DNA of 64,000 nucleotides, taken from NCBI GenBank assembly GCA_030693065.1, contig JAUYBL010000024.1, positions 1 to 64,000 on the forward strand. Reading direction: 5' to 3'. The notes under the pieces were generated by a model, which was not told where the DNA came from, searched no databases, and saw only the letters and a program-made list of their open reading frames with translations. The translations under genes were made by a program, and so were the position numbers. The stretch is from Methylococcaceae bacterium (lineage in GTDB: Bacteria > Pseudomonadota > Gammaproteobacteria > Methylococcales > Methylomonadaceae). Shown piece by piece: positions 1 to 64,000 of this stretch (position 1 is its first letter; the number at the start of each line of letters is the position of its first letter).

Positions 1-202
1 TACACAAGTTTTTGGCCCCTTCTCCAGCGGGAGAAGGTTGGGATGAGGGGAATCTAAGTGATTGATTTTAATCTCCTCACCCCAACCCTCTCGGCAATTG
101 CTCCTGCATTGCCCTATTACCTGCATCCATGCAGGCATCCAACAGGAGAGGGAGTAAAATGGTTTTGCAACTCATTGATTCTAAATTGTATAGATACTTA
201 TG
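1..202. repeat. MITE-like intergenic repeat, copy 1 (left end outside window)
   Basis: This stretch is a near copy of 22502-22696. It contains the hairpin CCTTCTCC-AGC-GGGAGAAGG and a pair of imperfect inverted blocks (GGTTGGGATGAGGGG against CCTCACCCCAACCC). The right end carries TTGTATAGATA, a one-mismatch version of the terminal inverted repeat seen in copy 2; the left end starts before the window. It stops two bases from the TAA of the J-domain gene. It has no coding capacity. Confidence 0.75.
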
Positions 203-203
203 G

Positions 204-695
204 TTACTTGGGTAATAAAATATTTTTGGCGGTATTGATTTTTGCCGCCAAGTAATCTGAGCCCCCTCGATCAGGATGAAGTTTTTGCATCAATTTACGG
301 TGCGCGGCGATAATCTCATCTTTCGCCGCACCAGGCTGCAAGCCAAGTACTTCGTAAGCTTCAGCAACAGTCATGCTACCCGGATTAACAGGTTTACCGG
401 AACCCTGAGAAGATTGTTTCGCGCCGATAAAATTGGTCCATAGTCGATGTAGTTGCGGACCATATTGTAGTAATGACGGCATCAACCTAAGCATAAAAGC
501 CACCACCAAACCAACGCCCGCAAACAACCAATTTAAACGCCCAGTGGCTGCGAAATACAACACCAACAGGCCAACAACACTCAATCCAGCCAGACGCAGA
601 TATTTGGCTAATAGTTCTGGAGATTTTTTGCTTAGTTTGCGTAAAGTAAAATACGCAATGATGATGATCAACAACACCATATAAATTCGAATCAA
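204..695 (-). CDS. membrane-anchored J-domain (DnaJ-like) protein
   Basis: A small co-chaperone of about 163 residues with two N-terminal hydrophobic segments (a Leu/Ile-rich segment right after the start, and a second around the residues [13 protein letters not shown]), followed by a linker with a Met/Leu-rich amphipathic part and a C-terminal J domain that carries the hallmark HPD tripeptide in [10 protein letters not shown]. The order membrane segment then J domain resembles Tim14/DjlB-type proteins that recruit DnaK to a membrane; the client is unknown. The frame is open to an ATG at 713 and on to 734, but AAGGAG lies six bases before a TTG at 695, which I take as the start. It is a single gene divergent from mobB. 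Confidence 0.75.
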
Positions 696-832
696 TGTCT
701 GCTCCTTGTGCATGATTCCGAGGTACTGATTCAACCGTGATGATTCAGGTGTAGTAACGCCCTCATAGTTCAGGCGGCAATAATACCTTAGAATACGGCG
801 TTCTCACGATAACACCTGGACTATTTGACACT

Positions 833-1357
833 ATGAACCGCACCGAAGTTCCCGTGCTGGGCTTTGCCGCCTTTAGTGGTACCGGCAAAACCACCTTGCT
901 GACACAACTGATTCCGGCATTAAACCTTAAAGGACTGCGTGTTGGCTTGATCAAACACAGTCATCACGATTTTGAAATTGACCAGTCCGGCAAAGACAGC
1001 TTTCGTTTAAGAGCTGCAGGGGCCTCGCCGGTGTTGTTGGTATCTAAATATCGACGCGCAATCATCACCGAATTTTCAACTCGTACTGAACCCTCGTTGT
1101 TAGAGCAACTTAAATACTTTGAGCAAGAGCAGCTGGATCTAATCTTGGTCGAGGGTTTCCGTGACGAATCCTTCCCGAAAATTGAATTACACAGATCCAT
1201 CCTGGACAATCCACTGCTCTACCCTAACGACAACAACATCGTCGCCATCGCCTCTGATGTTGCACTAAACACTCCGGCTAACTTGGTCAACCTGGACATT
1301 AACAGCCCAGACCAAATCGCCGACTATATTCACCAACACTTCATTGCAAAATCATGA
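833..1357 (+). CDS. mobB: molybdopterin-guanine dinucleotide biosynthesis adaptor protein MobB
   Basis: MobB is a P-loop GTPase-like partner of MobA in attaching GMP to molybdopterin. The 174-residue product has its Walker A loop at residues 10-21 (GFAAFSGTGKTT), the family motif GLIKHSHHDFEID following strand 2, and LILVEGFRDE, all typical of MobB. Length is normal. The stop overlaps the start of moeA by four bases (ATGA), so the two genes are translationally coupled and serve the same cofactor pathway. No mobA is present in this window. Confidence 0.93.
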   Translation: MNRTEVPVLGFAAFSGTGKTTLLTQLIPALNLKGLRVGLIKHSHHDFEIDQSGKDSFRLRAAGASPVLLVSKYRRAIITEFSTRTEPSLLEQLKYFEQEQLDLILVEGFRDESFPKIELHRSILDNPLLYPNDNNIVAIASDVALNTPANLVNLDINSPDQIADYIHQHFIAKS

Positions 1358-2598
1358 TTGACGCCTGCAGCCTAGACAGCAAACGCCTGCTTACTCTCCA
1401 AGAAGCACTGGATAACATCAAAGCCAACATTTCCGCCATCACTGACACAGAAATACTCTCGTTACAAAATGCCTTAGGCCGAGTATTGGCAGCAGATATT
1501 TATTCGCCGATTAATTTACCTTTCGATCGCAATGCCGCGATGGATGGTTACGCTTATGCCAGTGCCGACAGCAATCCAGAGCAAGACTTTACCCTGACAC
1601 TGGCAGGCACATCATGGGCAGGCAAGCCATTCACCGGACAGCTGCAACCGGGCCAATGTATCCGCATTTTTACCGGTGCCGTGGTACCGCCAGAAGCAGA
1701 TTCTGTGATCATGCAGGAGCACGTTACCGCTGCAGGACAGAACATACAATTTCCGGTGAATTCCAAGCCATTGCAAAACATTCGTAAAGCCGGTGAAGAC
1801 ATCCAGCAAGCTGAGCTGCTGTGCAAAGTCGGTAGAAAACTGTCTACTTATGACATCGGTTTGCTGGCGGCAGCAGGTGTGGCTGAAGTTAAGGTATTAC
1901 GACAAGTAAAGATTGCCTTTTTTTCCACCGGCGATGAGTTAACGTCATTAGGTCAACCGCTGGTATCCGGCAAAATTTACGATAGCAACCGCTACACATT
2001 GGGCGGCTTATTAACCGACCCGGCTTATCGAGCCATTGACTTAGGCGTTATCCCCGACGATCCACAACAACTGGAACAGCAATTCACCAAATCGGCGCAA
2101 AGCTATGATGTGATTATCAGCACCGGCGGCGCATCGGTAGGCGATGCGGATTATGTGAAAGATATATTGGCACGTTGCGACAATGTTAATTTCTGGAAAC
2201 TCGCCATCAAACCAGGCAAACCCATGGCCTTCGGCAACATTAACGGCTGCCATTTTTTTGGCCTACCGGGCAATCCCGTGGCGGTTGTAGTCACCTTTCG
2301 GCAATTAGTCGCACCGGCATTGCGAGAGTTATCGGGCACGAATGAAGTTAAAAAACTGCGTTTAAAAGCTACCGCGACCAGCCCACTTAAAAAATCGCCA
2401 GGACGCCAGGAATTTTTACGTGGCATCTGTAGCCAAAACGACAATGGGGAGCTACTGGTCACTTCAGCAGGTGGGCAAGGTTCGCACATACTGAGCTCCA
2501 TGAGCCGCAGTAACTGCTTTATAGTATTGCCAGCCGAATGCAGTGGCATTCAGGCTGGTGATATAGTGACTATTGAACCTTATGAGCTGTTTCTCTAA
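1354..2598 (+). CDS. moeA: molybdopterin molybdenumtransferase MoeA
   Basis: MoeA inserts molybdate into adenylylated molybdopterin in the cytoplasm. The 414-residue protein shows the family landmarks in order: NLPFDRNAAMDGYA near residue 55, IFTGAVVPPEADSV near 105, STGDEL near 190, the MoCF-binding block ISTGGASVGDADYVKDIL near 255, and KPGKPMAFG then FFGLPGNPVA near 290-315. Domain IV follows at the C-terminus. It is the second gene of the mobB-moeA pair and starts inside the mobB stop. Active residues appear intact. Confidence 0.95.
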   Translation: MIDACSLDSKRLLTLQEALDNIKANISAITDTEILSLQNALGRVLAADIYSPINLPFDRNAAMDGYAYASADSNPEQDFTLTLAGTSWAGKPFTGQLQPGQCIRIFTGAVVPPEADSVIMQEHVTAAGQNIQFPVNSKPLQNIRKAGEDIQQAELLCKVGRKLSTYDIGLLAAAGVAEVKVLRQVKIAFFSTGDELTSLGQPLVSGKIYDSNRYTLGGLLTDPAYRAIDLGVIPDDPQQLEQQFTKSAQSYDVIISTGGASVGDADYVKDILARCDNVNFWKLAIKPGKPMAFGNINGCHFFGLPGNPVAVVVTFRQLVAPALRELSGTNEVKKLRLKATATSPLKKSPGRQEFLRGICSQNDNGELLVTSAGGQGSHILSSMSRSNCFIVLPAECSGIQAGDIVTIEPYELFL

Positions 2599-2651
2599 AT
2601 CAAGTTAATGGTGAGTACTGCCGAACCATGATCGCTTATCGTCCGTCTATA

Positions 2652-2945
2652 TCAAACCAAACGATTATGAGTCGATATGGGATTTTGTCTACAATCCAGT
2701 ACCGCGACAATAGTTGCGATGTCTGCCGTCAGTTCGTAATAGATAGCGAAAGGAAAACGTTTAGCCAACATGCGGTAAAATCGCTCAGTCAATTTTGGGT
2801 GTACACCTGCATAAAGCATTAACGAATCAATATCAGAACTTAAACTATTTAAAAAATAAGCACCCAAACCTAACTGCTGACGCTCATAAAAATTAAACCC
2901 CTGTAATAAATCAGTTTCGGCAGCTTGACTCAGTCGAATTTGCAT
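2652..2945 (-). CDS. ParE/RelE-family toxin
   Basis: A 97-residue protein of the RelE/ParE toxin fold. It begins with strand MQIRLSQAAETDLLQGFNFY, which matches the usual start of plasmid-stabilisation toxins, and has the C-terminal strands FAIYYELTADIATIVAVLDCRQNP typical of the family. It is encoded five bases after the stop of the putative antitoxin at 2951-3172, the classic antitoxin-first arrangement. Whether it poisons gyrase (ParE) or cleaves mRNA (RelE) cannot be decided from the sequence. The frame is intact. Confidence 0.82.
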   Translation of the reverse strand: MQIRLSQAAETDLLQGFNFYERQQLGLGAYFLNSLSSDIDSLMLYAGVHPKLTERFYRMLAKRFPFAIYYELTADIATIVAVLDCRQNPISTHNRLV

Positions 2946-2950
2946 AAAAA

Positions 2951-3172
2951 CTATTTTTTAGTTTGATCTCGTAACCGCTGTTTAACATCATCCCAAGCAC
3001 TTGTTGACTCCAGCCCGGCGTCCAGCCGCTGGGCACGTTGTTGTAAAACATCTTCATGCCAGTTTGGTATCGCCTCTGCAACACGAGGATCATTAGTCAG
3101 AGAATCCCACAACGCTTCCATGATTTGCAGGCGTTGTACTAGCGGTAAATCAGTAATCAGGCTTGTGTCCAT
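2951..3172 (-). CDS. addiction-module antitoxin partner of the ParE-like toxin
   Basis: A 73-residue protein starting MDTSLITDLPLVQRLQIMEALWDSL. This matches the short addiction-module component family (TIGR02574-like) commonly found just before a ParE/RelE toxin: an N-terminal helix ending in ALWDS, a middle that binds the toxin, and a charged C-terminus (WDDVKQRLRDQTKK). It precedes the toxin gene by five bases and is presumably co-transcribed; such antitoxins usually repress their own promoter, but no operator was identified here. Confidence 0.75.
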   Translation of the reverse strand: MDTSLITDLPLVQRLQIMEALWDSLTNDPRVAEAIPNWHEDVLQQRAQRLDAGLESTSAWDDVKQRLRDQTKK

Positions 3173-3241
3173 GGAACGTACCTCTATAGGCTAAAAGACA
3201 ACAAAAAAACAGACTAAAAAACTTCCTAACAAGTATATAAC

Positions 3242-3565
3242 CTAATAACGCCGCACAGCACTATCGCACTCAAGCGACCACGCATCTATGCCGCCTTGTA
3301 GATTAAACACCTGGGTAAAACCTGAGCGATCCAGATAATTCGCAGCCTGCATACTGCGCATACCATGATGGCAAATCACCACAATCTCACGTTGCGAATC
3401 CAATTCAGACAGCCGTTGCGGTATTTGATTCAGTGGCATCAACACACTACCGGCAATGCTGGCATAAGCAAATTCACTAGGTTCACGGACATCAAGCAAA
3501 AACAACTCATTGGGTTCTTGCAGTTTTTTTTGTAATTCGTTGACCGATAAGATTTGGACTGACAT
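3242..3565 (-). CDS. single-domain rhodanese-like sulfurtransferase
   Basis: A 107-residue single rhodanese domain. The signature LLDVREPSEF (about 23-32) and the active-site loop CHHGMRS with catalytic Cys65 are intact, as is the C-terminal QGGIDAW. A loop with Cys followed by HHGMRS is common in cytoplasmic rhodaneses fused to or acting with ThiF/MoeB-type enzymes; a donor or acceptor of sulfur in cofactor synthesis is plausible but unproven. It stands alone between the toxin-antitoxin pair and the EAL gene, with its own upstream region. Confidence 0.88.
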   Translation of the reverse strand: MSVQILSVNELQKKLQEPNELFLLDVREPSEFAYASIAGSVLMPLNQIPQRLSELDSQREIVVICHHGMRSMQAANYLDRSGFTQVFNLQGGIDAWSLECDSAVRRY

Positions 3566-3678
3566 GAAGTTCCTTTAAAAGTGAGTGCGTTAATTGATGT
3601 TGGCAATTCTATCTGAAACCAAAAGTCCGCGTAATTTTGACTGCGTAGATATAGAAGGTAGGCTGTTGTAGCTTAAAA

Positions 3679-5334
3679 TTACTGCTGCGTGGGTATTAGA
3701 TTCACCTTCCAATCTGAACTACTCATCCATTGATTGAAGTCCTTTACGGGCAAAGGCTTATTCAAGAAATATCCTTGCGCAATATCACATCCATACTCTT
3801 TAAGCTTTGCCATTATCTCTTCACTTTCCACGCCTTCTGCAGTCACCTGCAACCCCAGAGTATGAGCTAGATTAATAGTGGCCTTGACTATGACGGCATC
3901 GTTATCGCTGGTCATAATATCCATGACAAACGATTTATCTATTTTAAGTTCAGTCAATGGCATTTTTTTCAAATATGCTAATGATGAATAACCGGTTCCA
4001 AAATCATCAATTGAAAATTGATAACCCATGCCATGAAGCCGTTCAATGATACCCAATGCGCTTTCGGGATCATTCATAACAGATCCCTCGGTAATTTCCA
4101 GCATAATCCACTCAGGTTTAATGGCGGCCGAGGCAGCTATCCCAGCAATAAGATCAGGCAATTCAGGATCTTGTAAGTCTTTAGTTGATAAATTAACAGA
4201 TATTTTCAGGTCTATACCTTGCTTGTGCCAATCCGCGCAGTCCCGAAAAGTTTGTTTCAATACCCAAGCAGTTAATTGCTTGATCATTCTGGTTCGTTCA
4301 GCCATCGGTACAAATTCCTCTGGCGAAATAAAACCATACTTCGGGTGATTCCAGCGTAACAATGCTTCAGCGCCATAAAGCTTGCCAGTGGTAATGGAAA
4401 CTTTTGCCTGATAGAACAACTCCAATCCGTTACGCTCAATTGCATGTCTTAAGTCAGACATTAACGTCAATCGCTGCGGGCTGTGGTTATCGAAAGAAGA
4501 CTTATATAACGCGTAACCTTTATTTGAACTTTGAGCCATGTGGAGTGCAACTCCCGCTTTTTGAACCAAGGTATCGACATCTTCTCCATGTTCTGGGAAA
4601 TGGACAATGCCCACATTTGAATGAACTCCAACCTGGAGTCTTTCCACAATAAAAGGCGGCTCCATTGCCTTTTGAATGTAACTAGCAAGCTGTTCCAACC
4701 CTGATAAATTGTCAGTATCGGCCACTAGAATACCGAAAACATTACCGTCAATTTTGGCGACACTATCTCGATCTCGGCTCACTCCTTGTAAACGAGTAGA
4801 AACCTGCTTAAGAATAAGATCGCTACTATTTCGTCCTAGCGTATCGTAAATTTCTTTGAAATTATCAATTTCAATCAGCAATATCGACAACATTTTGTTC
4901 TGGCTATTCGCCAAAAAAATAGCTCGTTCCACCCTGTCGTAAAACAGCACCCTATTAGGTAAATCCGTTAATGGATCATGGGTACTTACATAGTTAGATT
5001 TTTTTTCCAGATTATCAGCTTTATTACGTAGTTCTTGTGTTTGATCAAAAATGATCGCGCCAGCTTGATAAGCAATTATTGAACTTGAATACTGCCCCCA
5101 AAAACCAAATATGAAAGGGATGCTATCTAATAACCAAAGAACAGTATTGTCTCGTTGAGCATTCCAAATGCCATTAACAGTTAACTCACCCGTGCTGTAA
5201 AAACTGACCAGACAAGTCGCAATGATAATGCTGGCAATCGCTATCAAAACTCCTTGGTATGCCGTTTTTGAAACTTCGCTTTTTAGGATTTTGACATTAT
5301 CACTGAGTAAATTTATTGCAACTACTAAAGCCAT
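3679..5334 (-). CDS. membrane-bound GGDEF-EAL protein, probable c-di-GMP phosphodiesterase
   Basis: A 551-residue inner membrane protein with two hydrophobic segments (about 27-47 and 65-95), a short coiled linker, a GGDEF domain (about 116-275) and an EAL domain (about 290-535). In the GGDEF domain the catalytic motif is IDGNVF (195-200), so two Gly/Asp/Glu positions needed for cyclase activity are lost and it is likely inactive or only GTP-sensing. The EAL domain is intact: EAL at 323-325, EITEGS near 413, DDFGTGYSS at 443-451 and the distal AEGVE and QGYFLNKPL. Net function is predicted to be c-di-GMP hydrolysis. It is monocistronic. Confidence 0.9.
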   Translation of the reverse strand: MALVVAINLLSDNVKILKSEVSKTAYQGVLIAIASIIIATCLVSFYSTGELTVNGIWNAQRDNTVLWLLDSIPFIFGFWGQYSSSIIAYQAGAIIFDQTQELRNKADNLEKKSNYVSTHDPLTDLPNRVLFYDRVERAIFLANSQNKMLSILLIEIDNFKEIYDTLGRNSSDLILKQVSTRLQGVSRDRDSVAKIDGNVFGILVADTDNLSGLEQLASYIQKAMEPPFIVERLQVGVHSNVGIVHFPEHGEDVDTLVQKAGVALHMAQSSNKGYALYKSSFDNHSPQRLTLMSDLRHAIERNGLELFYQAKVSITTGKLYGAEALLRWNHPKYGFISPEEFVPMAERTRMIKQLTAWVLKQTFRDCADWHKQGIDLKISVNLSTKDLQDPELPDLIAGIAASAAIKPEWIMLEITEGSVMNDPESALGIIERLHGMGYQFSIDDFGTGYSSLAYLKKMPLTELKIDKSFVMDIMTSDNDAVIVKATINLAHTLGLQVTAEGVESEEIMAKLKEYGCDIAQGYFLNKPLPVKDFNQWMSSSDWKVNLIPTQQ

Positions 5335-5682
5335 CTGATCCTCAATCTATTTTTGTAAAAACAATGAGTTATATGCCATTTTTACCGGCAATTTTTAAAA
5401 AAAAATCGGTTTAAATATCGTTTTTAGTATAGTCAATATAAAAAAACAATTTCTATAAGACTACCCGCCAGGCTTAAACACATTGGAATGTGTAACTACA
5501 GGTGGGCTAGAAAAAAAAGCATCAGAATTGTTTGAGGCAAAAAAGCCAAGCTCTTATTAGGTGGGATTTTTTGTTACAGACAGAGTCATCCTGAGTTTTT
5601 CAATAACCAACTCAGGATGAACCGTCCAACAGTAAACACTTGAAGGAGAAGTGGTAGGCGCATTAAGGCCTACAGGCTTGAT
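5335..5682. other. intergenic region with two strong hairpins
   Basis: No convincing gene. The part next to the EAL gene is AT-rich and should hold its promoter. Around 5463-5512 there is a nested hairpin: inner perfect arms ACACATT/AATGTGT with GG between, and outer imperfect arms CCCGCCAGGCTTA against TAACTACAGGTGGG. A second hairpin lies at 5587-5621 (listed separately). Confidence 0.5.
5587..5621 (-). terminator. hairpin downstream of ettA
   Basis: Perfect 12-base arms TCATCCTGAGTT and AACTCAGGATGA enclose a short A/T-rich loop about 60 bases after the ettA stop. There is no long T tract on the minus strand, so it is a weak or Rho-assisted terminator, or a repeat-type palindrome. Confidence 0.5.
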
Positions 5683-7350
5683 TTAGGTAGTCAATTTCTT
5701 ATATTTCAAACGATGCGGATTATCAGCATCGCTACCTAAACGACGATGGCGGTCGGCTTCGTAATCTTCGTAATTACCTTCAAACCAGACGACATTACTG
5801 TCGCCTTCAAACGCCAGCATGTGGGTAGCGATACGATCCAGAAACCAACGGTCATGCGAGATGACCACCGCACAGCCAGGAAAGGCAAGTAACGCATCTT
5901 CTAACGCGCGCAGGGTTTCAACGTCAAGATCGTTGGTGGGTTCGTCAAGCAACAGCACATTGCCGCCGGTTTTCAGCAATTTGGCTAAATGCACCCGGTT
6001 ACGCTCACCGCCGGACAATTCTCCGATACGTTTTTGCTGATCGCCGCCTTTAAAGTTAAAGCGACCGACATAAGCGCGTGAGGGCGTTTCATATTTACCG
6101 ACGGTGATCATATCCAAACCATCGGAGACTTCTTCAAATACGGTTTTATTGGGGTCCATGTCATCACGTAACTGATCAACATAGGCTAACTGCACGGTTT
6201 GACCCAATGTTAACGTGCCTGAGTCCGGCTGATCGACACCAGCCATCATCCTAAACAGCGTAGTTTTACCGGCACCATTTGGCCCGATAATGCCGACGAT
6301 ACCGCCGGGCGGTAATTTGAAGCTCAAGTCGTTAATTAACAAGCGGTCGCCAAAGGCTTTACTGATGTTGTCGGCGTTAATGACTATATCGCCCAAACGT
6401 GGACCAGGTGGAATATAAATTTCCTGGGTTTCGTTACGTTTTTGCACGTCAACGGAAGACAGCTCTTCAAAGCGCGCCAGACGGGCTTTGCTTTTGGCAT
6501 GACGGCCTTTGGGATTAGAGCGCACCCATTCCAGCTCGGCTTTCATGGCTTTTTGCCGGGAAGATTCCTGCTTTTCTTCTTGCAACAGGCGATTACCTTT
6601 TTGTTCTAACCAGCTGGAATAATTGCCTTCCCACGGAATGCCGGAACCTCTGTCCAATTCCAAAATCCAGCCAGCCACGTTATCCAAAAAGTATCGATCA
6701 TGCGTCACGGCCACAACTGTGCCGGGGTAATCATGTAAAAAGCGTTCTAGCCAGGCGACCGATTCGGCATCCAAATGGTTAGTAGGCTCATCTAATAACA
6801 ACATATCGGGGTTGGATAACAATAATCGACATAAGGCCACGCGGCGTTTTTCTCCACCTGACAACTTAGTGACATCAGCATCCCAATCCGGCAAGCGCAG
6901 AGCATCGGCAGCGATTTCAAGCTTTCGTTCCAACTCCCAGGCACCGGCGGCTTCAATTTTTTCCTGTAAATCCGCCTGCTCTGCCAGCAAGGCATCAAAA
7001 TCGGCATCCGGTTCGGCGAAAGCATTATTCACTTCGTTAAAGCGATCCAGCACGGCTTTGATTTCCGCAACGGCTTCTTCGACATTGCCGCGCACGGTTT
7101 TATTAGGATCAAGCTGCGGTTCCTGGGGTAAATAACCAATATTGATACCTTTTAGAGGAATCGCTTCGCCTTCAATGTCTGTATCCAAACCGGCCATGAT
7201 TTTGAGCAGCGTTGATTTACCGGAACCGTTTAAACCCAACACGCCGATTTTTGCGCCCGGAAAAAAAGACAGCGAAATGTCTTTGAGGATGTACTTTTTG
7301 GGCGGAACAATTTTCCCCACCCGGTTCATTGAAAAAATATATTGCGCCAT
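5683..7350 (-). CDS. ettA: energy-dependent translational throttle protein EttA (ABC-F ATPase)
   Basis: A 555-residue ABC-F protein with two ATPase domains and no membrane part. The first Walker A is GLNGSGKST (about 39-47) with signature [13 protein letters not shown]; the second is GPNGAGKTT with signature [13 protein letters not shown], and both are followed by LLLDEPTN. The arm inserted in the first domain and the start [19 protein letters not shown] match EttA closely, as does the C-terminal RLKYKKL. EttA binds the ribosomal E site and gates the first peptide bond according to the ADP/ATP ratio. It is a single-gene unit. Confidence 0.95.
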
Positions 7351-7518
7351 GATATTTGTTGTTCACCCACTGATTGGATTGATTAAGTAACGTGCCGGTA
7401 TTATTCCATGTTATCGCTATTTGTTAATAGCTTAAGCAAGCTCAGGAATTGCACCTAGGTATAAACCTGCCCGCCATTTACAATACATTTTTTAAGTCGT
7501 TATTTCTATTTTCGGTCC

Positions 7519-9180
7519 ATGCCCAAAAAATATTTAGGTTTATTACTGTTGCTGTTTATTTCTACGTTGGTAGCAACAGTTGTATATTTGCTCCCTGCAT
7601 CGACACAAAAGGCTGGTATAACGCCGCCAGCCACCGTTTATAGTCAAGCAGGAGCTGGCGAGGGTGTAGAAAAACCCTGTTCAAACGAACATCCCGAATG
7701 GCAAGCGGCACAAGTGATCGATGGGGTCAGCATTGATGAATCCATCTCTTGCGAACCTGATAATCCTTACGACGTAGCAGTCTCGGTAAAAGGCACTAAC
7801 AATGTCTCTATGGGCACGTTGATGCAGTCAGACTATGCGCAAGATGCCGTCACCATGAGCGACGACCTCGATCATGACGGCGACCCAGACATCATCAGAA
7901 TTAAGCTGGAAGTGGTCGAACTTAACGGCTCCAGCCCGGATGGACCGTTTTTAATCAACACTTACGACATAGCCCCAGGCATTCAACCTGGATTGTGGAT
8001 GTACGCGCCCAAATCCAGCGGCATGGCGGTTAAAAACTTTAATTCGCTGGTTGCCCGGCCGTTTTTACGTGCGCCCTCACCGGTGATTCGTGTTGAGCAA
8101 GGCGACAAAGTCTATGTGACGTTGGAAAACACCCATTATTTACCACACACCATTCACTTGCATGGCGTCGACCATCCCTGGCACATAGGTGCTTCGGACA
8201 ATGATGGCGGCGAGGAGCATCCGGTTTACCCAGGCACCCAGCATACTTACGAGATTCACCCCCGGCATACCGGCACCATGTTTTACCATTGCCATGTACA
8301 AACCGCCCAACACTTCATGATGGGCTTAAACGGCATGTTTATCGTTGAAGAAAACGCAGCCAATAACTGGCCGCAAACATTCAATATAGGCGCCGGTAAA
8401 GTGCGACATCCTGCGGCAGCGGTAAAAAAAGCATTTAATCAGGAATATGATTTGTATTACCAATCGGTCGATAAACGCTTAGCCAGCATCATCCAGAATG
8501 CTAACGACCCCAGATTAGTTGCGCAACGCATGAGTCGTGACTACAACATGACCGAATCTTTCGAAAACTACTTTCTGCTCAATGGTCGGTCATTTCCTTA
8601 CACGCTGCGCGACGGCCTGGTGGTCGTCAACGAAAACGAACACATCAAGCTACACGTAGCCAATGCCCAGCGCTCTTCGGTCGCTATTCATATTCACGGC
8701 CATAAGGCGACCATCACCGCTTACGATGGTGTGGAGCAACCGGTCGGCGCACAGATCACTCGCGATGTTTTCGACATTGCCCCAGCGCAACGCATCGACC
8801 TGCATTTGCAAACTATTAACGACGGCTTGCACAGCTATAGCCCCGGCTTATGGATGTTTCATGACCATGTGCCCACCGGCACGACTACTGACGGTATGGA
8901 ACCCGGCGGCAATATGGCAATCCTGGCTTATCGGCAGTTTGTCGACGAACAAGGCATGCCAAAAATGCACGATGCCCTGTTCGATCAGGTGTTCAATAAA
9001 AACTACTACGCCAAAAAACAACCGGTCTGGGGAACAGGCGATTTTGCGCAATCCTTGGCTGACGCCGGCAAAATCGCCCCGGATTATCTGCGCATTATCT
9101 TGTTCGGACTTGCGGCTGGCTTGCTAGTTGGCTTAGTCATTATTGCCTTACTGATATTCCGTCGGAAACCACGCTCATGA
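7519..9180 (+). CDS. multicopper oxidase with C-terminal membrane anchor
   Basis: A 553-residue protein with an N-terminal signal or anchor segment (residues 6-26) and a C-terminal membrane helix (about 528-547) followed by RRKPRS. Copper-ligand motifs are visible: HLHG at 213-216, YHCHVQTAQHFMMG at 256-269 (Cys258 with His and Met as a type 1 site in the first cupredoxin domain), HIHGH at 391-395 and FHDH at 447-450. The second domain lacks a Cys, so only one type 1 copper is expected, as in CuNIR-like or two-domain oxidases. An acidic DLDHDGDPD near 116-124 looks like a Ca-binding loop. It overlaps the next gene by four bases. Substrate unknown; copper detoxification or electron transfer are possible. 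Confidence 0.85.
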   Translation: MPKKYLGLLLLLFISTLVATVVYLLPASTQKAGITPPATVYSQAGAGEGVEKPCSNEHPEWQAAQVIDGVSIDESISCEPDNPYDVAVSVKGTNNVSMGTLMQSDYAQDAVTMSDDLDHDGDPDIIRIKLEVVELNGSSPDGPFLINTYDIAPGIQPGLWMYAPKSSGMAVKNFNSLVARPFLRAPSPVIRVEQGDKVYVTLENTHYLPHTIHLHGVDHPWHIGASDNDGGEEHPVYPGTQHTYEIHPRHTGTMFYHCHVQTAQHFMMGLNGMFIVEENAANNWPQTFNIGAGKVRHPAAAVKKAFNQEYDLYYQSVDKRLASIIQNANDPRLVAQRMSRDYNMTESFENYFLLNGRSFPYTLRDGLVVVNENEHIKLHVANAQRSSVAIHIHGHKATITAYDGVEQPVGAQITRDVFDIAPAQRIDLHLQTINDGLHSYSPGLWMFHDHVPTGTTTDGMEPGGNMAILAYRQFVDEQGMPKMHDALFDQVFNKNYYAKKQPVWGTGDFAQSLADAGKIAPDYLRIILFGLAAGLLVGLVIIALLIFRRKPRS

Positions 9181-9815
9181 AAATATTCTTAGCTATTTTT
9201 AGCCTGCTGCTTGCCAGCGCATCGCCTGCAGAAATGATGAATCACGGCGGCATGATGATGGATGAAACCGGCATGATCATGAATGCCAACCGCGATAAGC
9301 TACCGCGCGATTGCACTAAAATCGCTGGCGACGTTGACATCACCATTCGGGCTGGCCATAAGCATGCCGACAAATTCACCGGCAAGATGTTCGCCTTCGA
9401 CAATCAAGAATGGGATGTAGAGCCCTGCTCTCGCATTAACATTACCTTTATAAATGATGACCAAATTCGCCATCAATTGATGATTCATGGCTTGCCCGGC
9501 TATATCTACCCGCAAGGCATGTTTCATTTAGAACTGTATGGACAAGGCGAATTAAAAGCCTCGCTAATCATGCCCGCACTAAAGAAGACTTATCTCGTGC
9601 ATTGTGAGTTGGCGCAGCACATGGAAAAAGGCATGAAAGCGCAATTAAAAGTAGATGGCGGCGATGGCGATTTACCGAGCATTCCCGGCATTAGCAAGCC
9701 GGTTAATGCAGATATTTACGCTGTGGATTGGAACAATAATATTTGGCTGGCATTAGCAGTATGCATTTTAGTGGGCGGGATCGTACCGTATTTTCTGCTC
9801 AGAAATAAACTTTGA
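9177..9815 (+). CDS. membrane-anchored cupredoxin-domain protein
   Basis: A 212-residue exported protein: signal peptide (1-18), a Met/His-rich stretch (MMNHGGMMMDETGMIM), a cupredoxin domain and one C-terminal membrane helix (about 188-206). Type 1 copper ligands can be assigned: His in RHQLMIHG, then Cys, His and Met in HCELAQHMEKGM. The start lies inside the stop codon region of the multicopper oxidase gene (ATGA), so both are made together and the cupredoxin is a likely electron partner of that oxidase at the periplasmic face. Its family name is unknown to me. Confidence 0.8.
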   Translation: MKIFLAIFSLLLASASPAEMMNHGGMMMDETGMIMNANRDKLPRDCTKIAGDVDITIRAGHKHADKFTGKMFAFDNQEWDVEPCSRINITFINDDQIRHQLMIHGLPGYIYPQGMFHLELYGQGELKASLIMPALKKTYLVHCELAQHMEKGMKAQLKVDGGDGDLPSIPGISKPVNADIYAVDWNNNIWLALAVCILVGGIVPYFLLRNKL

Positions 9816-10277
9816 TCTTCGATTGAAAGTGATTTCTCAAACAGACGAAAACTTCGAAAACCCTGCGCACTTCGATAAACTCAGTACCCACAGGGCATAA
9901 ATGCGATCGGCGTCTTACAACTCAAGAAGTTTCGTGGCGAGCTTGTCGAACCATGAACAGAGTAAGTTTTTCAAGTTCCCAGTCCAATAACCTGACAAAA
10001 GTGCCAGGACTCTGCCAAGTTTGTCATAGCTCAGACAGTTTTGTCAGTTGCAAACTGAGCTGAACACGCCTGATTTTAAATGCGTTACTTTTTTAATTTA
10101 CAGGCTCCCAAAGTATCGCCCCCGACAATCAACACTGATATAAAACCAATCGCAGACTCGCCTGCTTTTCAACAGCGCAAAAAAAAACCGCCCTACCAAG
10201 AAAGTAGGTGCGGTTTAGAAATCTGTTTTAAATCAACAATGATATAAAACAACTACAAACTAAAAACGATTAGCAAT
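9816..10277. other. intergenic region with repeat remnants and spaced TTTGTCA motifs
   Basis: No gene recognised. Around 9866-9949 there is a degraded copy of the CTTCGACAAGCTCAGT-type palindromic repeat also seen near 23709-23782. At 9993-9999 TGACAAA is followed by TTTGTCA at 10020-10026 and again at 10040-10046. A terminator for the next gene lies at 10178-10216. Confidence 0.5.
10178..10216 (-). terminator. Rho-independent terminator of the PEP-CTERM gene
   Basis: On the minus strand the arms AAACCGCACCTAC and GTAGGGCGGTTT enclose a 7-base loop and are followed by a run of T. It lies about 60 bases after the stop of the gene at 10278-10967. Confidence 0.85.
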
Positions 10278-10967
10278 TTAGAGCAATTTTTTACGTTTTG
10301 ATACTGAAAGTAAGCCAAATAAGCCAACTCCAAACATCCAAACAGCTTGTGGCAGAGGGACTGTCACTGGTACGTCTTGTGAAGCAACTACAGTCAAACC
10401 AACAAATTTCTTCTCAATAAACGCCAACTCACCAACTGCGCTAGTTTTAGCGCGCAGAATATTTTGGATAGTTACCCAAATTGAAGTGGTATCTGGTGAA
10501 AATGCCAAAGCCGCGTTTGCTACCCAATTGGCAGTATCATCACCAAATTCTGTTTCAGCAAAAGGACCTGTCGTGATTTTACTAACATTACTTGCAAATG
10601 GATTTGCCAAGTCGACAGCTCTTAATTCGCCACCAACAGCAAGCTTAGCACCCGCACCCTCACGTAAATAATCACCTGTTTCAGTCAAGGCAAGAGCATC
10701 AATACTCTTATTGTTCAATGAATCAATCTTTACTACAAAAGTTGATGAAGTAAAAGCTTGTCCATTGCCATTCAAACTTAACGTACTGAAAGCGGACGGT
10801 ACAAAAATTAATGAATCTCCAGATACCGCAGGAGTTCCAAACAGAGTGGCTAAAGAATCTTCGAAAGTGAATGAAAAATTGTCGCCATAAATTGTAGCTG
10901 CGTTACTACTTGCAGAACAGGCAACAATTGCTAATGTAAGCAATAGTTTATTAAAAGAAGACATCAT
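10278..10967 (-). CDS. PEP-CTERM (VPLP variant) exported protein
   Basis: A 229-residue protein with a signal peptide ending near SASSNA and a C-terminal sorting tripartite signal: VPLPQAVW motif, hydrophobic helix MFGVGLFGLLSV, and basic tail SKRKKLL. The VPLP-x-W-x-FG version of PEP-CTERM is typical for gammaproteobacterial methanotrophs and other exosortase users; an exosortase (EpsH/XrtA) should exist elsewhere in the genome. The mature region (about 24-195) has no domain I recognise and is rich in Ala, Ser, Thr and Asn, as usual for surface or matrix proteins. It is monocistronic with its own terminator. Confidence 0.8.
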   Translation of the reverse strand: MMSSFNKLLLTLAIVACSASSNAATIYGDNFSFTFEDSLATLFGTPAVSGDSLIFVPSAFSTLSLNGNGQAFTSSTFVVKIDSLNNKSIDALALTETGDYLREGAGAKLAVGGELRAVDLANPFASNVSKITTGPFAETEFGDDTANWVANAALAFSPDTTSIWVTIQNILRAKTSAVGELAFIEKKFVGLTVVASQDVPVTVPLPQAVWMFGVGLFGLLSVSKRKKLL

Positions 10968-11617
10968 AATTTAATTCCAAAAAATTTATTTCAAACATCA
11001 TTAATAGAATTAATAATGCAATTAGGTGATACTAAAAAGCATCCTTTTTAAGATAGCAATTAGTATGCCGAAAAAGTTATTGTGATTTTTTGTTATTAAC
11101 CGAACTTGCCGCTGGATAATTAATTATGGCAATACTTAATAAACAATTCGTACAATCACTATTAGTGTTTTTACTTATTTTTTTCATTAACCATTGAATT
11201 TAAAGTAATTTTTTTAGAAAAAATTAGATAAGACAGCCAATCAACTGTAACAATCGGGCATTAATTACAGTTGATTGGCTGTTTAATTTTGTTGTTTTCG
11301 CCGCTTAAATTTACGTAGCGGCTACTTATATTTATGGATGAGTGCTTAACAACAACTTTAAAATGTAAAGAAACCTGACACATTTATGATAATTATTCAG
11401 TTTTTTAACAAACTTCATTACACTCAGAAGACTATAAAAACATAATGACTAAGCCTTTACTAAGCCAAAGCTTACACCAATGTAGGCGAATGCTTACCCT
11501 AACGTCATTCATTACGACACATTTACTAACCGCCATGATTTCATAAAAGTGTAAAGAAAACGGACACTTTTGCCTTTCTCATTAAATCCACATTAACTTC
11601 ATTCTGATTTTGCAGCC
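10968..11617. other. 650-base AT-rich intergenic region
   Basis: No gene was recognised on either strand. It should contain the promoter of the PEP-CTERM gene on its left and of mepA on its right. It holds a large perfect hairpin (11234-11283) and two similar direct motifs, TGTAAAGAAACCTGACACA near 11362 and TGTAAAGAAAACGGACACT near 11550, which resemble insertion-sequence end motifs but are not accompanied by a transposase. Confidence 0.5.
11234..11283. terminator. 18-bp perfect hairpin, possible bidirectional terminator or repeat
   Basis: Left arm ACAGCCAATCAACTGTAA (11234-11251) and right arm TTACAGTTGATTGGCTGT (11266-11283) are perfectly complementary around a 14-base loop. A-rich sequence precedes it and T-rich sequence follows. 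No gene end is close on either side, so its role is open. Confidence 0.55.
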
Positions 11618-12460
11618 ATGCGCCTATCATTTTTTTTCATATTATTGATTATCTCATCCGAGTGCTTTGCTTCAACATCCGCTAAAGATTGGGCAAAAAT
11701 AACCCAGCCAACAAAAACTACCGGCTTATCACAGAGTATCGGTACTTATACTGCTGGTTGCTTACGCGGTGCGGCGGCGTTGCCGGTTAGCGGCAACGGC
11801 TATCAAGTAATGCGCTTATCACGGACACGATTTTACGGGCATCCTGATTTACTCAGCTTCATTAAAAAAATGGGCAATGCCGCGACTCAGCAGCACTGGG
11901 GAACTTTATTGATTGGGGATTTAGGTCAACCACGCGGCGGCCCCACGTTAACGGGTCACCGCAGTCATCAAACCGGACTGGATGTGGACATTTGGTTTCG
12001 GCTGGCACCAGAAGCAATTGGCTCGCAATTAAGCATTGCAGACCGTGAAACTTGGAACGCAACATCAGTGCTTGCCGAAAAATCAGATGTCATTAACCCT
12101 AAGCATTGGTCGCCGATCAATGAACATATTCTCGAAGCTGCGGCAAATTTACCTGAAGTGGAGCGTATTTTTGTTAATGCCAGTGTCAAAAGACAATTAT
12201 GCACGGACAGTAGTGGACAAAATTGGCTTAGAAAAATTCGCCCTTGGTACGGGCATGACGACCATTTTCATGTCCGCCTGAAATGCCCTGCCGATAATCC
12301 GGAGTGTCAAATTCAAGATGCCGTCCCCAAAGGCGACGGCTGTGATGCCAGCTTGGCATGGTGGTTTTCTGCTGAAGCTAAGGCCGAATTGTTAGCACCA
12401 AAAAAACCAGCAATAGCACCGACGCTACCAGCGCAGTGCCAATCGGTATTAAATGAATAA
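11618..12460 (+). CDS. mepA: penicillin-insensitive murein endopeptidase MepA
   Basis: MepA is a periplasmic LAS-type zinc metallopeptidase that cuts D-Ala-mDAP cross-links in peptidoglycan. The 280-residue protein has a signal peptide (1-19), the conserved GTYTAGCLRGAAALP segment near 43, the zinc motif HRSHQTGLDVDIW near 112-124 and the second metal motif WYGHDDHFHVRL near 205-216. Six or more Cys residues fit the family's disulfides. It is slightly longer at its C-terminus than the E. coli enzyme, with a Pro/Ala tail. It is convergent with the VOC gene, with only two bases between the stops. Confidence 0.93.
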   Translation: MRLSFFFILLIISSECFASTSAKDWAKITQPTKTTGLSQSIGTYTAGCLRGAAALPVSGNGYQVMRLSRTRFYGHPDLLSFIKKMGNAATQQHWGTLLIGDLGQPRGGPTLTGHRSHQTGLDVDIWFRLAPEAIGSQLSIADRETWNATSVLAEKSDVINPKHWSPINEHILEAAANLPEVERIFVNASVKRQLCTDSSGQNWLRKIRPWYGHDDHFHVRLKCPADNPECQIQDAVPKGDGCDASLAWWFSAEAKAELLAPKKPAIAPTLPAQCQSVLNE

Positions 12461-12462
12461 AA

Positions 12463-12876
12463 TTATTCGTCTAACGGGATCATATCAGCGAGTTTGGGCG
12501 CACCGGCACGCTCGATAATTTCGACCGCATTACCATCCGGATCACGGCAAAACAATGCCTTACGGCCAGAGATACTCAAGGTATAAGCAACGCCCGATCT
12601 TTCCAAAAGCTCGCGAATAGGCTCCAGTTCTGACACAGTCAGCGCAAAATGCCGATCACGACCGCCATGCGCTGGGCGGCCGGTGGTCGGATCCGGGTTG
12701 TTCAATTCCATGATATGAACTTGCTGCTCACCCAACTGAAACCAAGCGCCCGGAAACCCCATATCGGGGCGATGCACCTGTTGCAGCCCTAAAATATCCC
12801 GATAAAATCGTAACGATACTTCGGTATTAGCGACGATAACGCTGGCGTGGTGTAGAGCAAAATCGGGTTTTGACAT
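12463..12876 (-). CDS. VOC-superfamily (glyoxalase/bleomycin-resistance fold) protein
   Basis: A 137-residue single-module VOC protein. It has the first metal-ligand His in LHHASVIVANTEVSLRFYRDILGL, a central GGRDRHFALTV and the typical C-terminal FCRDPDGNAVEIIE with the Glu ligand. This supports a metal-dependent lyase, isomerase or dioxygenase of the glyoxalase fold; the substrate cannot be named. A gap of about 50 bases separates it from the upstream peroxiredoxin gene on the same strand, so they may be co-transcribed. Confidence 0.82.
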   Translation of the reverse strand: MSKPDFALHHASVIVANTEVSLRFYRDILGLQQVHRPDMGFPGAWFQLGEQQVHIMELNNPDPTTGRPAHGGRDRHFALTVSELEPIRELLERSGVAYTLSISGRKALFCRDPDGNAVEIIERAGAPKLADMIPLDE

Positions 12877-12926
12877 GATTTCCTGATAGTTAAGCGGGTT
12901 ATAGACGTTACGTAACGGTGATTTAG

Positions 12927-13391
12927 TTATAGGGCTTTGATTTTTTCCAAAATTTCCTGAGCATGGCCTTCGTGATTCACGCCATAAATGACATCCGCCA
13001 AGTTGCCTTGCTTATCGATAATAAAAGTAGAACGCAAAACGGCCATGCTTTTAACGCCGTTTTTTTCTCTTTCCCGCCAAACACCGTAGCTTTCGCAAAG
13101 CTCGCCTTCAGTGTCGGCAAGTAAATCGACTTTAAGATCGTATTTTTTGATGAAATCGGTGTGGCTGCTGCAAGAATCTTTACTTACACCAATAACGACA
13201 GTATCCAATTTGGCAAATTCACCTGCCAGCCGGGTAAAGTCATTGGCTTCAATGGTGCATCCGGGGGTGTCATCTTTGGGATAAAAATACAGTACGACAT
13301 TATTTTTATCCTTGAAATCAGCCAAATTGACAGTGTCATTATTTTGATTTTTGCTGCTGAACAGTGGCGCTGGTTGTTGTACTTGTAACAT
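12927..13391 (-). CDS. bcp: thioredoxin-dependent thiol peroxidase (PrxQ/BCP family)
   Basis: A 154-residue peroxiredoxin that reduces hydroperoxides in the cytoplasm. The peroxidatic site is FYPKDDTPGCTIEA with Cys45. The position five residues later, which is the resolving Cys in E. coli BCP, is Asn here (EANDF). A further Cys at 74 (SKDSCSSH) and one near 98 (GELCESYGVW) could resolve the sulfenic acid, as in PrxQ members with the partner Cys in helix 3, or the enzyme may work in 1-Cys mode. Same strand as the VOC gene. Confidence 0.9.
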   Translation of the reverse strand: MLQVQQPAPLFSSKNQNNDTVNLADFKDKNNVVLYFYPKDDTPGCTIEANDFTRLAGEFAKLDTVVIGVSKDSCSSHTDFIKKYDLKVDLLADTEGELCESYGVWREREKNGVKSMAVLRSTFIIDKQGNLADVIYGVNHEGHAQEILEKIKAL

Positions 13392-13478
13392 TGGAATCTC
13401 CTAGTGCTTTACGTTGGATTACGCTTGCATGATAGTGAGCCGGTTAATTAAAGTCCAGGTATTCACCTGCCACGATTA

Positions 13479-14084
13479 TCAATGAATTTGCATTAAACCA
13501 TCTAATGTCAAACCGCAACTAGGCACGAACACAGTCATAAAAAAAATAACCTCCGGCTGCTCAGACTGCCCCAGAGTTTGCACCAAATGTTCAGCTGCAG
13601 TTTCAAACTCCCTGTTGCCGGCTTTTAATTCTGCCTGGCATTTAAGATAAGCAGAGATTTTATCAGCCGCTTTAATAAGACCGGCATGCTCTTCAGGTAA
13701 TTGCTCATGATGAATCAGCGCCATAAAATCCGCCTGCAACTCAGAGGGCAGCAATGCCACTAATTCATTTTCAGCCTGTTTTTCTATCTGCTTGTACGCT
13801 AAACGAATCGCTTGGGAATGGTATTTAATTGGGGTCGGCAAGTCGCCAGTAATCACTTCGGTAATGTCGTGATATAGCGCCGCCGTTGCCACTGCATTGG
13901 CATCGACCTGCCCGTTAAAATACCGATTTTTAATCAGCGCCAAAGTATGGGCAATTACTGAGACTTCCCAGCTATGTTCCATAACATTTTCATCATGGGC
14001 ATTACGTTTAAGGCCCCAGCGTTTAATCCATCTAAGCCGCGATAAGTAAGCGTAAAAGCTGCTGCTAATTGTCGGTTTGCTCAT
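13479..14084 (-). CDS. yfbR: 5'-deoxynucleotidase YfbR (HD domain)
   Basis: A 201-residue HD-domain phosphohydrolase that removes phosphate from deoxyribonucleoside 5'-monophosphates. The protein aligns along its whole length with YfbR by memory: FYAYLSRLRWIKRWGLKRN at the start, ENVMEHSWEVSVIAH with the first His, ALYHDITEVITGDLPTPIKY with the HD pair, ADKISAYLKCQAELKAGN and the terminal FMTVFVPSCGLTLDGL. Metal and substrate residues seem present. It is likely a single gene between bcp and the DCC gene. Confidence 0.92.
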   Translation of the reverse strand: MSKPTISSSFYAYLSRLRWIKRWGLKRNAHDENVMEHSWEVSVIAHTLALIKNRYFNGQVDANAVATAALYHDITEVITGDLPTPIKYHSQAIRLAYKQIEKQAENELVALLPSELQADFMALIHHEQLPEEHAGLIKAADKISAYLKCQAELKAGNREFETAAEHLVQTLGQSEQPEVIFFMTVFVPSCGLTLDGLMQIH

Positions 14085-14142
14085 ATTGGCCCTTCGATAA
14101 ATTCATATCCCAGTATGAACAGCTCTAAAATTATTGTCATTT

Positions 14143-14580
14143 TTAGCCTCGCTTACGGGACTGCTTAGGTATTTGACAATTGCCATCCTGACAACGCTTA
14201 GCACCAAATAAACCGCCAAGGCTTAACCGGTATTTAGCAAAAATCAGGTATAACCCATCAAAGAGTTGCTTCAATATTGGCCAATTCGTAGGCGCCAATA
14301 ACCAACCCAACCCCACTGCCCGATACGCCTCTCTAAATACCGGCATGCCTTTAACAATTGCGCCATTGGGATAAACGCCGTGAATTTCCGCCATCAATTG
14401 CGCAAAGGTTTTATTGTGCAGCGCAGGATCAAAATCAGTATCAGTGATGTCTTTAAGGCCAAGCTTGCCTTGTTTGTTTAAGCGGGACAACCACGCCACT
14501 TCTTTTTGGCAAATCGGACATTCGCCATCATAAAGCAAGGTAAATTGCACTTGTGGTTGTTCAGATGTTTCAGGTTTCAT
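14143..14580 (-). CDS. DCC-family thiol-disulfide oxidoreductase-like protein (DUF393)
   Basis: A 145-residue DUF393 protein. The name-giving motif is LLYDGECPICQKEVAWL near residues 14-30, with a thioredoxin-like CxxC (CPIC). The rest, with GMPVFREAYRAVGLGWL and a C-terminal LFDGLYLIFAKYRLSLG, fits the family. Function is not established; a redox role is inferred from the CxxC. Divergent from the GTPase gene with about 80 bases between the starts, which must contain both promoters. Confidence 0.85.
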   Translation of the reverse strand: MKPETSEQPQVQFTLLYDGECPICQKEVAWLSRLNKQGKLGLKDITDTDFDPALHNKTFAQLMAEIHGVYPNGAIVKGMPVFREAYRAVGLGWLLAPTNWPILKQLFDGLYLIFAKYRLSLGGLFGAKRCQDGNCQIPKQSRKRG

Positions 14581-14659
14581 TCAAACTCCGTCAGAAAGGG
14601 TGGCAGGCTGCTATGATGCACCCTTAAAAGTTAACTCTTCAACCTCCATAAAACACATC

Positions 14660-15580
14660 ATGCTTATTCAGTGGTATCCCGGCCATATGCACAAGGCCAG
14701 CAAAGAAGTCAAAGAGATCCTGCCTCAGGTGGATCTGGTGATTGAAATTCTCGATGCGCGCATTCCGTTCAGCAGCCAAAACCCCATGCTCGCCAGTATC
14801 CGCGGCGACAAGCCCTGTATCAAAGTGCTTAACAAAAGCGATCTGGCTGATCCCGAGCTGACGCAACAGTGGCAAAGTTACATGGAACAAGAACAAAATG
14901 TAAAAACTCTCGCCTTAACTATTGAGCATCCGGAAAAAATCAGGCAATTGCCTGAGTTATGCCACAAAATGCTGCCCGATAAAGACAATCAATCCAAATT
15001 GCTGCATGCCTTGATTATGGGTATCCCCAACGTCGGCAAATCTACTTTAATCAATATTTTGGCGGGGCGAACCATTGCCAAAACCGGCAACGAGCCAGCC
15101 GTTACCAAACACCAGCAACGCATTGATATAGGCAACGGCATTATCTTGTTAGACACCCCAGGCATGCTTTGGCCCAATCTGGAAAATAAAAACACCGGTT
15201 ACCGGCTGGCAACTACCGGTGCCATTAAAGATACGGCTATCGACCACGAAGACATCGCCCAATTTGCTGCCGGGTATCTGTTACAACATTACCCGGAGTT
15301 TTTAAAAGAGCGTTTTCAACTGACTGAACTGCCTAAAGGCGATCAAGAATGCTTGGCAGCTATCGGCAAAAAACGCGGCTGTTTGCGCGCTGGCGGACGA
15401 GTTGAAATAGATAAAGCGGCAAAAATCCTATTAGCGGAATTGCGGGCAGGTACGCTGGGTAGAATTACGCTCGAAACCCCAGCAATGATGGAACAAGAGC
15501 TGGCCGAGCTGGTGATCATTCGTGAAGAAAAAGCGGCCCGTAAAAAAGACCGTAAGAAAAATTGGAAAGCATCGCGTTGA
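14660..15580 (+). CDS. rbgA: circularly permuted ribosome-biogenesis GTPase YlqF/RbgA
   Basis: A 306-residue GTPase acting in late assembly of the 50S subunit. The permuted order of motifs is visible: G4 LNKSDLAD near 60, G1 MGIPNVGKSTLIN near 119, and G3 LDTPGMLWP near 160. The N-terminus MLIQWYPGHMHKASKEV is the standard YlqF start, so I start at the ATG at 14660 although the frame is open back to 14600. The C-terminal helical RNA-binding region ends in a very basic tail (RKKDRKKNWKASR). Single gene. Confidence 0.92.
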   Translation: MLIQWYPGHMHKASKEVKEILPQVDLVIEILDARIPFSSQNPMLASIRGDKPCIKVLNKSDLADPELTQQWQSYMEQEQNVKTLALTIEHPEKIRQLPELCHKMLPDKDNQSKLLHALIMGIPNVGKSTLINILAGRTIAKTGNEPAVTKHQQRIDIGNGIILLDTPGMLWPNLENKNTGYRLATTGAIKDTAIDHEDIAQFAAGYLLQHYPEFLKERFQLTELPKGDQECLAAIGKKRGCLRAGGRVEIDKAAKILLAELRAGTLGRITLETPAMMEQELAELVIIREEKAARKKDRKKNWKASR

Positions 15581-15617
15581 TTTTGTACGCATTGCGGCCT
15601 TGCTGGAGTGTTTGTTC

Positions 15618-15678
15618 GTGGGAGCGACGCCTTCGTCGCGACTTGATTTTTTAGTCGCGACGAAGGCGTCGCTCCCAC
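15618..15678. repeat. 26-bp perfect inverted repeat (GTGGGAGCGACG family)
   Basis: Left arm 15618-15643 starts GTGGGAGCGACGCC and right arm 15653-15678 is its exact complement, with a 9-base T-rich loop. Palindromes of this wording are frequent dispersed intergenic repeats in gammaproteobacteria. It lies between the convergent genes rbgA and gspD and may serve as a bidirectional terminator. Confidence 0.85.
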
Positions 15679-15753
15679 CAATTACTTTTGCACTCGCTCC
15701 CACTTATACCTTTGGGTACTCGCCGCAAGAGAACGAAGAAACCGCCTACTTGC

Positions 15754-17961
15754 CTACTGAGTTTTCAGCACGACCGGTTGATCTTCATAAATCCCAGTTA
15801 ATTTGCGTTTAAATTCATCGGTAATCAGCCTGGCATCTTGGCGGGTTCCAACTACGCGCGGAGTAATCAATACCACTAATTCAGTTTTGATATTCTTTTT
15901 ATTGGTACCCCCAAACAATGACCCAATGACCGGGATCTCATGTAAAAACGGTATACCAGATTTATTGTCAGTGATGTCATCCTTAATCAATCCGCCCAAT
16001 ACAATTGTTTCACCGCTTTGCACGGCAACGGTACTGGTTATTTCCCGAGTTGCTATCGTAGGTGAATCAATATTACTGCCGCTCCCTGTTTCCTTCACAT
16101 TTTCAACACTTTGCTCAATATCCATAATGACCAAGCCATTGGCATTAACTCTAGGCTTGACCGTTAATTTAACACCGGTTTTGCGTTGCTGTATCGAACT
16201 GGTCTGAATCGGGTTGACACCACCACCATTGGTATTAGTCGATTCGGAAGTCCGTATAGGCACTTCGTCACCGACTTGAATATTGGCCTCCTGATTATTC
16301 AAAACCATCAGCGATGGCGATGAAATAACATTAACATTATTATTGATAGCTTCGGCATTCAGTAATGCTTTAACAGAACCTGAGTTCTGTAGCAAACTCA
16401 GACCACCTGTTGCAGAAGCTAAGGCACCTGTAATTGCTAAATCGTTTAGACCTACCCCTGTGGATTTACTTCCTATATTGCTCGCAATTTGTGTATTGCC
16501 TTCATTAAGATACCATTTGATACCGTATGCCAACTCATCCTGCAACGTCACTTCAGCTATCGTCGCATCGATCAACACCTGCAACGGCATCACATCCAAT
16601 TGCCTAATAATCGGCAAAATTACGCCGAATTCTTGTGCTGTAGCAACAATCACCAGCGAGTTATTAGCCGAGTCGGCAATAATCTTAACTTCGCCGACAT
16701 TTGCAACTTTGGCATCACCTGTGGCGCCACTGCCGCTGCTGAGATTACTGTTTTGATTGTTACTATTGATACCGCTTCCCGCAGTTCTTTGCCCGGTTTT
16801 AGTAGCATCGGCTTGATTAGTGGTCTGTTTGTTACTCACTTTGGTCGATTTTTTACCTGGAGCAAGTTTGGCGGCTCCTGAGCGTTGCCCACTGCCAAAG
16901 ATATTATTTAAAGTATCGGCTAACTCCATCGCATCGACATGCTGCACTTTGTAGACATTCACCCCGCCGCCAGTGGCGGTATTAGCGCGATCAAGCCGAG
17001 CTATCCAGCTTTCAATATCTCTTAAGTAACGGGCTTGGTGCGTGATAGCCATCACCGAATTCATTCGGTCAATCGCGATAAAACGGAAAAAACCGGATTC
17101 GCCTTCTTTGGCTTTACTATTAAAAACCTCTTCAAGCTCTTTGATGACCGTATCTGCATCGACATGGGTCAATGGAAACAACGCAAAAGAGCGACCTTTT
17201 AAAACGTCAACGTCAAAGGTGCTGATCATGTCCAATACCCGGCCCAATTCATCCGGGGTACCGGAAGCAACCAATATATTGCGGGTACCATCAACATTGA
17301 GAATGGTCTTTTCTTGCACCAGCGGCTTAATCACATCGACGATGTCTTGGACGGCGACATTTCTGATGGGAATCACCCTGACTTGATAACCCGTTCTTCC
17401 GGCAGTACCGGGCGCTGCAAAATTGGAGCTATACAATGCCTCGCTGTCCGGCTCGATGTGGTAAATGCTGGCATCTTTAATCAGTACCGCATTATTCATA
17501 CGCAGTAGCATTTCCAGCGTGGGAATCAGTTCATCTTTACTGAGCGGATCGGTAGTTTGTAAGGTGACCTTGCCGGCCACTTTCGGGCTTAACACATAGT
17601 TTTGTCCCAGGATGTCGCTCAATATCACTTTGGCGACTTCGCCTAAATCGGCTTCGTCAAAATTAAGACTAAAAGAACGTTCGCCGACTGCCGTCGTTTT
17701 TCTGTGCTGTTCGGGTTTATTAGGCACAAACTGATCGGTACCAGGATAGAGTTCGCCTTTGGGTTTATTAGCATCGGTGATCGGTGCTTTGTTCTGCAAA
17801 TCTTTAAAGACATCAGGGTTCTGCGGCTTTTCAGCAATTTGCGTAACCGGCAACAAGGGCAATTTTGCAGCTTGTTTGGGGCCTAATAATTCGCAGCTGG
17901 ATAAGGTCAAGCCCATAGCCATTAGGTAGGACACAGTAGCGACTTTTTTTACATTACTCAT
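15754..17961 (-). CDS. gspD: type II secretion outer membrane secretin GspD (lipoprotein form)
   Basis: The 735-residue secretin forms the outer membrane channel. It starts with a lipoprotein signal whose lipobox LSSC places the lipidated residue at Cys23, so it should reach the outer membrane by acylation as XpsD does. Order of domains: N0 around 90-165 (FSLNFDEADLGEVAKVILSD), N1-N3 repeats around 190-460 with an N3 insert rich in Gly/Ser/Asn/Lys, then the secretin core with VPIRTSES and the terminal block VLGGLIKDD and PVIGSLFGG. It is the last gene of the operon and overlaps the gene before it by four bases. Confidence 0.95.
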   Translation of the reverse strand: MSNVKKVATVSYLMAMGLTLSSCELLGPKQAAKLPLLPVTQIAEKPQNPDVFKDLQNKAPITDANKPKGELYPGTDQFVPNKPEQHRKTTAVGERSFSLNFDEADLGEVAKVILSDILGQNYVLSPKVAGKVTLQTTDPLSKDELIPTLEMLLRMNNAVLIKDASIYHIEPDSEALYSSNFAAPGTAGRTGYQVRVIPIRNVAVQDIVDVIKPLVQEKTILNVDGTRNILVASGTPDELGRVLDMISTFDVDVLKGRSFALFPLTHVDADTVIKELEEVFNSKAKEGESGFFRFIAIDRMNSVMAITHQARYLRDIESWIARLDRANTATGGGVNVYKVQHVDAMELADTLNNIFGSGQRSGAAKLAPGKKSTKVSNKQTTNQADATKTGQRTAGSGINSNNQNSNLSSGSGATGDAKVANVGEVKIIADSANNSLVIVATAQEFGVILPIIRQLDVMPLQVLIDATIAEVTLQDELAYGIKWYLNEGNTQIASNIGSKSTGVGLNDLAITGALASATGGLSLLQNSGSVKALLNAEAINNNVNVISSPSLMVLNNQEANIQVGDEVPIRTSESTNTNGGGVNPIQTSSIQQRKTGVKLTVKPRVNANGLVIMDIEQSVENVKETGSGSNIDSPTIATREITSTVAVQSGETIVLGGLIKDDITDNKSGIPFLHEIPVIGSLFGGTNKKNIKTELVVLITPRVVGTRQDARLITDEFKRKLTGIYEDQPVVLKTQ

Positions 17962-18569
17962 TGGGGAATCTCAGTAGTATCTGTTTCGGTTTGTTCGGGT
18001 GGCTGTTCTGCAGGCGGTACTGCAGCAGGGTTAACTGCATTTGCCGGTTGTCTTATTGGTGCGGTTTTAGGCTTGGGTTTTCTTAACAGTAATTCTTTTT
18101 GCTCGCTGCCTTGAATAAGAATAACTTTATCGTTACCGATTTCAGTCAATTTCCAGCCATCAAGTTCTTCTCCGACAGTTATTCTTCGATGCTTGATTTT
18201 TGCTTGGCTGGTTTTGGCACGACTTATCAATACTGACTGGCCTTTATTGGACGTGTAAATGCCGTTTAATTGCCAATCAAAATTTTCCACTGCGGCGGCC
18301 GCATTCGCCTGTCCAGGAGATGGCTCATCAACCGGCTTTCTACCTTTGATAAACAATGGTCGGGTCACCAAGTCTTCATAACTGGATTCGGGCTGTTCGG
18401 CTAGTGTGATGCTGGGCAATTGATCGGGACTGCTATCAGGCACTTTTACCGTCATCAGCGAGGTCAATAATTGCTGCTGGGCAGTTGTTGCGTATAGCCA
18501 TTCGCCAGCGATTACCAGCAACAGTCCCGCGCAAACTGCAATCAGCATCGTAATTAGCTTAATGTTCAT
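17958..18569 (-). CDS. XpsN/GspC-like inner membrane linker of the type II secretion system
   Basis: A 203-residue bitopic protein: one membrane helix (about 5-27), a homology-region-like domain (about 65-160, with YEDLVTRPLFIKGRKPV and WQLNGIYTSNKGQSVLI) and a Pro/Gln/Glu-rich tail. It has the HR-type fold that contacts the secretin but no PDZ domain, unlike classical GspC of about 270-300 residues. Its place between gspM and gspD is the place of xpsN in Xanthomonas, the functional GspC equivalent. Four-base overlaps link it to both neighbours. Confidence 0.75.
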   Translation of the reverse strand: MNIKLITMLIAVCAGLLLVIAGEWLYATTAQQQLLTSLMTVKVPDSSPDQLPSITLAEQPESSYEDLVTRPLFIKGRKPVDEPSPGQANAAAAVENFDWQLNGIYTSNKGQSVLISRAKTSQAKIKHRRITVGEELDGWKLTEIGNDKVILIQGSEQKELLLRKPKPKTAPIRQPANAVNPAAVPPAEQPPEQTETDTTEIPQ

Positions 18570-19153
18570 TCCGACTGCTTCCTCATAAAGCTGACTGCTT
18601 GGAAATTGACATTAAGTTCGTTACTAAGCTCAAGTTGGCGTGTCGTTCTGTTTCTGACGCCGCGCATCGGCCGAATATCAATTTGATCAATAACAATCAG
18701 AGGTGCTGTGGTTTCTATGTTGTAGAGTACGGTTCGTAATACCTCACTACTTCCAGTCATTCTGACGCTGATGGTGATACGGGTAAATTCGCCTTTGGTG
18801 GACACCGGCAACACTTGAGTGCTGCTTAATTGTCCACCCGCCTCAACGATGGTTTTTTTAATAAATTCCTGCAATTCTGCCGACGCCAAGGCGCTGGTTT
18901 GCTGGCTGTTAAGGTAGCCTTGTTCGGCATAGGCCTGCTTAATCTGTTCCACATTTGCGGCGACCTGGGCTTGGGTTGCTAATACTCGCTCATATTGTTG
19001 TAAGCGGAAGGCCAAGGCTTGTTTGCTTTCGTTTAATTCCAAGCCTTTATTGATAATGGGCATCACCACTACTAAAGAGAATACCAATACGACTAGCACC
19101 AATAACCCCAGCGCCAACCATTTTTGGCTGAGTTTACTTTCCATCAGTGCCAT
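18566..19153 (-). CDS. gspM: type II secretion protein GspM-like
   Basis: About 195 residues: one N-terminal membrane helix (WLALGLLVLVVLVFSLVVVMP), a coiled segment (about 38-75) and a ferredoxin-like periplasmic domain (about 85-195), the layout of GspM/PilO-type assembly platform proteins that pair with GspL. The frame is open to 19165, but GGAGG lies five bases before the ATG at 19153, which I choose. It overlaps the 3' end of gspL. Sequence divergence is normal for this subunit, so the call rests on fold and position. Confidence 0.8.
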   Translation of the reverse strand: MALMESKLSQKWLALGLLVLVVLVFSLVVVMPIINKGLELNESKQALAFRLQQYERVLATQAQVAANVEQIKQAYAEQGYLNSQQTSALASAELQEFIKKTIVEAGGQLSSTQVLPVSTKGEFTRITISVRMTGSSEVLRTVLYNIETTAPLIVIDQIDIRPMRGVRNRTTRQLELSNELNVNFQAVSFMRKQSE

Positions 19154-20396
19154 CACTGCCTCCACTTTTCTTAGGTGCGTCAGTATTGTCAGTTCTATTT
19201 TCTATCGGAACGTCAGTGTCTTCCGAAACACCGGGTTCTGCTTCGACATTGGGTGCATCTTGCGGGTTGCTGCCACTGTCTAACTCTGCTTTGGGCTCCG
19301 TTGGTGGCGGTTTAGTAGCGTCAACGGTAATCTGAAATCGCTCTAAGCCGGTGACTTTGTCTTGGGTGACCGGTGAAACAAAGCGCGCATTGGCAAAATA
19401 ATCAGACGCTTCAAGCAAGCTAATCAAGCCAGACGCTGACGCTGACTCACCTTGCATTTGTAAATGACCTTCAGAATATTGGGCATACGTTAATGAGGTG
19501 TCGTCTTTAATCAATGCGCTTAAGGCATTAAGTAAGACTACCAAAGGTGGGCGTGCGGTTTTCTCGTCTAATAGCAGCTTGGTATGCTCGGTCAGCGTAT
19601 CAATTTCCAATTGCATGGCTTTTACTTTTTTTGCTTCCGGCTCCACTTCATCGATTTTCTGTTGTAAAGCTTCCACGGCTTGGGATTCCAGCCACACCGG
19701 CAAGGCCATCGCCGTCACTGCTAGTATCAACACCAATGCCAACAAGCCACCGACTATCAATTGTGGCGTTCTGGCGGTTTTTTCACGCAACCATTCCGGC
19801 AGCAGATTGTAATAGTCATCATCCGACTCGAAATCGTTGGCGGCCCCTTCATAATCAAATAGTAGCGGGGTAATGCCGATCGTCTTTACGTCAGCATAGA
19901 GCGTGTCCAATATTTCTCGAGTAGTCAAAATCAACATGACTCTAATCTGCCCCGGCTCGTTATCTTCGTTTAGCAATTTCGCGGCAAAATAAATTTGCTC
20001 GGCTTTAAATGGCGTGTAACGATCCAATTCGTAGGCGATAACTTGTTGTAAATTTTCCTTGGCAGCCGCAGGCAATACCAAGTCTTTATGAATAACATCA
20101 CGCTCGTTTAAACGAATGACGACTCGTGCTTTACTCAGCATTTCATCCTTAGCTAATAGTTCAGCATATTGTGCAGCACCGTCCGGGTTTCTATCGACAG
20201 AACCCAGTGTTTCAATCTGCTCTTGGTATTGATAACTTAAAAGCAACTGACCATTTTGGGGACGCACGATGATAAAACCCTGCTTATCGCTGATTAGCTG
20301 TTTTAATTTATCGGGCACCCAGACGCTCAGCTCACGACGCCACCAACGCCAGAACTTTTTTAAGTCGAGATTAATTGTTGAATTCAGGTTCAGCAT
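19134..20396 (-). CDS. gspL: type II secretion assembly protein GspL
   Basis: A 420-residue protein with an actin-like cytoplasmic domain (about 40-190), a membrane helix (about 213-235, LIVGGLLALVLILAVTAMALPVW), a coiled coil and a PilN-type periplasmic domain (about 290-370). An acidic, Pro/Ser/Asp-rich tail of about 50 residues follows and is probably disordered. GspL links the GspE ATPase to the inner membrane platform and pairs with GspM encoded next. The start overlaps the end of gspK by 26 bases. Confidence 0.85.
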   Translation of the reverse strand: MLNLNSTINLDLKKFWRWWRRELSVWVPDKLKQLISDKQGFIIVRPQNGQLLLSYQYQEQIETLGSVDRNPDGAAQYAELLAKDEMLSKARVVIRLNERDVIHKDLVLPAAAKENLQQVIAYELDRYTPFKAEQIYFAAKLLNEDNEPGQIRVMLILTTREILDTLYADVKTIGITPLLFDYEGAANDFESDDDYYNLLPEWLREKTARTPQLIVGGLLALVLILAVTAMALPVWLESQAVEALQQKIDEVEPEAKKVKAMQLEIDTLTEHTKLLLDEKTARPPLVVLLNALSALIKDDTSLTYAQYSEGHLQMQGESASASGLISLLEASDYFANARFVSPVTQDKVTGLERFQITVDATKPPPTEPKAELDSGSNPQDAPNVEAEPGVSEDTDVPIENRTDNTDAPKKSGGSDGTDGK

Positions 20397-21390
20397 ACTG
20401 CTTTACAAGTAAGTTATTTTCATCATCAAAGAACAGTGATTGTTCAAGGTGTTGGTTACTTCTCCATTTAATTACTTTAAACGGATTAGTTCCTACACCC
20501 TCGGTTTTTTCCACTACAACACTAAGTGTTGCTGACGCGCCATCCTGCAAATGCACTTCTGCAATTATTTCAGTGACTCCGGCCGACACCGGCGCTTGTT
20601 CGCTTAACTCTGTTGCCGAGCTTTCTGATGGCGTTAGATTTAAGTCATCAGCATTCAACTCACCCGCCGTGAGTAGTGCAGTTGAGGGTGATGGTAGGCC
20701 ATTGACGGCACTGTTAAAGCGTGCCGCCAAGTATTGGTCTATATACTTGGCATTCAGGGTCGGTATTATTTCCAGCACGGCTCTGGACGCTTGTTGTAAA
20801 TCTACATCTTTACCGGAATAGCTTGTTATCACAGGCACCAACGCTTGATAAACATCCTCGCTAATACCTTGTACCAATTGTAATTCTTCAATGGCACGAA
20901 AACGTTTATTTCTGGGCTGATAATTTAACCCGGCTTTTTTGTATTCATTTTTTTCCGCACCATCAGGGCGGGCTAAATCGTCAGCATCTCGCCAATCTAA
21001 AATAGCATTGACCAATTTAGTTTGTCGTCCTTCATCGTCGACGACATGATTTATCAGTGCTTGCAGCAACTCTTCACTGGCATTGTTGATGTCTATTTTG
21101 CCAACTTCGGCCAACATCTGAATTCTTACTTGGGCATCAGTAAAATCAATTTCATAGACGCTGCCATCGGCCCGCCAACGCTTATTAACTTCCGGATGCA
21201 ATAACATTAACTCAGCAACAGCAACTCCGGATTCTGCAAGCGCCATCGCTTGAGCATTGGCCTTAACACCGGCAGCGACGGCTGTTTCACGACGCATATT
21301 CAACGCAAAACTGCCCGCCATGATGATCAACAGGCTCAGTACCCATAGCACCAAAATCAACGCGAAACCTTGCTGTTTTGTCACGTTCAT
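20371..21390 (-). CDS. gspK: type II secretion minor pseudopilin GspK
   Basis: A 339-residue minor pseudopilin. It has the short leader and hydrophobic helix QQGFALILVLWVLSLLIIMAGSFA, in which position +5 is Leu rather than Glu, a GspK trait, followed by the AESGVAVAELM helix and an all-alpha insert with two helix-hairpin-helix-like parts (DINNASEELLQALINH and AIEELQLVQGISEDVYQAL). GspK forms the tip of the pseudopilus with GspI and GspJ, which precede it in the operon. Four-base overlap with gspJ. Confidence 0.9.
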   Translation of the reverse strand: MNVTKQQGFALILVLWVLSLLIIMAGSFALNMRRETAVAAGVKANAQAMALAESGVAVAELMLLHPEVNKRWRADGSVYEIDFTDAQVRIQMLAEVGKIDINNASEELLQALINHVVDDEGRQTKLVNAILDWRDADDLARPDGAEKNEYKKAGLNYQPRNKRFRAIEELQLVQGISEDVYQALVPVITSYSGKDVDLQQASRAVLEIIPTLNAKYIDQYLAARFNSAVNGLPSPSTALLTAGELNADDLNLTPSESSATELSEQAPVSAGVTEIIAEVHLQDGASATLSVVVEKTEGVGTNPFKVIKWRSNQHLEQSLFFDDENNLLVKQYAEPEFNN

Positions 21391-22094
21391 CGATTCTGCT
21401 CGGGTTGCTGAGTGGGGTCAGCATCCTTATTGTCATCAACCACTTCCCCGTCGTTATCTTCATTGCTGTAACTGCCGGTCACTTTTAAATCAATGATCAT
21501 ATCCGGCCAATCGATGCCATTGTCCAAACCGATGCTGACTTTGACCAACTGCGGTTGGATTTCTTTTTCTACCCACTCCGTTTGCCAGCGAATATCATCG
21601 TTACCCGGTTCTGCGCCAAAATAGCTTAACTCAAAACGCGTTACATGTTTGACCAGCACGACTTGTTCTTGATGCCATTGCTCGCCTGCAGCTAAGGGTA
21701 AAAATGGGCTTAAACCTACTTTAATAACCGAGTCGCCGTCTTGTTGTTGTAACGACAAGGTAAACTGTTGCAGCCCTTTTCTACCCACGCTATCCGGAAA
21801 CGCCGTAACAAATTGCAGGGTTTGCCGAGCTCCCTGAAAAGCAAAGGTTTTAACGCCTTTTTCACCCGAAAAATCGTTCCATACGGGTTTTGACGCCGCC
21901 AGATGCTGTTGAAAGAAATTGTAAACAACAGCCACTTCGTTGACCTCAGTGATTTTACTTTCACCTTGCTCCCAGCTTTGGGCGCAAATTTTTAAACTGG
22001 TAAATAACAGCACCACCATGATACTGAGTAAGGTCATCGCAATTAATACTTCAATCAGCGTAAAGCCTAGTTGAGCTTGTCGACGTATCGTCAT
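21387..22094 (-). CDS. gspJ: type II secretion minor pseudopilin GspJ
   Basis: A 235-residue pseudopilin with a class III leader QLGFTLIEVLIAMTLLSIMVV (processing before Phe, Glu at +5). The body (about 40-205) is the usual beta-rich GspJ domain, with WQTEWVEKEIQPQLVKVSI near the end, and there is an acidic Asp/Asn-rich tail. It is part of the I-J-K tip complex and overlaps gspI and gspK by four bases each. Confidence 0.9.
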   Translation of the reverse strand: MTIRRQAQLGFTLIEVLIAMTLLSIMVVLLFTSLKICAQSWEQGESKITEVNEVAVVYNFFQQHLAASKPVWNDFSGEKGVKTFAFQGARQTLQFVTAFPDSVGRKGLQQFTLSLQQQDGDSVIKVGLSPFLPLAAGEQWHQEQVVLVKHVTRFELSYFGAEPGNDDIRWQTEWVEKEIQPQLVKVSIGLDNGIDWPDMIIDLKVTGSYSNEDNDGEVVDDNKDADPTQQPEQNR

Positions 22095-22498
22095 ATCGCG
22101 GCGGCCAATTTCAACTTAGTCAGCTCAAATTGCCGATTGTCATCGCCCCAAGTGACTACCACTCGGACTTTAAACAAAGACACTGGAATCTCGCCGGTGT
22201 CAGTGTCAGATTTTTTGCTGGTGACATTGGCAAAATCTAAGGTGTAAGGCGTGACGCTGATCCGCCATTGGTATCTTTGTAATTCCACGCCTGAGCTTTC
22301 ACCGGATTGAAGTGGTGCGGTCACGCCGGTTTCAGCGATTAACGATTCGGCTATTTGCACGGCAACCGTATATTCTTCAGTCACCTGTGCAGTATTAACA
22401 CCGGAACTAAAAATTTTCAGCAAAATGCCTAGCGATAGCGCCAGAATGGAAAACGCTATAAGAATTTCCAGTAGTGAGAAGCCGGTCTGCTTAGGCAT
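22091..22498 (-). CDS. gspI: type II secretion minor pseudopilin GspI
   Basis: A 135-residue pseudopilin with leader QTGFSLLEILIAFSILALSLGIL (Glu at +5) and the short GspI body containing YTVAVQIAESLIAETG. It would start the pseudopilus tip complex with GspJ and GspK. The gene is preceded by a MITE-like repeat rather than by the end of gspH, so the usual tight coupling to gspH is broken; the bases before the ATG (TGTAGATAGCT) give only a weak ribosome binding site. Confidence 0.88.
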   Translation of the reverse strand: MPKQTGFSLLEILIAFSILALSLGILLKIFSSGVNTAQVTEEYTVAVQIAESLIAETGVTAPLQSGESSGVELQRYQWRISVTPYTLDFANVTSKKSDTDTGEIPVSLFKVRVVVTWGDDNRQFELTKLKLAAAI

Positions 22499-22501
22499 AG
22501 C

Positions 22502-22690
22502 TATCTACACAAGTTTTTGGCCCCTTCTCCAGCGGGAGAAGGCTGGGATGAGGGGAATCTAAGTGATTGATTCACCCCAACCCTCTCGGCAATTGCTCCT
22601 GCATTGCCCTATTACCTGCATCCAGCTGGAGAGGGCGTAAAATGGTTTTGTAACTCATTGATTCTAAGTTGTAAAAAAATTGTGTAGATA
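22502..22690. repeat. MITE-like repeat, copy 2, inside the type II secretion operon
   Basis: A 189-base element framed by the 11-bp inverted ends TATCTACACAA (22502-22512) and TTGTGTAGATA (22680-22690). Internal hairpins (CCTTCTCC-AGC-GGGAGAAGG) and most of the sequence match copy 1 at the start of the window. It lies exactly between the gspH stop and the gspI start. No open frame inside. Confidence 0.8.
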
Positions 22691-22700
22691 CTTATGCTGC

Positions 22701-23213
22701 TTACGTAGCATTTAATTCACTTGCGCCAGTCAGCCAATTGATATCGATCTGCCAGCCGATCTTGCCCTTCTCCAAGGTAATTCGGCCGCCAATTGACGAA
22801 CCATCAGGGAAAAATCTGATCTTCGCAACGCCTTCGCCCGCCACTTCATCTTGACCGGTCACGACAGAAATATCTATATCCTCAGGTATTTGATAATTCT
22901 TGTCACGCCCAGTGACAGTGTATGAATTACTTGTTAAATCAATTTCTACGGTGGTTTGCTGGTGACTCACCAACGCTTGTCCGCGCGCAAAACGCAAAGC
23001 AGATACCATGTCTCTGGCGGCACTTTTAAGCTCAAGGGTATCGTTACCGGAAGATAAATTGATACTAATCGCCGAAAACCCCAACACCATGATAGACAGC
23101 ACCATCATCAGCTCCAGCAGCGTAAAACCTTGCTGCCTGAACTGACTGTCAGAATTTTTTATGCGTTTTAGCAATGCAGGAATAGCCGACACAGGATCTT
23201 TAAACGAAGCCAA
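22701..23213 (-). CDS. gspH: type II secretion minor pseudopilin GspH
   Basis: A 170-residue pseudopilin with the processing site QQGFTLLELMMVLSIMVLGF, preceded by an unusually long 29-residue leader; a shorter start at a TTG codon inside the leader is possible. The body is the GspH/FimT beta domain (LKSAARDMVSALRFARGQALVSH, IRFFPDGSSIGG). GspH links the major pilin shaft to the tip. Its stop codon lies ten bases from the repeat that separates it from gspI. Confidence 0.88.
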   Translation of the reverse strand: MASFKDPVSAIPALLKRIKNSDSQFRQQGFTLLELMMVLSIMVLGFSAISINLSSGNDTLELKSAARDMVSALRFARGQALVSHQQTTVEIDLTSNSYTVTGRDKNYQIPEDIDISVVTGQDEVAGEGVAKIRFFPDGSSIGGRITLEKGKIGWQIDINWLTGASELNAT

Positions 23214-23248
23214 CGTGACGGCGTCTAACTTTGCTTAGACTTGATGAG

Positions 23249-23668
23249 TTATTCCCAGCTGGTAATGTCCTGATCTTCACCTTCACCACCTTCCTTAGCG
23301 TCAGCACCCCAGCTGAATAAATCGAACTTACCGTGCGTACCAGGAGCTGCGTAGTGATAGTCCTGTTGCCACGGATCCAGAGGAATTTTTGATTTACGCA
23401 GATAAGGACCGTTCCAGCGCTTGGCATCGTCGGGTGCCTGAATCAACGCATTAAGGCCTTGTTCGGAAGTCGGATAGCGACCTAAATCGAGTTTGTACAT
23501 ATCCAAACTGGCGGCCAAATCTTCAATCTGTACTTTTGCTGCTTTGGTTTTCGATTCACCCATGTGCTTCATCACCTGCGGCCCAACTATGCCAGCCAAC
23601 ATAGCGATAATGCCCAAGACGACTAATAACTCAAGTAAAGTAAAACCGGTTTGTGCGTATTTTTTCAT
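23249..23668 (-). CDS. gspG: type II secretion major pseudopilin GspG
   Basis: About 139 residues from the ATG at 23668 (the frame is open to 23707 but the added residues come from repeat DNA). Leader and helix QTGFTLLELLVVLGIIAMLAG, then the GspG hallmarks LDMYKLDLGRYPTSEQGL, GPYLRKSKIPLDPWQQDYHY and the calcium-loop end FDLFSWGADAKEGG. It is the shaft subunit of the pseudopilus and the most abundant product of the operon; its spacing from gspF by a hairpin-forming repeat may allow separate mRNA processing. Confidence 0.95.
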   Translation of the reverse strand: MKKYAQTGFTLLELLVVLGIIAMLAGIVGPQVMKHMGESKTKAAKVQIEDLAASLDMYKLDLGRYPTSEQGLNALIQAPDDAKRWNGPYLRKSKIPLDPWQQDYHYAAPGTHGKFDLFSWGADAKEGGEGEDQDITSWE

Positions 23669-23681
23669 AGTTCTCTTCAAA

Positions 23682-23800
23682 TGAACCTCTAAAATTCCCC
23701 AATTCATGCTTCGACAAGCCTTGCACGAACGGATAAGTTGCTAATGTAGTGAAGGAAACCGTTCGCACTGAGCTTGTCGAAGTGCAATTTTTAGAGGTTT
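23682..23800. repeat. long imperfect palindrome (CTTCGACAAGC family) between gspF and gspG
   Basis: Arms CTTCGACAAGC (23709-23719) and GCTTGTCGAAG (23772-23782) are exact complements; further inside CACGAACGG pairs with CCGTTCG, and outside AACCTCTAAAATT pairs with AATTTTTAGAGGTT. Together they form a stem-loop of about 120 bases. A degraded relative lies near 9866-9949. It fills the gspF-gspG gap and can act as a processing or partial termination site. Confidence 0.7.
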
Positions 23801-23817
23801 CCTAAAGTGTTTTACAG

Positions 23818-25056
23818 TTAAAAAGCCAAATCATTAACGCTTAAGATGGCCAGCAAAATCGACACGATAATACCAGCAATCATTAACCCTAATGAAATTA
23901 TCAAAGCGGGTTCTAAAAGTGCCAACATCCGGGCAATAGCAACGCGCAATTGCTTGTCGTAGATGGCGGCAACGCGTAACAGCATCTCTTCCAGACGCCC
24001 GGTTTCTTCGCCCATTTTGATCATTTGTAGAGCCATTTTTGGCAACACACCTTTTGCCAACAGCGCATCAGACATAGTCTTGCCTTGCTTGAGCTGGTCT
24101 TCGGCATCCTGAATGGCGTCTGCGAGCACCAAATTGTCGACAGTTTCACGCACAATAATCAACGCGGATAAAATCGATACGCCATTACCCAACAAAGTCC
24201 CCAAGGTACGGCTGATATTGGCGGTTTCTTTGTTGAGGATAATATTACCAACTAACGGCAATCTTAAAAAACGACCATCCCACACTTTCTTCCTTATCGG
24301 GTCGGCCAATTGCCATTTCATATAGCTGGACAATGACACCACGCCGCCAATAAGTAGCCACCAATAGTTTTGTAACCATTCCGCCAACCCCACCACAATC
24401 TGGGTCGATACCGGCAAAGCCTTACCGGCACTGGCAAACATCTCGGAAAATTGCGGCACCACAAAGGTCAGCATAATAAATAACGATGCCAGCGACATGA
24501 CCAACAGAATCATTGGATAAATCAATGCGGTGCTGACCGTGTCTTTTAATTCTTGCGAGCGCTCCAGATATTCTGCAAGTCGACTTAATACCTCACCCAA
24601 ACTACCACCAGCCTCACCGGCACGAATCATATTTAAATAAAACTTGGAAAATATACTGGTACGCGAACGATCGGGCGATTTACGTCTTTCAAGGGAATCA
24701 GCCAAGGCGGTTCCACCTTTGACTTTTTCCAGCACGCGCGCAATAAGTTTGGTTAACGCTTCGTTGTCTTCAGTTAGATCCATCAGTACCAACAACGATT
24801 TATCCAACGGCAAGCCCGATTCCAATAACGTCGCAAGCTCGCTGGTGAATAACAACAAGTCTTTTTGCGCCAAGCCTGAACGTTTTGCACTGAGTTTAAA
24901 TCCGGAGAACAGTTTCGGCTTGGCCGGCACCACCCGAATCGGCATATAACCTTCAGCCTGCAAGGCGGCAATCAGGATTTGCTCATTAATCGCCTCTCTG
25001 ACTCCTTCAATTACGTCACCTTGACCATTAACAGCCTTGTACGAAAACGCGGGCAT
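23818..25056 (-). CDS. gspF: type II secretion inner membrane platform protein GspF
   Basis: A 412-residue polytopic protein with two repeated GspF cytoplasmic domains (about 75-195 and 275-400), each followed by membrane helices: one near 175-200, one near 225-245 and one at the C-terminus (LEPALIISLGLMIAGIIVSILLAI). The N-terminal MPAFSYKAVNGQGDVIEGV and the repeat motif GEAGGSLGEVLSRLAEYLE / GEETGRLEEMLLRVA are diagnostic. It is the rotor-like partner of the GspE ATPase, encoded one base upstream. Confidence 0.95.
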   Translation of the reverse strand: MPAFSYKAVNGQGDVIEGVREAINEQILIAALQAEGYMPIRVVPAKPKLFSGFKLSAKRSGLAQKDLLLFTSELATLLESGLPLDKSLLVLMDLTEDNEALTKLIARVLEKVKGGTALADSLERRKSPDRSRTSIFSKFYLNMIRAGEAGGSLGEVLSRLAEYLERSQELKDTVSTALIYPMILLVMSLASLFIMLTFVVPQFSEMFASAGKALPVSTQIVVGLAEWLQNYWWLLIGGVVSLSSYMKWQLADPIRKKVWDGRFLRLPLVGNIILNKETANISRTLGTLLGNGVSILSALIIVRETVDNLVLADAIQDAEDQLKQGKTMSDALLAKGVLPKMALQMIKMGEETGRLEEMLLRVAAIYDKQLRVAIARMLALLEPALIISLGLMIAGIIVSILLAILSVNDLAF

Positions 25057-25057
25057 A

Positions 25058-26743
25058 TCAGCTTTCCGCCGTCGTCACACGCAACACTTCTTCCAGCGTG
25101 GTGATGCCCTGCGCTACTTTGACCAAACCATTTTCATACATGGTTGACATGCCTTCTGCAATCGCCAGTTTTTGAATAATTCCAGCCTCGGCATGGGTCA
25201 TAATCAATTTGCGGATAGGATCTGTCATCGGTAAAAACTCGATGATCGCCAAACGCCCCCGGTACCCCATATCTGAACAAAGACTGCAGCCCACCGGTTT
25301 ATAAAAAACAATATCGCCTGCAGGAACAAAACGTCGGAACTGTAAGTCTTCAATCAATTCTGCAGGTGGGTGATAGGCTTGTTTACATACAGGACACAAC
25401 TTTCTTACCAACCGTTGCGCCAAAATGCCGTTGACCGTGGAAGTCAGCAAATATTCTTCCAGGCCCATATCCAGTAAGCGCGTAACACCACCCGCCGCGT
25501 CATTAGTATGCAGCGTTGACAATACTAAGTGACCGGTCAGCGCCGATTGCACTGCAATACGCGCGGTTTCCAAATCACGCATTTCGCCGATCATAATCAC
25601 ATCCGGATCTTGCCGGACTATAGAGCGTAAAGCTGCCGCAAATGTTAAGCCGATTTGCGGTTTGGCCTGGATCTGATTGATACCTTCCATCTGGTATTCC
25701 ACAGGATCTTCGACCGTAATAATCTTGCGTTCTGAAGTATTAAGCTGTTTTAACGCCGCGTACATGGTGGTCGATTTACCGCTGCCGGTAGGGCCGGTAA
25801 TTAGAATAATGCCATGCGGTTGTGACAATGCGTCGAGGAACTGATCTAAATGTTTGCCAGCAAAACCCAAGGCGGCAAAATCAAGTACGGTATTGTCCTT
25901 ATCCAGCAGCCGAATCACCACACTTTCCCCGTACATGGTAGGGATGGTGGACACCCGCAAATCCAGCTCTTTACCGAGCATTTGTATCTTGATACGGCCA
26001 TCCTGAGGCAAACGCCGTTCGGCGATGTTGAGCTTGGCCATGATTTTAATACGCGAAATCACCGCAGCTGTGGATTTAACCGACGGCGCATCAATGGCTT
26101 TGAGCACACCATCCACGCGCAGCCTGACTTTAAGACTTTGCTCGAAAGGTTCTATGTGAATATCAGAGGCGCGGGTCTCAATAGCACGTTGCATGATCAG
26201 GTTGACCATTTTGATGATCGGCGCTTCGCTGGCCAAATCTTTTAGATGCTCTAAATCCTCATCAGCAATGTCATCAAGGTCAAGATCATCAACAATTTTG
26301 TCGACTTGCGAGCGGCCCTCGCCGTACTGAATATCCAGCGCAGCATCAATCTCGGATAATAATCCTACTTTGGGAGTGACATGTTTACCGGTCGCCAGTT
26401 GTAAGGCATCAACCACAAACTGGTCTTCCGGATCCATCATAGCCACTTCAATAGCATCGTCATCACTTAAGCCAATGACGTGATATTGCTTGAGAAAACG
26501 CAGCGAAATATTCTCGGGCAGCTGTCTTTCCAGCGGATATTGTTCGGCAGCGATTTTTTCAAACTGGCCCGATTCAACATACGCATCAGCGACATCCAGC
26601 TCAGAACAAACGCCCAACTTCACCAGCAACTGTGGAAGACTTTCAGACCCTGCGGTTTTTTTGACCCGTTCAACTTTTTTTAATTCGTTTTGCGAGAGCT
26701 TGCCGCGCTCATGCAAAACATTCAATAAAGATTCATACGCCAT
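25058..26743 (-). CDS. gspE: type II secretion ATPase GspE
   Basis: A 561-residue hexameric ATPase. N-terminal domain (about 1-150) for binding GspL, then the secretion ATPase core: SDIHIEP near 193, Walker A GPTGSGKST (317-325), Asp box and Walker B around DPDVIMIGEMRD, and the zinc-binding tetracysteine Cys450/453 (CPVC) with Cys486/489 (CSLC). All catalytic elements are present. It is the first gene of the operon, whose order E-F-G-H-I-J-K-L-M-N-D equals that of the Xanthomonas xps cluster. Confidence 0.95.
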   Translation of the reverse strand: MAYESLLNVLHERGKLSQNELKKVERVKKTAGSESLPQLLVKLGVCSELDVADAYVESGQFEKIAAEQYPLERQLPENISLRFLKQYHVIGLSDDDAIEVAMMDPEDQFVVDALQLATGKHVTPKVGLLSEIDAALDIQYGEGRSQVDKIVDDLDLDDIADEDLEHLKDLASEAPIIKMVNLIMQRAIETRASDIHIEPFEQSLKVRLRVDGVLKAIDAPSVKSTAAVISRIKIMAKLNIAERRLPQDGRIKIQMLGKELDLRVSTIPTMYGESVVIRLLDKDNTVLDFAALGFAGKHLDQFLDALSQPHGIILITGPTGSGKSTTMYAALKQLNTSERKIITVEDPVEYQMEGINQIQAKPQIGLTFAAALRSIVRQDPDVIMIGEMRDLETARIAVQSALTGHLVLSTLHTNDAAGGVTRLLDMGLEEYLLTSTVNGILAQRLVRKLCPVCKQAYHPPAELIEDLQFRRFVPAGDIVFYKPVGCSLCSDMGYRGRLAIIEFLPMTDPIRKLIMTHAEAGIIQKLAIAEGMSTMYENGLVKVAQGITTLEEVLRVTTAES

Positions 26744-27051
26744 TTAATTATCCATGTTTACGGGCTTGGTTTGACCTAAAAAAGTATTTCAACACAAAAT
26801 TGGCAAATGAAAAACGGGGGGGGCTAAAACTGTAGGAAAATTCTGAAAATGCCATTATTCAGAGCTGCATTGAATTATGACATTAAAATTATTACATTCT
26901 TATAACTATTCAGTGTGTTAGTAAGCACGAGCAGTAAATAATCACGCAGATGATGTTCAAGTACGATGGCATGTCGTTTAAATCTGACTCACGGCAAATG
27001 CCCTCTTGCTTTGGCGCCATGTCAGTCGTACTGATCTGCAATTCACTTATT
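26744..27051. other. 308-base intergenic region upstream of gspE
   Basis: It must contain the promoter of the type II secretion operon. I see an AT-rich stretch and a G8 run near 26816, but no clear promoter hexamers, hairpin terminator or gene. Confidence 0.4.
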
Positions 27052-27768
27052 TTACGGGTTGATTTGGCCGGTGATGGCAACGAGTTCAACATCATAAATC
27101 AATGTTTCATTCGGACCCAAACGACCATCGGGGGCTCCGACTTCGCCATAAGCCAGATCAGACGGCACAAAAAGCTGCCACTTAGCACCTTCCGTCATTA
27201 ACAACATAGCTTCCTGCCAGCCCTTAATCAAGCCGTCAACTTGAACTTCGGGTATTTTGGAGTCCTTTTCCGTTGACGTCAGCTCTTGACCATCAAGACG
27301 AGTAATTCGATAACGCAGTTGTAACGTATCGCTAAGGTTTGGCTTACGCGCGCTTTTCCCAGACATCAATATTTTGTACTGCAAACCGCTAGCAGTGGTT
27401 TGCACACCGGGCTTTTGCTTGTTGGCATCGAGAAAAGCCTTACCTATTTTCAAGTTTTCTGCGGCGACTTTCTCGTTATGCAACACCTGCTGTACAAACA
27501 CCCAATCCTGCCCTTTTTGCAGTTCAGCTGGATTGAGTCGCAGCAGCTTTTTATTCAAAACATCATTTAGGCCCTGTACAAACAGGGCCTGGTCTAGCGG
27601 TATTTCGCTTTGCTGCAGGTTTTTCATATACTGAACACCTTGTGCATAACTCGACTTTTGCAGGTCACTTTGCAGTAATAGTTTATTTTCAACGGGTTTT
27701 ATCGACGTTGTTGAACACCCCGCTAGAAACAGTAACAACATAACCACCTTAGAAATTTTATCAGCCAT
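27052..27768 (-). CDS. FKBP-type peptidyl-prolyl isomerase lipoprotein (copy A)
   Basis: A 238-residue FkpA/Mip-like protein. The lipobox LAGC puts the lipidated Cys at about residue 18, so it is anchored in a membrane facing the periplasm. Residues 40-120 form the helical FKBP-N dimerisation part (SYAQGVQYMKNLQQ), and 125-232 the FKBP domain (GLQYKILMSGKSARKPNLSDTLQLRYRI..., IKGWQEAMLLM, PSDLAYGEVGAPDGRLGPNETLIYDVELV). The GP-N-TLIYDVEL end is well kept. It directly follows DUF3570 copy A in the direction of transcription, so it probably helps fold that barrel. Paralogue of 30860-31579. Confidence 0.83.
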   Translation of the reverse strand: MADKISKVVMLLLFLAGCSTTSIKPVENKLLLQSDLQKSSYAQGVQYMKNLQQSEIPLDQALFVQGLNDVLNKKLLRLNPAELQKGQDWVFVQQVLHNEKVAAENLKIGKAFLDANKQKPGVQTTASGLQYKILMSGKSARKPNLSDTLQLRYRITRLDGQELTSTEKDSKIPEVQVDGLIKGWQEAMLLMTEGAKWQLFVPSDLAYGEVGAPDGRLGPNETLIYDVELVAITGQINP

Positions 27769-27819
27769 AGTTTCTCCTCAAAGTTAAAAAAATTAGCAAG
27801 CTGCACCGCAGTCTATTTG

Positions 27820-30603
27820 TTAAAACCCAATGCTCCAGGTCGCCGACAATGCCCCATCTCGGTCTAGTTGGTAGCCGTTATAGTCGGTATGTAGTGGTTG
27901 TAACCACTCGAATTTGAGAGTATTACCGGCAAATGCACCATTGGGTACGGTGACGTTAATGCCCAAGCCCAAATCAACAAACTGGCCGCCGTAGTTGGCT
28001 GGGGTATCAAAGGGGCCAATATGAGTGGGAGTAAAAGGGTTACCAAATTCATCAAAAAGCGGGCGATATTTCCCATGTATGGCTCCTTGCTGGGTGTACG
28101 CGCTCCGCACCGTAGTCGTCAACCAGTTAGTCCATTGGTAGCCGCCCCAAACGCTGCCCTGAAAAATATCACCAAAAGCAAAATTGGCATCATTTCGGCT
28201 TTCCAGCCTTTTGGTCCCAGTTACTTGAGCTCCCCAGGAAAGCTGCTCTATCTCGCCGGTATACGTTAGACTAGGCTTGAAGTCCCAGGTGCCGCTACCC
28301 AGTTGCATACCGTAGTGAATTAATGTGCCGGGGATGGGATTCGTCACGGTTTTTCTTAACGTTACTTCTACATCGCCGGTAGGCGCGGTGCCGCCCAAGC
28401 TGAGATTAATGTGGTGTCCAGACTGTTCGAGGAGCTTAAATAAAGCATATACGCCAGTATCACCGATACCACCTGTCTGGTGGTCATGCGCAGCGCCACC
28501 GTGGTTATGTCCGCCTCTGGGAGTATTATCTAAAGGCGTCATGTCCATTTCCATATCCACCCACTGCGGCATCAGCATCAAGGTCAACCAGTCCGTCGGA
28601 GCAACCATAAGATCCAGCATGTGCATGTTCATCGCCATAAAATTAGGCGCAACCGCGCATTCTTGGTCGCCACAGCCGTTGAAACGAACGGTGTCCTGAC
28701 TGACGGCTTGCGAGCCCAGCAGCATATTACCTGCCTGTTCGCTGCGCATAAAACGGTATCCCACCATGACATCACCGAATTTCTCCAGTGCGTGGTCAAA
28801 CATAACACCCGCTGGCGCATTGCTGGCATGGTGATGATTTGAGTGTCCAGTATGGCCACCGGGCGCCCCTATCGACTCTAAATTGATTTTTAGCGCGGCA
28901 TTGGCGACCCAGTAATCGTAATTGGCAAAATCCTGTTCACCTCCGCCGCCTATTTTTAGGCTACCCTGGTGGGTGTAATACTCAAAGCCTGTTTCCAAAC
29001 TAACACCTTTGGCAAATTGCTTGGCGACCGTGACACCGCCGCTTAATGCACCAAAGCCGGACAAACGTTGGTCGCTTGAATAATATTTAGGCACCTTAGT
29101 GGTATCAATATGGTTTGTTACGGGATTACCGTCTCCATCAAGTATCGCATCACCATTACTGTCAAGGGCGGGCGTATCATAGCCAGTCGTAAGGATAGTC
29201 AGAAACGGTGTATAAAAATCCGCGCCGGACTGCGAGTAATAACGGACGCGTGGCGTAACTGTCCAGCCAGAACCTATAGGCTGCACCCAATCCGCCTCAA
29301 AGGTATGAGCGTTAACCCCCCAATCATCATGAGCAAAACGGTAGTCGAAGTGCAAAGCCGCATCCAACGGAGCTATGTATTGGTTATAGCCCAAGTTCCA
29401 GTTGAACTGATTTCGCTCATCCGGGCGGATTTCAATGCGAGCTTGTTGACCAATAAATAAGAGCGGTTGACTTAAGTCTTGTTCTGGTAACGCTTCAAAA
29501 TTAAAAGCGTATACCAACTTATAGGGGTTGGCCATGAAGCCGGTACTTCGGATATAGCCCATATTCAATTCCAGCACAGCATCTTTATTAAGCACCTGCG
29601 TCAATCCAAGCTGAGTACCCCAATCCTGACGATTACCCTTTAGCACGGCGCCTGAGCGACGACCCAAACTATCGTAAGTGCTTTCGATTTGGCCTGCCGA
29701 ACCCTCAATACCTTTAAAACGAACACTTCCACTTTGCTCATTAAATAATTCTTCATAACTTGTTGTGCTTATAAACTGCAAGCTATCAGCATCGAGGGTA
29801 GCAAAAGTATCGCTGTTGGTATAACTGAGGCCTAGATTTACTGTCGTTTGTTTTTGATTGAAATCCATGCGCCCGCCCAAATTGACAAAGCGGGATTCAT
29901 AGTCATTTTCAATGGAAATGCCGCCACCTACATCTACCGCCGCCTCATCCCACTCGTAGCCTAGCTTAAAATCCCCCTGCTTACGCGTCTCCGGTGAGGC
30001 TAAAGCTAAAACATGAGTGAGCTGATTATTTATAGAACCGGGAGACAATTCCCCGGTTGAAGGATCAGTTTTTACTTCTAGGATATTTGAACTTTTATCC
30101 AGATAAAAACTCGTAACCTCCCCTGCGATAGGTGATGCGCCAGTGACTGCGGTTGACGTGCTGTTGTACCGAGCCCGATTGCCCCTGACAATAGCTGGCG
30201 CAGTGCCAACTGGCGTAGCGCCTGACCAGGTGTCTTGAGTGTAATTGAACGAGAACTTGATACGGTCAGTAAGTGAAATTCTAGAGCTGCCATGCAAACT
30301 ATCTACCTCAATAGGGTTTAAATTATTGGGTAATTTTGAAATACTTTCAGTCTGTGTAGCAAGATTACTAACAAAACCAGAAATATCCCGCTTACCTTCC
30401 TGGTAATGGCTGTACTGGAAATCAACACTGTCTTCTTCGGCGGCGTGAGCTGGGGATTGCAGTAAGCCAGGAAGCACCAAGGCGGCGGCTGTCAGTGCTT
30501 GCAGAGGTGATGGGACTGTTCTGACAGCCCCATCTCCATTTGACATGATATGGGTACCGGAATGACGGTTTGATTTAAGATAGAATTTTTTAATAACAGC
30601 CAC
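27820..30603 (-). CDS. outer membrane DUF3570 fusion protein with second barrel domain (copy A)
   Basis: About 927 residues. After a long basic N-terminus comes a signal peptide core (LTAAALVLPGLLQSPAHA), then a DUF3570 region (about 55-580: VDFQYSHYQEGKRD, VDSLHGSSRISLTDRIKFSFNYTQDTWSGATP), then a His-rich linker (HTGHSNHHH, about 584-592) and a second domain (about 597-927) like Met/His-rich outer membrane transporter proteins (APAGVMFDHALEKFGDVMVGYRFM, MAMNMHMLDLMVAPTDWLTLM). It ends in Phe as outer membrane barrels do. I start at a GTG at 30603 because AAGGAGG lies five bases before it; the frame is open to 30726 only because it crosses the DUF4266 gene. Function unknown; metal handling is inferred. 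Confidence 0.75.
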   Translation of the reverse strand: MAVIKKFYLKSNRHSGTHIMSNGDGAVRTVPSPLQALTAAALVLPGLLQSPAHAAEEDSVDFQYSHYQEGKRDISGFVSNLATQTESISKLPNNLNPIEVDSLHGSSRISLTDRIKFSFNYTQDTWSGATPVGTAPAIVRGNRARYNSTSTAVTGASPIAGEVTSFYLDKSSNILEVKTDPSTGELSPGSINNQLTHVLALASPETRKQGDFKLGYEWDEAAVDVGGGISIENDYESRFVNLGGRMDFNQKQTTVNLGLSYTNSDTFATLDADSLQFISTTSYEELFNEQSGSVRFKGIEGSAGQIESTYDSLGRRSGAVLKGNRQDWGTQLGLTQVLNKDAVLELNMGYIRSTGFMANPYKLVYAFNFEALPEQDLSQPLLFIGQQARIEIRPDERNQFNWNLGYNQYIAPLDAALHFDYRFAHDDWGVNAHTFEADWVQPIGSGWTVTPRVRYYSQSGADFYTPFLTILTTGYDTPALDSNGDAILDGDGNPVTNHIDTTKVPKYYSSDQRLSGFGALSGGVTVAKQFAKGVSLETGFEYYTHQGSLKIGGGGEQDFANYDYWVANAALKINLESIGAPGGHTGHSNHHHASNAPAGVMFDHALEKFGDVMVGYRFMRSEQAGNMLLGSQAVSQDTVRFNGCGDQECAVAPNFMAMNMHMLDLMVAPTDWLTLMLMPQWVDMEMDMTPLDNTPRGGHNHGGAAHDHQTGGIGDTGVYALFKLLEQSGHHINLSLGGTAPTGDVEVTLRKTVTNPIPGTLIHYGMQLGSGTWDFKPSLTYTGEIEQLSWGAQVTGTKRLESRNDANFAFGDIFQGSVWGGYQWTNWLTTTVRSAYTQQGAIHGKYRPLFDEFGNPFTPTHIGPFDTPANYGGQFVDLGLGINVTVPNGAFAGNTLKFEWLQPLHTDYNGYQLDRDGALSATWSIGF

Positions 30604-30814
30604 AACCGCCTCCTTGCGCAGCATTGCTACCGGCAGCCGCCTCGCGGCTGCCGTAATTATGAGCCCGTAACGAACTTTGTAACGGGTACGGATCTCACGC
30701 CATCTGAGGTTTAGCAAGGTTGCCACGTTGCCAAGGTTGTACCGGGGCGCAGGCGGTTAAGCCGAGTGTTAACAACAGTAATTGCAATAAAAAAATAGTC
30801 TTGATTAAGTTCAT
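30590..30814 (-). pseudogene. DUF4266 small lipoprotein gene with one in-frame TGA
   Basis: From the ATG at 30814 the frame gives a lipoprotein signal (LLLTLGLTACAP, lipobox LTAC, Cys22) and the DUF4266 hallmark VQPWQRGNLAKPQMA, then TGA (30695-30697) exactly where the family has Trp (MAWDP). Beyond the TGA the same frame continues with family-like sequence DPYPLQSSLRAHNYGSREAA and ends in the typical Gly/Cys-rich tail GGGCGCY followed by TAA at 30590. So 74 codons match the family along the whole length with a single TGG to TGA change. Either a recent nonsense mutation, a sequencing error or suppressed stop. DUF4266 genes usually sit next to DUF3570 genes, as here. Confidence 0.8.
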
Positions 30815-30859
30815 GTCGAGCTCATTAAAAAGGCGAGTGGGTAATAACCAGCTAACCGG

Positions 30860-31579
30860 CTATTTTTTTGGCGGGAGAATGCTGTCCAGATGCGTTTCAA
30901 TGATCAATGTTTCATTCGGTAAAATTCTCTTTTCACCTAAGCCGTTCTCGCCAAATGCCAATTCTCCTGGAATATAGATTCGCCATCTGCTTTCCAGCGG
31001 CATCAGCAGTAATGCTTCCTGCCAACCTTTACTGAAAACTTTTTGCAAGGGAATTTCGTACATTTTTCGCCCCTCTTTGGGCATAGTATCGACTTTAACA
31101 GTGCCGTCTATACCGGCGATTTTGTAAAGAATGCCAACGCTATCCTCCAAGGTGGGCTTTTGCGCCGTTTTACCTTCTTTCAACACTTCGTACTGCACGC
31201 CGCTCGGCAGCGTTATCACCCCCTTACGGGTTTTGTTCTGTTCAAGAAAAGCTTTACCGGCGGCAAGATTGGCGGTTTTTACCTCTTCATAACTTGCAGC
31301 AGCCAGGGCTTGCCAAGCTGTCTGGTTAGTTTGCACATCGACTGCGCTGCCATTCAGGACATCCTGTAAACCGCGTTCATATGCGGGTTGGTCAAGATTA
31401 TATTTACCCTCACGTAAGGTTTTGATATGTAGCAAAGCGAGCTCATAACTCGATTGCGAGATTGCCGCATCTTTAACAATAGAACTATCCACAGTAGTTT
31501 TATCAGCACCGGTTTCGGTCGTTGCACAACCGGAAAACGCCAGGGTTACCAGGATGAGTAAAAGCGGTTTTAAGATCAT
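30860..31579 (-). CDS. FKBP-type peptidyl-prolyl isomerase lipoprotein (copy B)
   Basis: A 239-residue paralogue of the protein at 27052-27768. Lipobox FSGC (Cys18), helical N-terminal part with SYELALLHIKTLREGKYNL, and an FKBP domain from about 125 (GVQYEVLKEGKTAQKPTLEDSVGILYKI to PGELAFGENGLGEKRILPNETLIIETHL). The active-site region is more diverged than copy A (no clear DGxxFDSS-like strand), so isomerase activity may be weak and a chaperone role more likely. It has a good ribosome binding site (AAGGAG seven bases before ATG) and follows DUF3570 copy B. Confidence 0.8.
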   Translation of the reverse strand: MILKPLLLILVTLAFSGCATTETGADKTTVDSSIVKDAAISQSSYELALLHIKTLREGKYNLDQPAYERGLQDVLNGSAVDVQTNQTAWQALAAASYEEVKTANLAAGKAFLEQNKTRKGVITLPSGVQYEVLKEGKTAQKPTLEDSVGILYKIAGIDGTVKVDTMPKEGRKMYEIPLQKVFSKGWQEALLLMPLESRWRIYIPGELAFGENGLGEKRILPNETLIIETHLDSILPPKK

Positions 31580-31623
31580 AAAAACTCCTTGTTGTTAGTT
31601 GTTAAAGCAAATAAAAATTTCAG

Positions 31624-34347
31624 TTAAAACCCATAGCTCCAGGTAAACGCCAGGGAACCATCGCGGTCGAGCTGGTAGCCGTTGACGTTGGTGTACACCG
31701 GCTGCAGCCATTCCAGGCTCAAGCGGTTGCCTGCCAAAGAACCGTTAGGCACAGTAGCGCTCAGGCCAAAACCGGCATCCACGTATTGACCGCCGTAACT
31801 GCTCGGCTCATCCATCGGCCCGGATACCGTGTTAGGTACTGAAATGTTTCTGGCCTCTTCACCTTGCTCAACGTCATCAGGATCGAATACCCCGTTACAG
31901 CCGGACAGCGGGTCGGGATCGGTACAATTGCCGTCTCCATCAATATCGTAATAAACAGGAATAGCAATCGGAAAAATTTTACTGATCCTATGGGTATTAA
32001 ACTGGTGCCTGACCGCTCCCTGCACGGTGTACACACCGCGCACCGAGGCTGACAGCCAGTTGAACAGGTTGTAACTGCCCCAGGCGGTGGTTTGGAATAT
32101 ATCGCCCAGCGCATAACCGGAGTCATTGCGGTTTTGCAGGCGTTTGGTGCCGCTCAGTTGTGCGCCCCAGGACCAATCGTCCTGCTGACCGCTATAGGTC
32201 AGGCTGGGTTTAAAATCCCAGGTACCGCTGCCAAGCTGCATGCCGTAATGCATAAATTCCTGTTCTGATGATTGAGTTGCCTCGGGGTATTTTTTGCTCA
32301 CGCTGCCCGTCGGCGCACTGACGCCGATAGCGGTATGCAGATGATGCACCGGGTTGTTAAACAGCTTCACCATGGCATACATGCCGGTATCGCCGATGCC
32401 GCCGCTGCTATGCCCCTGGCTGGCTACCGAATGATGGTTATGACTACCCGTATCTATCGGGTCAGGCGCATTGTGTAGCCCGCGCAGGCTCATGTTCATA
32501 TCCATCAACTGCGGCATCACCATCAAGGTCAACCAATCGGTCGGTGCCACCATCAGCTCCAGCATGTGCATGTTGGTGTTCATTTCTGTTGCGGTAAAGC
32601 GGCAGGCATCGGTGCTCGGGCAGCCGTTATCGATAATGGCCTGATCGCCCACTGCCTGGGTACCGTGCAAGATATCGCCTTTTTCCAGGCCGTATTGGTA
32701 GCGGTAGCCGACCATGACATCACCGGCATTATCAAGCATGTGATCGAACATCACCCCGGCCGGGGCGTGACTGCCGTTGTGGTGCCCGCTATGCGGCGCG
32801 CTGTCGGCACTGCCGCCTTTAAGGCTTAAGGCATCCAGGCTGACATTGAGCGTGGCGTTGACGGTAACGTAATCGAAGTCGGCATAACTGCCTTCACCGC
32901 GGCTGCCCAGTTGCAACGAGCCGGCATGTTGATAGTACTCGCCGCTGACCGACAGGTTTAACCCTTTGGCAAATTGTTTGCTGATGGTCAGGCCGCCGCT
33001 CAAAGTGCCGTAACCTGACAGCCGGTAATCGCTGGAGAAGTTCTTGATCGGCAATTGGCTGAAGTCCAGTTGGGAACCTCTCGGTTTGGTATCATCCACA
33101 ACAAAAGCATCCGGACCCAGCAAAAAAACCGAATTGTAAAAATCGGCGGCTGTCTGGCTGTAATAACGGATGTTGGGGGTCAAGGTCCAACCCCAGCCGA
33201 CCGGTTGATCCCAACTGCCGGCAAAGGTATGGGCATCGATGCCCCAGTCGTCATGAAAAAAGCTGTAATCCACATGCAGCGCCGCATCCAAGGGCTCGAT
33301 ATACTGCACTCCACCCACATTCCAACTGAACTGATTGCGACTGTCGGGGCGTTGCTCCCAGACATCTGTTGCAGTTGCATTTCTCAACTCTATGGGATTG
33401 TCCGGATCCGCAGGATTGTTGTAAGGTACAAAATCGTTACCTACAGAATACAAATACACCGCTTTATAGGGGTTTTCTAAAAACCCGGTGTTACGGGTGT
33501 AATTCATGTTGCCATGCACAAGAGTACTTTTACTCAGGACTTGACTAAATCCCAAATTCATCGCCCAGTCTTCGCGATCGGCCTTTAAAGGATCGTTGGC
33601 GCTGGTGGCACTGGTGGAATGGGCGCGCGGCGTACGATCTATCGTATTGAAATACCCCAATCCAATAGTACTTAGATCACTGCTGGTATAGCTCAAGCCC
33701 AGGTTCACGCTGGTCAGTTTCTGGTTAAAATCCCAGCGGCCATTAGCATTGACAAAGCGCGAGTGATAATCCGGCTCTTCCGACACGCCGCCGCCGATAC
33801 CCAGTGCCATCTCATCGCCTTCGTAGCTCAACTTAAAATCACCCTGCTTACGCGTTTCCGGCGATGCGATAGCAAAGGCGTGGACAGTACGGTTATCAAC
33901 TTCAAGCGTCAAAAAATTAACAAAATTTCCTTGCCGATCAATACCAAAATTCCAATCCCTTGCCGGTGAGGCATTGGAAATTGAGTCAAACCCTAAGGAT
34001 GCTATCGGACCTGTCGCGAATGGCGTGGCCCCACCCCAGGTATCCTGCACGTAATTAAAGGCGAGTTTGACCCGGTCGGTCAGGCTAATCTTGCCGTTAC
34101 CGCTAAAGCTGTCCACAGTAATGGGTTTTAAATTTGAATGAGGGGTTGTGGGGTCTTTTGCACTTGGCAAAAAGGCACGAGCTCGCATGCCTTCTTCGTA
34201 GTATTGGTAGCCGAAACTGACTTGGTCGTCTTCCTGGGCATGGCTTGTTGACGGCATTAAGCCGGGCAATGCCAATGCGGCGGCGGTGAAGGCCGCGAGT
34301 GGCGATGGTTTAGTTACTTGGTGATGTGTGGTTTTGCGTTTATTCAA
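31624..34347 (-). CDS. outer membrane DUF3570 fusion protein with second barrel domain (copy B)
   Basis: A 907-residue paralogue of copy A with the same architecture: signal peptide ending PSTSHA, DUF3570 domain (about 40-555; VDSFSGNGKISLTDRVKLAFNYVQDTWGGATP), linker with SAPHSGHHNGSHAP, second barrel-like domain (about 565-907; EMNTNMHMLELMVAPTDWLTLMVMP, then HNHHSVASQGHSSGGIGDTG) and terminal WSYGF. An Asp-rich insert DIDGDGNCTDPDPLSGC near 830 looks like a Ca-binding type loop and is absent from copy A. No DUF4266 gene precedes it; two small secreted proteins do. Confidence 0.77.
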   Translation of the reverse strand: MNKRKTTHHQVTKPSPLAAFTAAALALPGLMPSTSHAQEDDQVSFGYQYYEEGMRARAFLPSAKDPTTPHSNLKPITVDSFSGNGKISLTDRVKLAFNYVQDTWGGATPFATGPIASLGFDSISNASPARDWNFGIDRQGNFVNFLTLEVDNRTVHAFAIASPETRKQGDFKLSYEGDEMALGIGGGVSEEPDYHSRFVNANGRWDFNQKLTSVNLGLSYTSSDLSTIGLGYFNTIDRTPRAHSTSATSANDPLKADREDWAMNLGFSQVLSKSTLVHGNMNYTRNTGFLENPYKAVYLYSVGNDFVPYNNPADPDNPIELRNATATDVWEQRPDSRNQFSWNVGGVQYIEPLDAALHVDYSFFHDDWGIDAHTFAGSWDQPVGWGWTLTPNIRYYSQTAADFYNSVFLLGPDAFVVDDTKPRGSQLDFSQLPIKNFSSDYRLSGYGTLSGGLTISKQFAKGLNLSVSGEYYQHAGSLQLGSRGEGSYADFDYVTVNATLNVSLDALSLKGGSADSAPHSGHHNGSHAPAGVMFDHMLDNAGDVMVGYRYQYGLEKGDILHGTQAVGDQAIIDNGCPSTDACRFTATEMNTNMHMLELMVAPTDWLTLMVMPQLMDMNMSLRGLHNAPDPIDTGSHNHHSVASQGHSSGGIGDTGMYAMVKLFNNPVHHLHTAIGVSAPTGSVSKKYPEATQSSEQEFMHYGMQLGSGTWDFKPSLTYSGQQDDWSWGAQLSGTKRLQNRNDSGYALGDIFQTTAWGSYNLFNWLSASVRGVYTVQGAVRHQFNTHRISKIFPIAIPVYYDIDGDGNCTDPDPLSGCNGVFDPDDVEQGEEARNISVPNTVSGPMDEPSSYGGQYVDAGFGLSATVPNGSLAGNRLSLEWLQPVYTNVNGYQLDRDGSLAFTWSYGF

Positions 34348-34659
34348 AAATTATTCCTTTAATGAGTTAAGCGATTTGCAACCACATACGCGCGGAAAAT
34401 CACGCAAGCGTAATTTTCTCAATTAACCGGCAGAGAGCATTAGGCCTGTGGGTTGCCCCTTAACTTGGTGTTTTTTTATATAGCCTGCGAGCGCTCGCTT
34501 AATACCCTTGGACTTTTACTTTTAACCCAATGGAATTGATAAAAATTCTGACCACCGGATAGATGATGAAGCGGACTGACTTTATCAAAAGGTACTTCCT
34601 GCCCATTTAACCGAGAAAGCCCCCATAACGAGCATGGAGGCCTCTCAAACAACCGCAGG
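34348..34659. other. 312-base intergenic region with leader-like remnant
   Basis: No gene. On the minus strand 34505-34560 resembles the leader of the secreted-protein gene at 34660-35244 (TCAATTCCATTGGGTTAA then CCAAGGGTATTAA, against TCAATACCGTTGGCTTAA then CCAAGGATATCAA). A 12-base palindrome GCGAGCGCTCGC lies at 34487-34498. At 34617-34648 GCCTCCAT and ATGGGGGC can pair, a possible terminator for the preceding gene. Confidence 0.45.
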
Positions 34660-35244
34660 TTACCGGTTAATTGCTAAGTCGATATCTGGGCTCAAGGTGG
34701 AATTACCTGTTATCTCAGGCGCTGCAAAACCTGAATGGACTTCAGTTGTAACTGTTTCTATACCAACATTGTCCTGGCAATGAAAAATAAGCCCGTAAGT
34801 CTTGGCACCGGTACCTCTTTTATTAACCAGGATGTTGTATTCACCATTGCCTGCACCCACACCTCCTGGAGTAAGCGCAGTCTGCCCGGATGCGGTGCTT
34901 GTAGTACATGCAGGCGCCGGGCCGGTGGCTGCCCCTGTACTGGTATCAGTTACCTGTACGGATTGTGTGAAACCTTCTCTACCAAGTTGTACCGCTACCG
35001 ATTCACCCACTACTGTAGCCGATTGCAGATTTATTCGAGTGAATAACTTGGTGGTGGGATTAAGGCTGGGGGCCTCAGGAGAGCCATCACCATTCGAGCA
35101 CATAATCCTGTACACATCGGCCGCATCTTGCGCCGCTGCCAGGGTGAGGTTGTTAGGACAATGTGCCGATGCTATCCCCATATACCCTGCACCCAATACC
35201 AGCAACGTAGAGGACAAGATTGATTTTAATATTGATCTGTTCAT
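34660..35244 (-). CDS. small secreted Cys-containing protein of unknown function
   Basis: A 194-residue exported protein: signal peptide ending GIASA, mature part starting HCPNNLTLAAAQDAADVYRIMC. Four Cys residues (near 29, 49, 113 and 155) could form two disulfides. The middle is rich in Thr, Ala and Gly; GEYNILVNKRGTGAKTYGLIFHCQD is shared with the neighbouring paralogue (YNVLVNSTSTTAKSYTLYFRCEN), and looks like a beta sandwich. The SD AAGGA lies before the ATG next to a small hairpin. No family recognised. It is upstream of and co-oriented with DUF3570 copy B. Confidence 0.7.
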   Translation of the reverse strand: MNRSILKSILSSTLLVLGAGYMGIASAHCPNNLTLAAAQDAADVYRIMCSNGDGSPEAPSLNPTTKLFTRINLQSATVVGESVAVQLGREGFTQSVQVTDTSTGAATGPAPACTTSTASGQTALTPGGVGAGNGEYNILVNKRGTGAKTYGLIFHCQDNVGIETVTTEVHSGFAAPEITGNSTLSPDIDLAINR

Positions 35245-35380
35245 ATTTGATATCCTTGGGCTATTTAAGCCAACGGTATTGATAAGATTCTGATGACTAC
35301 GCTTGGCAGTGCATCAGGTTAGCTGTGACATTAGTAATGTCGCCAGCTGTTTTTCAGTTTCCTCAGCTAAACAACGGTGC

Positions 35381-35882
35381 TTAGTTATTTATTTCAGGCG
35401 TTGTACCTGTGCTTGGGAGATGCGTGGTCGTAGTCAAAACGCCCGATGCATTTTCACATCGAAAATATAATGTGTAACTCTTGGCGGTGGTGCTCGTTGA
35501 GTTTACAAGAACGTTATATTGCACGGCTGGAAAGCCTGCCACAGCAGGAACGGGAGCCACAGGGGTATAGCTGGTTCCACCGGAACCGGCAGTTGGGCTG
35601 GCTGGATCAGAACAAGAAGCAGAAGGCACTGCTATTGCAGAAGGCGAAGTGCCCTCTCTTGCAATTTGGGCTTCTACGCCTGCCGTTCCTGTAACACAAA
35701 GCCGAAGCTTTACGGTTCCGGCACCGCAGTTGAACCGGTATAAGTCAGCGGCAACCGGCTGTGGACTAACTGTAGCGCCCAACGACTGCGCAATTGAAAA
35801 TTGCCGAAGCCGTTCCCGTATATCCTGTGAACGCAAGCAGCGCTAGAGGGATCAGGGCTGTTTTGATCGATATTTTATTCAT
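35381..35882 (-). pseudogene. frameshifted paralogue of the small secreted protein
   Basis: From the ATG at 35882 (SD AAGGAA) the frame encodes a good signal peptide (MNKISIKTALIPLALLAFTG to GTASA) but then runs into a stop. The mature part lies in another frame (LGATVSPQPVAADLYRFNCG to the C-terminus TPEINN at 35381). The switch point is a TTTT run (complement of 35797-35800): with one T fewer, GCA ATT TCA ATT GCG CAG joins signal and mature parts, which then align with the neighbour at 34660-35244. Either a one-base insertion mutation or an assembly error in a homopolymer. The product would be about 165 residues. Confidence 0.72.
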
Positions 35883-36146
35883 GATAAGATTTCCTTGGGG
35901 CGTAGCCCCAATTTGTTTTATAAAATGCTTAGCACTGCGTTTTCTGCAGTGAATAGGCGTGATAGCAGGTGAAATACTTCGTTTCAGCTGGTTATTTCAC
36001 TTGCCAGTTTTGCCAACCGCTTCTTGCAGGAAGCGGTTGGCGAAGCGGAATCCTTACCGCTTGTCCGGTACCCATGACCGCCTGCCTGTTGGCTAAAGAC
36101 GGGCGGTCATGTTGTTTTTAAACTCCCTTACTTTATGAAAGTAATG
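35883..36146. promoter_or_regulatory. structured leader upstream of the secreted-protein genes
   Basis: Three hairpins lie in 264 bases: TTGGGGC-GTA-GCCCCAA at 35895-35911, touching the ribosome binding site of the frameshifted gene; GCCAACCGCTTC/GAAGCGGTTGGC at 36012-36041; and CATGACCGCC/GGCGGTCATG at 36073-36111, which may terminate transcription from the HEAT gene. The first is echoed, less perfectly, before the paralogue at 35244. Confidence 0.5.
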
Positions 36147-37004
36147 TCATTGCTTCTGTCGTGCGTTAAGCTCGGCAAGCTTGGCTGAAGCCAGTTCGCG
36201 TATTCCTTTGTCATTATCTTTACTAGCCTGTTGCAATAAATTGACATCATCATTGATAGTGCTGACTGCGTTAAAGCGGACATTTACATCCTTGTCGTTA
36301 ATCGCCTGCGTTAGGAAAGCCTCAACATCATTACCGCCGCGCTGGACGATGGCGGTAACCGCCTGCGCCCTGATGCCGGGATCTTTGTCTATCATGGCTG
36401 ACTGTATAGCTTTATCCACGCTTGGATCATCTTTAAGCCCAGCTAACCCCAGGTTATAGATTGCTTGGGCGCGTTCTCCAGGATCTTTAGATTTGGCCTG
36501 CTCTAAAAGCAAATCGGATTGCTCGCGCATGGATTGGTCAACCTGCGCTTGTTCTGCCGCCGTAGGTTTTTTTTCAACTACCGCCTGAGCCAGCGGCGCT
36601 GTTGGCTCAACCGTCACCGCCTGACAACTGCCGACGCTGGAGCCTAACAACCAAAATTCTGCAGGCTTATCTTTTTGAGCTTTGTGGGCCACCAGCCCAA
36701 CTTGTTTAGCGAGCAGGCAATCCATGATTTGGCTGACGTTTTCGCCTATGCAGGTAGCTGTCACCGGAGCATCAGGCAACACGGAGTAATGGATGCTTAC
36801 ACCGGTTTTGTCAGCGATTGCTTTCAGGATTTTCCCTAACGGCGCATGTCTGGCTTCCAGGCGAATGGCGTCGGGAGCTTGCTGGGACAGGGTAAGCTGA
36901 ATACTGGCAGGTGAGCTATTGCTTACATCTTGCGCAGCTGCAAAACCACCAGTCGCATGCAGCACGAGGCAGGCGAATAAAGCTAAAGTTCTAGGCGTAT
37001 TCAT
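36147..37004 (-). CDS. exported STN-domain and HEAT-repeat protein
   Basis: About 285 residues from the ATG at 37004 (MNTPRTLALFACLVLHATGGFAA is a signal peptide; the frame is open to 37100 without a signal-like start). Residues 35-110 resemble the secretin/TonB short N-terminal (STN) domain: LEARHAPLGKILKAIADKTGVSIHYSVLPDAPVTATCIGENVSQIMDCLL. After a Pro/Ala linker come helical repeats (about 160-280) of HEAT type (DPGERAQAIYNLG, DPGIRAQAVTAI, DVNVRFNAVSTI). It likely binds proteins in the periplasm. First gene of the DUF3570 locus in the direction of transcription; an adaptor for surface assembly is a guess. Confidence 0.72.
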   Translation of the reverse strand: MNTPRTLALFACLVLHATGGFAAAQDVSNSSPASIQLTLSQQAPDAIRLEARHAPLGKILKAIADKTGVSIHYSVLPDAPVTATCIGENVSQIMDCLLAKQVGLVAHKAQKDKPAEFWLLGSSVGSCQAVTVEPTAPLAQAVVEKKPTAAEQAQVDQSMREQSDLLLEQAKSKDPGERAQAIYNLGLAGLKDDPSVDKAIQSAMIDKDPGIRAQAVTAIVQRGGNDVEAFLTQAINDKDVNVRFNAVSTINDDVNLLQQASKDNDKGIRELASAKLAELNARQKQ

Positions 37005-37608
37005 CAGGAATCTAAACTTATATTGCGCCGGAATCAGCCTGGCCGGGCCAGCATGGACAATGTTTTCCAGCGTTTGGATACAGCTTCTCGTGATTGGCAA
37101 CCGATTGATAGATTGCTGTGTCTTGATTCCAGGCCATGCTTTGTCCTAATTTTTATTTTTGTTCAATCCAAGAATGATGCTCAAGGCATTACACAAGGTT
37201 GGGATCTACTTGATTTCCAAAACGGCGACCAAGAGATAAGGCCGCTTGGAAAAGGTATGAACACAGAGTTCGGGGCGGGATGCTAAATCATAAAAATATA
37301 AAGACAATGCGACAAAATGCCGCGCGACGTATTGACGCAGGGGAAAACAATTAAACTAGGTTATTTGACATCATTTGCAAAAATTTTTACGTCATATGCC
37401 GTACTTTTGGAAAATTCGCTGTTTTTTTGTTTGAAAAAACATTTTCACAATAGGCAATCGTTGCGGGTCAAAACTATTTAACGAACTTAAAAATTTTCCG
37501 GTTGTGATCTGCTGCGGCGCCATTGAGTTAAGCGAAGCCGCACCTCTTAGTTGTTCACCTGATGGTGCGTAAAAGCACCCTACGATTATTGGGAAGTGGC
37601 TTCTAACC
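37005..37608. other. 600-base intergenic region
   Basis: No firm gene. A possible 39-codon frame lies at 37018-37137 on the minus strand (MAWNQDTAIYQSVANHEKLY..., AGGA seven bases upstream), ending 13 bases before the HEAT gene; it matches nothing I know. Around 37555-37590 the wording TAGGGTGCTTTTACGCACCATC is a common short dispersed repeat. The AT-rich part near 37350-37400 has TTGACA-like sequence (TTGACATCATTTGC) on the plus strand. Confidence 0.4.
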
Positions 37609-38493
37609 CTATCTTTTGCCACTATTCCGATCAAAAAACTCATGACTGACTAACGCGAGTAATATCAACGCGCTGCCGATTAGTACTTTCACCGTTAAAG
37701 GCTCGTGGTTAACAAAGTGCCCAAGCGCTAATGCCATAACGGGTGAGATTAAGGTAATGAGTGCAACCCGTGTCGCACTGAGGTAAATCAGTAAATAGTA
37801 ATACAGTGCAAAACCGATGGTAGTGGCGATCACGCCCAAATAAACGATGGATGCCCAACTGGTAATCGGTAAATCTGTCGGCCAGTGGCCATCAAAGCTT
37901 ATCCAGGTTAGCAAATACAACGGTAGCGACAGCAATAAGCCGCCGGTAACTTGGGTTAACGCAGGCAACTTGGCATCAATGCGTTTTACCCAGACCGCGC
38001 TGAATGATTGCAAGAACGTTGAGATTAACACCCCGCAAATACCCATCACCGCCTCGCGGCCCAATTGCAAAGCAGAGCCAAACATCACAGCCAAGCCGAC
38101 AATACCCAGGATGTAAGAAAGCACTTTGCCTTTGGTCAGGCTTCGCTCAGCTAACCACAAGGCTACCAACAACGCCGTCATTAAGGGTGTAAGTCCGAAA
38201 ATAACTGAAATCCAACCGGAAGGAATAAATTGTGCGGCCCAATACACTACCAGCATAGAGCCGTATATTTGCAGGGCTACCGCACAATAGGTTTGTAGCG
38301 CTTTTGAATGCCAGAGCAAACGCTGTTGACTCAAGCCTAACGTCATGAGTGTGCAAGCGGCGCCGATGGTCATACGTGCCGTGACGCCAAACAAAAAACC
38401 CGGTCCTTCAGCGCTCCATTTGATGGCTAGCGGGGTTGTCGACCACAGTAAAACAATAAATACGTACGCTAACACCACACCTATTTGCAGCAT
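37609..38493 (-). CDS. EamA/DMT-family transporter
   Basis: A 294-residue inner membrane protein with ten predicted membrane helices arranged as two EamA repeats of five; the first begins VVLAYVFIVLLWSTTPLAIKW, the second near IGICGVLISTFLQSFSAVWVKR. Typical landmarks are FIPSGWISVIFGLTPLMTALL and ATRVALITLISPVMALALG. Members export metabolites or amino acids; the substrate is unknown. It is separated by 11 bases from the next gene upstream on the same strand, so it may belong to that operon. Confidence 0.88.
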   Translation of the reverse strand: MLQIGVVLAYVFIVLLWSTTPLAIKWSAEGPGFLFGVTARMTIGAACTLMTLGLSQQRLLWHSKALQTYCAVALQIYGSMLVVYWAAQFIPSGWISVIFGLTPLMTALLVALWLAERSLTKGKVLSYILGIVGLAVMFGSALQLGREAVMGICGVLISTFLQSFSAVWVKRIDAKLPALTQVTGGLLLSLPLYLLTWISFDGHWPTDLPITSWASIVYLGVIATTIGFALYYYLLIYLSATRVALITLISPVMALALGHFVNHEPLTVKVLIGSALILLALVSHEFFDRNSGKR

Positions 38494-38504
38494 TGTTATC
38501 CCTT

Positions 38505-39146
38505 TTAATGCATTTCTATGAGCAATTTTCTGATTTTATCCAGGAGTTGCTGTTGCTGCTCTTCGTTCAATTTGGCAAAGTCTTGCTGAAAAGCTTCCAG
38601 GCTATAGGGCTTTTCAACTATCGAATTTGCTGACGCGGCAATCCCGCAGTCGGTAAGCACTTGAGTTAATGACTTGGCCGCATCATCCAGCGGGATTGAA
38701 GCTAACAATACTTTACGAATTAAGGTATTTACACGCAGAAAAATAGCTTGTCCGCTGAGCATATCGGCAACGATGGCTTGAGCCTGCTCGGTGTTAAAGC
38801 CTCGACGCTTGGAATCTTTGTAAGCAGTCATTGGCAATTTAACGGGGGGCTTTTGGTCTATCTGATATTCAACATCAAACCGGCTACCTTGCGAAGTAAT
38901 CAGGCTGGTCGACTCAACAGTGACCTGTAAGGCATTATCTTTGCACATGACTTCTAAACGCATGTTGTCATAAAGATCACGACGCGGTAGTGGCGATATA
39001 ACAACACTATAATTGCGGTTGGTCAGACGATCTTTCTCTTGCACATAGCTCCAATCATTAATGGCGAACGCGTTGGTCGGCAACAAGAAAGCCACCGACA
39101 CCCAGATCAGGCCTACCTTATAAAATGTTTGCATAATCTTGCTCAA
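38505..39146 (-). CDS. periplasmic protein of unknown function (VasI-like in part)
   Basis: A 213-residue exported protein with a signal peptide (about 9-28, ending NAFA). Residues 30-140 show a beta pattern with LEVMCKDNALQVTVES, YQIDQKPPVKLPM and FLRVNTL, which weakly resembles the VasI/TagO or IalB fold; the identity is uncertain. The last 45 residues form a Gln-rich helix (FQQDFAKLNEEQQQQLLDKIRKLLIEMH). Its 5' end overlaps the DUF1704 gene by 29 bases, so the two are translationally linked. No type VI secretion genes are in the window. Confidence 0.6.
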   Translation of the reverse strand: MSKIMQTFYKVGLIWVSVAFLLPTNAFAINDWSYVQEKDRLTNRNYSVVISPLPRRDLYDNMRLEVMCKDNALQVTVESTSLITSQGSRFDVEYQIDQKPPVKLPMTAYKDSKRRGFNTEQAQAIVADMLSGQAIFLRVNTLIRKVLLASIPLDDAAKSLTQVLTDCGIAASANSIVEKPYSLEAFQQDFAKLNEEQQQQLLDKIRKLLIEMH

Positions 39147-40410
39147 GTTGCCGAAAGTTCATTGATGACATAAAGCGGCTAAAACTTAACCATGCCGATA
39201 GCCCCATCAAATCTTTAAATTGCGGTGGCAAAAAATGCGGCGGCACGACGGTTCCTTCTTCTACCAAATCGACGAGCACTTTCATATCCTCGATCATAGT
39301 TTTTCCGCAGAACAACAACGGAATACGGTCGGGTTTACCTTTACTAACCGCCAAACGCATAAAGTTGTAAGTGAGGACAAAGCCTTTGATGTAGGTCAGG
39401 TCTTTGGTAAACGCCATACCGTCAGGACTGCTGCCTCGAAACACGCGACTGCTGAGGGTGTAGCTTTCTTCTCTATCCAAGCCTTTGTCTAAGAAGAAAG
39501 TGAATATCTCCATAAAGTCGGCGCCTTCTTCGGCCAAAGTAATGGCACGCACCCGATTAATCAGACGCATCAAGCGATTGGGTGTCGAGCTAAAGGTCAA
39601 AATTTCCATCAACACCGCCAAACCTTCTTGGGTAACAGTTGCTGAAGGCGGCCCTTTGCCCAAAAAAGTACAATAAGGCTGCGCTAATCCATTCAAAGTG
39701 GTGCCCAAATGCACCCAAATTTCATGCACTTCCAGCACGCGCAAATCGCGCATATTAAATAAAGCGTCGGCACGCAATTTAACGTAATCGGTACCGGCTG
39801 CCGCATCGGCGACAATACCGTCGCTGATCATGGCCCGCAGACCATCACCGGGAAACATGGCTTCTATTTTTTCATTAAGTATCGCTACAGCATCTTTAGC
39901 ATTAATTGTTTTAGGCTCTTCAACCAGAAAATCCAGTTTTAACAATTGCGACAAGGTGGCTTCCATCATGCTGCCCAAATCGGCAATGGTCGGATCGCCA
40001 ACATGAAAGACATCTTGTGACGAGCCATACAGCTCTTGAGAAATATTGGTAAACGTTGAAGTGCCTCGAGCTTCCAGCATGCGCACGACATCCTGGTATT
40101 CCCGGCAAATCCTACGCATGATGACGCTAAGCGGATTAAGCTGGCCGAGTTTACGGACCAGGTCGCGTTCTATTTGATAGAACTCGTGTTTCTTTTCGAC
40201 AGGATCAAAGCCCAATGGCCGATTTAAATAATACTCGGGGGTAACTTCAGGAAGTTTTTTACAATTTCCGTTAAAAAATGCCTGTTTAACGCCATCATCC
40301 CATTTGATGGCATCAAGGATTCTTATCGGCTGTTGGGCTTTAAGAATACGATCCGACAGGGTTTTAACCTCAGTTAAGTAGGTAGAAGGTTTAACCGTTT
40401 TTTTACGCAT
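39118..40410 (-). CDS. DUF1704 (QEGLA-motif, MATCAP-like) putative metallopeptidase
   Basis: A 430-residue DUF1704 protein (annotated in many genomes as flavohemoglobin expression-modulating QEGLA motif protein). The name motif QEGLA is at 261-265 and a zinc motif HEIWVH (H-E-x-x-x-H) at 229-234. The same HExxxH plus EGLA pair is the active site of the human MATCAP/TMCP tubulin carboxypeptidases, so a zinc peptidase activity is expected; the bacterial substrate is not known to me. No signal peptide, so cytoplasmic. It overlaps the gene of a periplasmic protein and is followed by an EamA transporter, with a separate ion transporter gene upstream. Confidence 0.83.
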   Translation of the reverse strand: MRKKTVKPSTYLTEVKTLSDRILKAQQPIRILDAIKWDDGVKQAFFNGNCKKLPEVTPEYYLNRPLGFDPVEKKHEFYQIERDLVRKLGQLNPLSVIMRRICREYQDVVRMLEARGTSTFTNISQELYGSSQDVFHVGDPTIADLGSMMEATLSQLLKLDFLVEEPKTINAKDAVAILNEKIEAMFPGDGLRAMISDGIVADAAAGTDYVKLRADALFNMRDLRVLEVHEIWVHLGTTLNGLAQPYCTFLGKGPPSATVTQEGLAVLMEILTFSSTPNRLMRLINRVRAITLAEEGADFMEIFTFFLDKGLDREESYTLSSRVFRGSSPDGMAFTKDLTYIKGFVLTYNFMRLAVSKGKPDRIPLLFCGKTMIEDMKVLVDLVEEGTVVPPHFLPPQFKDLMGLSAWLSFSRFMSSMNFRQLEQDYANIL

Positions 40411-40459
40411 GTCATGTCCGTTTTTAATACTGCATTCTGGAAAAATATGCTGTTACCGA

Positions 40460-41701
40460 TCAACTCAATCCGTAACGAAACCATAGCCAATATATCAATA
40501 GATTTAACAGACTCAGGGGGATGCCCACTCGGGCAAACTCAAAAAATCCCAAGGTTGCACCATGTTTTTCGGCATGCTGGATAATAATGACGTTACTAGC
40601 AGCACCCAATATCAAAAAATTACCTGCGATGGTGCTGCCAGCGGCCAACGCCATTAATGTCTGTGCTTCCGGTTGGCCCAACAATGGCAAATACAAAGCC
40701 ACGAGCGGCACATTGGAAATCAACTGACTTAATCCGGCACTCACCATCATAATAACGGGAACGGCAGTTAAATCCAGCTGAAAGTGCTTTAACAGCTGTT
40801 GCATGATGCCGGATTGCCAAACACTGGCCATTACGACAAACATGGACGCAAAAAACACTAAGGTTGACCAGTCCAGTTCTTTGAGGATCCGCAAACGCTT
40901 GGGACTAAAAACCAACACAGGCAAAGCCGAAATCATCGCAATATGCGCTAATTCTAAATGCAGTTGGTTGTGGCTATTGGTCAATACGATATTAAGTATT
41001 ATCAAACTGAGCAGCAAAAATAAGGAAATACGCGCTAGCTTAGCCAATTGCAAATCCAACACCTTAACGGGCGTGTGGATAAGCGGCATAGCATCGATAA
41101 ATTGATCTCGGTAAACCCGGTGTAATACCAAATAGGTAAGCACTAAGTTAACCAATGTAGGCAACGCCAAGCCCTGGAAGAAACTGATAAACGGTGAAGT
41201 CAATCCACCAGCGCTGGCAATAAGCAAATTTTGCGGATTGCCAATCGGGCTCATAACGCTGCCGATGGTAACGGCATAGGCAAGCGTTAATAACAGCAAT
41301 TGACTATTGATTTTATGTTCATGCGCAAGGCGCAGTACCAGCGGCGTGCCGACGATAGCCAGGGTATCGTTCATCAATAATGCGGATGAAAAAGCCGCGC
41401 CAAACAAAATCCCCAGCACCATTTGCCGCACCGAAGTTAATCGGCCAAACAACTTATAAGCCAGAAAATAAAGATAACCACTATCAACCAGCGCCTGACC
41501 GATGATGAACATGCTTAGCAAAAACACCATGACGTTAACGTCAATCGCCTTTAACGCATCACTCCAGCCAATCTCGCCGGTAGCCAACAACACAAAAGCA
41601 CCGAGCATCATTACTTGCCAGATTTTAATCTGCAAATGACCAATTTTTCTTATTGCAATCAACAAAAACACGACGACCAACACCGCCAACGAAATAGTCA
41701 T
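40460..41701 (-). CDS. SLC13/ArsB/NhaD-type ion transporter
   Basis: A 413-residue polytopic protein with about 11-12 hydrophobic segments. It carries the duplicated ion-transporter signatures: LAYAVTIGSVMSPIGNPQNLLIASAGG in the first half and LMALAAGSTIAGNFLILGAASNVIIIQHAEKHG in the second, with SNVPLVALYLPL between. This places it in the ion transporter superfamily with ArsB, NhaD and citrate/dicarboxylate carriers; the ion cannot be determined. It lies 50 bases upstream of the DUF1704 gene and may be transcribed with it. Confidence 0.8.
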   Translation of the reverse strand: MTISLAVLVVVFLLIAIRKIGHLQIKIWQVMMLGAFVLLATGEIGWSDALKAIDVNVMVFLLSMFIIGQALVDSGYLYFLAYKLFGRLTSVRQMVLGILFGAAFSSALLMNDTLAIVGTPLVLRLAHEHKINSQLLLLTLAYAVTIGSVMSPIGNPQNLLIASAGGLTSPFISFFQGLALPTLVNLVLTYLVLHRVYRDQFIDAMPLIHTPVKVLDLQLAKLARISLFLLLSLIILNIVLTNSHNQLHLELAHIAMISALPVLVFSPKRLRILKELDWSTLVFFASMFVVMASVWQSGIMQQLLKHFQLDLTAVPVIMMVSAGLSQLISNVPLVALYLPLLGQPEAQTLMALAAGSTIAGNFLILGAASNVIIIQHAEKHGATLGFFEFARVGIPLSLLNLLIYWLWFRYGLS

Positions 41702-41873
41702 TTTTATCCTTAGTCATCAACCTCAATTACAACGCAAATCACAATATCTGCTCGTAGCCCAGGCCAGGAGAGCTGATTTTTTTGCCGACATCATAACCTT
41801 TGAATACTCAATCAAAAGAACTTAAATAGCGACCAAGTTAAGCCATTTAAGTAGGGAAACAAGGGAACAATGA

Positions 41874-41902
41874 TTGCAATATCAATCGATTACATGTAGG
41901 AT
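41874..41902 (+). promoter_or_regulatory. candidate sigma70 promoter of the thrS operon
   Basis: TTGCAA (41874-41879) and TAGGAT (41897-41902) are separated by 17 bases and lie about 105 bases before the thrS start. A transcript starting near 41909 would run through the terminator-like hairpin at 41957-41982. Confidence 0.45.
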
Positions 41903-41956
41903 TAAAAAAATATTTACTGTAGCCGCCAGCTATTTTGGCACTACTAATGTGTTTAC

Positions 41957-41982
41957 AAAGCACTGCATAGCGGTGCTTTTTT
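41957..41982 (+). terminator. thrS: terminator-like hairpin (attenuator candidate) in the thrS leader
   Basis: AAAGCACTGC and GCGGTGCTTT (one G.T pair) form a 10-bp stem with an ATA loop, followed by six T. It sits only 25 bases before the thrS start codon, and no plus-strand gene lies upstream, so it should stop leader transcripts rather than an upstream gene. Confidence 0.7.
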
Positions 41983-42007
41983 ATTGTGCCAACTAAAAAC
42001 AAATAAC

Positions 42008-43915
42008 ATGCCAGTAATTACTCTTCCAGATGGCTCTCAGCGCACTTTTGACCAAGCCGTCACCGTCATTGACGTCGCTTTATCTATAGGCGCGGGCTTA
42101 GCTAAGGCCACGCTTGCCGGCAAAATCAACAACATACTCGTCGATGCCAGCACACCTATTCAGGAAGACGCGACATTACAAATTATTACCGCAAAAGATG
42201 CTGAAGGGCTTGATATTATTCGCCATTCCACCGCTCATCTTTTAGCTCAAGCCGTAAAACAGCTTTTTCCAGACGCTCAAGTAACTATTGGACCTGTGAT
42301 CGAAAATGGCTTCTTTTACGATTTTGCTTACCAACGACCATTTACACCAGATGATCTGGAAGCCATTGAAGCCAGAATGCAAAAACTGGCGGCAGAAGAT
42401 AACGTAGTAAATCGATCGGTGTTATCACGAGATGAAGCAGTTAAGTTTTTCAGCAATCTAGGAGAAACTTACAAAGCCGAAATTATTGAATCAATTCCAG
42501 CGAACGAAGATTTAAGCCTATACACGCAAGGCGATTTCACCGATCTATGCCGCGGACCACATGTACCGAGTACCGGTAAATTAAAAGCCTTCAAGTTAAT
42601 GAAAATTGCCGGTGCCTATTGGCGAGGCGATTCCAACAATGAAATGCTGCAACGTATTTACGGCACTGCCTGGACTGACAAAAAGGAATTGCAAGATTAC
42701 CTGCATCGCCTGGAAGAGGCCGAAAAAAGAGATCATCGCAAACTAGCTAAAACTCTGGATTTATTTCATACCCAAGAAGAAGCGCCCGGCATGGTGTTCT
42801 GGCATGAAAAAGGCTGGATTTTGTATCAGCAAATCGAGCAGTACGTTCGTGAAAAATTACGCACCAATGGTTACGGAGAAGTTAAAACGCCGCAAATCGT
42901 CGATCGATCATTATGGGAAAAATCAGGGCACTGGGATAAATTCGGTGCCATGATATTTACCACCCATTCTGAAAATCGCGATTACGCGATCAAACCGATG
43001 AACTGCCCATGCCATGTGCAAATTTACAACCAAGGCATTAAAAGCTATCGCGATTTACCAATCCGACTGGCTGAATTCGGCTCCTGCCACCGCAATGAAC
43101 CGTCCGGCACATTGCATGGATTGATGCGGGTTAGAAACTTTGTCCAGGATGACGCACATATTTTTTGCACTGAAGGCCAAATTCAAGATGAGGTTTCGAC
43201 ATTCATCGACATGCTGTTTGATGTTTATAAAGACTTTGGCTTCAACGAAGTCATTATAAAACTCTCAACCCGCCCAGAAAATCGAGTGGGTGACGATGCC
43301 GTTTGGGACAAAGCAGAAAGCGCTCTGGAGCTCGCACTCAACAACAAAAACTTAGCATGGGACTTGCAACCTGGCGAAGGCGCATTTTATGGCCCCAAAA
43401 TAGAGTTTTCTCTTAAAGATTGTATCGGACGAGTCTGGCAATGTGGAACTATACAAGTGGATTTCTCCATGCCCGGCAGATTAGGCGCAACCTATATTGC
43501 CGAAGACGGCTCCAAACAAGTCCCCGTTATGCTGCATCGCGCCATACTGGGTTCACTAGAGCGCTTTACCGGCATTTTAATTGAACAATATGCAGGCACC
43601 TTCCCGCTCTGGCTGGCGCCCGTGCAATTAGTGCTTCTTACTATTGCTGATCGACATGCTGAATATGCGGCCAATATTGCCAAAGACCTTGAAAAACAAG
43701 GCATCAGAGTAAAATTGGACTTGAGAAATGAGAAGATCGGGTTTAAAATTCGCGAACACTCAATGCAGCGTGTACCCTATCTGGTCATACTTGGTGACAA
43801 GGAATTAGAAGATCAAATGGTTACGGTCCGCACGCAAAAAGGTGATGACTTGGGTAGTTTGTCAATTGAAGATTTCGCCAATCGGCTAAAAGAATCAATT
43901 GCAAACAAAGATTAA
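42008..43915 (+). CDS. thrS: threonine-tRNA ligase
   Basis: A 635-residue class II synthetase charging tRNA-Thr. Domains in order: N1 TGS ([19 protein letters not shown]...), N2 editing domain (about 60-225) with [16 protein letters not shown] and the editing Cys/His region [19 protein letters not shown], catalytic core (about 240-535) with [10 protein letters not shown] (zinc Cys), [30 protein letters not shown] and the motif 3 [19 protein letters not shown], then the anticodon domain. I start at the ATG at 42008; an upstream in-frame start at 41984 lies in the leader hairpin region. First gene of the operon. Confidence 0.96.
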
Positions 43916-43937
43916 TAGTATTTCGGAGGATTAGAAT

Positions 43938-44462
43938 ATCGCTGCTAAAAAAGATGAAACGCGCCTGAATGATTCAATTACAGCTCGACGCGTTAGAGTT
44001 ACAGGTGCTGACGGCGAAGCGTTAGGCATTATCTCATTAGATGAAGCCAAACAAATTGCATATGCAGCAGACTTGGATTTAGTGGAAATATCGCCAAACG
44101 CGGATCCTCCGGTTTGCAAGATAATGAATTATGGCAAGTTCCAGTTTGAGCAAAACAAAAAACTGGCCGTCGCCAAAAAGAAGCAGAAACAGATTCAAGT
44201 TAAAGAAATAAAATTCAGACCAGGCACTGACGAAGGTGACTATCAAGTTAAGTTAAGAAGCTTAATCAAGTTTCTTAATGAAGGCGATAAAACCAAAATA
44301 ACTCTACGTTACAGAGGCCGCGAAATGGCTCATCGAGAAATCGGTGTTGACCTGCTTAAACGCATCGAAACTGATCTTGAAGAACTAGCCATTGTTGAAC
44401 AATTCCCTAAAATGGAAGGCCGACAAATGGTTATGGTTATGGCTCCTAAAAAGAAAAAATAA
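43938..44462 (+). CDS. infC: translation initiation factor IF-3 (AUC start)
   Basis: IF-3 keeps the 30S subunit free and checks the start codon. The frame matches IF-3 along 174 residues ([59 protein letters not shown] ... in order), but there is no ATG, GTG or TTG at the right place. A stop TAG lies at 43932-43934 and the only sensible start is ATC at 43938, with the strong ribosome binding site GGAGGA seven bases before it. Rare start codons of this type (AUU in E. coli) allow IF-3 to repress its own synthesis. It follows thrS by 22 bases. Confidence 0.93.
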
Positions 44463-44620
44463 CCATCAAGCAAAAATAGCCCATCAAGGGCTATATCGGT
44501 AACAAAGGAACTGTTTCCGAAAGTACTCAACCATAAGTACAAGTGATTTTTCAGGGCCATGCATTTTGCCTTGCTGAGTCGCAACTCAAGGACATTTATT
44601 TAATTTATTGGAGAAAACAA
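44463..44620 (+). promoter_or_regulatory. infC-rpmI spacer, candidate L20 control region
   Basis: The 158-base spacer contains the hairpins TAGCCC-ATCA-AGGGCTA and GTACT-CAACCAT-AAGTAC and a further pairing around GGAACTGTTTCC. In E. coli the corresponding region is where L20 represses rpmI-rplT. Position and structure fit; the binding site itself was not proven. Confidence 0.4.
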
Positions 44621-44818
44621 ATGCCAAAGATGAAAACCAACCGCGGAGCTGCCAAGCGCTTTAGGCGAACTGGTAATGGCGGTTTCAAGTGTGGACATTC
44701 ACATCGTCGTCATATTTTGACTAAAAAATCCACCAAAAGAAAAAGACAGTTGCGTTCAACCGCTACAGTTCATCCTTCAGACTTGCGTTCTGCTGTTCGC
44801 ATGTTGCCTTATAGTTAA
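44621..44818 (+). CDS. rpmI: 50S ribosomal protein L35 (bL35)
   Basis: A 65-residue, strongly basic protein starting [21 protein letters not shown] and ending [14 protein letters not shown], the full-length L35 pattern. The frame is open further upstream, but GGAG eight bases before the ATG at 44621 fixes the start. It is a late-assembly protein of the large subunit and is encoded 11 bases before rplT. Confidence 0.96.
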
Positions 44819-44829
44819 GGAGCAAAATC

Positions 44830-45195
44830 ATGCCTAGAGTAAAACGTGGCGTAACTGCCAGAGCAAGACATAAAAAAATTCTTAAGCAAGCCAAAGGTTA
44901 CTATGGTGCGCGCAGTCGTGTCTACCGTGTTGCCAAGCAAGCGGTTATTAAAGCCGGACAGTATGCATATCGCGACCGCAAACAGAGAAAACGTCAATTT
45001 AGAGCTCTTTGGATTGTCCGTATTAACGCAGCAGCTCGTATATTTGGCATTTCATATAGCCGCTTAATTAATGGTTTAACCAAAGCCAATGTAGCTATAG
45101 ACCGCAAAGTACTAGCTGATATTGCTGTTCGTGACATCGAAGCTTTTGGCAAAATCGCAGAGATTGCCAAGGCTAATCAAAGCCCTCAAAACTAA
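44830..45195 (+). CDS. rplT: 50S ribosomal protein L20 (bL20)
   Basis: A 121-residue basic protein, [29 protein letters not shown] at the start and the globular C-terminal domain with [24 protein letters not shown]20 is essential for early 50S assembly and is the regulator of its own operon in E. coli. Ribosome binding site AAGGAG. It is followed by a good terminator, which ends this part of the operon, although pheS follows on the same strand. Confidence 0.97.
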
Positions 45196-45216
45196 ACTTC
45201 TTTTTTAGAAGTGCTC

Positions 45217-45246
45217 ACCACCTCTCTTCATGAGAGGTGGTTGTTT
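45217..45246 (+). terminator. Rho-independent terminator after rplT
   Basis: ACCACCTCTC and GAGAGGTGGT form a perfect 10-bp stem with a five-base loop, followed by TGTTT. The T tract is short, so partial read-through into pheS is possible. Confidence 0.75.
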
Positions 45247-45307
45247 AGGCCATAATGCTTTGCCTAAACCAATGACTTTTTTAATACCCCTCCTATCCAC
45301 AAGCTAA

Positions 45308-46351
<1,044 letters not shown>

Positions 46352-46354
46352 TTT

Positions 46355-48730
46355 ATGAAAATCAGTGAAAATTGGCTAAGAACATATGTCAATCCAGAAA
46401 TCAGCACCGCTGAACTTGTTGCTCAACTTACCATGGCTGGTCTTGAGGTTGATTCCATAGAACCCGCCGCTGCCGTTTTTACTGGCGTTGTTATCGGTGA
46501 AGTTCTATCAACTCAGCAACATCCAGATGCAGATCGATTGAAAGTCTGCCAAGTTAACGTTGGCGAAACCGAACCACTGCAAATAGTGTGTGGCGCAACT
46601 AACGTGCGTGAAGGCTTGAAAATCCCTGCTGCATTAGTTGGGGCTATCTTGCCTGGCGACTTCAAAATCAAAAAATCCAAACTGCGTGGCGTAGAGTCAT
46701 TAGGTATGCTGTGTTCGGAAAAAGAACTTGGCTTAGCTGCCGATGCCCATGGATTAATGGAACTTGCTGCTAATGCGCCTGTAGGTATTGATATTCGAGA
46801 ATACTTATCGCTTAACGATAATATTATTGAAATCGATTTAACTCCAAATAGAGCAGATTGCTTAAGCATTGAAGGCATCGCACGCGAAGTTGCCGTACTC
46901 AACAAATTGGATTGGTCCGCGACTCTCGTTGAAAAAACCACACCGACAAATATTGATGAATTGTCGGTTAATGTACTGACGCCTGATGCCTGCCCTCGCT
47001 ACCTCGGGCGCTTGATTAAGGATGTAAATCCCAAAGCCGAAACACCATCATGGATGCAAGAACGTTTGCGCCGCTCTGGCATGAGAAGCCTGGGGGTGAT
47101 TGTTGATGTTACTAACTATGTACTCATTGAATTAGGACAGCCCCTGCACGCATTCGATGCCGATAAAATATCTGGCGGCATCAGCGTTCGTCATGCGCAT
47201 TCCGACGAAAGCATTGCCCTGCTTAACGGCCAAACAATTAAACTCGATAACGAAGCCTTAGTAATCGCCGATGACAGGCAAGCCTTAGCATTAGCTGGTG
47301 TAATGGGCGGTAGCGAATCTTCCGTAGCATCTACGACACAAAATATATTTTTGGAATGTGCGTTTTTTACACCTGCAAGTATCGCAGGCAAGGCTCGTAA
47401 ATTTGGCCTACATACTGATTCCTCGCACCGGTTCGAACGTGGCGTTGATTTTACGCTGCAGGAGCGCGCGATTGAACGTGCGACCCAGTTGATTATTGAT
47501 ATTGCAGGCGGAAGCGTCGGCCCAATTACAGAAGTAACATCAATAGCATTCTTACCATCTCGCAATGCCGTTATTGTCAGAAAACAAAGAATCGAAAAAA
47601 TTCTAGGTCTGAAAATTGCCGATACTGTTATTGCTGATATTTTTCAACGTCTTGGCTTAAGCATTGTTCCTCAAGACGATAACTGGTTAGTTACCCCGCC
47701 CGGCTTTAGATTTGACATTGCTATCGAGGCAGACTTAATCGAAGAAATAGCGCGTATTTATGGCTATAACAGCCTGCCTAGCAACAATTTACTAATGCGT
47801 TCGGAATTAGGTCTAGCTCCAGAAGCCTTACTAGAGCTGGATCGGGTTAAAGACTTGTTAGTTGATAGAGGCTATCAAGAAGCCATCACTTATAGTTTTG
47901 TCGATGAAGACACACAAAAAGCGATAGCTCCCAACGACATCGTTATTCGTCTGCAGAATCCGATTTCAGCCGACTTAGCTGTTATGCGTAGCACGTTGTG
48001 GGGAGGATTAATAAAAGCAGCCTTGTATAATACCCATCGTCAACAAACCAGAGTTCGATTTTTTGAGACTGGTCTTAAGTTCGTAGAAAAAAATGGCGAG
48101 GTCTTACAACAACAAACGTTGTCGGGATTATCTCTTGGCAGCTTATACCCTGAACAATGGAACGAAAGCACCCGCAATGTAGATTTCTTCGATATCAAAG
48201 CGGATGTTCAGGCAATGCTGGCTTTGTCCGGAATTGAAGCGAAATTTTCACTTGCGCAGCAAATCGCATTACACCCCGGCCAATCCGCTGAAATAGTGAC
48301 ATCAGATGGACATCATATTGGCTGGCTAGGTATGCTGCACCCAACGCTTGAAAAAGAATTGGGCTTTGATTCTCAAGTATTCCTATTCGAATTAGATCAG
48401 GATTTATTGCTAAAGAACCGTATACCTACCTTTAAACCTCTTTCAAAGTACCCATCTGTTCGGCGAGATTTGGCATTGATTGTCAAAGAAGACGTTTCTG
48501 CCGAAGCAATAATTGACTGCATAAAAGCAAACAACCAGAGGATTCTGCAAGATGTTGTCATTTTTGATGTCTATCGCGGCAAAGGGGTAGAAGAGGGATA
48601 CAAAAGTGTCGCATTAGGCCTAATCATACAAGACGAGACACAAACACTGACTGATTCTGAGACAGAATTGGTTATATCTAAGTTGTTAAATGCATTGACC
48701 GATACAATTGGCGCAAAACTGAGAGATTGA
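46355..48730 (+). CDS. pheT: phenylalanine-tRNA ligase beta subunit
   Basis: A 791-residue beta subunit, normal length. Domains in order: [16 protein letters not shown] start, EMAP/OB tRNA-binding domain (about 40-150), B3/B4 editing domains (about 210-395) with [16 protein letters not shown]5 (about 400-475), the catalytic-like core (about 485-680) and the C-terminal anticodon-binding FDX domain (about 695-790; [21 protein letters not shown]). It follows pheS and precedes ihfA by one base. Confidence 0.96.
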
Positions 48731-48731
48731 T

Positions 48732-49028
48732 ATGGCCTTAACTAAAGCTGATTTTGCAGAAAAATTGTTTGAAGAACTTGGCCTAAATAAGCGCGAAGCT
48801 AAAGAAATGGTGGAGTTATTTTTTGAAGAAATCAAAGCCGCACTAGAAACTGGCGAACAGGTAAAAATTTCTGGTTTTGGCAAATTCGAGCTCCGAGACA
48901 AAAGCAGTCGTCCAGGCAGGAACCCTAAAACCGGCGAAGAAATACCCATTACCGCTAGGCGTGTGGTAACATTTCGGGCAGGACAAAAACTTAAAGCTCG
49001 AGTAGAAGCATATGCTGGAACCCAGTAA
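48732..49028 (+). CDS. ihfA: integration host factor subunit alpha
   Basis: A 98-residue DNA-bending protein of the HU/IHF family. The N-terminus [27 protein letters not shown], the [26 protein letters not shown] arm with the intercalating Pro, and the length identify the alpha subunit. The start lies one base after the pheT stop, as in E. coli. Its end overlaps the following merR-type gene by 17 bases. Confidence 0.96.
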
Positions 49029-49365
49029 TAATAATGAATTGCCTGCAATACCGGCAAAACGCTACTTTACAATAGGTGAAGTAAGCGAACTATGTGGCGT
49101 TAAACCGCATGTGCTTCGCTATTGGGAACAAGAATTTGGTGAACTTACTCCAGTTAAACGCAGGGGTAATCGTCGATATTATCAACGTCATGATGTATTG
49201 ATGATTCGGCAGATTAGATACTTGCTCTATGAACAAGGTTATACCATCGGTGGAGCAAAAGCCCACCTCAGCAGTACCGATGCAAAAGAAGATTCACAAC
49301 TTACCAAACAACTTATCCATCAAATGATTGGTGAACTAGAAGATATTCTTGAATTGCTTAAATAG
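49012..49365 (+). CDS. MerR-family transcriptional regulator
   Basis: A 117-residue MerR-type protein: N-terminal winged helix (about 17-85; [52 protein letters not shown]), then a short helix. No Cys-based metal-binding C-terminus is present, so it is not a typical metal sensor. This MerR gene after ihfA is common in gammaproteobacteria; its targets are not known to me. It overlaps ihfA and is the last protein gene of the operon before the tRNA. Confidence 0.88.
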
Positions 49366-49448
49366 TGGTTATATTTGCTTAGGCTAATGTAGTAAACTAG
49401 GCGCAGTTTATTGGTATTTTGATTCTACCTTGCAAAGATAAAACATGT

Positions 49449-49525
49449 CGGGGCGTAGCGCAGTTTGGTAGCGCACTTGCCTGGGGGGCAAGGGGTCGAA
49501 GGTTCAAATCCTTTCGTCCCGACCA
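49449..49525 (+). tRNA. tRNA-Pro (GGG)
   Basis: A complete 77-base cloverleaf: acceptor CGGGGCG pairing with CGTCCCG (one G.T), D arm GCGC...GCGC, anticodon stem CTTGC/GCAAG with loop CTGGGGG (anticodon GGG), T arm GAAGG-TTCAAAT-CCTTT and an encoded CCA end. It resembles E. coli proL and sits in the same place behind the ihfA-merR genes as in many relatives. Confidence 0.96.
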
Positions 49526-49578
49526 ATTTATAAAGCAAAAAGGCCAGCTAATTAGCTGGCCTTTTTGCTTTATAAATT
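49525..49578 (+). terminator. 54-bp perfect palindrome, tRNA-Pro terminator
   Basis: From 49525 to 49578 the sequence equals its own reverse complement, centred at 49551/49552 (GGCCAGCTAATTAGCTGGCC in the middle, flanked by AAAAA and TTTTT). It starts at the last base of the CCA end. It will terminate transcription in both directions. Confidence 0.88.
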
Positions 49579-49670
49579 CCATATACTAAATCTAATAATT
49601 TTCATGCTTTACGCACAATACCTGTAAAGCCCACCTTGCTTATATCTTGTTCAACAGCAATAGTTTCGCA

Positions 49671-50960
49671 ATGATTATTTCGTCTACCTTATCAGCGGCA
49701 ACGGAAAAAAATGCCAAGCTAGAAAGTGAACTGTTAAATAAAACCTGCCAATGCGTTTATCTTAATCGTAAAGCCCTATGCGATGAATTAACTCTATGGG
49801 GAAGCAGCGAACTTTGCTATGAAATTGCTGATCAACGAGCTCATCTTTTTGCCGAAGCTGCAGTTTTTGTAACGGCAGATAACCTATCCAAGCAAAAAGC
49901 TATTATTACAGCTGTGGAGAAAGTTATTGCTCTGCCAGCTTACAAAGAGCATGTACTTGCATACGCTCCATACACCGCCCATTTCACACCTAAAGCACAC
50001 GGTGTGTTTTTTGGCTACGATTTTCATTTAAGTCCCAGCGGACCACAATTAATAGAAATTAACACCAATGCAGGCGGGGCGTTACTCAGTGCCGTTATGG
50101 AATCCAGCAAAAAAAGCTGCCAACATTCCCATTCAGGATCCAATAAAAGCAAACATCCTGAACAACTATTTTTAAAAATGTTCGCGGCTGAATGGGAATC
50201 CGAGGAACGCTCATATCCTTTGCGCTGCATTGCAATTGTTGATACAGCGCCTCAACAACAATATCTATTCCCAGAGTTTTTACTTTTCAAACGTTTATTT
50301 GAACAGCAAGGACTTAAGGTGATTATTTGCGACCCATCGGAACTAAGTTTTAAAAGTGGTCGGCTTTGGCTAGATCAACAGCCCATCGACCTGGTTTATA
50401 ACCGCCTAACCGATTTCAGCTTAGAGGCTCCTGAACACCAAGATCTGCGCAATGCTTACATGGACAGCGCAGTAGTCGTTACACCGCATCCACTCAGTCA
50501 TGCGCTGTATGCTGATAAAAGAAATTTAAGCCTATTGACAGACGAATCGGCGCTCAAAGCATTAGGTCTTGACGATACGACTAGAGCCACACTGCTTTCA
50601 GGAATTGCTCATACAATAATCGTCACTCCCCCCGACGCGGACACGCTCTGGCATAATCGCAAACAGCTATTTTTTAAACCTGCCAAGGGATACGGTAGCA
50701 AAGCAGCTTACCGGGGCGACAAGCTTACTCATCGTGTCTTTAATGAAATTTTGCAAAACAATTATGTCGCGCAAACTTTAGTTCCACCTAGTAAGCGATA
50801 CTTAAAAATCAACGATGAAATTACTGAATACAAATTTGATTTACGGATGTACGTTTATCAAGGTGAAACGCAATTGACAATTGCCCGCTTATATCAAGGC
50901 CAGACAACTAACTTTCGCACTCCAGGTGGCGGTTTTGCGCCGGTAGTAGCAGTGACGTGA
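49671..50960 (+). CDS. ATP-grasp-like protein of unknown function
   Basis: About 429 residues. The C-terminal half looks like an ATP-grasp fold: KQLFFKPAKGYGSKAAYRGD (lysine and Gly-rich loop, about 335-355) and EYKFDLRMYVYQGETQLTIARLYQG (about 394-418). The N-terminal half contains GYDFHLSPSGPQLIEINTNAGGALLSAV, which resembles the metal/substrate part of glutathione- or glutathionylspermidine-synthase-type ligases. A carboxylate-amine ligase is therefore likely; substrate unknown. The frame is open to a TTG at 49647; I take the ATG at 49671. It stands alone with a terminator after it. Confidence 0.6.
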   Translation: MIISSTLSAATEKNAKLESELLNKTCQCVYLNRKALCDELTLWGSSELCYEIADQRAHLFAEAAVFVTADNLSKQKAIITAVEKVIALPAYKEHVLAYAPYTAHFTPKAHGVFFGYDFHLSPSGPQLIEINTNAGGALLSAVMESSKKSCQHSHSGSNKSKHPEQLFLKMFAAEWESEERSYPLRCIAIVDTAPQQQYLFPEFLLFKRLFEQQGLKVIICDPSELSFKSGRLWLDQQPIDLVYNRLTDFSLEAPEHQDLRNAYMDSAVVVTPHPLSHALYADKRNLSLLTDESALKALGLDDTTRATLLSGIAHTIIVTPPDADTLWHNRKQLFFKPAKGYGSKAAYRGDKLTHRVFNEILQNNYVAQTLVPPSKRYLKINDEITEYKFDLRMYVYQGETQLTIARLYQGQTTNFRTPGGGFAPVVAVT

Positions 50961-50984
50961 AAGCACTCTATGTTTGATAAGCGA

Positions 50985-51006
50985 AAGGGTGGCATCAGCC
51001 ACCCTT
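50985..51006. terminator. bidirectional terminator between the ATP-grasp gene and galU
   Basis: AAGGGTGGC and GCCACCCTT form a perfect 9-bp stem with an ATCA loop between two convergent gene ends. Confidence 0.75.
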
Positions 51007-51016
51007 ACGTATTGAG

Positions 51017-51895
51017 TTACTCAAGAACCAAATTTTTCAAGTAATTTAGGAAATCACCTTTTAATTCTTCATGCATCAAGCCATGTTCAACTGTTGCCAT
51101 CAAATAACCAAGCTTTGAGCCGCAGTCGTAGCGTTTACCTTCAAACTCATAAGCTAATACTTGTTCATCAGTCATCAAGGCTGCAATAGCGTCAGTCAAT
51201 TGAATTTCACCGCCCGCTCCTTTACCAGTTTCTTCAATTTTATTAAAAATAGCTGGGGTCAAGATGTAGCGCCCCACTACGGCTAAATTTGAAGGCGCAC
51301 GATCAGGCGCCGGTTTTTCAATAATTAACTCCACTGCGCCCACAGAAGACGAAACTTCCTTTGTTTTAACAATACCGTACTTATCTGTTTCTTCGGGATT
51401 GACTTTTTCTACACCCAAAATACTGCATTGATTTTCTTCATATTGCTGGACCATTTGCAGCATACAGCCATTGTCTCCATTTTCGATCAAGTCATCGGCT
51501 AGGATAACTGCAAATGGCTCATCGCCGACAACACTCTTAGCGCAGAGTACTGCATGCCCCAAGCCCAACGCCTCTGCCTGACGAATAAAAACAAAAGAAA
51601 CATGTGGCGGCATCATCTGCCGAATCATTCTTAATGTTTCTGTCTTACCGCGAATCATTAACTCGTTTTCCAACTCATACGCTTTGTCGAAATGATCGAC
51701 AATCGCATTCTTGCTTCGACCAGTAACAAAAATAATGGTATCGATACCTGCTTCCACAGCTTCTTCAACGCCATATTGAATCAGTGGTTTATCCACAACT
51801 GGCAACATTTCCTTGGGGCTGGCTTTTGTTGCTGGTAAAAAACGGGTACCAAGACCCGCAACAGGAAAAACTGCTTTTGTAATTTTTTGCTTCAT
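51017..51895 (-). CDS. galU: UTP-glucose-1-phosphate uridylyltransferase
   Basis: A 292-residue enzyme making UDP-glucose, a precursor for surface polysaccharides and sugar conversions. The nucleotidyltransferase loop AVFPVAGLGTRFLPATKASPKEMLP is at 7-30, with VDKPLIQYGVEEA, FAVILADDLI and GVEKVNPEETDKYGIV, all typical GalU. The ATG at 51895 gives the usual start MKQKITKAVFP; the open frame begins 33 bases earlier. Downstream (on the plus side) the glycogen genes use the alternative ADP-glucose route. Confidence 0.95.
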   Translation of the reverse strand: MKQKITKAVFPVAGLGTRFLPATKASPKEMLPVVDKPLIQYGVEEAVEAGIDTIIFVTGRSKNAIVDHFDKAYELENELMIRGKTETLRMIRQMMPPHVSFVFIRQAEALGLGHAVLCAKSVVGDEPFAVILADDLIENGDNGCMLQMVQQYEENQCSILGVEKVNPEETDKYGIVKTKEVSSSVGAVELIIEKPAPDRAPSNLAVVGRYILTPAIFNKIEETGKGAGGEIQLTDAIAALMTDEQVLAYEFEGKRYDCGSKLGYLMATVEHGLMHEELKGDFLNYLKNLVLE

Positions 51896-52050
51896 GTGAG
51901 TTGTGTTATCAAGACCTATCACTAACAATCAAATGCATGCACCGCATTTAACCACCTTGTCCTTAGTTATTAAGGATGCCACATTTTAAGCTTTTTCGGT
52001 GATTCAACCATAGCTATCTTAATCACAAATATTCCAATCAATAAAATCAA

Positions 52051-52554
52051 TCAAGATGCTGGTAAGTGTCTCTCAATATCATGCGCCTTGAGACCCCAAG
52101 CCAATAGCGATTCAACCCTATGATTTTCAAACGCCAATCGTTTAATTAAAATTTCAAAAAGTCCTTTATAAAACAAATATCCCACTGTGCCATGTGCGTC
52201 CAAATAATTACTCAAATGCACACCATCAATTTCCAATATGCTGCCATCGGTAACTGCAGTGACGGAAGCATTACGAACCCCTGTCTCATATAATGAAACT
52301 TCACCAAAAATATCCCCGACAGCCAAATCGCAGATCCCTGGCCTGACTTTTCTCCGCTCTTCCAATGCCACAGATACCGATACTCTTAACTTGCCTTCTT
52401 GTACTATATAAAGTGATTTACCTAACTCACCCTCATGAAGGATGGCTTCATTCGCTTTGAATACGCGTAATTTCCAAGCAACACCCTCTGAAAACGATGG
52501 ATCAGCAATGATGTTATTAATTAATTCATTTAAATTACTCAAGTTCTTCTCCAA
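52051..52554 (-). CDS. cyclic nucleotide-binding domain protein
   Basis: A 167-residue protein consisting of a Crp-type cNMP-binding fold (about 30-125): EAILHEGELGKSLYIVQEGKLRVSV and GDIFGEVSLYETGVRNASVTAVTDGSILEID, where GEVSLYETGVRNASV occupies the phosphate-binding cassette. No helix-turn-helix follows, so it is not a complete transcription factor; the helical C-terminus may bind a partner. Ligand unknown. It is in line with galU on the same strand, 155 bases away. Confidence 0.75.
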   Translation of the reverse strand: MEKNLSNLNELINNIIADPSFSEGVAWKLRVFKANEAILHEGELGKSLYIVQEGKLRVSVSVALEERRKVRPGICDLAVGDIFGEVSLYETGVRNASVTAVTDGSILEIDGVHLSNYLDAHGTVGYLFYKGLFEILIKRLAFENHRVESLLAWGLKAHDIERHLPAS

Positions 52555-52784
52555 TTACATAATTAATAAATCGCCAATGAGGCGATGCTGATTTGAAGTA
52601 TAGAAGTAAGCTGGCATGATTGGATTCGGTTGCTGACAATTTATCTTCAAATGTTTACAACTCTGTTGCTCGCTGTAAATTCTATTAATAACAGGATAAT
52701 TATAAATCCTGAGTTTTGCTTAGCTACCACCTACATATGCAGTAAACTAAACCCAATTAACACCAAAAATATAAGGACAGATTG

Positions 52785-53651
52785 ATGATTAAAACTCACT
52801 CTTACAACATAATGCTTTTAGGCCTATGCCTAGCCACAACTGCATTCTCTGCGTCGGCCGAAGAAAAATTTAAAGTGTGCGCTGATCCGCTCAACCCACC
52901 TTATTCAAGCAAAAACCGCGACGGTTTTGAAAACAAAATCGCTGAACTTTTTGCTAAAGAACTAAAACAAAATATTGAATACACATGGTTCCCACAGCGT
53001 ATCGGTTTTATCCGCAACACCTTGAATGCATCTGTGGATGAAAATGCAGTAGACAGCACTGAATTTAAGTGTGACATAGTAATGAGCGTACCTGCTGGCT
53101 CAGACCTCACACTGACTACTGCGCCTTATTACAATTCAACCTACGTACTGTTGATTGCCCAAGGCCGTGGATGGGATGACATAAAAAGAGCCGAGCAATT
53201 AGCCAGTTTGCCACTTCAACGTCAAGAAGCTTTAAAAATTGCCATGTTTGACCGGGGACCAGGTACGACCTGGATGCAAAAAAATGGCTTGTTAGATCAG
53301 GGCATCCCCTACCAATCGATGTCTGGCGATAATGAAAACATCGCCATGCAAATAGAAAAAGATCTAAAAGCAAAAAAAATAGACATGGTAATTTTGTGGG
53401 GGCCACTGGCTGCCTACGTAACTTCGCAAAGCCCCAAAAACAGTTATGCAACGATTCCTATGCAATCTACGCCCGACATCAAATTTGATTTTGCTGTGGC
53501 TATGGGAGTTAGAAATGGAGACAAAGCTAGAAAGGAAGTATTAGATAAACTAATTGCCGCTAAATCCAGCCAAATTCAAGCCATTTTGACCAGCTACAAC
53601 ATCCCTTTGTTGCCAATCCCCAAAAAAACAACCAAGAAAGATGATGATTAA
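52785..53651 (+). CDS. quinoprotein-dehydrogenase-associated periplasmic binding protein (MxaJ/XoxJ-like)
   Basis: A 288-residue periplasmic solute-binding fold protein with a signal peptide (ending FSASA) and the start of the mature part EEKFKVCADPLNPPYSSKNRDGFENKIAELFAKEL. This is the pattern of the MxaJ/XoxJ-related family (TIGR03871) that assists PQQ alcohol dehydrogenases. Two Cys residues (CADP and EFKCDIVM) are conserved in the family. It is not next to mxaF or xoxF here, so its dehydrogenase partner must be elsewhere. AAGGAC precedes the ATG at 52785. Monocistronic with a terminator. Confidence 0.8.
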   Translation: MIKTHSYNIMLLGLCLATTAFSASAEEKFKVCADPLNPPYSSKNRDGFENKIAELFAKELKQNIEYTWFPQRIGFIRNTLNASVDENAVDSTEFKCDIVMSVPAGSDLTLTTAPYYNSTYVLLIAQGRGWDDIKRAEQLASLPLQRQEALKIAMFDRGPGTTWMQKNGLLDQGIPYQSMSGDNENIAMQIEKDLKAKKIDMVILWGPLAAYVTSQSPKNSYATIPMQSTPDIKFDFAVAMGVRNGDKARKEVLDKLIAAKSSQIQAILTSYNIPLLPIPKKTTKKDDD

Positions 53652-53658
53652 CTAAAAG

Positions 53659-53694
53659 TTACCGCCAAAATCTAATTGAATATTTTGGCGGTAA
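53659..53694. terminator. bidirectional terminator
   Basis: TTACCGCCAAAAT (53659-53671) and ATTTTGGCGGTAA (53682-53694) form a perfect 13-bp stem between the convergent MxaJ-like gene and malQ. Confidence 0.82.
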
Positions 53695-53699
53695 AACAG

Positions 53700-55184
53700 T
53701 CACTTTCTGTGAAACAAGCCAACTAAATGCGCCAGCCTGTCGACTCGATCTTGTCCCAACTGATGCCAATCAAATCGCCAGCGCCAATTGCCTGTAATAG
53801 TTCCCGGCGTGTTCATTCGGTGTTCTGAATTTAACTCCAATACATCCTGCATCGGAACAATGGCAAGGTTAGCCACCGATGAAAATGCCGCGTGAATGAG
53901 TGCGCAATGCAAGCTAGTTTGCGGATTACCCAGATATTCATAGATATAGCGGCGCTCATCTTCACTTAACTGATTTGACCAACCGACAGTCGTATCGTTA
54001 TCGTGAGTGCCCGTATAAGCCACGCAATTTTTTACATAGTGATCTGGCAAATAAGGATTATCCGAGCCGCCGCCAAACGCAAATTGCAAAATTTTCATCC
54101 CGGGCAAGTTAAATTCATCCCTTAATTCTTCAACTTCCGGGGTAATAATACCTAAATCTTCCGCCACTAAAGGTATTGGACCAAGCGCTGACTTAATGGC
54201 TTTTAATAATGCTTTCCCAGGTGCTTTGACCCATTCACCATGTATCGCGGTCTCTTCGCTTGCCGGAATCTCCCAAGCTGCTTCCAGACCACGAAAATGA
54301 TCAATTCGCAAAATATCGAACAACTCCATCTGGGTTCGTAATCTGTCGACCCACCATTCAAAACCGGTTTTCTTCAAATATTTCCAGTCATAGTGAGGAT
54401 TCCCCCAGCGTTGCCCCGTCGCTGAAAAGTAATCTGGCGGCACCCCCGTCACAACGGACATTTCGCCAGATTCAGTAAGCTTGAACACGTCACGATTTGC
54501 CCAGACATCGGTACTGTCATAAGCGACAAAAATTGGAATGTCACCAAATACATAAACGCCATGTTGATTAGCGTAGGTTTTTAGTGCCAGCCATTGCCGA
54601 TAAAACACGTATTGCTCAAATCTGATCGCGTCAATTTCATTTTTTAACCGCCGCCGAGCCTCTTTTAGGGCTTTAGTTTGCCTTTCTTTGAAGTGTACCG
54701 GCCATTGATTCCAACATTGCTGATTGAATTCATTTTTTAGCGCCATAAATAACGCAAAATCATCCAACCAAAACGCTTTTTCGTCGCAAAAATGCGCAAA
54801 ATCGTTTCTGTCATGCGCGGTTGCACGCTCTAAAAAGCCGACATAGGCTTTGGTAACCAAGCAGCTTTTATTAAATTTTGTTGTGCCTTGGCATTCTTGG
54901 CATTGCTCGGATAATTGCAACCACCCTTGAGTCACTAGCCAATCAATATTGATTAATGCAGGGCTTCCCGCATGCGCTGATAAACATTGATAAGGCGACC
55001 CATCATCATGAGTCACTCCCAATGGCAATACCTGCCAAACACTGATTCCGGTGCTCTTTAGAAAATCGACAAAATTATAAGCCTCCTGCCCCAGGTCGCC
55101 ATTTTCTCCGGCACCGGGCAAAGAAGTGATATGTAGCAATATGCCGCCACGACGTTGATTTAAAATATTATCCACGGTAGTCAT
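53700..55184 (-). CDS. malQ: 4-alpha-glucanotransferase (amylomaltase, GH77)
   Basis: A 494-residue GH77 enzyme that transfers alpha-1,4-glucan segments. It starts RRGGILLHITSLPG and carries GDIPIFVAYDSTDVWAN, VTGVPPDYFSATGQRWGNPHYDW, the catalytic Asp in RIDHFRGLEAAWEIP, the acid Glu in PLVAEDLGIITPEVE and TGTHDNDTTVGW. Length is that of the shorter bacterial/plant DPE1-type enzymes. It lies seven bases after the GH57 gene on the same strand, as part of glycogen turnover. Confidence 0.95.
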   Translation of the reverse strand: MTTVDNILNQRRGGILLHITSLPGAGENGDLGQEAYNFVDFLKSTGISVWQVLPLGVTHDDGSPYQCLSAHAGSPALINIDWLVTQGWLQLSEQCQECQGTTKFNKSCLVTKAYVGFLERATAHDRNDFAHFCDEKAFWLDDFALFMALKNEFNQQCWNQWPVHFKERQTKALKEARRRLKNEIDAIRFEQYVFYRQWLALKTYANQHGVYVFGDIPIFVAYDSTDVWANRDVFKLTESGEMSVVTGVPPDYFSATGQRWGNPHYDWKYLKKTGFEWWVDRLRTQMELFDILRIDHFRGLEAAWEIPASEETAIHGEWVKAPGKALLKAIKSALGPIPLVAEDLGIITPEVEELRDEFNLPGMKILQFAFGGGSDNPYLPDHYVKNCVAYTGTHDNDTTVGWSNQLSEDERRYIYEYLGNPQTSLHCALIHAAFSSVANLAIVPMQDVLELNSEHRMNTPGTITGNWRWRFDWHQLGQDRVDRLAHLVGLFHRK

Positions 55185-55190
55185 CTTAGG

Positions 55191-56873
55191 TTACGCTTCT
55201 ATACCCGGGCGCATAGCACCGCCCATTGCCGGAGCACCCGAGCCTTGGGTGAATGACAACGCCAAGTAAGCGGGCGCTTGTTCTCCCAATAATCGATACA
55301 AATTAGCTAAATTAAGCCTAAATTGTTTTTCAAAATTGCTGACGGCTTCGCCAGGATTGTAATCACCAAACCACCAAAACCAGTCCGAGCCTTCACAAAC
55401 TGCCAGCTGCAACTCAGCCGCTTTGATCTGTTCAGCACTTAATCGGCCAGATGAAATAGCCTTATCGAAAGCCCACTTAACATCGCCTAACATATCCCAG
55501 CCCCGGTTTTTATCCGCATCGCCTATCCAAGTTGAGAACGTGCCATATACCCAACTCCCTGCGACTAATTTTGCCAATGGTTTAACTTCAACTTTGCTTT
55601 CTAAACATTCAGAAAAAGTCGTCAATTCTATGGTTGGATGATTAGCGAGTTGTTTGTAAAGGGTACTCAGAAAGTAATAGCCATTAGCTGGAAAATATTC
55701 CCAGGCGTTTTCCCCGTCCATAATAATAGAAACGACCGAATCAGCAGGTTGATTGCTGCCAATCGCTTCAATATGATGAATCAAGTCGGCAACCGCATCG
55801 TCGGCGTGCCACTTGGAATACTCAAATCCAATTAGATCAGACAAGCCGTCGTCACGAAAAAAACAGGCGATATCCGTGCCTTTTAAATGAAATGGATGAT
55901 ACACGTTAGTAGACTTGTCATTTTCGGGTAGGTGCAAACTATTCCGCAACACAGTACCGCCACTGGCTGCCCAGCTAAAACCAAATTCACCTAAAATCTT
56001 TAGCGTTTGCTGACTAATACTACCCTCGGAAGGCCAGCATCCTTGAGGCTTAAAACCAAAAAAACGTTTGAAGGTTTGTACACCTTTTTCAAGATGCCAT
56101 TTCACTCGTTCCTCGCCGCCTGGATAAACATCCAATTCTGGCAACGGCGCATTCGGCATCGCTTCATGAGCGGTATGAATGTCCAGCAATAACGGCATGA
56201 TAGGATGAGCATAAGGCGTAACCGACAACTCAATCTGGCCTTTTCTGGCTAAAACTTTATATCGCAACAAGACATTAGAGAGTTGCTCACCGATAACTTC
56301 CACGATTTCAATACGATCGTGCAAGGTGTAGCCACAACCTTTATCTATTAGGTGCTTAATTCTGACATCAGTTAACTTGACCGTTTCTCCCATCCATGCT
56401 AGGTGATACCAAACCAATATGTCACTGATAAATTGAGAATTAATGTAGCTGAGCCCTTCGTAATGTTGCTCCAGCCACTCAGCCATTTCCACCAGCTTTT
56501 TAAAAGCGGGATAACGATTAACCTGCCTTTCCCGATTAGCGCGCATGCAATCCTTGATGAGCTTTAATCTAGCTTCAGGATCCGCTGGAATACTGGGATC
56601 AACCAGCGCCGCTAATAACGGATCAGTGATAGCTATGCGATCATGTAAATAGCAGGTGACTTGTTTGGCATATTCTTCAATTTGCTCTAACAAAATGGGA
56701 GCAAAATTGACGACCGCTTTAGCGTTGGGTACTGCTTCTAAGTAAGACACCATGTCGACATAGTCTTTAATGACGTGAAGATAAGTCCATGGCAGCTTAA
56801 ATTCTCCTGTTTGTAAATCTCTATACTCCGGCTGGTGCATATGCCAGCACAATACTAATTTCAGTTTTTTCAT
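55191..56873 (-). CDS. GH57 family glycoside hydrolase (alpha-amylase/glucanotransferase-like)
   Basis: About 560 residues from the ATG at 56873 (the frame is open to 56918). GH57 motifs: LCWHMHQPEYRD at the start, GCWPSEGSISQQTL with the catalytic Glu near 310, GFSWAASGG, and IIMDGENAWEYFP with the catalytic Asp near 405. This is the COG1449 type found in glycogen clusters; alpha-amylase, branching or transferase activity cannot be separated by eye. It is in an operon order glgC - GH57 - malQ on the minus strand. Confidence 0.88.
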   Translation of the reverse strand: MKKLKLVLCWHMHQPEYRDLQTGEFKLPWTYLHVIKDYVDMVSYLEAVPNAKAVVNFAPILLEQIEEYAKQVTCYLHDRIAITDPLLAALVDPSIPADPEARLKLIKDCMRANRERQVNRYPAFKKLVEMAEWLEQHYEGLSYINSQFISDILVWYHLAWMGETVKLTDVRIKHLIDKGCGYTLHDRIEIVEVIGEQLSNVLLRYKVLARKGQIELSVTPYAHPIMPLLLDIHTAHEAMPNAPLPELDVYPGGEERVKWHLEKGVQTFKRFFGFKPQGCWPSEGSISQQTLKILGEFGFSWAASGGTVLRNSLHLPENDKSTNVYHPFHLKGTDIACFFRDDGLSDLIGFEYSKWHADDAVADLIHHIEAIGSNQPADSVVSIIMDGENAWEYFPANGYYFLSTLYKQLANHPTIELTTFSECLESKVEVKPLAKLVAGSWVYGTFSTWIGDADKNRGWDMLGDVKWAFDKAISSGRLSAEQIKAAELQLAVCEGSDWFWWFGDYNPGEAVSNFEKQFRLNLANLYRLLGEQAPAYLALSFTQGSGAPAMGGAMRPGIEA

Positions 56874-56978
56874 ATCCAAATTATTGTTATTTTTTATTCT
56901 CATCAAAGGCAGTCCCAAACAAAATATAAATTACTGTGACTGCCTTTTTATACTTTTAAAAATGCAGACTCACTAAAG

Positions 56979-58259
56979 CTATCTAACGTAGTGCCGACGT
57001 TGCCCCAACATATCGGAAGTAACCAGAACTACTCCGCCAGGACTAACAAAAAAACGTCTTTCATCTTCCGCTCTATCTTCACCGATTATTGTACCTTCAG
57101 GAATTTCACAGCCCTTTTCAATGATCGCTTTAGTAATCCGGCAATGCCTGGCGATATTGACATCAGGCAGCACCACAGAATCTTGTATGGTGGTGTAAGA
57201 ATTAACCCTGACATTAGTAAACAGCAACGAATGCCTGACCTTTGATCCTGAGATAACACACCCCCCAGAAACCATCGAATCCACGGCTAACCCGCGTCTT
57301 TTATCATTATCGAATACAAACTTGGCAGGCGGCGTTTGTTCTTGATATGTCCAAATCGGCCAGGTTTTATCATACAAATTCAAGTCTGGTTTTACGCCTA
57401 TAAGCTCCATATTGGCAGCCCAATAAGCATCAATAGTTCCCACATCGCGCCAATAACTTTGTACACCACTTTGCAGGTCTAAAAATGGGTAAGCATTGAC
57501 AACATACTTATCAATAACAGCTGGGATAATATCCATGCCGAAATCATGATTGGAGCCTTTGGTGTCAGCATCTTTAATTAATTGCTCAAACAAAAAGCCG
57601 GCATTAAAAATATAAATCCCCATGGAGGCTAAGGCCGTATCAGTTCTACCGGGCATTAGGGGCGGATGCTCAGGCTTTTCCACAAAGGCTTTAACTCTGC
57701 GATTTACATCAACATCCATCACACCAAAAGCGCTGGCTTCTTTCAAAGACACTTCAATACAGCCGATAGTCAAATCAGCATTTTTTTCCACATGATCGGC
57801 AAGCATGGCGCCGTAATCCATTTTGTATATGTGGTCCCCAGCAAGCACCAACACATGCTGAGGATTACGACTACGTAAAATGTCGATATTTTGAAAAACT
57901 GCATCGGCGGTACCTTTGTACCAAGAATCCTCATGATGCCTTTGTTGCGCAGGCATTAAATCAACATATTCGCCAAACTCACCACGCAAGAATCCCCAGC
58001 CTTGTTGGACATGTCTGATCAAGGAATGCGCCTTGTATTGTGTAAGTATGCAAATTTTGCGAATGCCTGAGTTCATGCAGTTCGACAGAGGAAAGTCGAT
58101 AATACGAAATTTGCCACCGAACGGCACAGCTGGCTTGGCCCGCCAATCCGTCATGTTATGCAATCGTGACCCTCGGCCGCCTGCCAAAATTAACGCAATG
58201 GTATTTCGTGTTAAATGGCTAATGAATCGATCATGTCTTGGATTATTTTGGTCTGACAT
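56979..58259 (-). CDS. glgC: glucose-1-phosphate adenylyltransferase
   Basis: A 426-residue ADP-glucose pyrophosphorylase, the committed step of glycogen synthesis. The N-terminal Rossmann domain shows [38 protein letters not shown], then [18 protein letters not shown], the glucose-1-phosphate site FVEKPEHPP and the beta-helix end with [15 protein letters not shown]. Allosteric arginines near the N-terminus are present. GGAG lies nine bases before the ATG. It is divergent from glgB with about 92 bases between the starts. Confidence 0.96.
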
Positions 58260-58351
58260 TTTTTTATCTCCATGTGGAAAGGCTCACAACGACTGCTTAT
58301 TTTTGTTAAGATTCGCGGGTTTATTATCCTACTACGCAAAGGCGGTTCATA
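58260..58351. promoter_or_regulatory. divergent glgC/glgB control region
   Basis: The 92-base gap must hold the promoters of both directions. Ribosome binding sites are GGAG for glgC and AAGGCGG for glgB. AT-rich hexamers such as TTGTTA and TATTAT are present but with poor spacing, so no definite promoter is assigned. Confidence 0.4.
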
Positions 58352-60598
58352 GTGAAAAAGCAATCTTTAAGTGCATTTGATGCTGATGCTATAAAAATCA
58401 TGGAAGCAAGACACCATGATCCTTTTTCAATATTGGGTCGCCACCCAATTTCAATTGATAGTCGCCACCGAAGCTCAAATGATGCTCGGGCAGCTGTTTC
58501 GACTACCAGCCGCCACCCGGAAAAGGATCAAATCCGAGTAAAGGTTTATCTGCCCTATGCTGAAACTGTCAGCTTTGCCGACAATGGCCCCGCTTTTTCG
58601 CGCATCCCTGGGTCAGATTTTTTCGAATACTACGCTGAACAAGAAGAATTGCCAGCACATTATAAATTGTCATGGCAGGACAAAGATGGTCAGCACCACG
58701 AGCACCATGACCCTTATGACTTCCCCCCCCAATTTCCCGCATTTGATCAGCATCTGTTTGGCGAAGGCAAACACTGGCATATTTATAAAAAACTGGGCGG
58801 CCATTTGCATCAAGTGGATGGCATCGACGGTGTTTTATTTGCTGTTTGGGCGCCTAATGCAGGCAGAGTCAGTGTAGTCGGTAACTTTAATCGCTGGGAT
58901 GGCCGCAGCCATCCGATGCGCAGCTTGGGTGGCAGTGGTATTTGGGAGTTATTTATTCCCAACATAGGCACTGGCAGTCTGTATAAATTTGAAATATTAA
59001 ATCGCGCCAGTCAGGAAGTTTTATTAAAAACAGATCCTTACGGCCAGCAATTTGAATTTCGCCCCAGTACAGCCTCTATTGTTGTCGATAATCAGGCATA
59101 TAGCTGGCAAGACGAACAATGGCTTGATCAGCGCAAAAAACATAATTGGCTGCATCAACCCATGTCTGTCTATGAAGTCCATTTAGGCTCATGGCAACGC
59201 GATAAGCTTGGCAACTTTCTCAACTACCGCGACCTAGCCAAGCAGCTCATCGAGTACGTAAAAAACCTGGGCTTTACTCATATTGAGCTATTGCCGATCA
59301 CCGAGCACCCCTATGATGGTTCTTGGGGGTATCAAACCACCGGTTATTTCGCCCCTACCAGTCGACACGGTAGCCCGGACGATTTTCGCTATTTTGTCGA
59401 CACCTGCCATCAAAATGGCATTGGCGTCATTTTAGATTGGGTGCCCGCCCATTTCCCCAAAGATGCTTTCGCTCTTGCCCGTTTTGACGGCAGCGCTCTT
59501 TACGAACATGAAGACCCACGTAAAGGTGAACATCGCGACTGGGGCACATTGATTTACAACTATGGCCGCAATGAGGTAAAAAACTTCCTGCTAGCCAGCG
59601 CTATTTTTTGGCTGGAAGAGTTTCACATCGACGGCCTACGTGTCGATGCTGTGGCGTCAATGCTTTATCTGGATTATTCACGCGAAGACAATGATTGGAT
59701 CCCTAATCAATACGGTGGCAACGAAAATCTGGAAGCGATTGATTTTCTGCGCGAACTTAACGCCGTCACTCACGATCAGCAACCGGGCACAGTCATAATG
59801 GCGGAAGAATCCACTTCCTGGCCACAAGTTACCCGCCCGACCTGGACCGGCGGCTTAGGATTTTCCATGAAGTGGAACATGGGTTGGATGCATGACATCT
59901 TGTCGTATATTCAACAAGAGCCGATTCACCGCAAATACCATCACGATCAACTCACTTTCGGAATGCTGTACGCTTTTACTGAAAACTTTGTGCTGCCGTT
60001 TTCTCATGATGAAGTGGTGCATGGTAAAGGCTCGTTACTCAACAAAATGCCCGGCGATGAATGGCAACGCTTTGCCAACCTGCGGCTCTTGTACACCTTG
60101 ATGTACACCTATCCAGGTAAAAAACTGCTGTTTATGGGCTGTGAATTCGGCCAAGGCACTGAATGGAATTTTAATAAAGCCTTAGACTGGTATGTACTTG
60201 ATTACCCTCACCACAAAGGCCTGCAAACGCTGTTAAAAGACCTAAATCATTTGCACAAAACCCATCCAGCTTTGTACCAATATGATTTTGAAGGCAAAGG
60301 CTTTGAGTGGATCGATTGCCACGACCTGCAGCAATCTGTCATCAGTTACCGCCGTAAAAGTGATCACGAAGACTTAATTGTCGTACTCAATTTTACGCCT
60401 GTCGTCAGAGAGGCTTATCGTATCGGCGTGCCGCACCCAGGCACCTACACTGAAATCTTCAACTCCGACTCCAGTTTCTATGCGGGTAGCAACACCGGCA
60501 ACGGCGCAGTGCTATCTGAACCCATTGCTTGGATGAACCAGTTGCATTCCGTCAAACTGACGTTACCGCCGCTGGGAGCAGTTATCCTTAAACTTTAA
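58352..60598 (+). CDS. glgB: 1,4-alpha-glucan branching enzyme
   Basis: A 748-residue GH13 enzyme that creates alpha-1,6 branches. N1 and CBM48 domains (about 20-230; [27 protein letters not shown]), catalytic barrel with [32 protein letters not shown] (nucleophile Asp), [13 protein letters not shown] (acid Glu) and [16 protein letters not shown], then the C-terminal beta domain. It starts at a GTG with AAGGCGG upstream. A His/Ser/Arg-rich stretch near residues 30-50 is unlike E. coli GlgB. glgA follows 19 bases later. Confidence 0.96.
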
Positions 60599-60617
60599 AG
60601 TGATCGCAAAGAATCAT

Positions 60618-62051
60618 ATGAAAAAAATACTCTTCGTCACCAGTGAAGCCCACCCGCTGATTAAAACCGGCGGTCTTGGCGATGTCGCCGGCAGTTTGCC
60701 CAAAGCATTGGCAGAGCTTGGTCAGGATGTGCGATTAATCATCCCAAATTATCAGTCTCTAAAAACTAGCAGTGAGATCCATTTTTTGACCTCTCTGCGC
60801 GTTGATAATATGTCCGTTAACATAATGGAAACACAACTCCAGGATTCAACAGTTAAAGTTTGGCTGGTTGATCAACCGGAATATTTCGGTCATCCAGGTA
60901 ACCCTTATATTGACGAAACAGGCAATGATCGGGCAAACAACGCCGAACGCTTTGCGCTGTTTTGCCGAATTGCCGTTGAAGTCGCCATGAATAGAGCCAA
61001 TCTGGATTGGAAAGCGGATGTTGTGCATTGCAACGACTGGCAAACCGGCCTGGTACCTGCACTGCTGTCATTTGAAGAATATCGACCTGCCAGCGTCTTT
61101 ACTATTCATAACCTGGCCTACCAGGGATTATTTCCAGCCAGCAAATTTTACAGTCTAAATTTGCCCGGCCGCTTGTGGACGTCGGATGGGCTAGAGTTTC
61201 ATGGCCTGTTATCGTTTATCAAAGGCGGTTTGGTTTACTCTGATCGAATCACCACCGTCAGCCCTACCTATGCCAAAGAAATTCAAAGTTCAGAGCTTGG
61301 CTACAACTTAGATGGCTTATTAACGCATCGCAATGCTTCGCTAATCGGCATCATTAATGGCATTGATGTTGATCAATGGAACCCGGCGACCGATACGCTT
61401 ATCAGCCAACAATACGACGTGCATTCTTTAGAACGTAAGGCACCTAATAAAACCGCTTTGCAGCAAAGACTTGGGCTACCGGTTGACAGTGCTATTCCAG
61501 TATTTGGGGTAATCACTCGCCTGGTTGAACAAAAAGGCATTGATTTATTGCTCCAATATTTACCTGAGTTAATTGCAATGCCCGTGCAATTTGCAATATT
61601 AGGCAGTGGCGATCATGCCATTGAACTAAAACTGCAGGAACTGGCTGTGGCTTACCCTGACAAATTATCTGTGACCATTGGCTATGACGAAGCGCTTTCC
61701 CATAGCATCGAAGCCGGTGCCGATGTGTTTATCATGCCTTCACGCTTTGAACCCTGCGGCATGAATCAAATGTACAGCCAGCGTTACGGCACCTTGCCCA
61801 TCGTCAGAAAAACCGGTGGCTTGGCCGATACGGTGGAAGATGCGTTACCGGAAACCATTGCCAATGACACTGCCAGCGGCATTGTTTTTAACGAAGCCAC
61901 ACCGGGATCATTACTGGAAGCCATCAAACGAGCGCTGTTGCTGTATCAGAATCCCGCCGCTTGGAAAAGAATTCAAGCGCGCGGCATGAGCAAAGACTTC
62001 TCATGGCAACAAAGTGCCAAACAATATTTGGCGTTATACGACGGCATTTAA
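60618..62051 (+). CDS. glgA: glycogen synthase (ADP-glucose)
   Basis: A 477-residue GT5 glycosyltransferase that elongates glycogen from ADP-glucose. It starts MKKILFVTSEAHPLIKTGGLGDVAGSLPKAL with the KTGGL donor-binding motif, has VVHCNDWQTGLVPALL, VFTIHNLAYQGLFPA and the C-terminal SRFEPCGMNQMYSQRYGTLPIVRKTGGLADTV. Normal length. The ATG at 60618 is chosen over the open frame start at 60600. Together with glgC and glgB it makes a full synthesis set. Confidence 0.96.
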   Translation: MKKILFVTSEAHPLIKTGGLGDVAGSLPKALAELGQDVRLIIPNYQSLKTSSEIHFLTSLRVDNMSVNIMETQLQDSTVKVWLVDQPEYFGHPGNPYIDETGNDRANNAERFALFCRIAVEVAMNRANLDWKADVVHCNDWQTGLVPALLSFEEYRPASVFTIHNLAYQGLFPASKFYSLNLPGRLWTSDGLEFHGLLSFIKGGLVYSDRITTVSPTYAKEIQSSELGYNLDGLLTHRNASLIGIINGIDVDQWNPATDTLISQQYDVHSLERKAPNKTALQQRLGLPVDSAIPVFGVITRLVEQKGIDLLLQYLPELIAMPVQFAILGSGDHAIELKLQELAVAYPDKLSVTIGYDEALSHSIEAGADVFIMPSRFEPCGMNQMYSQRYGTLPIVRKTGGLADTVEDALPETIANDTASGIVFNEATPGSLLEAIKRALLLYQNPAAWKRIQARGMSKDFSWQQSAKQYLALYDGI

Positions 62052-62062
62052 TATATAAAAAA

Positions 62063-62092
62063 CTTGTTGGCTATCGTTTGATAGCCAACAAG
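62063..62092. terminator. 13-bp hairpin after glgA
   Basis: CTTGTTGGCTATC and GATAGCCAACAAG form a perfect stem with a GTTT loop. The T tract is on the minus-strand side; on the plus strand no T run follows, so it may slow or process rather than fully stop the glg transcript. Confidence 0.6.
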
Positions 62093-62132
62093 TACTTACC
62101 AATCTCACTCCTTTTAATTTAGGAGATTCACC

Positions 62133-62945
62133 GTGAACAAGCAGCTGTCATTAGCCATTATCAGTCTCATAATCGGCAACACCCCATGCCGGGCCGAGAT
62201 GATTCTGGAAGTCATCCAAGTAAATAATCGCCCCGCTGCCGAAATACAACCTTTGCTGCAACCGCTGCTGGATGCAAACGATCAAGTGATTGCCGATGGC
62301 TCCAATTTGATAGTCAAAACCTCATTGGAACGGCTTGCCGAAATAAAATCCTTAATCAGCTCGCTGGACAGTCGCCAGCACAATTTGCTTATCACCGTTT
62401 TACAAAATAGCCAGACCAGCGCCGATGAACTTAACGCCGCCGCTCGAGCACGGGTAAACATTCCCGCCAATGACGCATCCAAAACAACAGCCGCAATTTC
62501 CGGGCATGTTTATCAAACCCAGGACAAAACGACTCGAGCAAACACCCAAACCATAAGAACGCTGGAGGGAAATGCCGCAGTCATTAAAATCGGTAACAGT
62601 ACACCAGTGCAAAATGTGCAAATTTACAACTCAGGTTACGGCTATCCAACGGTATCTAGTAACACCGAATTCATCGATACCAGCACCGGCTTTGCCGTCG
62701 TACCAAGATTAACTGGCGACCAAGTAACATTAGAAGTATCACCATGGTCGGAGCGCATGGGCTCAAGAGGCGTTATTCACAGCCAAGCCGCGCAATCAAG
62801 TCTACGCGTCAACTTGGGCGAATGGGTGGAACTAGGGGGAATCACTGAAAATAGCTCGCAATCAAATTCCGGCCGGTCTGCCAACATTCGACAAACCGGC
62901 ACCAGCCAGATGCATATTTTGATTAAAGTTGAAAAAGTGAATTGA
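62133..62945 (+). CDS. short secretin-domain protein
   Basis: A 270-residue exported protein with a signal peptide (about 1-21). Residues 22-85 form a secretin N-domain/NolW fold (LEVIQVNNRPAAEIQPLLQPLLDANDQVIADGSNLIVKTSLERLAEIKSLISSLD), and 140-270 resemble part of the secretin core (NTQTIRTLEGNAAVIKIGNSTPV, STGFAVVPRLTGDQVTLEVSPW, SSLRVNLGEWVELGGIT). It is too short for a full channel. GGAG precedes a GTG start. No pilus or secretion genes are next to it; a small secretin-like adaptor is possible. Confidence 0.72.
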   Translation: MNKQLSLAIISLIIGNTPCRAEMILEVIQVNNRPAAEIQPLLQPLLDANDQVIADGSNLIVKTSLERLAEIKSLISSLDSRQHNLLITVLQNSQTSADELNAAARARVNIPANDASKTTAAISGHVYQTQDKTTRANTQTIRTLEGNAAVIKIGNSTPVQNVQIYNSGYGYPTVSSNTEFIDTSTGFAVVPRLTGDQVTLEVSPWSERMGSRGVIHSQAAQSSLRVNLGEWVELGGITENSSQSNSGRSANIRQTGTSQMHILIKVEKVN

Positions 62946-62992
62946 GATCAAAAAACTACGTAATTTAAAAACCCCGTAGGTCTGTTCGGCTC

Positions 62993-63574
62993 TTAGCCCC
63001 AAAAAAACTTATACAAACCAACGCCGATAATCACCATAGCCACGACTGCCCAACCCAGTCTATCCATATATTCGCGGAGTGTGGCGTCCAGTTTTTCGCC
63101 ACCATAGGCAAGCAGCATTGCCAAAAAGAAAAAACGCGCGCCCCGCCCAATTAAAGAAGCAAAGACAAATGGCAAAAATGCCATACTCAGCGCACCAGCA
63201 GCAATGGTAAAAACTTTATATGGAATTGGGGAAAAACCGGCGATAAATACCGCCCAAAAGCCCCATTTTTCAAACCAGCTTTTTGCCAATTGGTAACTGT
63301 CCCAATAGTGGCTAGATTCCAGCCAAGGCAAAATGGCATCAAATAAAAAATAACCAATCGCATAACCGAACATGCCGCCTGCAACCGAGGCTAACGTGCA
63401 TATCAAAGCAAAGCGCTTGGCTTTATCTGGCCGCGCTAGCGCCATCGGCCCTAACATGACATCCGGCGGTACCGGAAAAAACGACGACTCTGCAAAGCTT
63501 AATACGCAGAGATATTTTTCAGCGTGGCGATGCCTGGACCACTGTATAGCTTTATCGTAAAGTTTTTGAAACAT
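62993..63574 (-). CDS. YqaA/DedA-family membrane protein (SNARE-associated fold)
   Basis: A 193-residue inner membrane protein of the VTT/DedA group in its YqaA form. It starts MFQKLYDKAIQWSRH, has the loop FAESSFFPVPPDVMLGPMALARP, GFSPIPYKVFTIAAGAL and GRGARFFFLAMLLAYG, and about four to five membrane helices. Such proteins act in lipid scrambling or flippase functions in other members; the role of YqaA is unclear. GGGAT-type ribosome binding site before the ATG at 63574. It follows pcm by four bases. Confidence 0.86.
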   Translation of the reverse strand: MFQKLYDKAIQWSRHRHAEKYLCVLSFAESSFFPVPPDVMLGPMALARPDKAKRFALICTLASVAGGMFGYAIGYFLFDAILPWLESSHYWDSYQLAKSWFEKWGFWAVFIAGFSPIPYKVFTIAAGALSMAFLPFVFASLIGRGARFFFLAMLLAYGGEKLDATLREYMDRLGWAVVAMVIIGVGLYKFFWG

Positions 63575-63578
63575 AGAC

Positions 63579-64000
63579 TTATCCCTTTCCTGATAAAAAT
63601 GGCACAAAACTGACCGGTTCAAGCTGTTCAAGCTCATAACCACTGTCGGTACGAGTCACTCGTTGTAAGGCCTGATTTCCGGCCCTACCCACCGGAATAA
63701 CCATTACCCCACCAATTGCCAGTTGTTGCAACAGCATATCCGGAATTTCAGGAGGCGCACACGCCACCAAAATGCCATCGAACGGTGCATGTTCCGGCCA
63801 TCCCCAACCACCGTCGCTGTGTAGATAACTGACATTTTTTAGTTTTAAGGTCCACAAACGATCTTTGGCTTTCTGTTGTAACGGCAAGATTCTTTCTACC
63901 GTGTAAACATGATCGACCAATTGGGCCAGCAGCGCCGTTTGATAACCGCAACCGGTACCGACTTCCAACACTTTATGCAAAGTGCCGGATTTTTCCAGCA
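63579..64000 (-). CDS. pcm: protein-L-isoaspartate O-methyltransferase, 3' part (truncated by window end)
   Basis: The last 140 codons are visible; the 5' part lies outside the window. The SAM-binding motif VLEVGTGCGYQTALLAQL, then VYTVERILPL, HSDGGWGWPEHAPFDGILVACAPPEIP and the C-terminal GGVMVIPVGRAGNQALQRVTR are characteristic of Pcm, which repairs damaged aspartyl residues. In E. coli pcm is next to surE and nlpD; here it is followed by a yqaA-type gene, which is also a common neighbour. Confidence 0.92.
   Translation of the reverse strand, partial: LEKSGTLHKVLEVGTGCGYQTALLAQLVDHVYTVERILPLQQKAKDRLWTLKLKNVSYLHSDGGWGWPEHAPFDGILVACAPPEIPDMLLQQLAIGGVMVIPVGRAGNQALQRVTRTDSGYELEQLEPVSFVPFLSGKG

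Follow-up and report, generated by a model that had tools for sequence, protein, structure and literature searches.

The locus at positions 27052–37004 of the window (the whole 64,000-nucleotide stretch analysed) is almost certainly a paralogue of the DUF3570-DUF4266-thioredoxin-ApbE family. Because no thioredoxin-like protein (Trx) or ApbE is encoded in its cluster, it was regarded as a derivative and not as a canonical flavinylation system. The reading favoured here, with moderate confidence, is that the locus derives from an outer-membrane redox system of the flavin/thiol type, bears FKBPs and has a possible link to a metal. It is an insertion, possibly in decay, and a sign of a broader system among methane and ammonia oxidisers that is conserved but has for the most part not been described.

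Eight co-oriented genes were confirmed on the minus strand, in the order listed by the first-pass annotation: a secreted HEAT-repeat protein, two small secreted proteins (SSP1 and SSP2), DUF3570 fusion B, FKBP-B, a DUF4266 lipoprotein, fusion A and FKBP-A. Comparative genome analysis showed that these genes lie in an accessory island of 10.84 kb (26773–37614), which is a clean insertion between gspE and an EamA-family gene. Alignment of congener G201 covered window positions 24760–26772 and resumed at 37615–38780, with 21 bp between the two segments; congener G195 showed the same break. The gap between gspE and the EamA-family gene was 53 and 47 bp in two congeners, compared with 10.84 kb in the window. 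The GC content was 0.486 in the inserted stretch and 0.448 in the rest of the window. Horizontal acquisition of the island is probable and forms part of the best explanation of the locus. Scanning of the locus for promoters and terminators gave no excess over shuffles, and PADLOC returned nothing there beyond a weak HEAT match.

Three other features of the window were recorded. A type II secretion operon (gspD, gspE, gspF and pseudopilins; 15754–26743) lies directly downstream, the island being just upstream of gspE. At 7519–9815, a multicopper-oxidase-like protein adjoins a Met/His-rich cupredoxin-like membrane protein, another likely copper pair. The protein encoded at 39118–40410 belongs to the MATCAP family (PF08014, E 3e-132), named for a eukaryotic tubulin carboxypeptidase.

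The function of the locus had been called undescribed; however, DUF3570 is a demonstrated substrate of ApbE, flavinylated at two [S/T]GA[S/T] motifs, and a published electron-transfer cluster combines it with ApbE, a thioredoxin-like protein, DUF4266 and, frequently, DsbD (PMC8238504; Meheust et al. 2021). The family was surveyed in 201 genomes of the order, 132 of which have DUF3570; about 80 loci from the order and 76 from named genomes were scored for eight gene families using profiles seeded from the window's genome. Among 122 distinct long-form loci, DUF4266 was present in 107, an SSP in 104, Trx in 88, ApbE in 73 and a HEAT protein in 69. No SSP or HEAT protein was found in the 12 short-form loci; the loci of short DUF3570 genes (about 400–500 aa) contained Trx, DUF4266 and a DsbD-like gene. 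These gene families are found jointly at more than 100 loci, so their grouping is not due to chance, and the view of a conserved multi-gene envelope-type locus was upheld. The neighbours expected of long DUF3570 genes were likewise recovered, the SSPs at the frequency given above and the FKBP lipoproteins in several genera. In 47 loci (e.g., L069 9409–10962), the gene that immediately follows the cluster encodes a membrane protein of about 517 aa that resembles an MFS/spermidine-synthase-like fusion.

Methane and ammonia oxidisers depend on copper monooxygenases. Named carriers of the long form are methanotrophs and Nitrosomonas, the methanotrophs including Methylobacter, Methylomonas, Methylovulum, Methyloglobulus, Methylomicrobium and Methylocucumis. 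Among 274 genomes sampled across the class, G375 was the only one outside the order with the long form. Two kinds of the published DUF3570 system can be told apart: the short kind comes with DsbD, and the long kind has two barrels and secreted partners of its own. In this survey the long kind was almost confined to methane and ammonia oxidisers.

The genome of the window carries two further loci of the family. Contig C29 has a complete HEAT-SSP-Trx-DUF4266-fusion-ApbE cluster (L005 4662–10988, G000), and contig C38 has an intermediate HEAT-SSP-DUF4266-fusion-FKBP cluster; a second ApbE gene is at C38:63498. With Trx encoded on C29 and ApbE on both contigs, the proposal of a self-contained system at the window locus was abandoned. 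The ApbE of C29 or C38 could flavinylate the window fusions in trans. The complete C29 locus is a better experimental target than the window copy.

The HEAT-repeat protein (36147–37004, minus strand) matched HEAT_2 (E 3.5e-15), and HEAT was found by Pfam in all 19 of its relatives. The HEAT half of its earlier STN/HEAT label therefore stood, but STN was found in none of the 19 relatives in Pfam and gave no match in a PDB profile search, leaving this name for the N-terminal domain unsupported.

SSP2 (34660–35244, minus strand) is intact and carries a mature N-terminal His28, the conserved Cys49 and Cys156, and His155 directly before the second of these. The first residue after the AxA pattern, from which the cleavage site was inferred, was His in 46 of 58 aligned SSPs. 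All 46 also carried His directly before the second conserved Cys, compared with 3 of the other 12. In a wider set, both His residues were present in 108 proteins, neither in 22 and one in 8 (Fisher p 9e-18, a value that ignores relatedness). When relatedness was controlled with a tree built leaving out the two His columns, four to five of six independent pairs agreed and almost none opposed (p 0.06–0.125 in most draws), and the pairing of the two residues is only suggestive after this control.

The SSP family had no sequence match to any Pfam family. The SSP2 model was a beta-sandwich of moderate quality (pLDDT 72), with which Foldseek gave nothing under E 0.001; the best sensible shapes, above that value, were pre-peptidase-C-terminal and GOLD-like sandwiches. 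A His exposed at the N-terminus by signal-peptide cleavage is an accepted indication of a metal site (PMC12537917). By this analogy the SSPs would be candidates for holding copper in a histidine-brace-like manner, and the possible metal ligands proposed earlier for the locus are plausible. A second secreted family, encoded upstream in about 66 relatives (L068 4965–5906, L181 5563–6504 and about 64 more), has an invariant mature His (start AHT...) and an invariant HxC motif, mostly HGC. It has further conserved Cys residues and no Pfam name, and is a histidine-brace candidate; no member turned up at the window locus, and the family had no PDB match among proteins of known structure.

Two of the eight genes, SSP1 and DUF4266, are broken as sequenced. 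In SSP1 (35381–35882, minus strand) the signal peptide (ATG at 35882, frame 35766–35882) and the mature part (frame 35381–35836) are in different frames, and in the mature part the second Cys is not preceded by His; of the two small secreted paralogues annotated, only SSP2 was thus found intact. The DUF4266 lipoprotein gene (30590–30814, minus strand) was present in the cluster as annotated, but an in-frame TGA at 30695–30697 precedes its C-terminal CxC. The remainder past the TGA, including the CxC, is intact (DPYPLQSS...GGGCGCY). Almost all relatives have Leu, not Cys, at this site; recoding, such as selenocysteine, was therefore rejected, and a nonsense change or a sequence error is the simpler account. 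Either lesion, in SSP1 or in DUF4266, could be a sequencing or assembly error.

Similar damage, a split SSP and an altered CxC, was found at L085 of another many-copy genome. Methyloglobulus-type genomes (L090 and L091 on contig C18 of G100; L092 and L093 of G094) were observed to have at least eight long DUF3570 genes, several of them arranged in tandem and separated by FKBP and DUF4266 genes, and some of the SSP and DUF4266 copies in genomes of this type appear damaged (L085).

These lesions bear on the possibility that the island was acquired, has been shedding genes and has no present function. This account would fit a clean insertion absent from two congeners, the SSP1 frameshift, the DUF4266 nonsense codon, the missing Trx and ApbE and the comparable damage at L085. 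However, no stop or frameshift interrupts the four largest genes, which span 7 kb and have conserved residues, lipoboxes and, in fusion A, the flavin motifs, and the two lesions may be artefacts; a functionless island was considered rather unlikely. Within the favoured reading, an FKBP-bearing derivative of a redox system, the window copy may not itself work as a redox unit, because Trx and ApbE are missing from it and two of its genes, DUF4266 and SSP1, are broken.

Fusion A (27820–30546, minus strand, 908 aa) and fusion B (31624–34347, minus strand, 907 aa) matched DUF3570 with E values of 1e-122 and 3e-108, respectively, and each has a second, C-terminal domain. Fusion A has both [S/T]GA[S/T] motifs, as SGAT and TGAS. 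The counterparts in fusion B, GGAT and SNAS, are off the published consensus, and GGAT retains the acceptor Thr of the first motif. The loss of Ser in GGAT was rejected as a sign of lost flavinylation, since GGAT also occurs in fusions adjoining ApbE and is not diagnostic.

The AlphaFold2 model of fusion A, built from an 86-row alignment, had a pLDDT of 86.7 and a pTM of 0.83. About 18 long strands were counted from the DSSP line in residues 40–555 and 12 strands in residues 593–907, and residues 560–585, the linker between the two parts, are His-rich. Each large protein is accordingly predicted, on the basis of modelling, to form two beta-barrels in a single chain, an unusual arrangement for outer-membrane barrels, and would be located in the outer membrane. 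The C-terminal part of the model matched the COG4313 channel 4rl8 (TM 0.71 to target) and FapF. Whole-chain matches to TonB-dependent receptors and MtrB had an rmsd above 20 and were discarded. Standalone relatives of the C-barrel are annotated as transporter or alpha-amylase. On plasmid pMSC49c of Methylosinus sp. C49, a 738-aa barrel protein (L204 4576–6792) has the same C-barrel at its end; its gene sits between a PepSY membrane gene and feoB, which hints at iron reduction and uptake.

The likeness of the C-barrel to the COG4313 channel family, the Met- and His-rich stretches around it and the lack of redox partners at the locus would also suit passive porins for metal or solute uptake, in which two-barrel channels are fed metal by the His-starting proteins and the flavin system is ancestral and unused. 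Against this, fusion A keeps flavinylation-type motifs and ApbE is present in trans, and passive uptake was judged unlikely.

FKBP-A (27052–27768, minus strand) and FKBP-B (30860–31579, minus strand) both match FKBP_N and FKBP_C and have a lipobox, and their similarity to Mip and FkpA spans both domains. The active sites were checked at residues equivalent to Y26, F36, D37, W59 and Y82 of FKBP12, with the housekeeping FKBP of the same genome (contig C28) as control. The catalytic pair F36/D37 is replaced by L/T in FKBP-A and K/V in FKBP-B. It was kept in none of the 15 locus FKBPs, each of the two residues being found singly in just one, whereas the housekeeping protein kept all nine pocket residues. 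With the pair lost in the locus FKBPs and kept in the control, an isomerase role of the former is doubtful from their sequences. They are most likely non-catalytic holding or scaffold partners of the barrels. The FKBP lipoprotein BamJ, which belongs to the barrel-assembly machine (BAM) of Bacteroidota (PMC12578637), may serve as a precedent for a barrel-linked role; the window FKBPs scored 75 bits against the BamJ model, below the cut-off of 100.

Of the 122 distinct long loci, 13 had an FKBP neighbour. They came from the window's genus, Methyloglobulus, Methylovulum, Methylomonas koyamae and other genera, and in several genera the FKBP gene lies directly downstream of the long fusion. Trx was near and on the same strand for 1 of 13 FKBP-linked fusions and 51 of 68 others (p 7e-6). 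Per distinct locus, it was present in 4/13 with FKBP and 84/109 without (p 0.001); among loci with complete flanks, the values were 4/7 and 53/65 (p 0.15). ApbE was also less frequent at FKBP-bearing long loci. The earlier suggestion that FKBPs take the place of Trx and ApbE held as a tendency across loci, but strict replacement of Trx was rejected, the difference being non-significant in the complete-flank set. A self-contained outer-membrane assembly system, with nothing redox about it and the FKBPs as dedicated chaperones or isomerases folding the large barrels, would fit the FKBP genes directly behind long fusions and the sub-threshold likeness to BamJ, but it was considered quite improbable, since so few long-fusion loci have an FKBP that the barrels evidently need none, the catalytic pair is lost, and the commonest partners at these loci are redox proteins.

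The two fusion-FKBP modules had been described as duplicated. The phylogenetic tree of 134 fusions placed fusion A in a well supported clade of 22, which contained 10 of the 15 FKBP-linked fusions, and fusion B in a different clade, among fusions of Trx/ApbE-type loci. FKBP-A and FKBP-B shared 34% identity; FKBP-A was closest to the FKBP of the C38 locus (68% identical), and FKBP-B to a Methyloglobulus FKBP adjoining a fusion (L123, 61% identical). Recent tandem duplication was therefore ruled out, and the modules, which are old and of unlike subfamilies, came from different lineages.

In the redox derivative favoured here, the fusions would place a DUF3570 barrel with covalent-FMN motifs, a His-rich linker and a C-terminal 12-stranded COG4313-type channel in the outer membrane, and an ApbE from another locus of the genome would attach FMN to them. 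In complete relatives, the flavin would receive electrons from the thioredoxin-like protein and from DUF4266, the CxC lipoprotein, and a metal, with copper favoured, would be bound by the small secreted proteins that start with His. The task of such an outer-membrane or periplasmic module would be the reduction, capture or delivery of metal at the outer membrane. The FKBP-type loci would be derived copies that have shed some redox partners, with the FKBPs holding or scaffolding the barrels without catalysis.

A redox function is fairly probable, a metal link falls a little short of an even chance, and copper in particular, proposed by analogy, is tentative. The identity of the metal is read from analogy and phyletic pattern: copper is favoured because of the N-terminal His and the restriction to bacteria with copper monooxygenases, and iron is also plausible because VIT1 transporter genes sometimes occur in DUF3570 clusters (PMC8238504) and feoB adjoins the related Methylosinus barrel. 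A broader proposal, which we consider unlikely, is a copper-acquisition machine common to methanotrophs and ammonia oxidisers, in which His-starting secreted proteins would capture copper, the thioredoxin/CxC/flavin chain would reduce it at the double-barrelled protein, and the metal would enter for methane or ammonia monooxygenase, the FKBP-type loci being specialised offshoots. The route of copper through the outer membrane of these bacteria has long been a question, for which the SSP and double-barrel genes offer concrete candidates that can be deleted.

Compared with known systems, the SSPs resemble the histidine-brace copper proteins (LPMO, CopC and YcnI) and signal-strapping families such as DUF4198 (PMC12537917) in being small, secreted and, by prediction, beta-rich, with a mature N-terminal His in most members that seems to be paired with a second His; they are set apart by the absence of a Pfam match, and their metal binding is putative. 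The COG4313 channels (PDB 4rl8; Pfam Phenol_MetA_deg) resemble the C-terminal 12-stranded barrel in fold, but the barrel of the locus is fused behind DUF3570 through the His-rich linker. The locus FKBPs are lipoproteins with FKBP_N and FKBP_C domains like Mip, FkpA and BamJ, and differ from them by the lost catalytic-pocket residues and by missing the BamJ cut-off. The published ApbE-DUF3570-thioredoxin-DUF4266 (DsbD-type) system has a DUF3570 protein of about 420 aa, whereas the long form has 850–1060 aa and is fused to a second barrel; long-form loci add SSP and HEAT proteins and are usually without DsbD. The window copy differs from that system by its FKBPs and by its lack of Trx and ApbE. 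It has in common with it the DUF3570 domain, with both flavin motifs in fusion A, and a DUF4266 gene, whose CxC here lies beyond the TGA; the sister locus on C29 shares Trx and ApbE as well.
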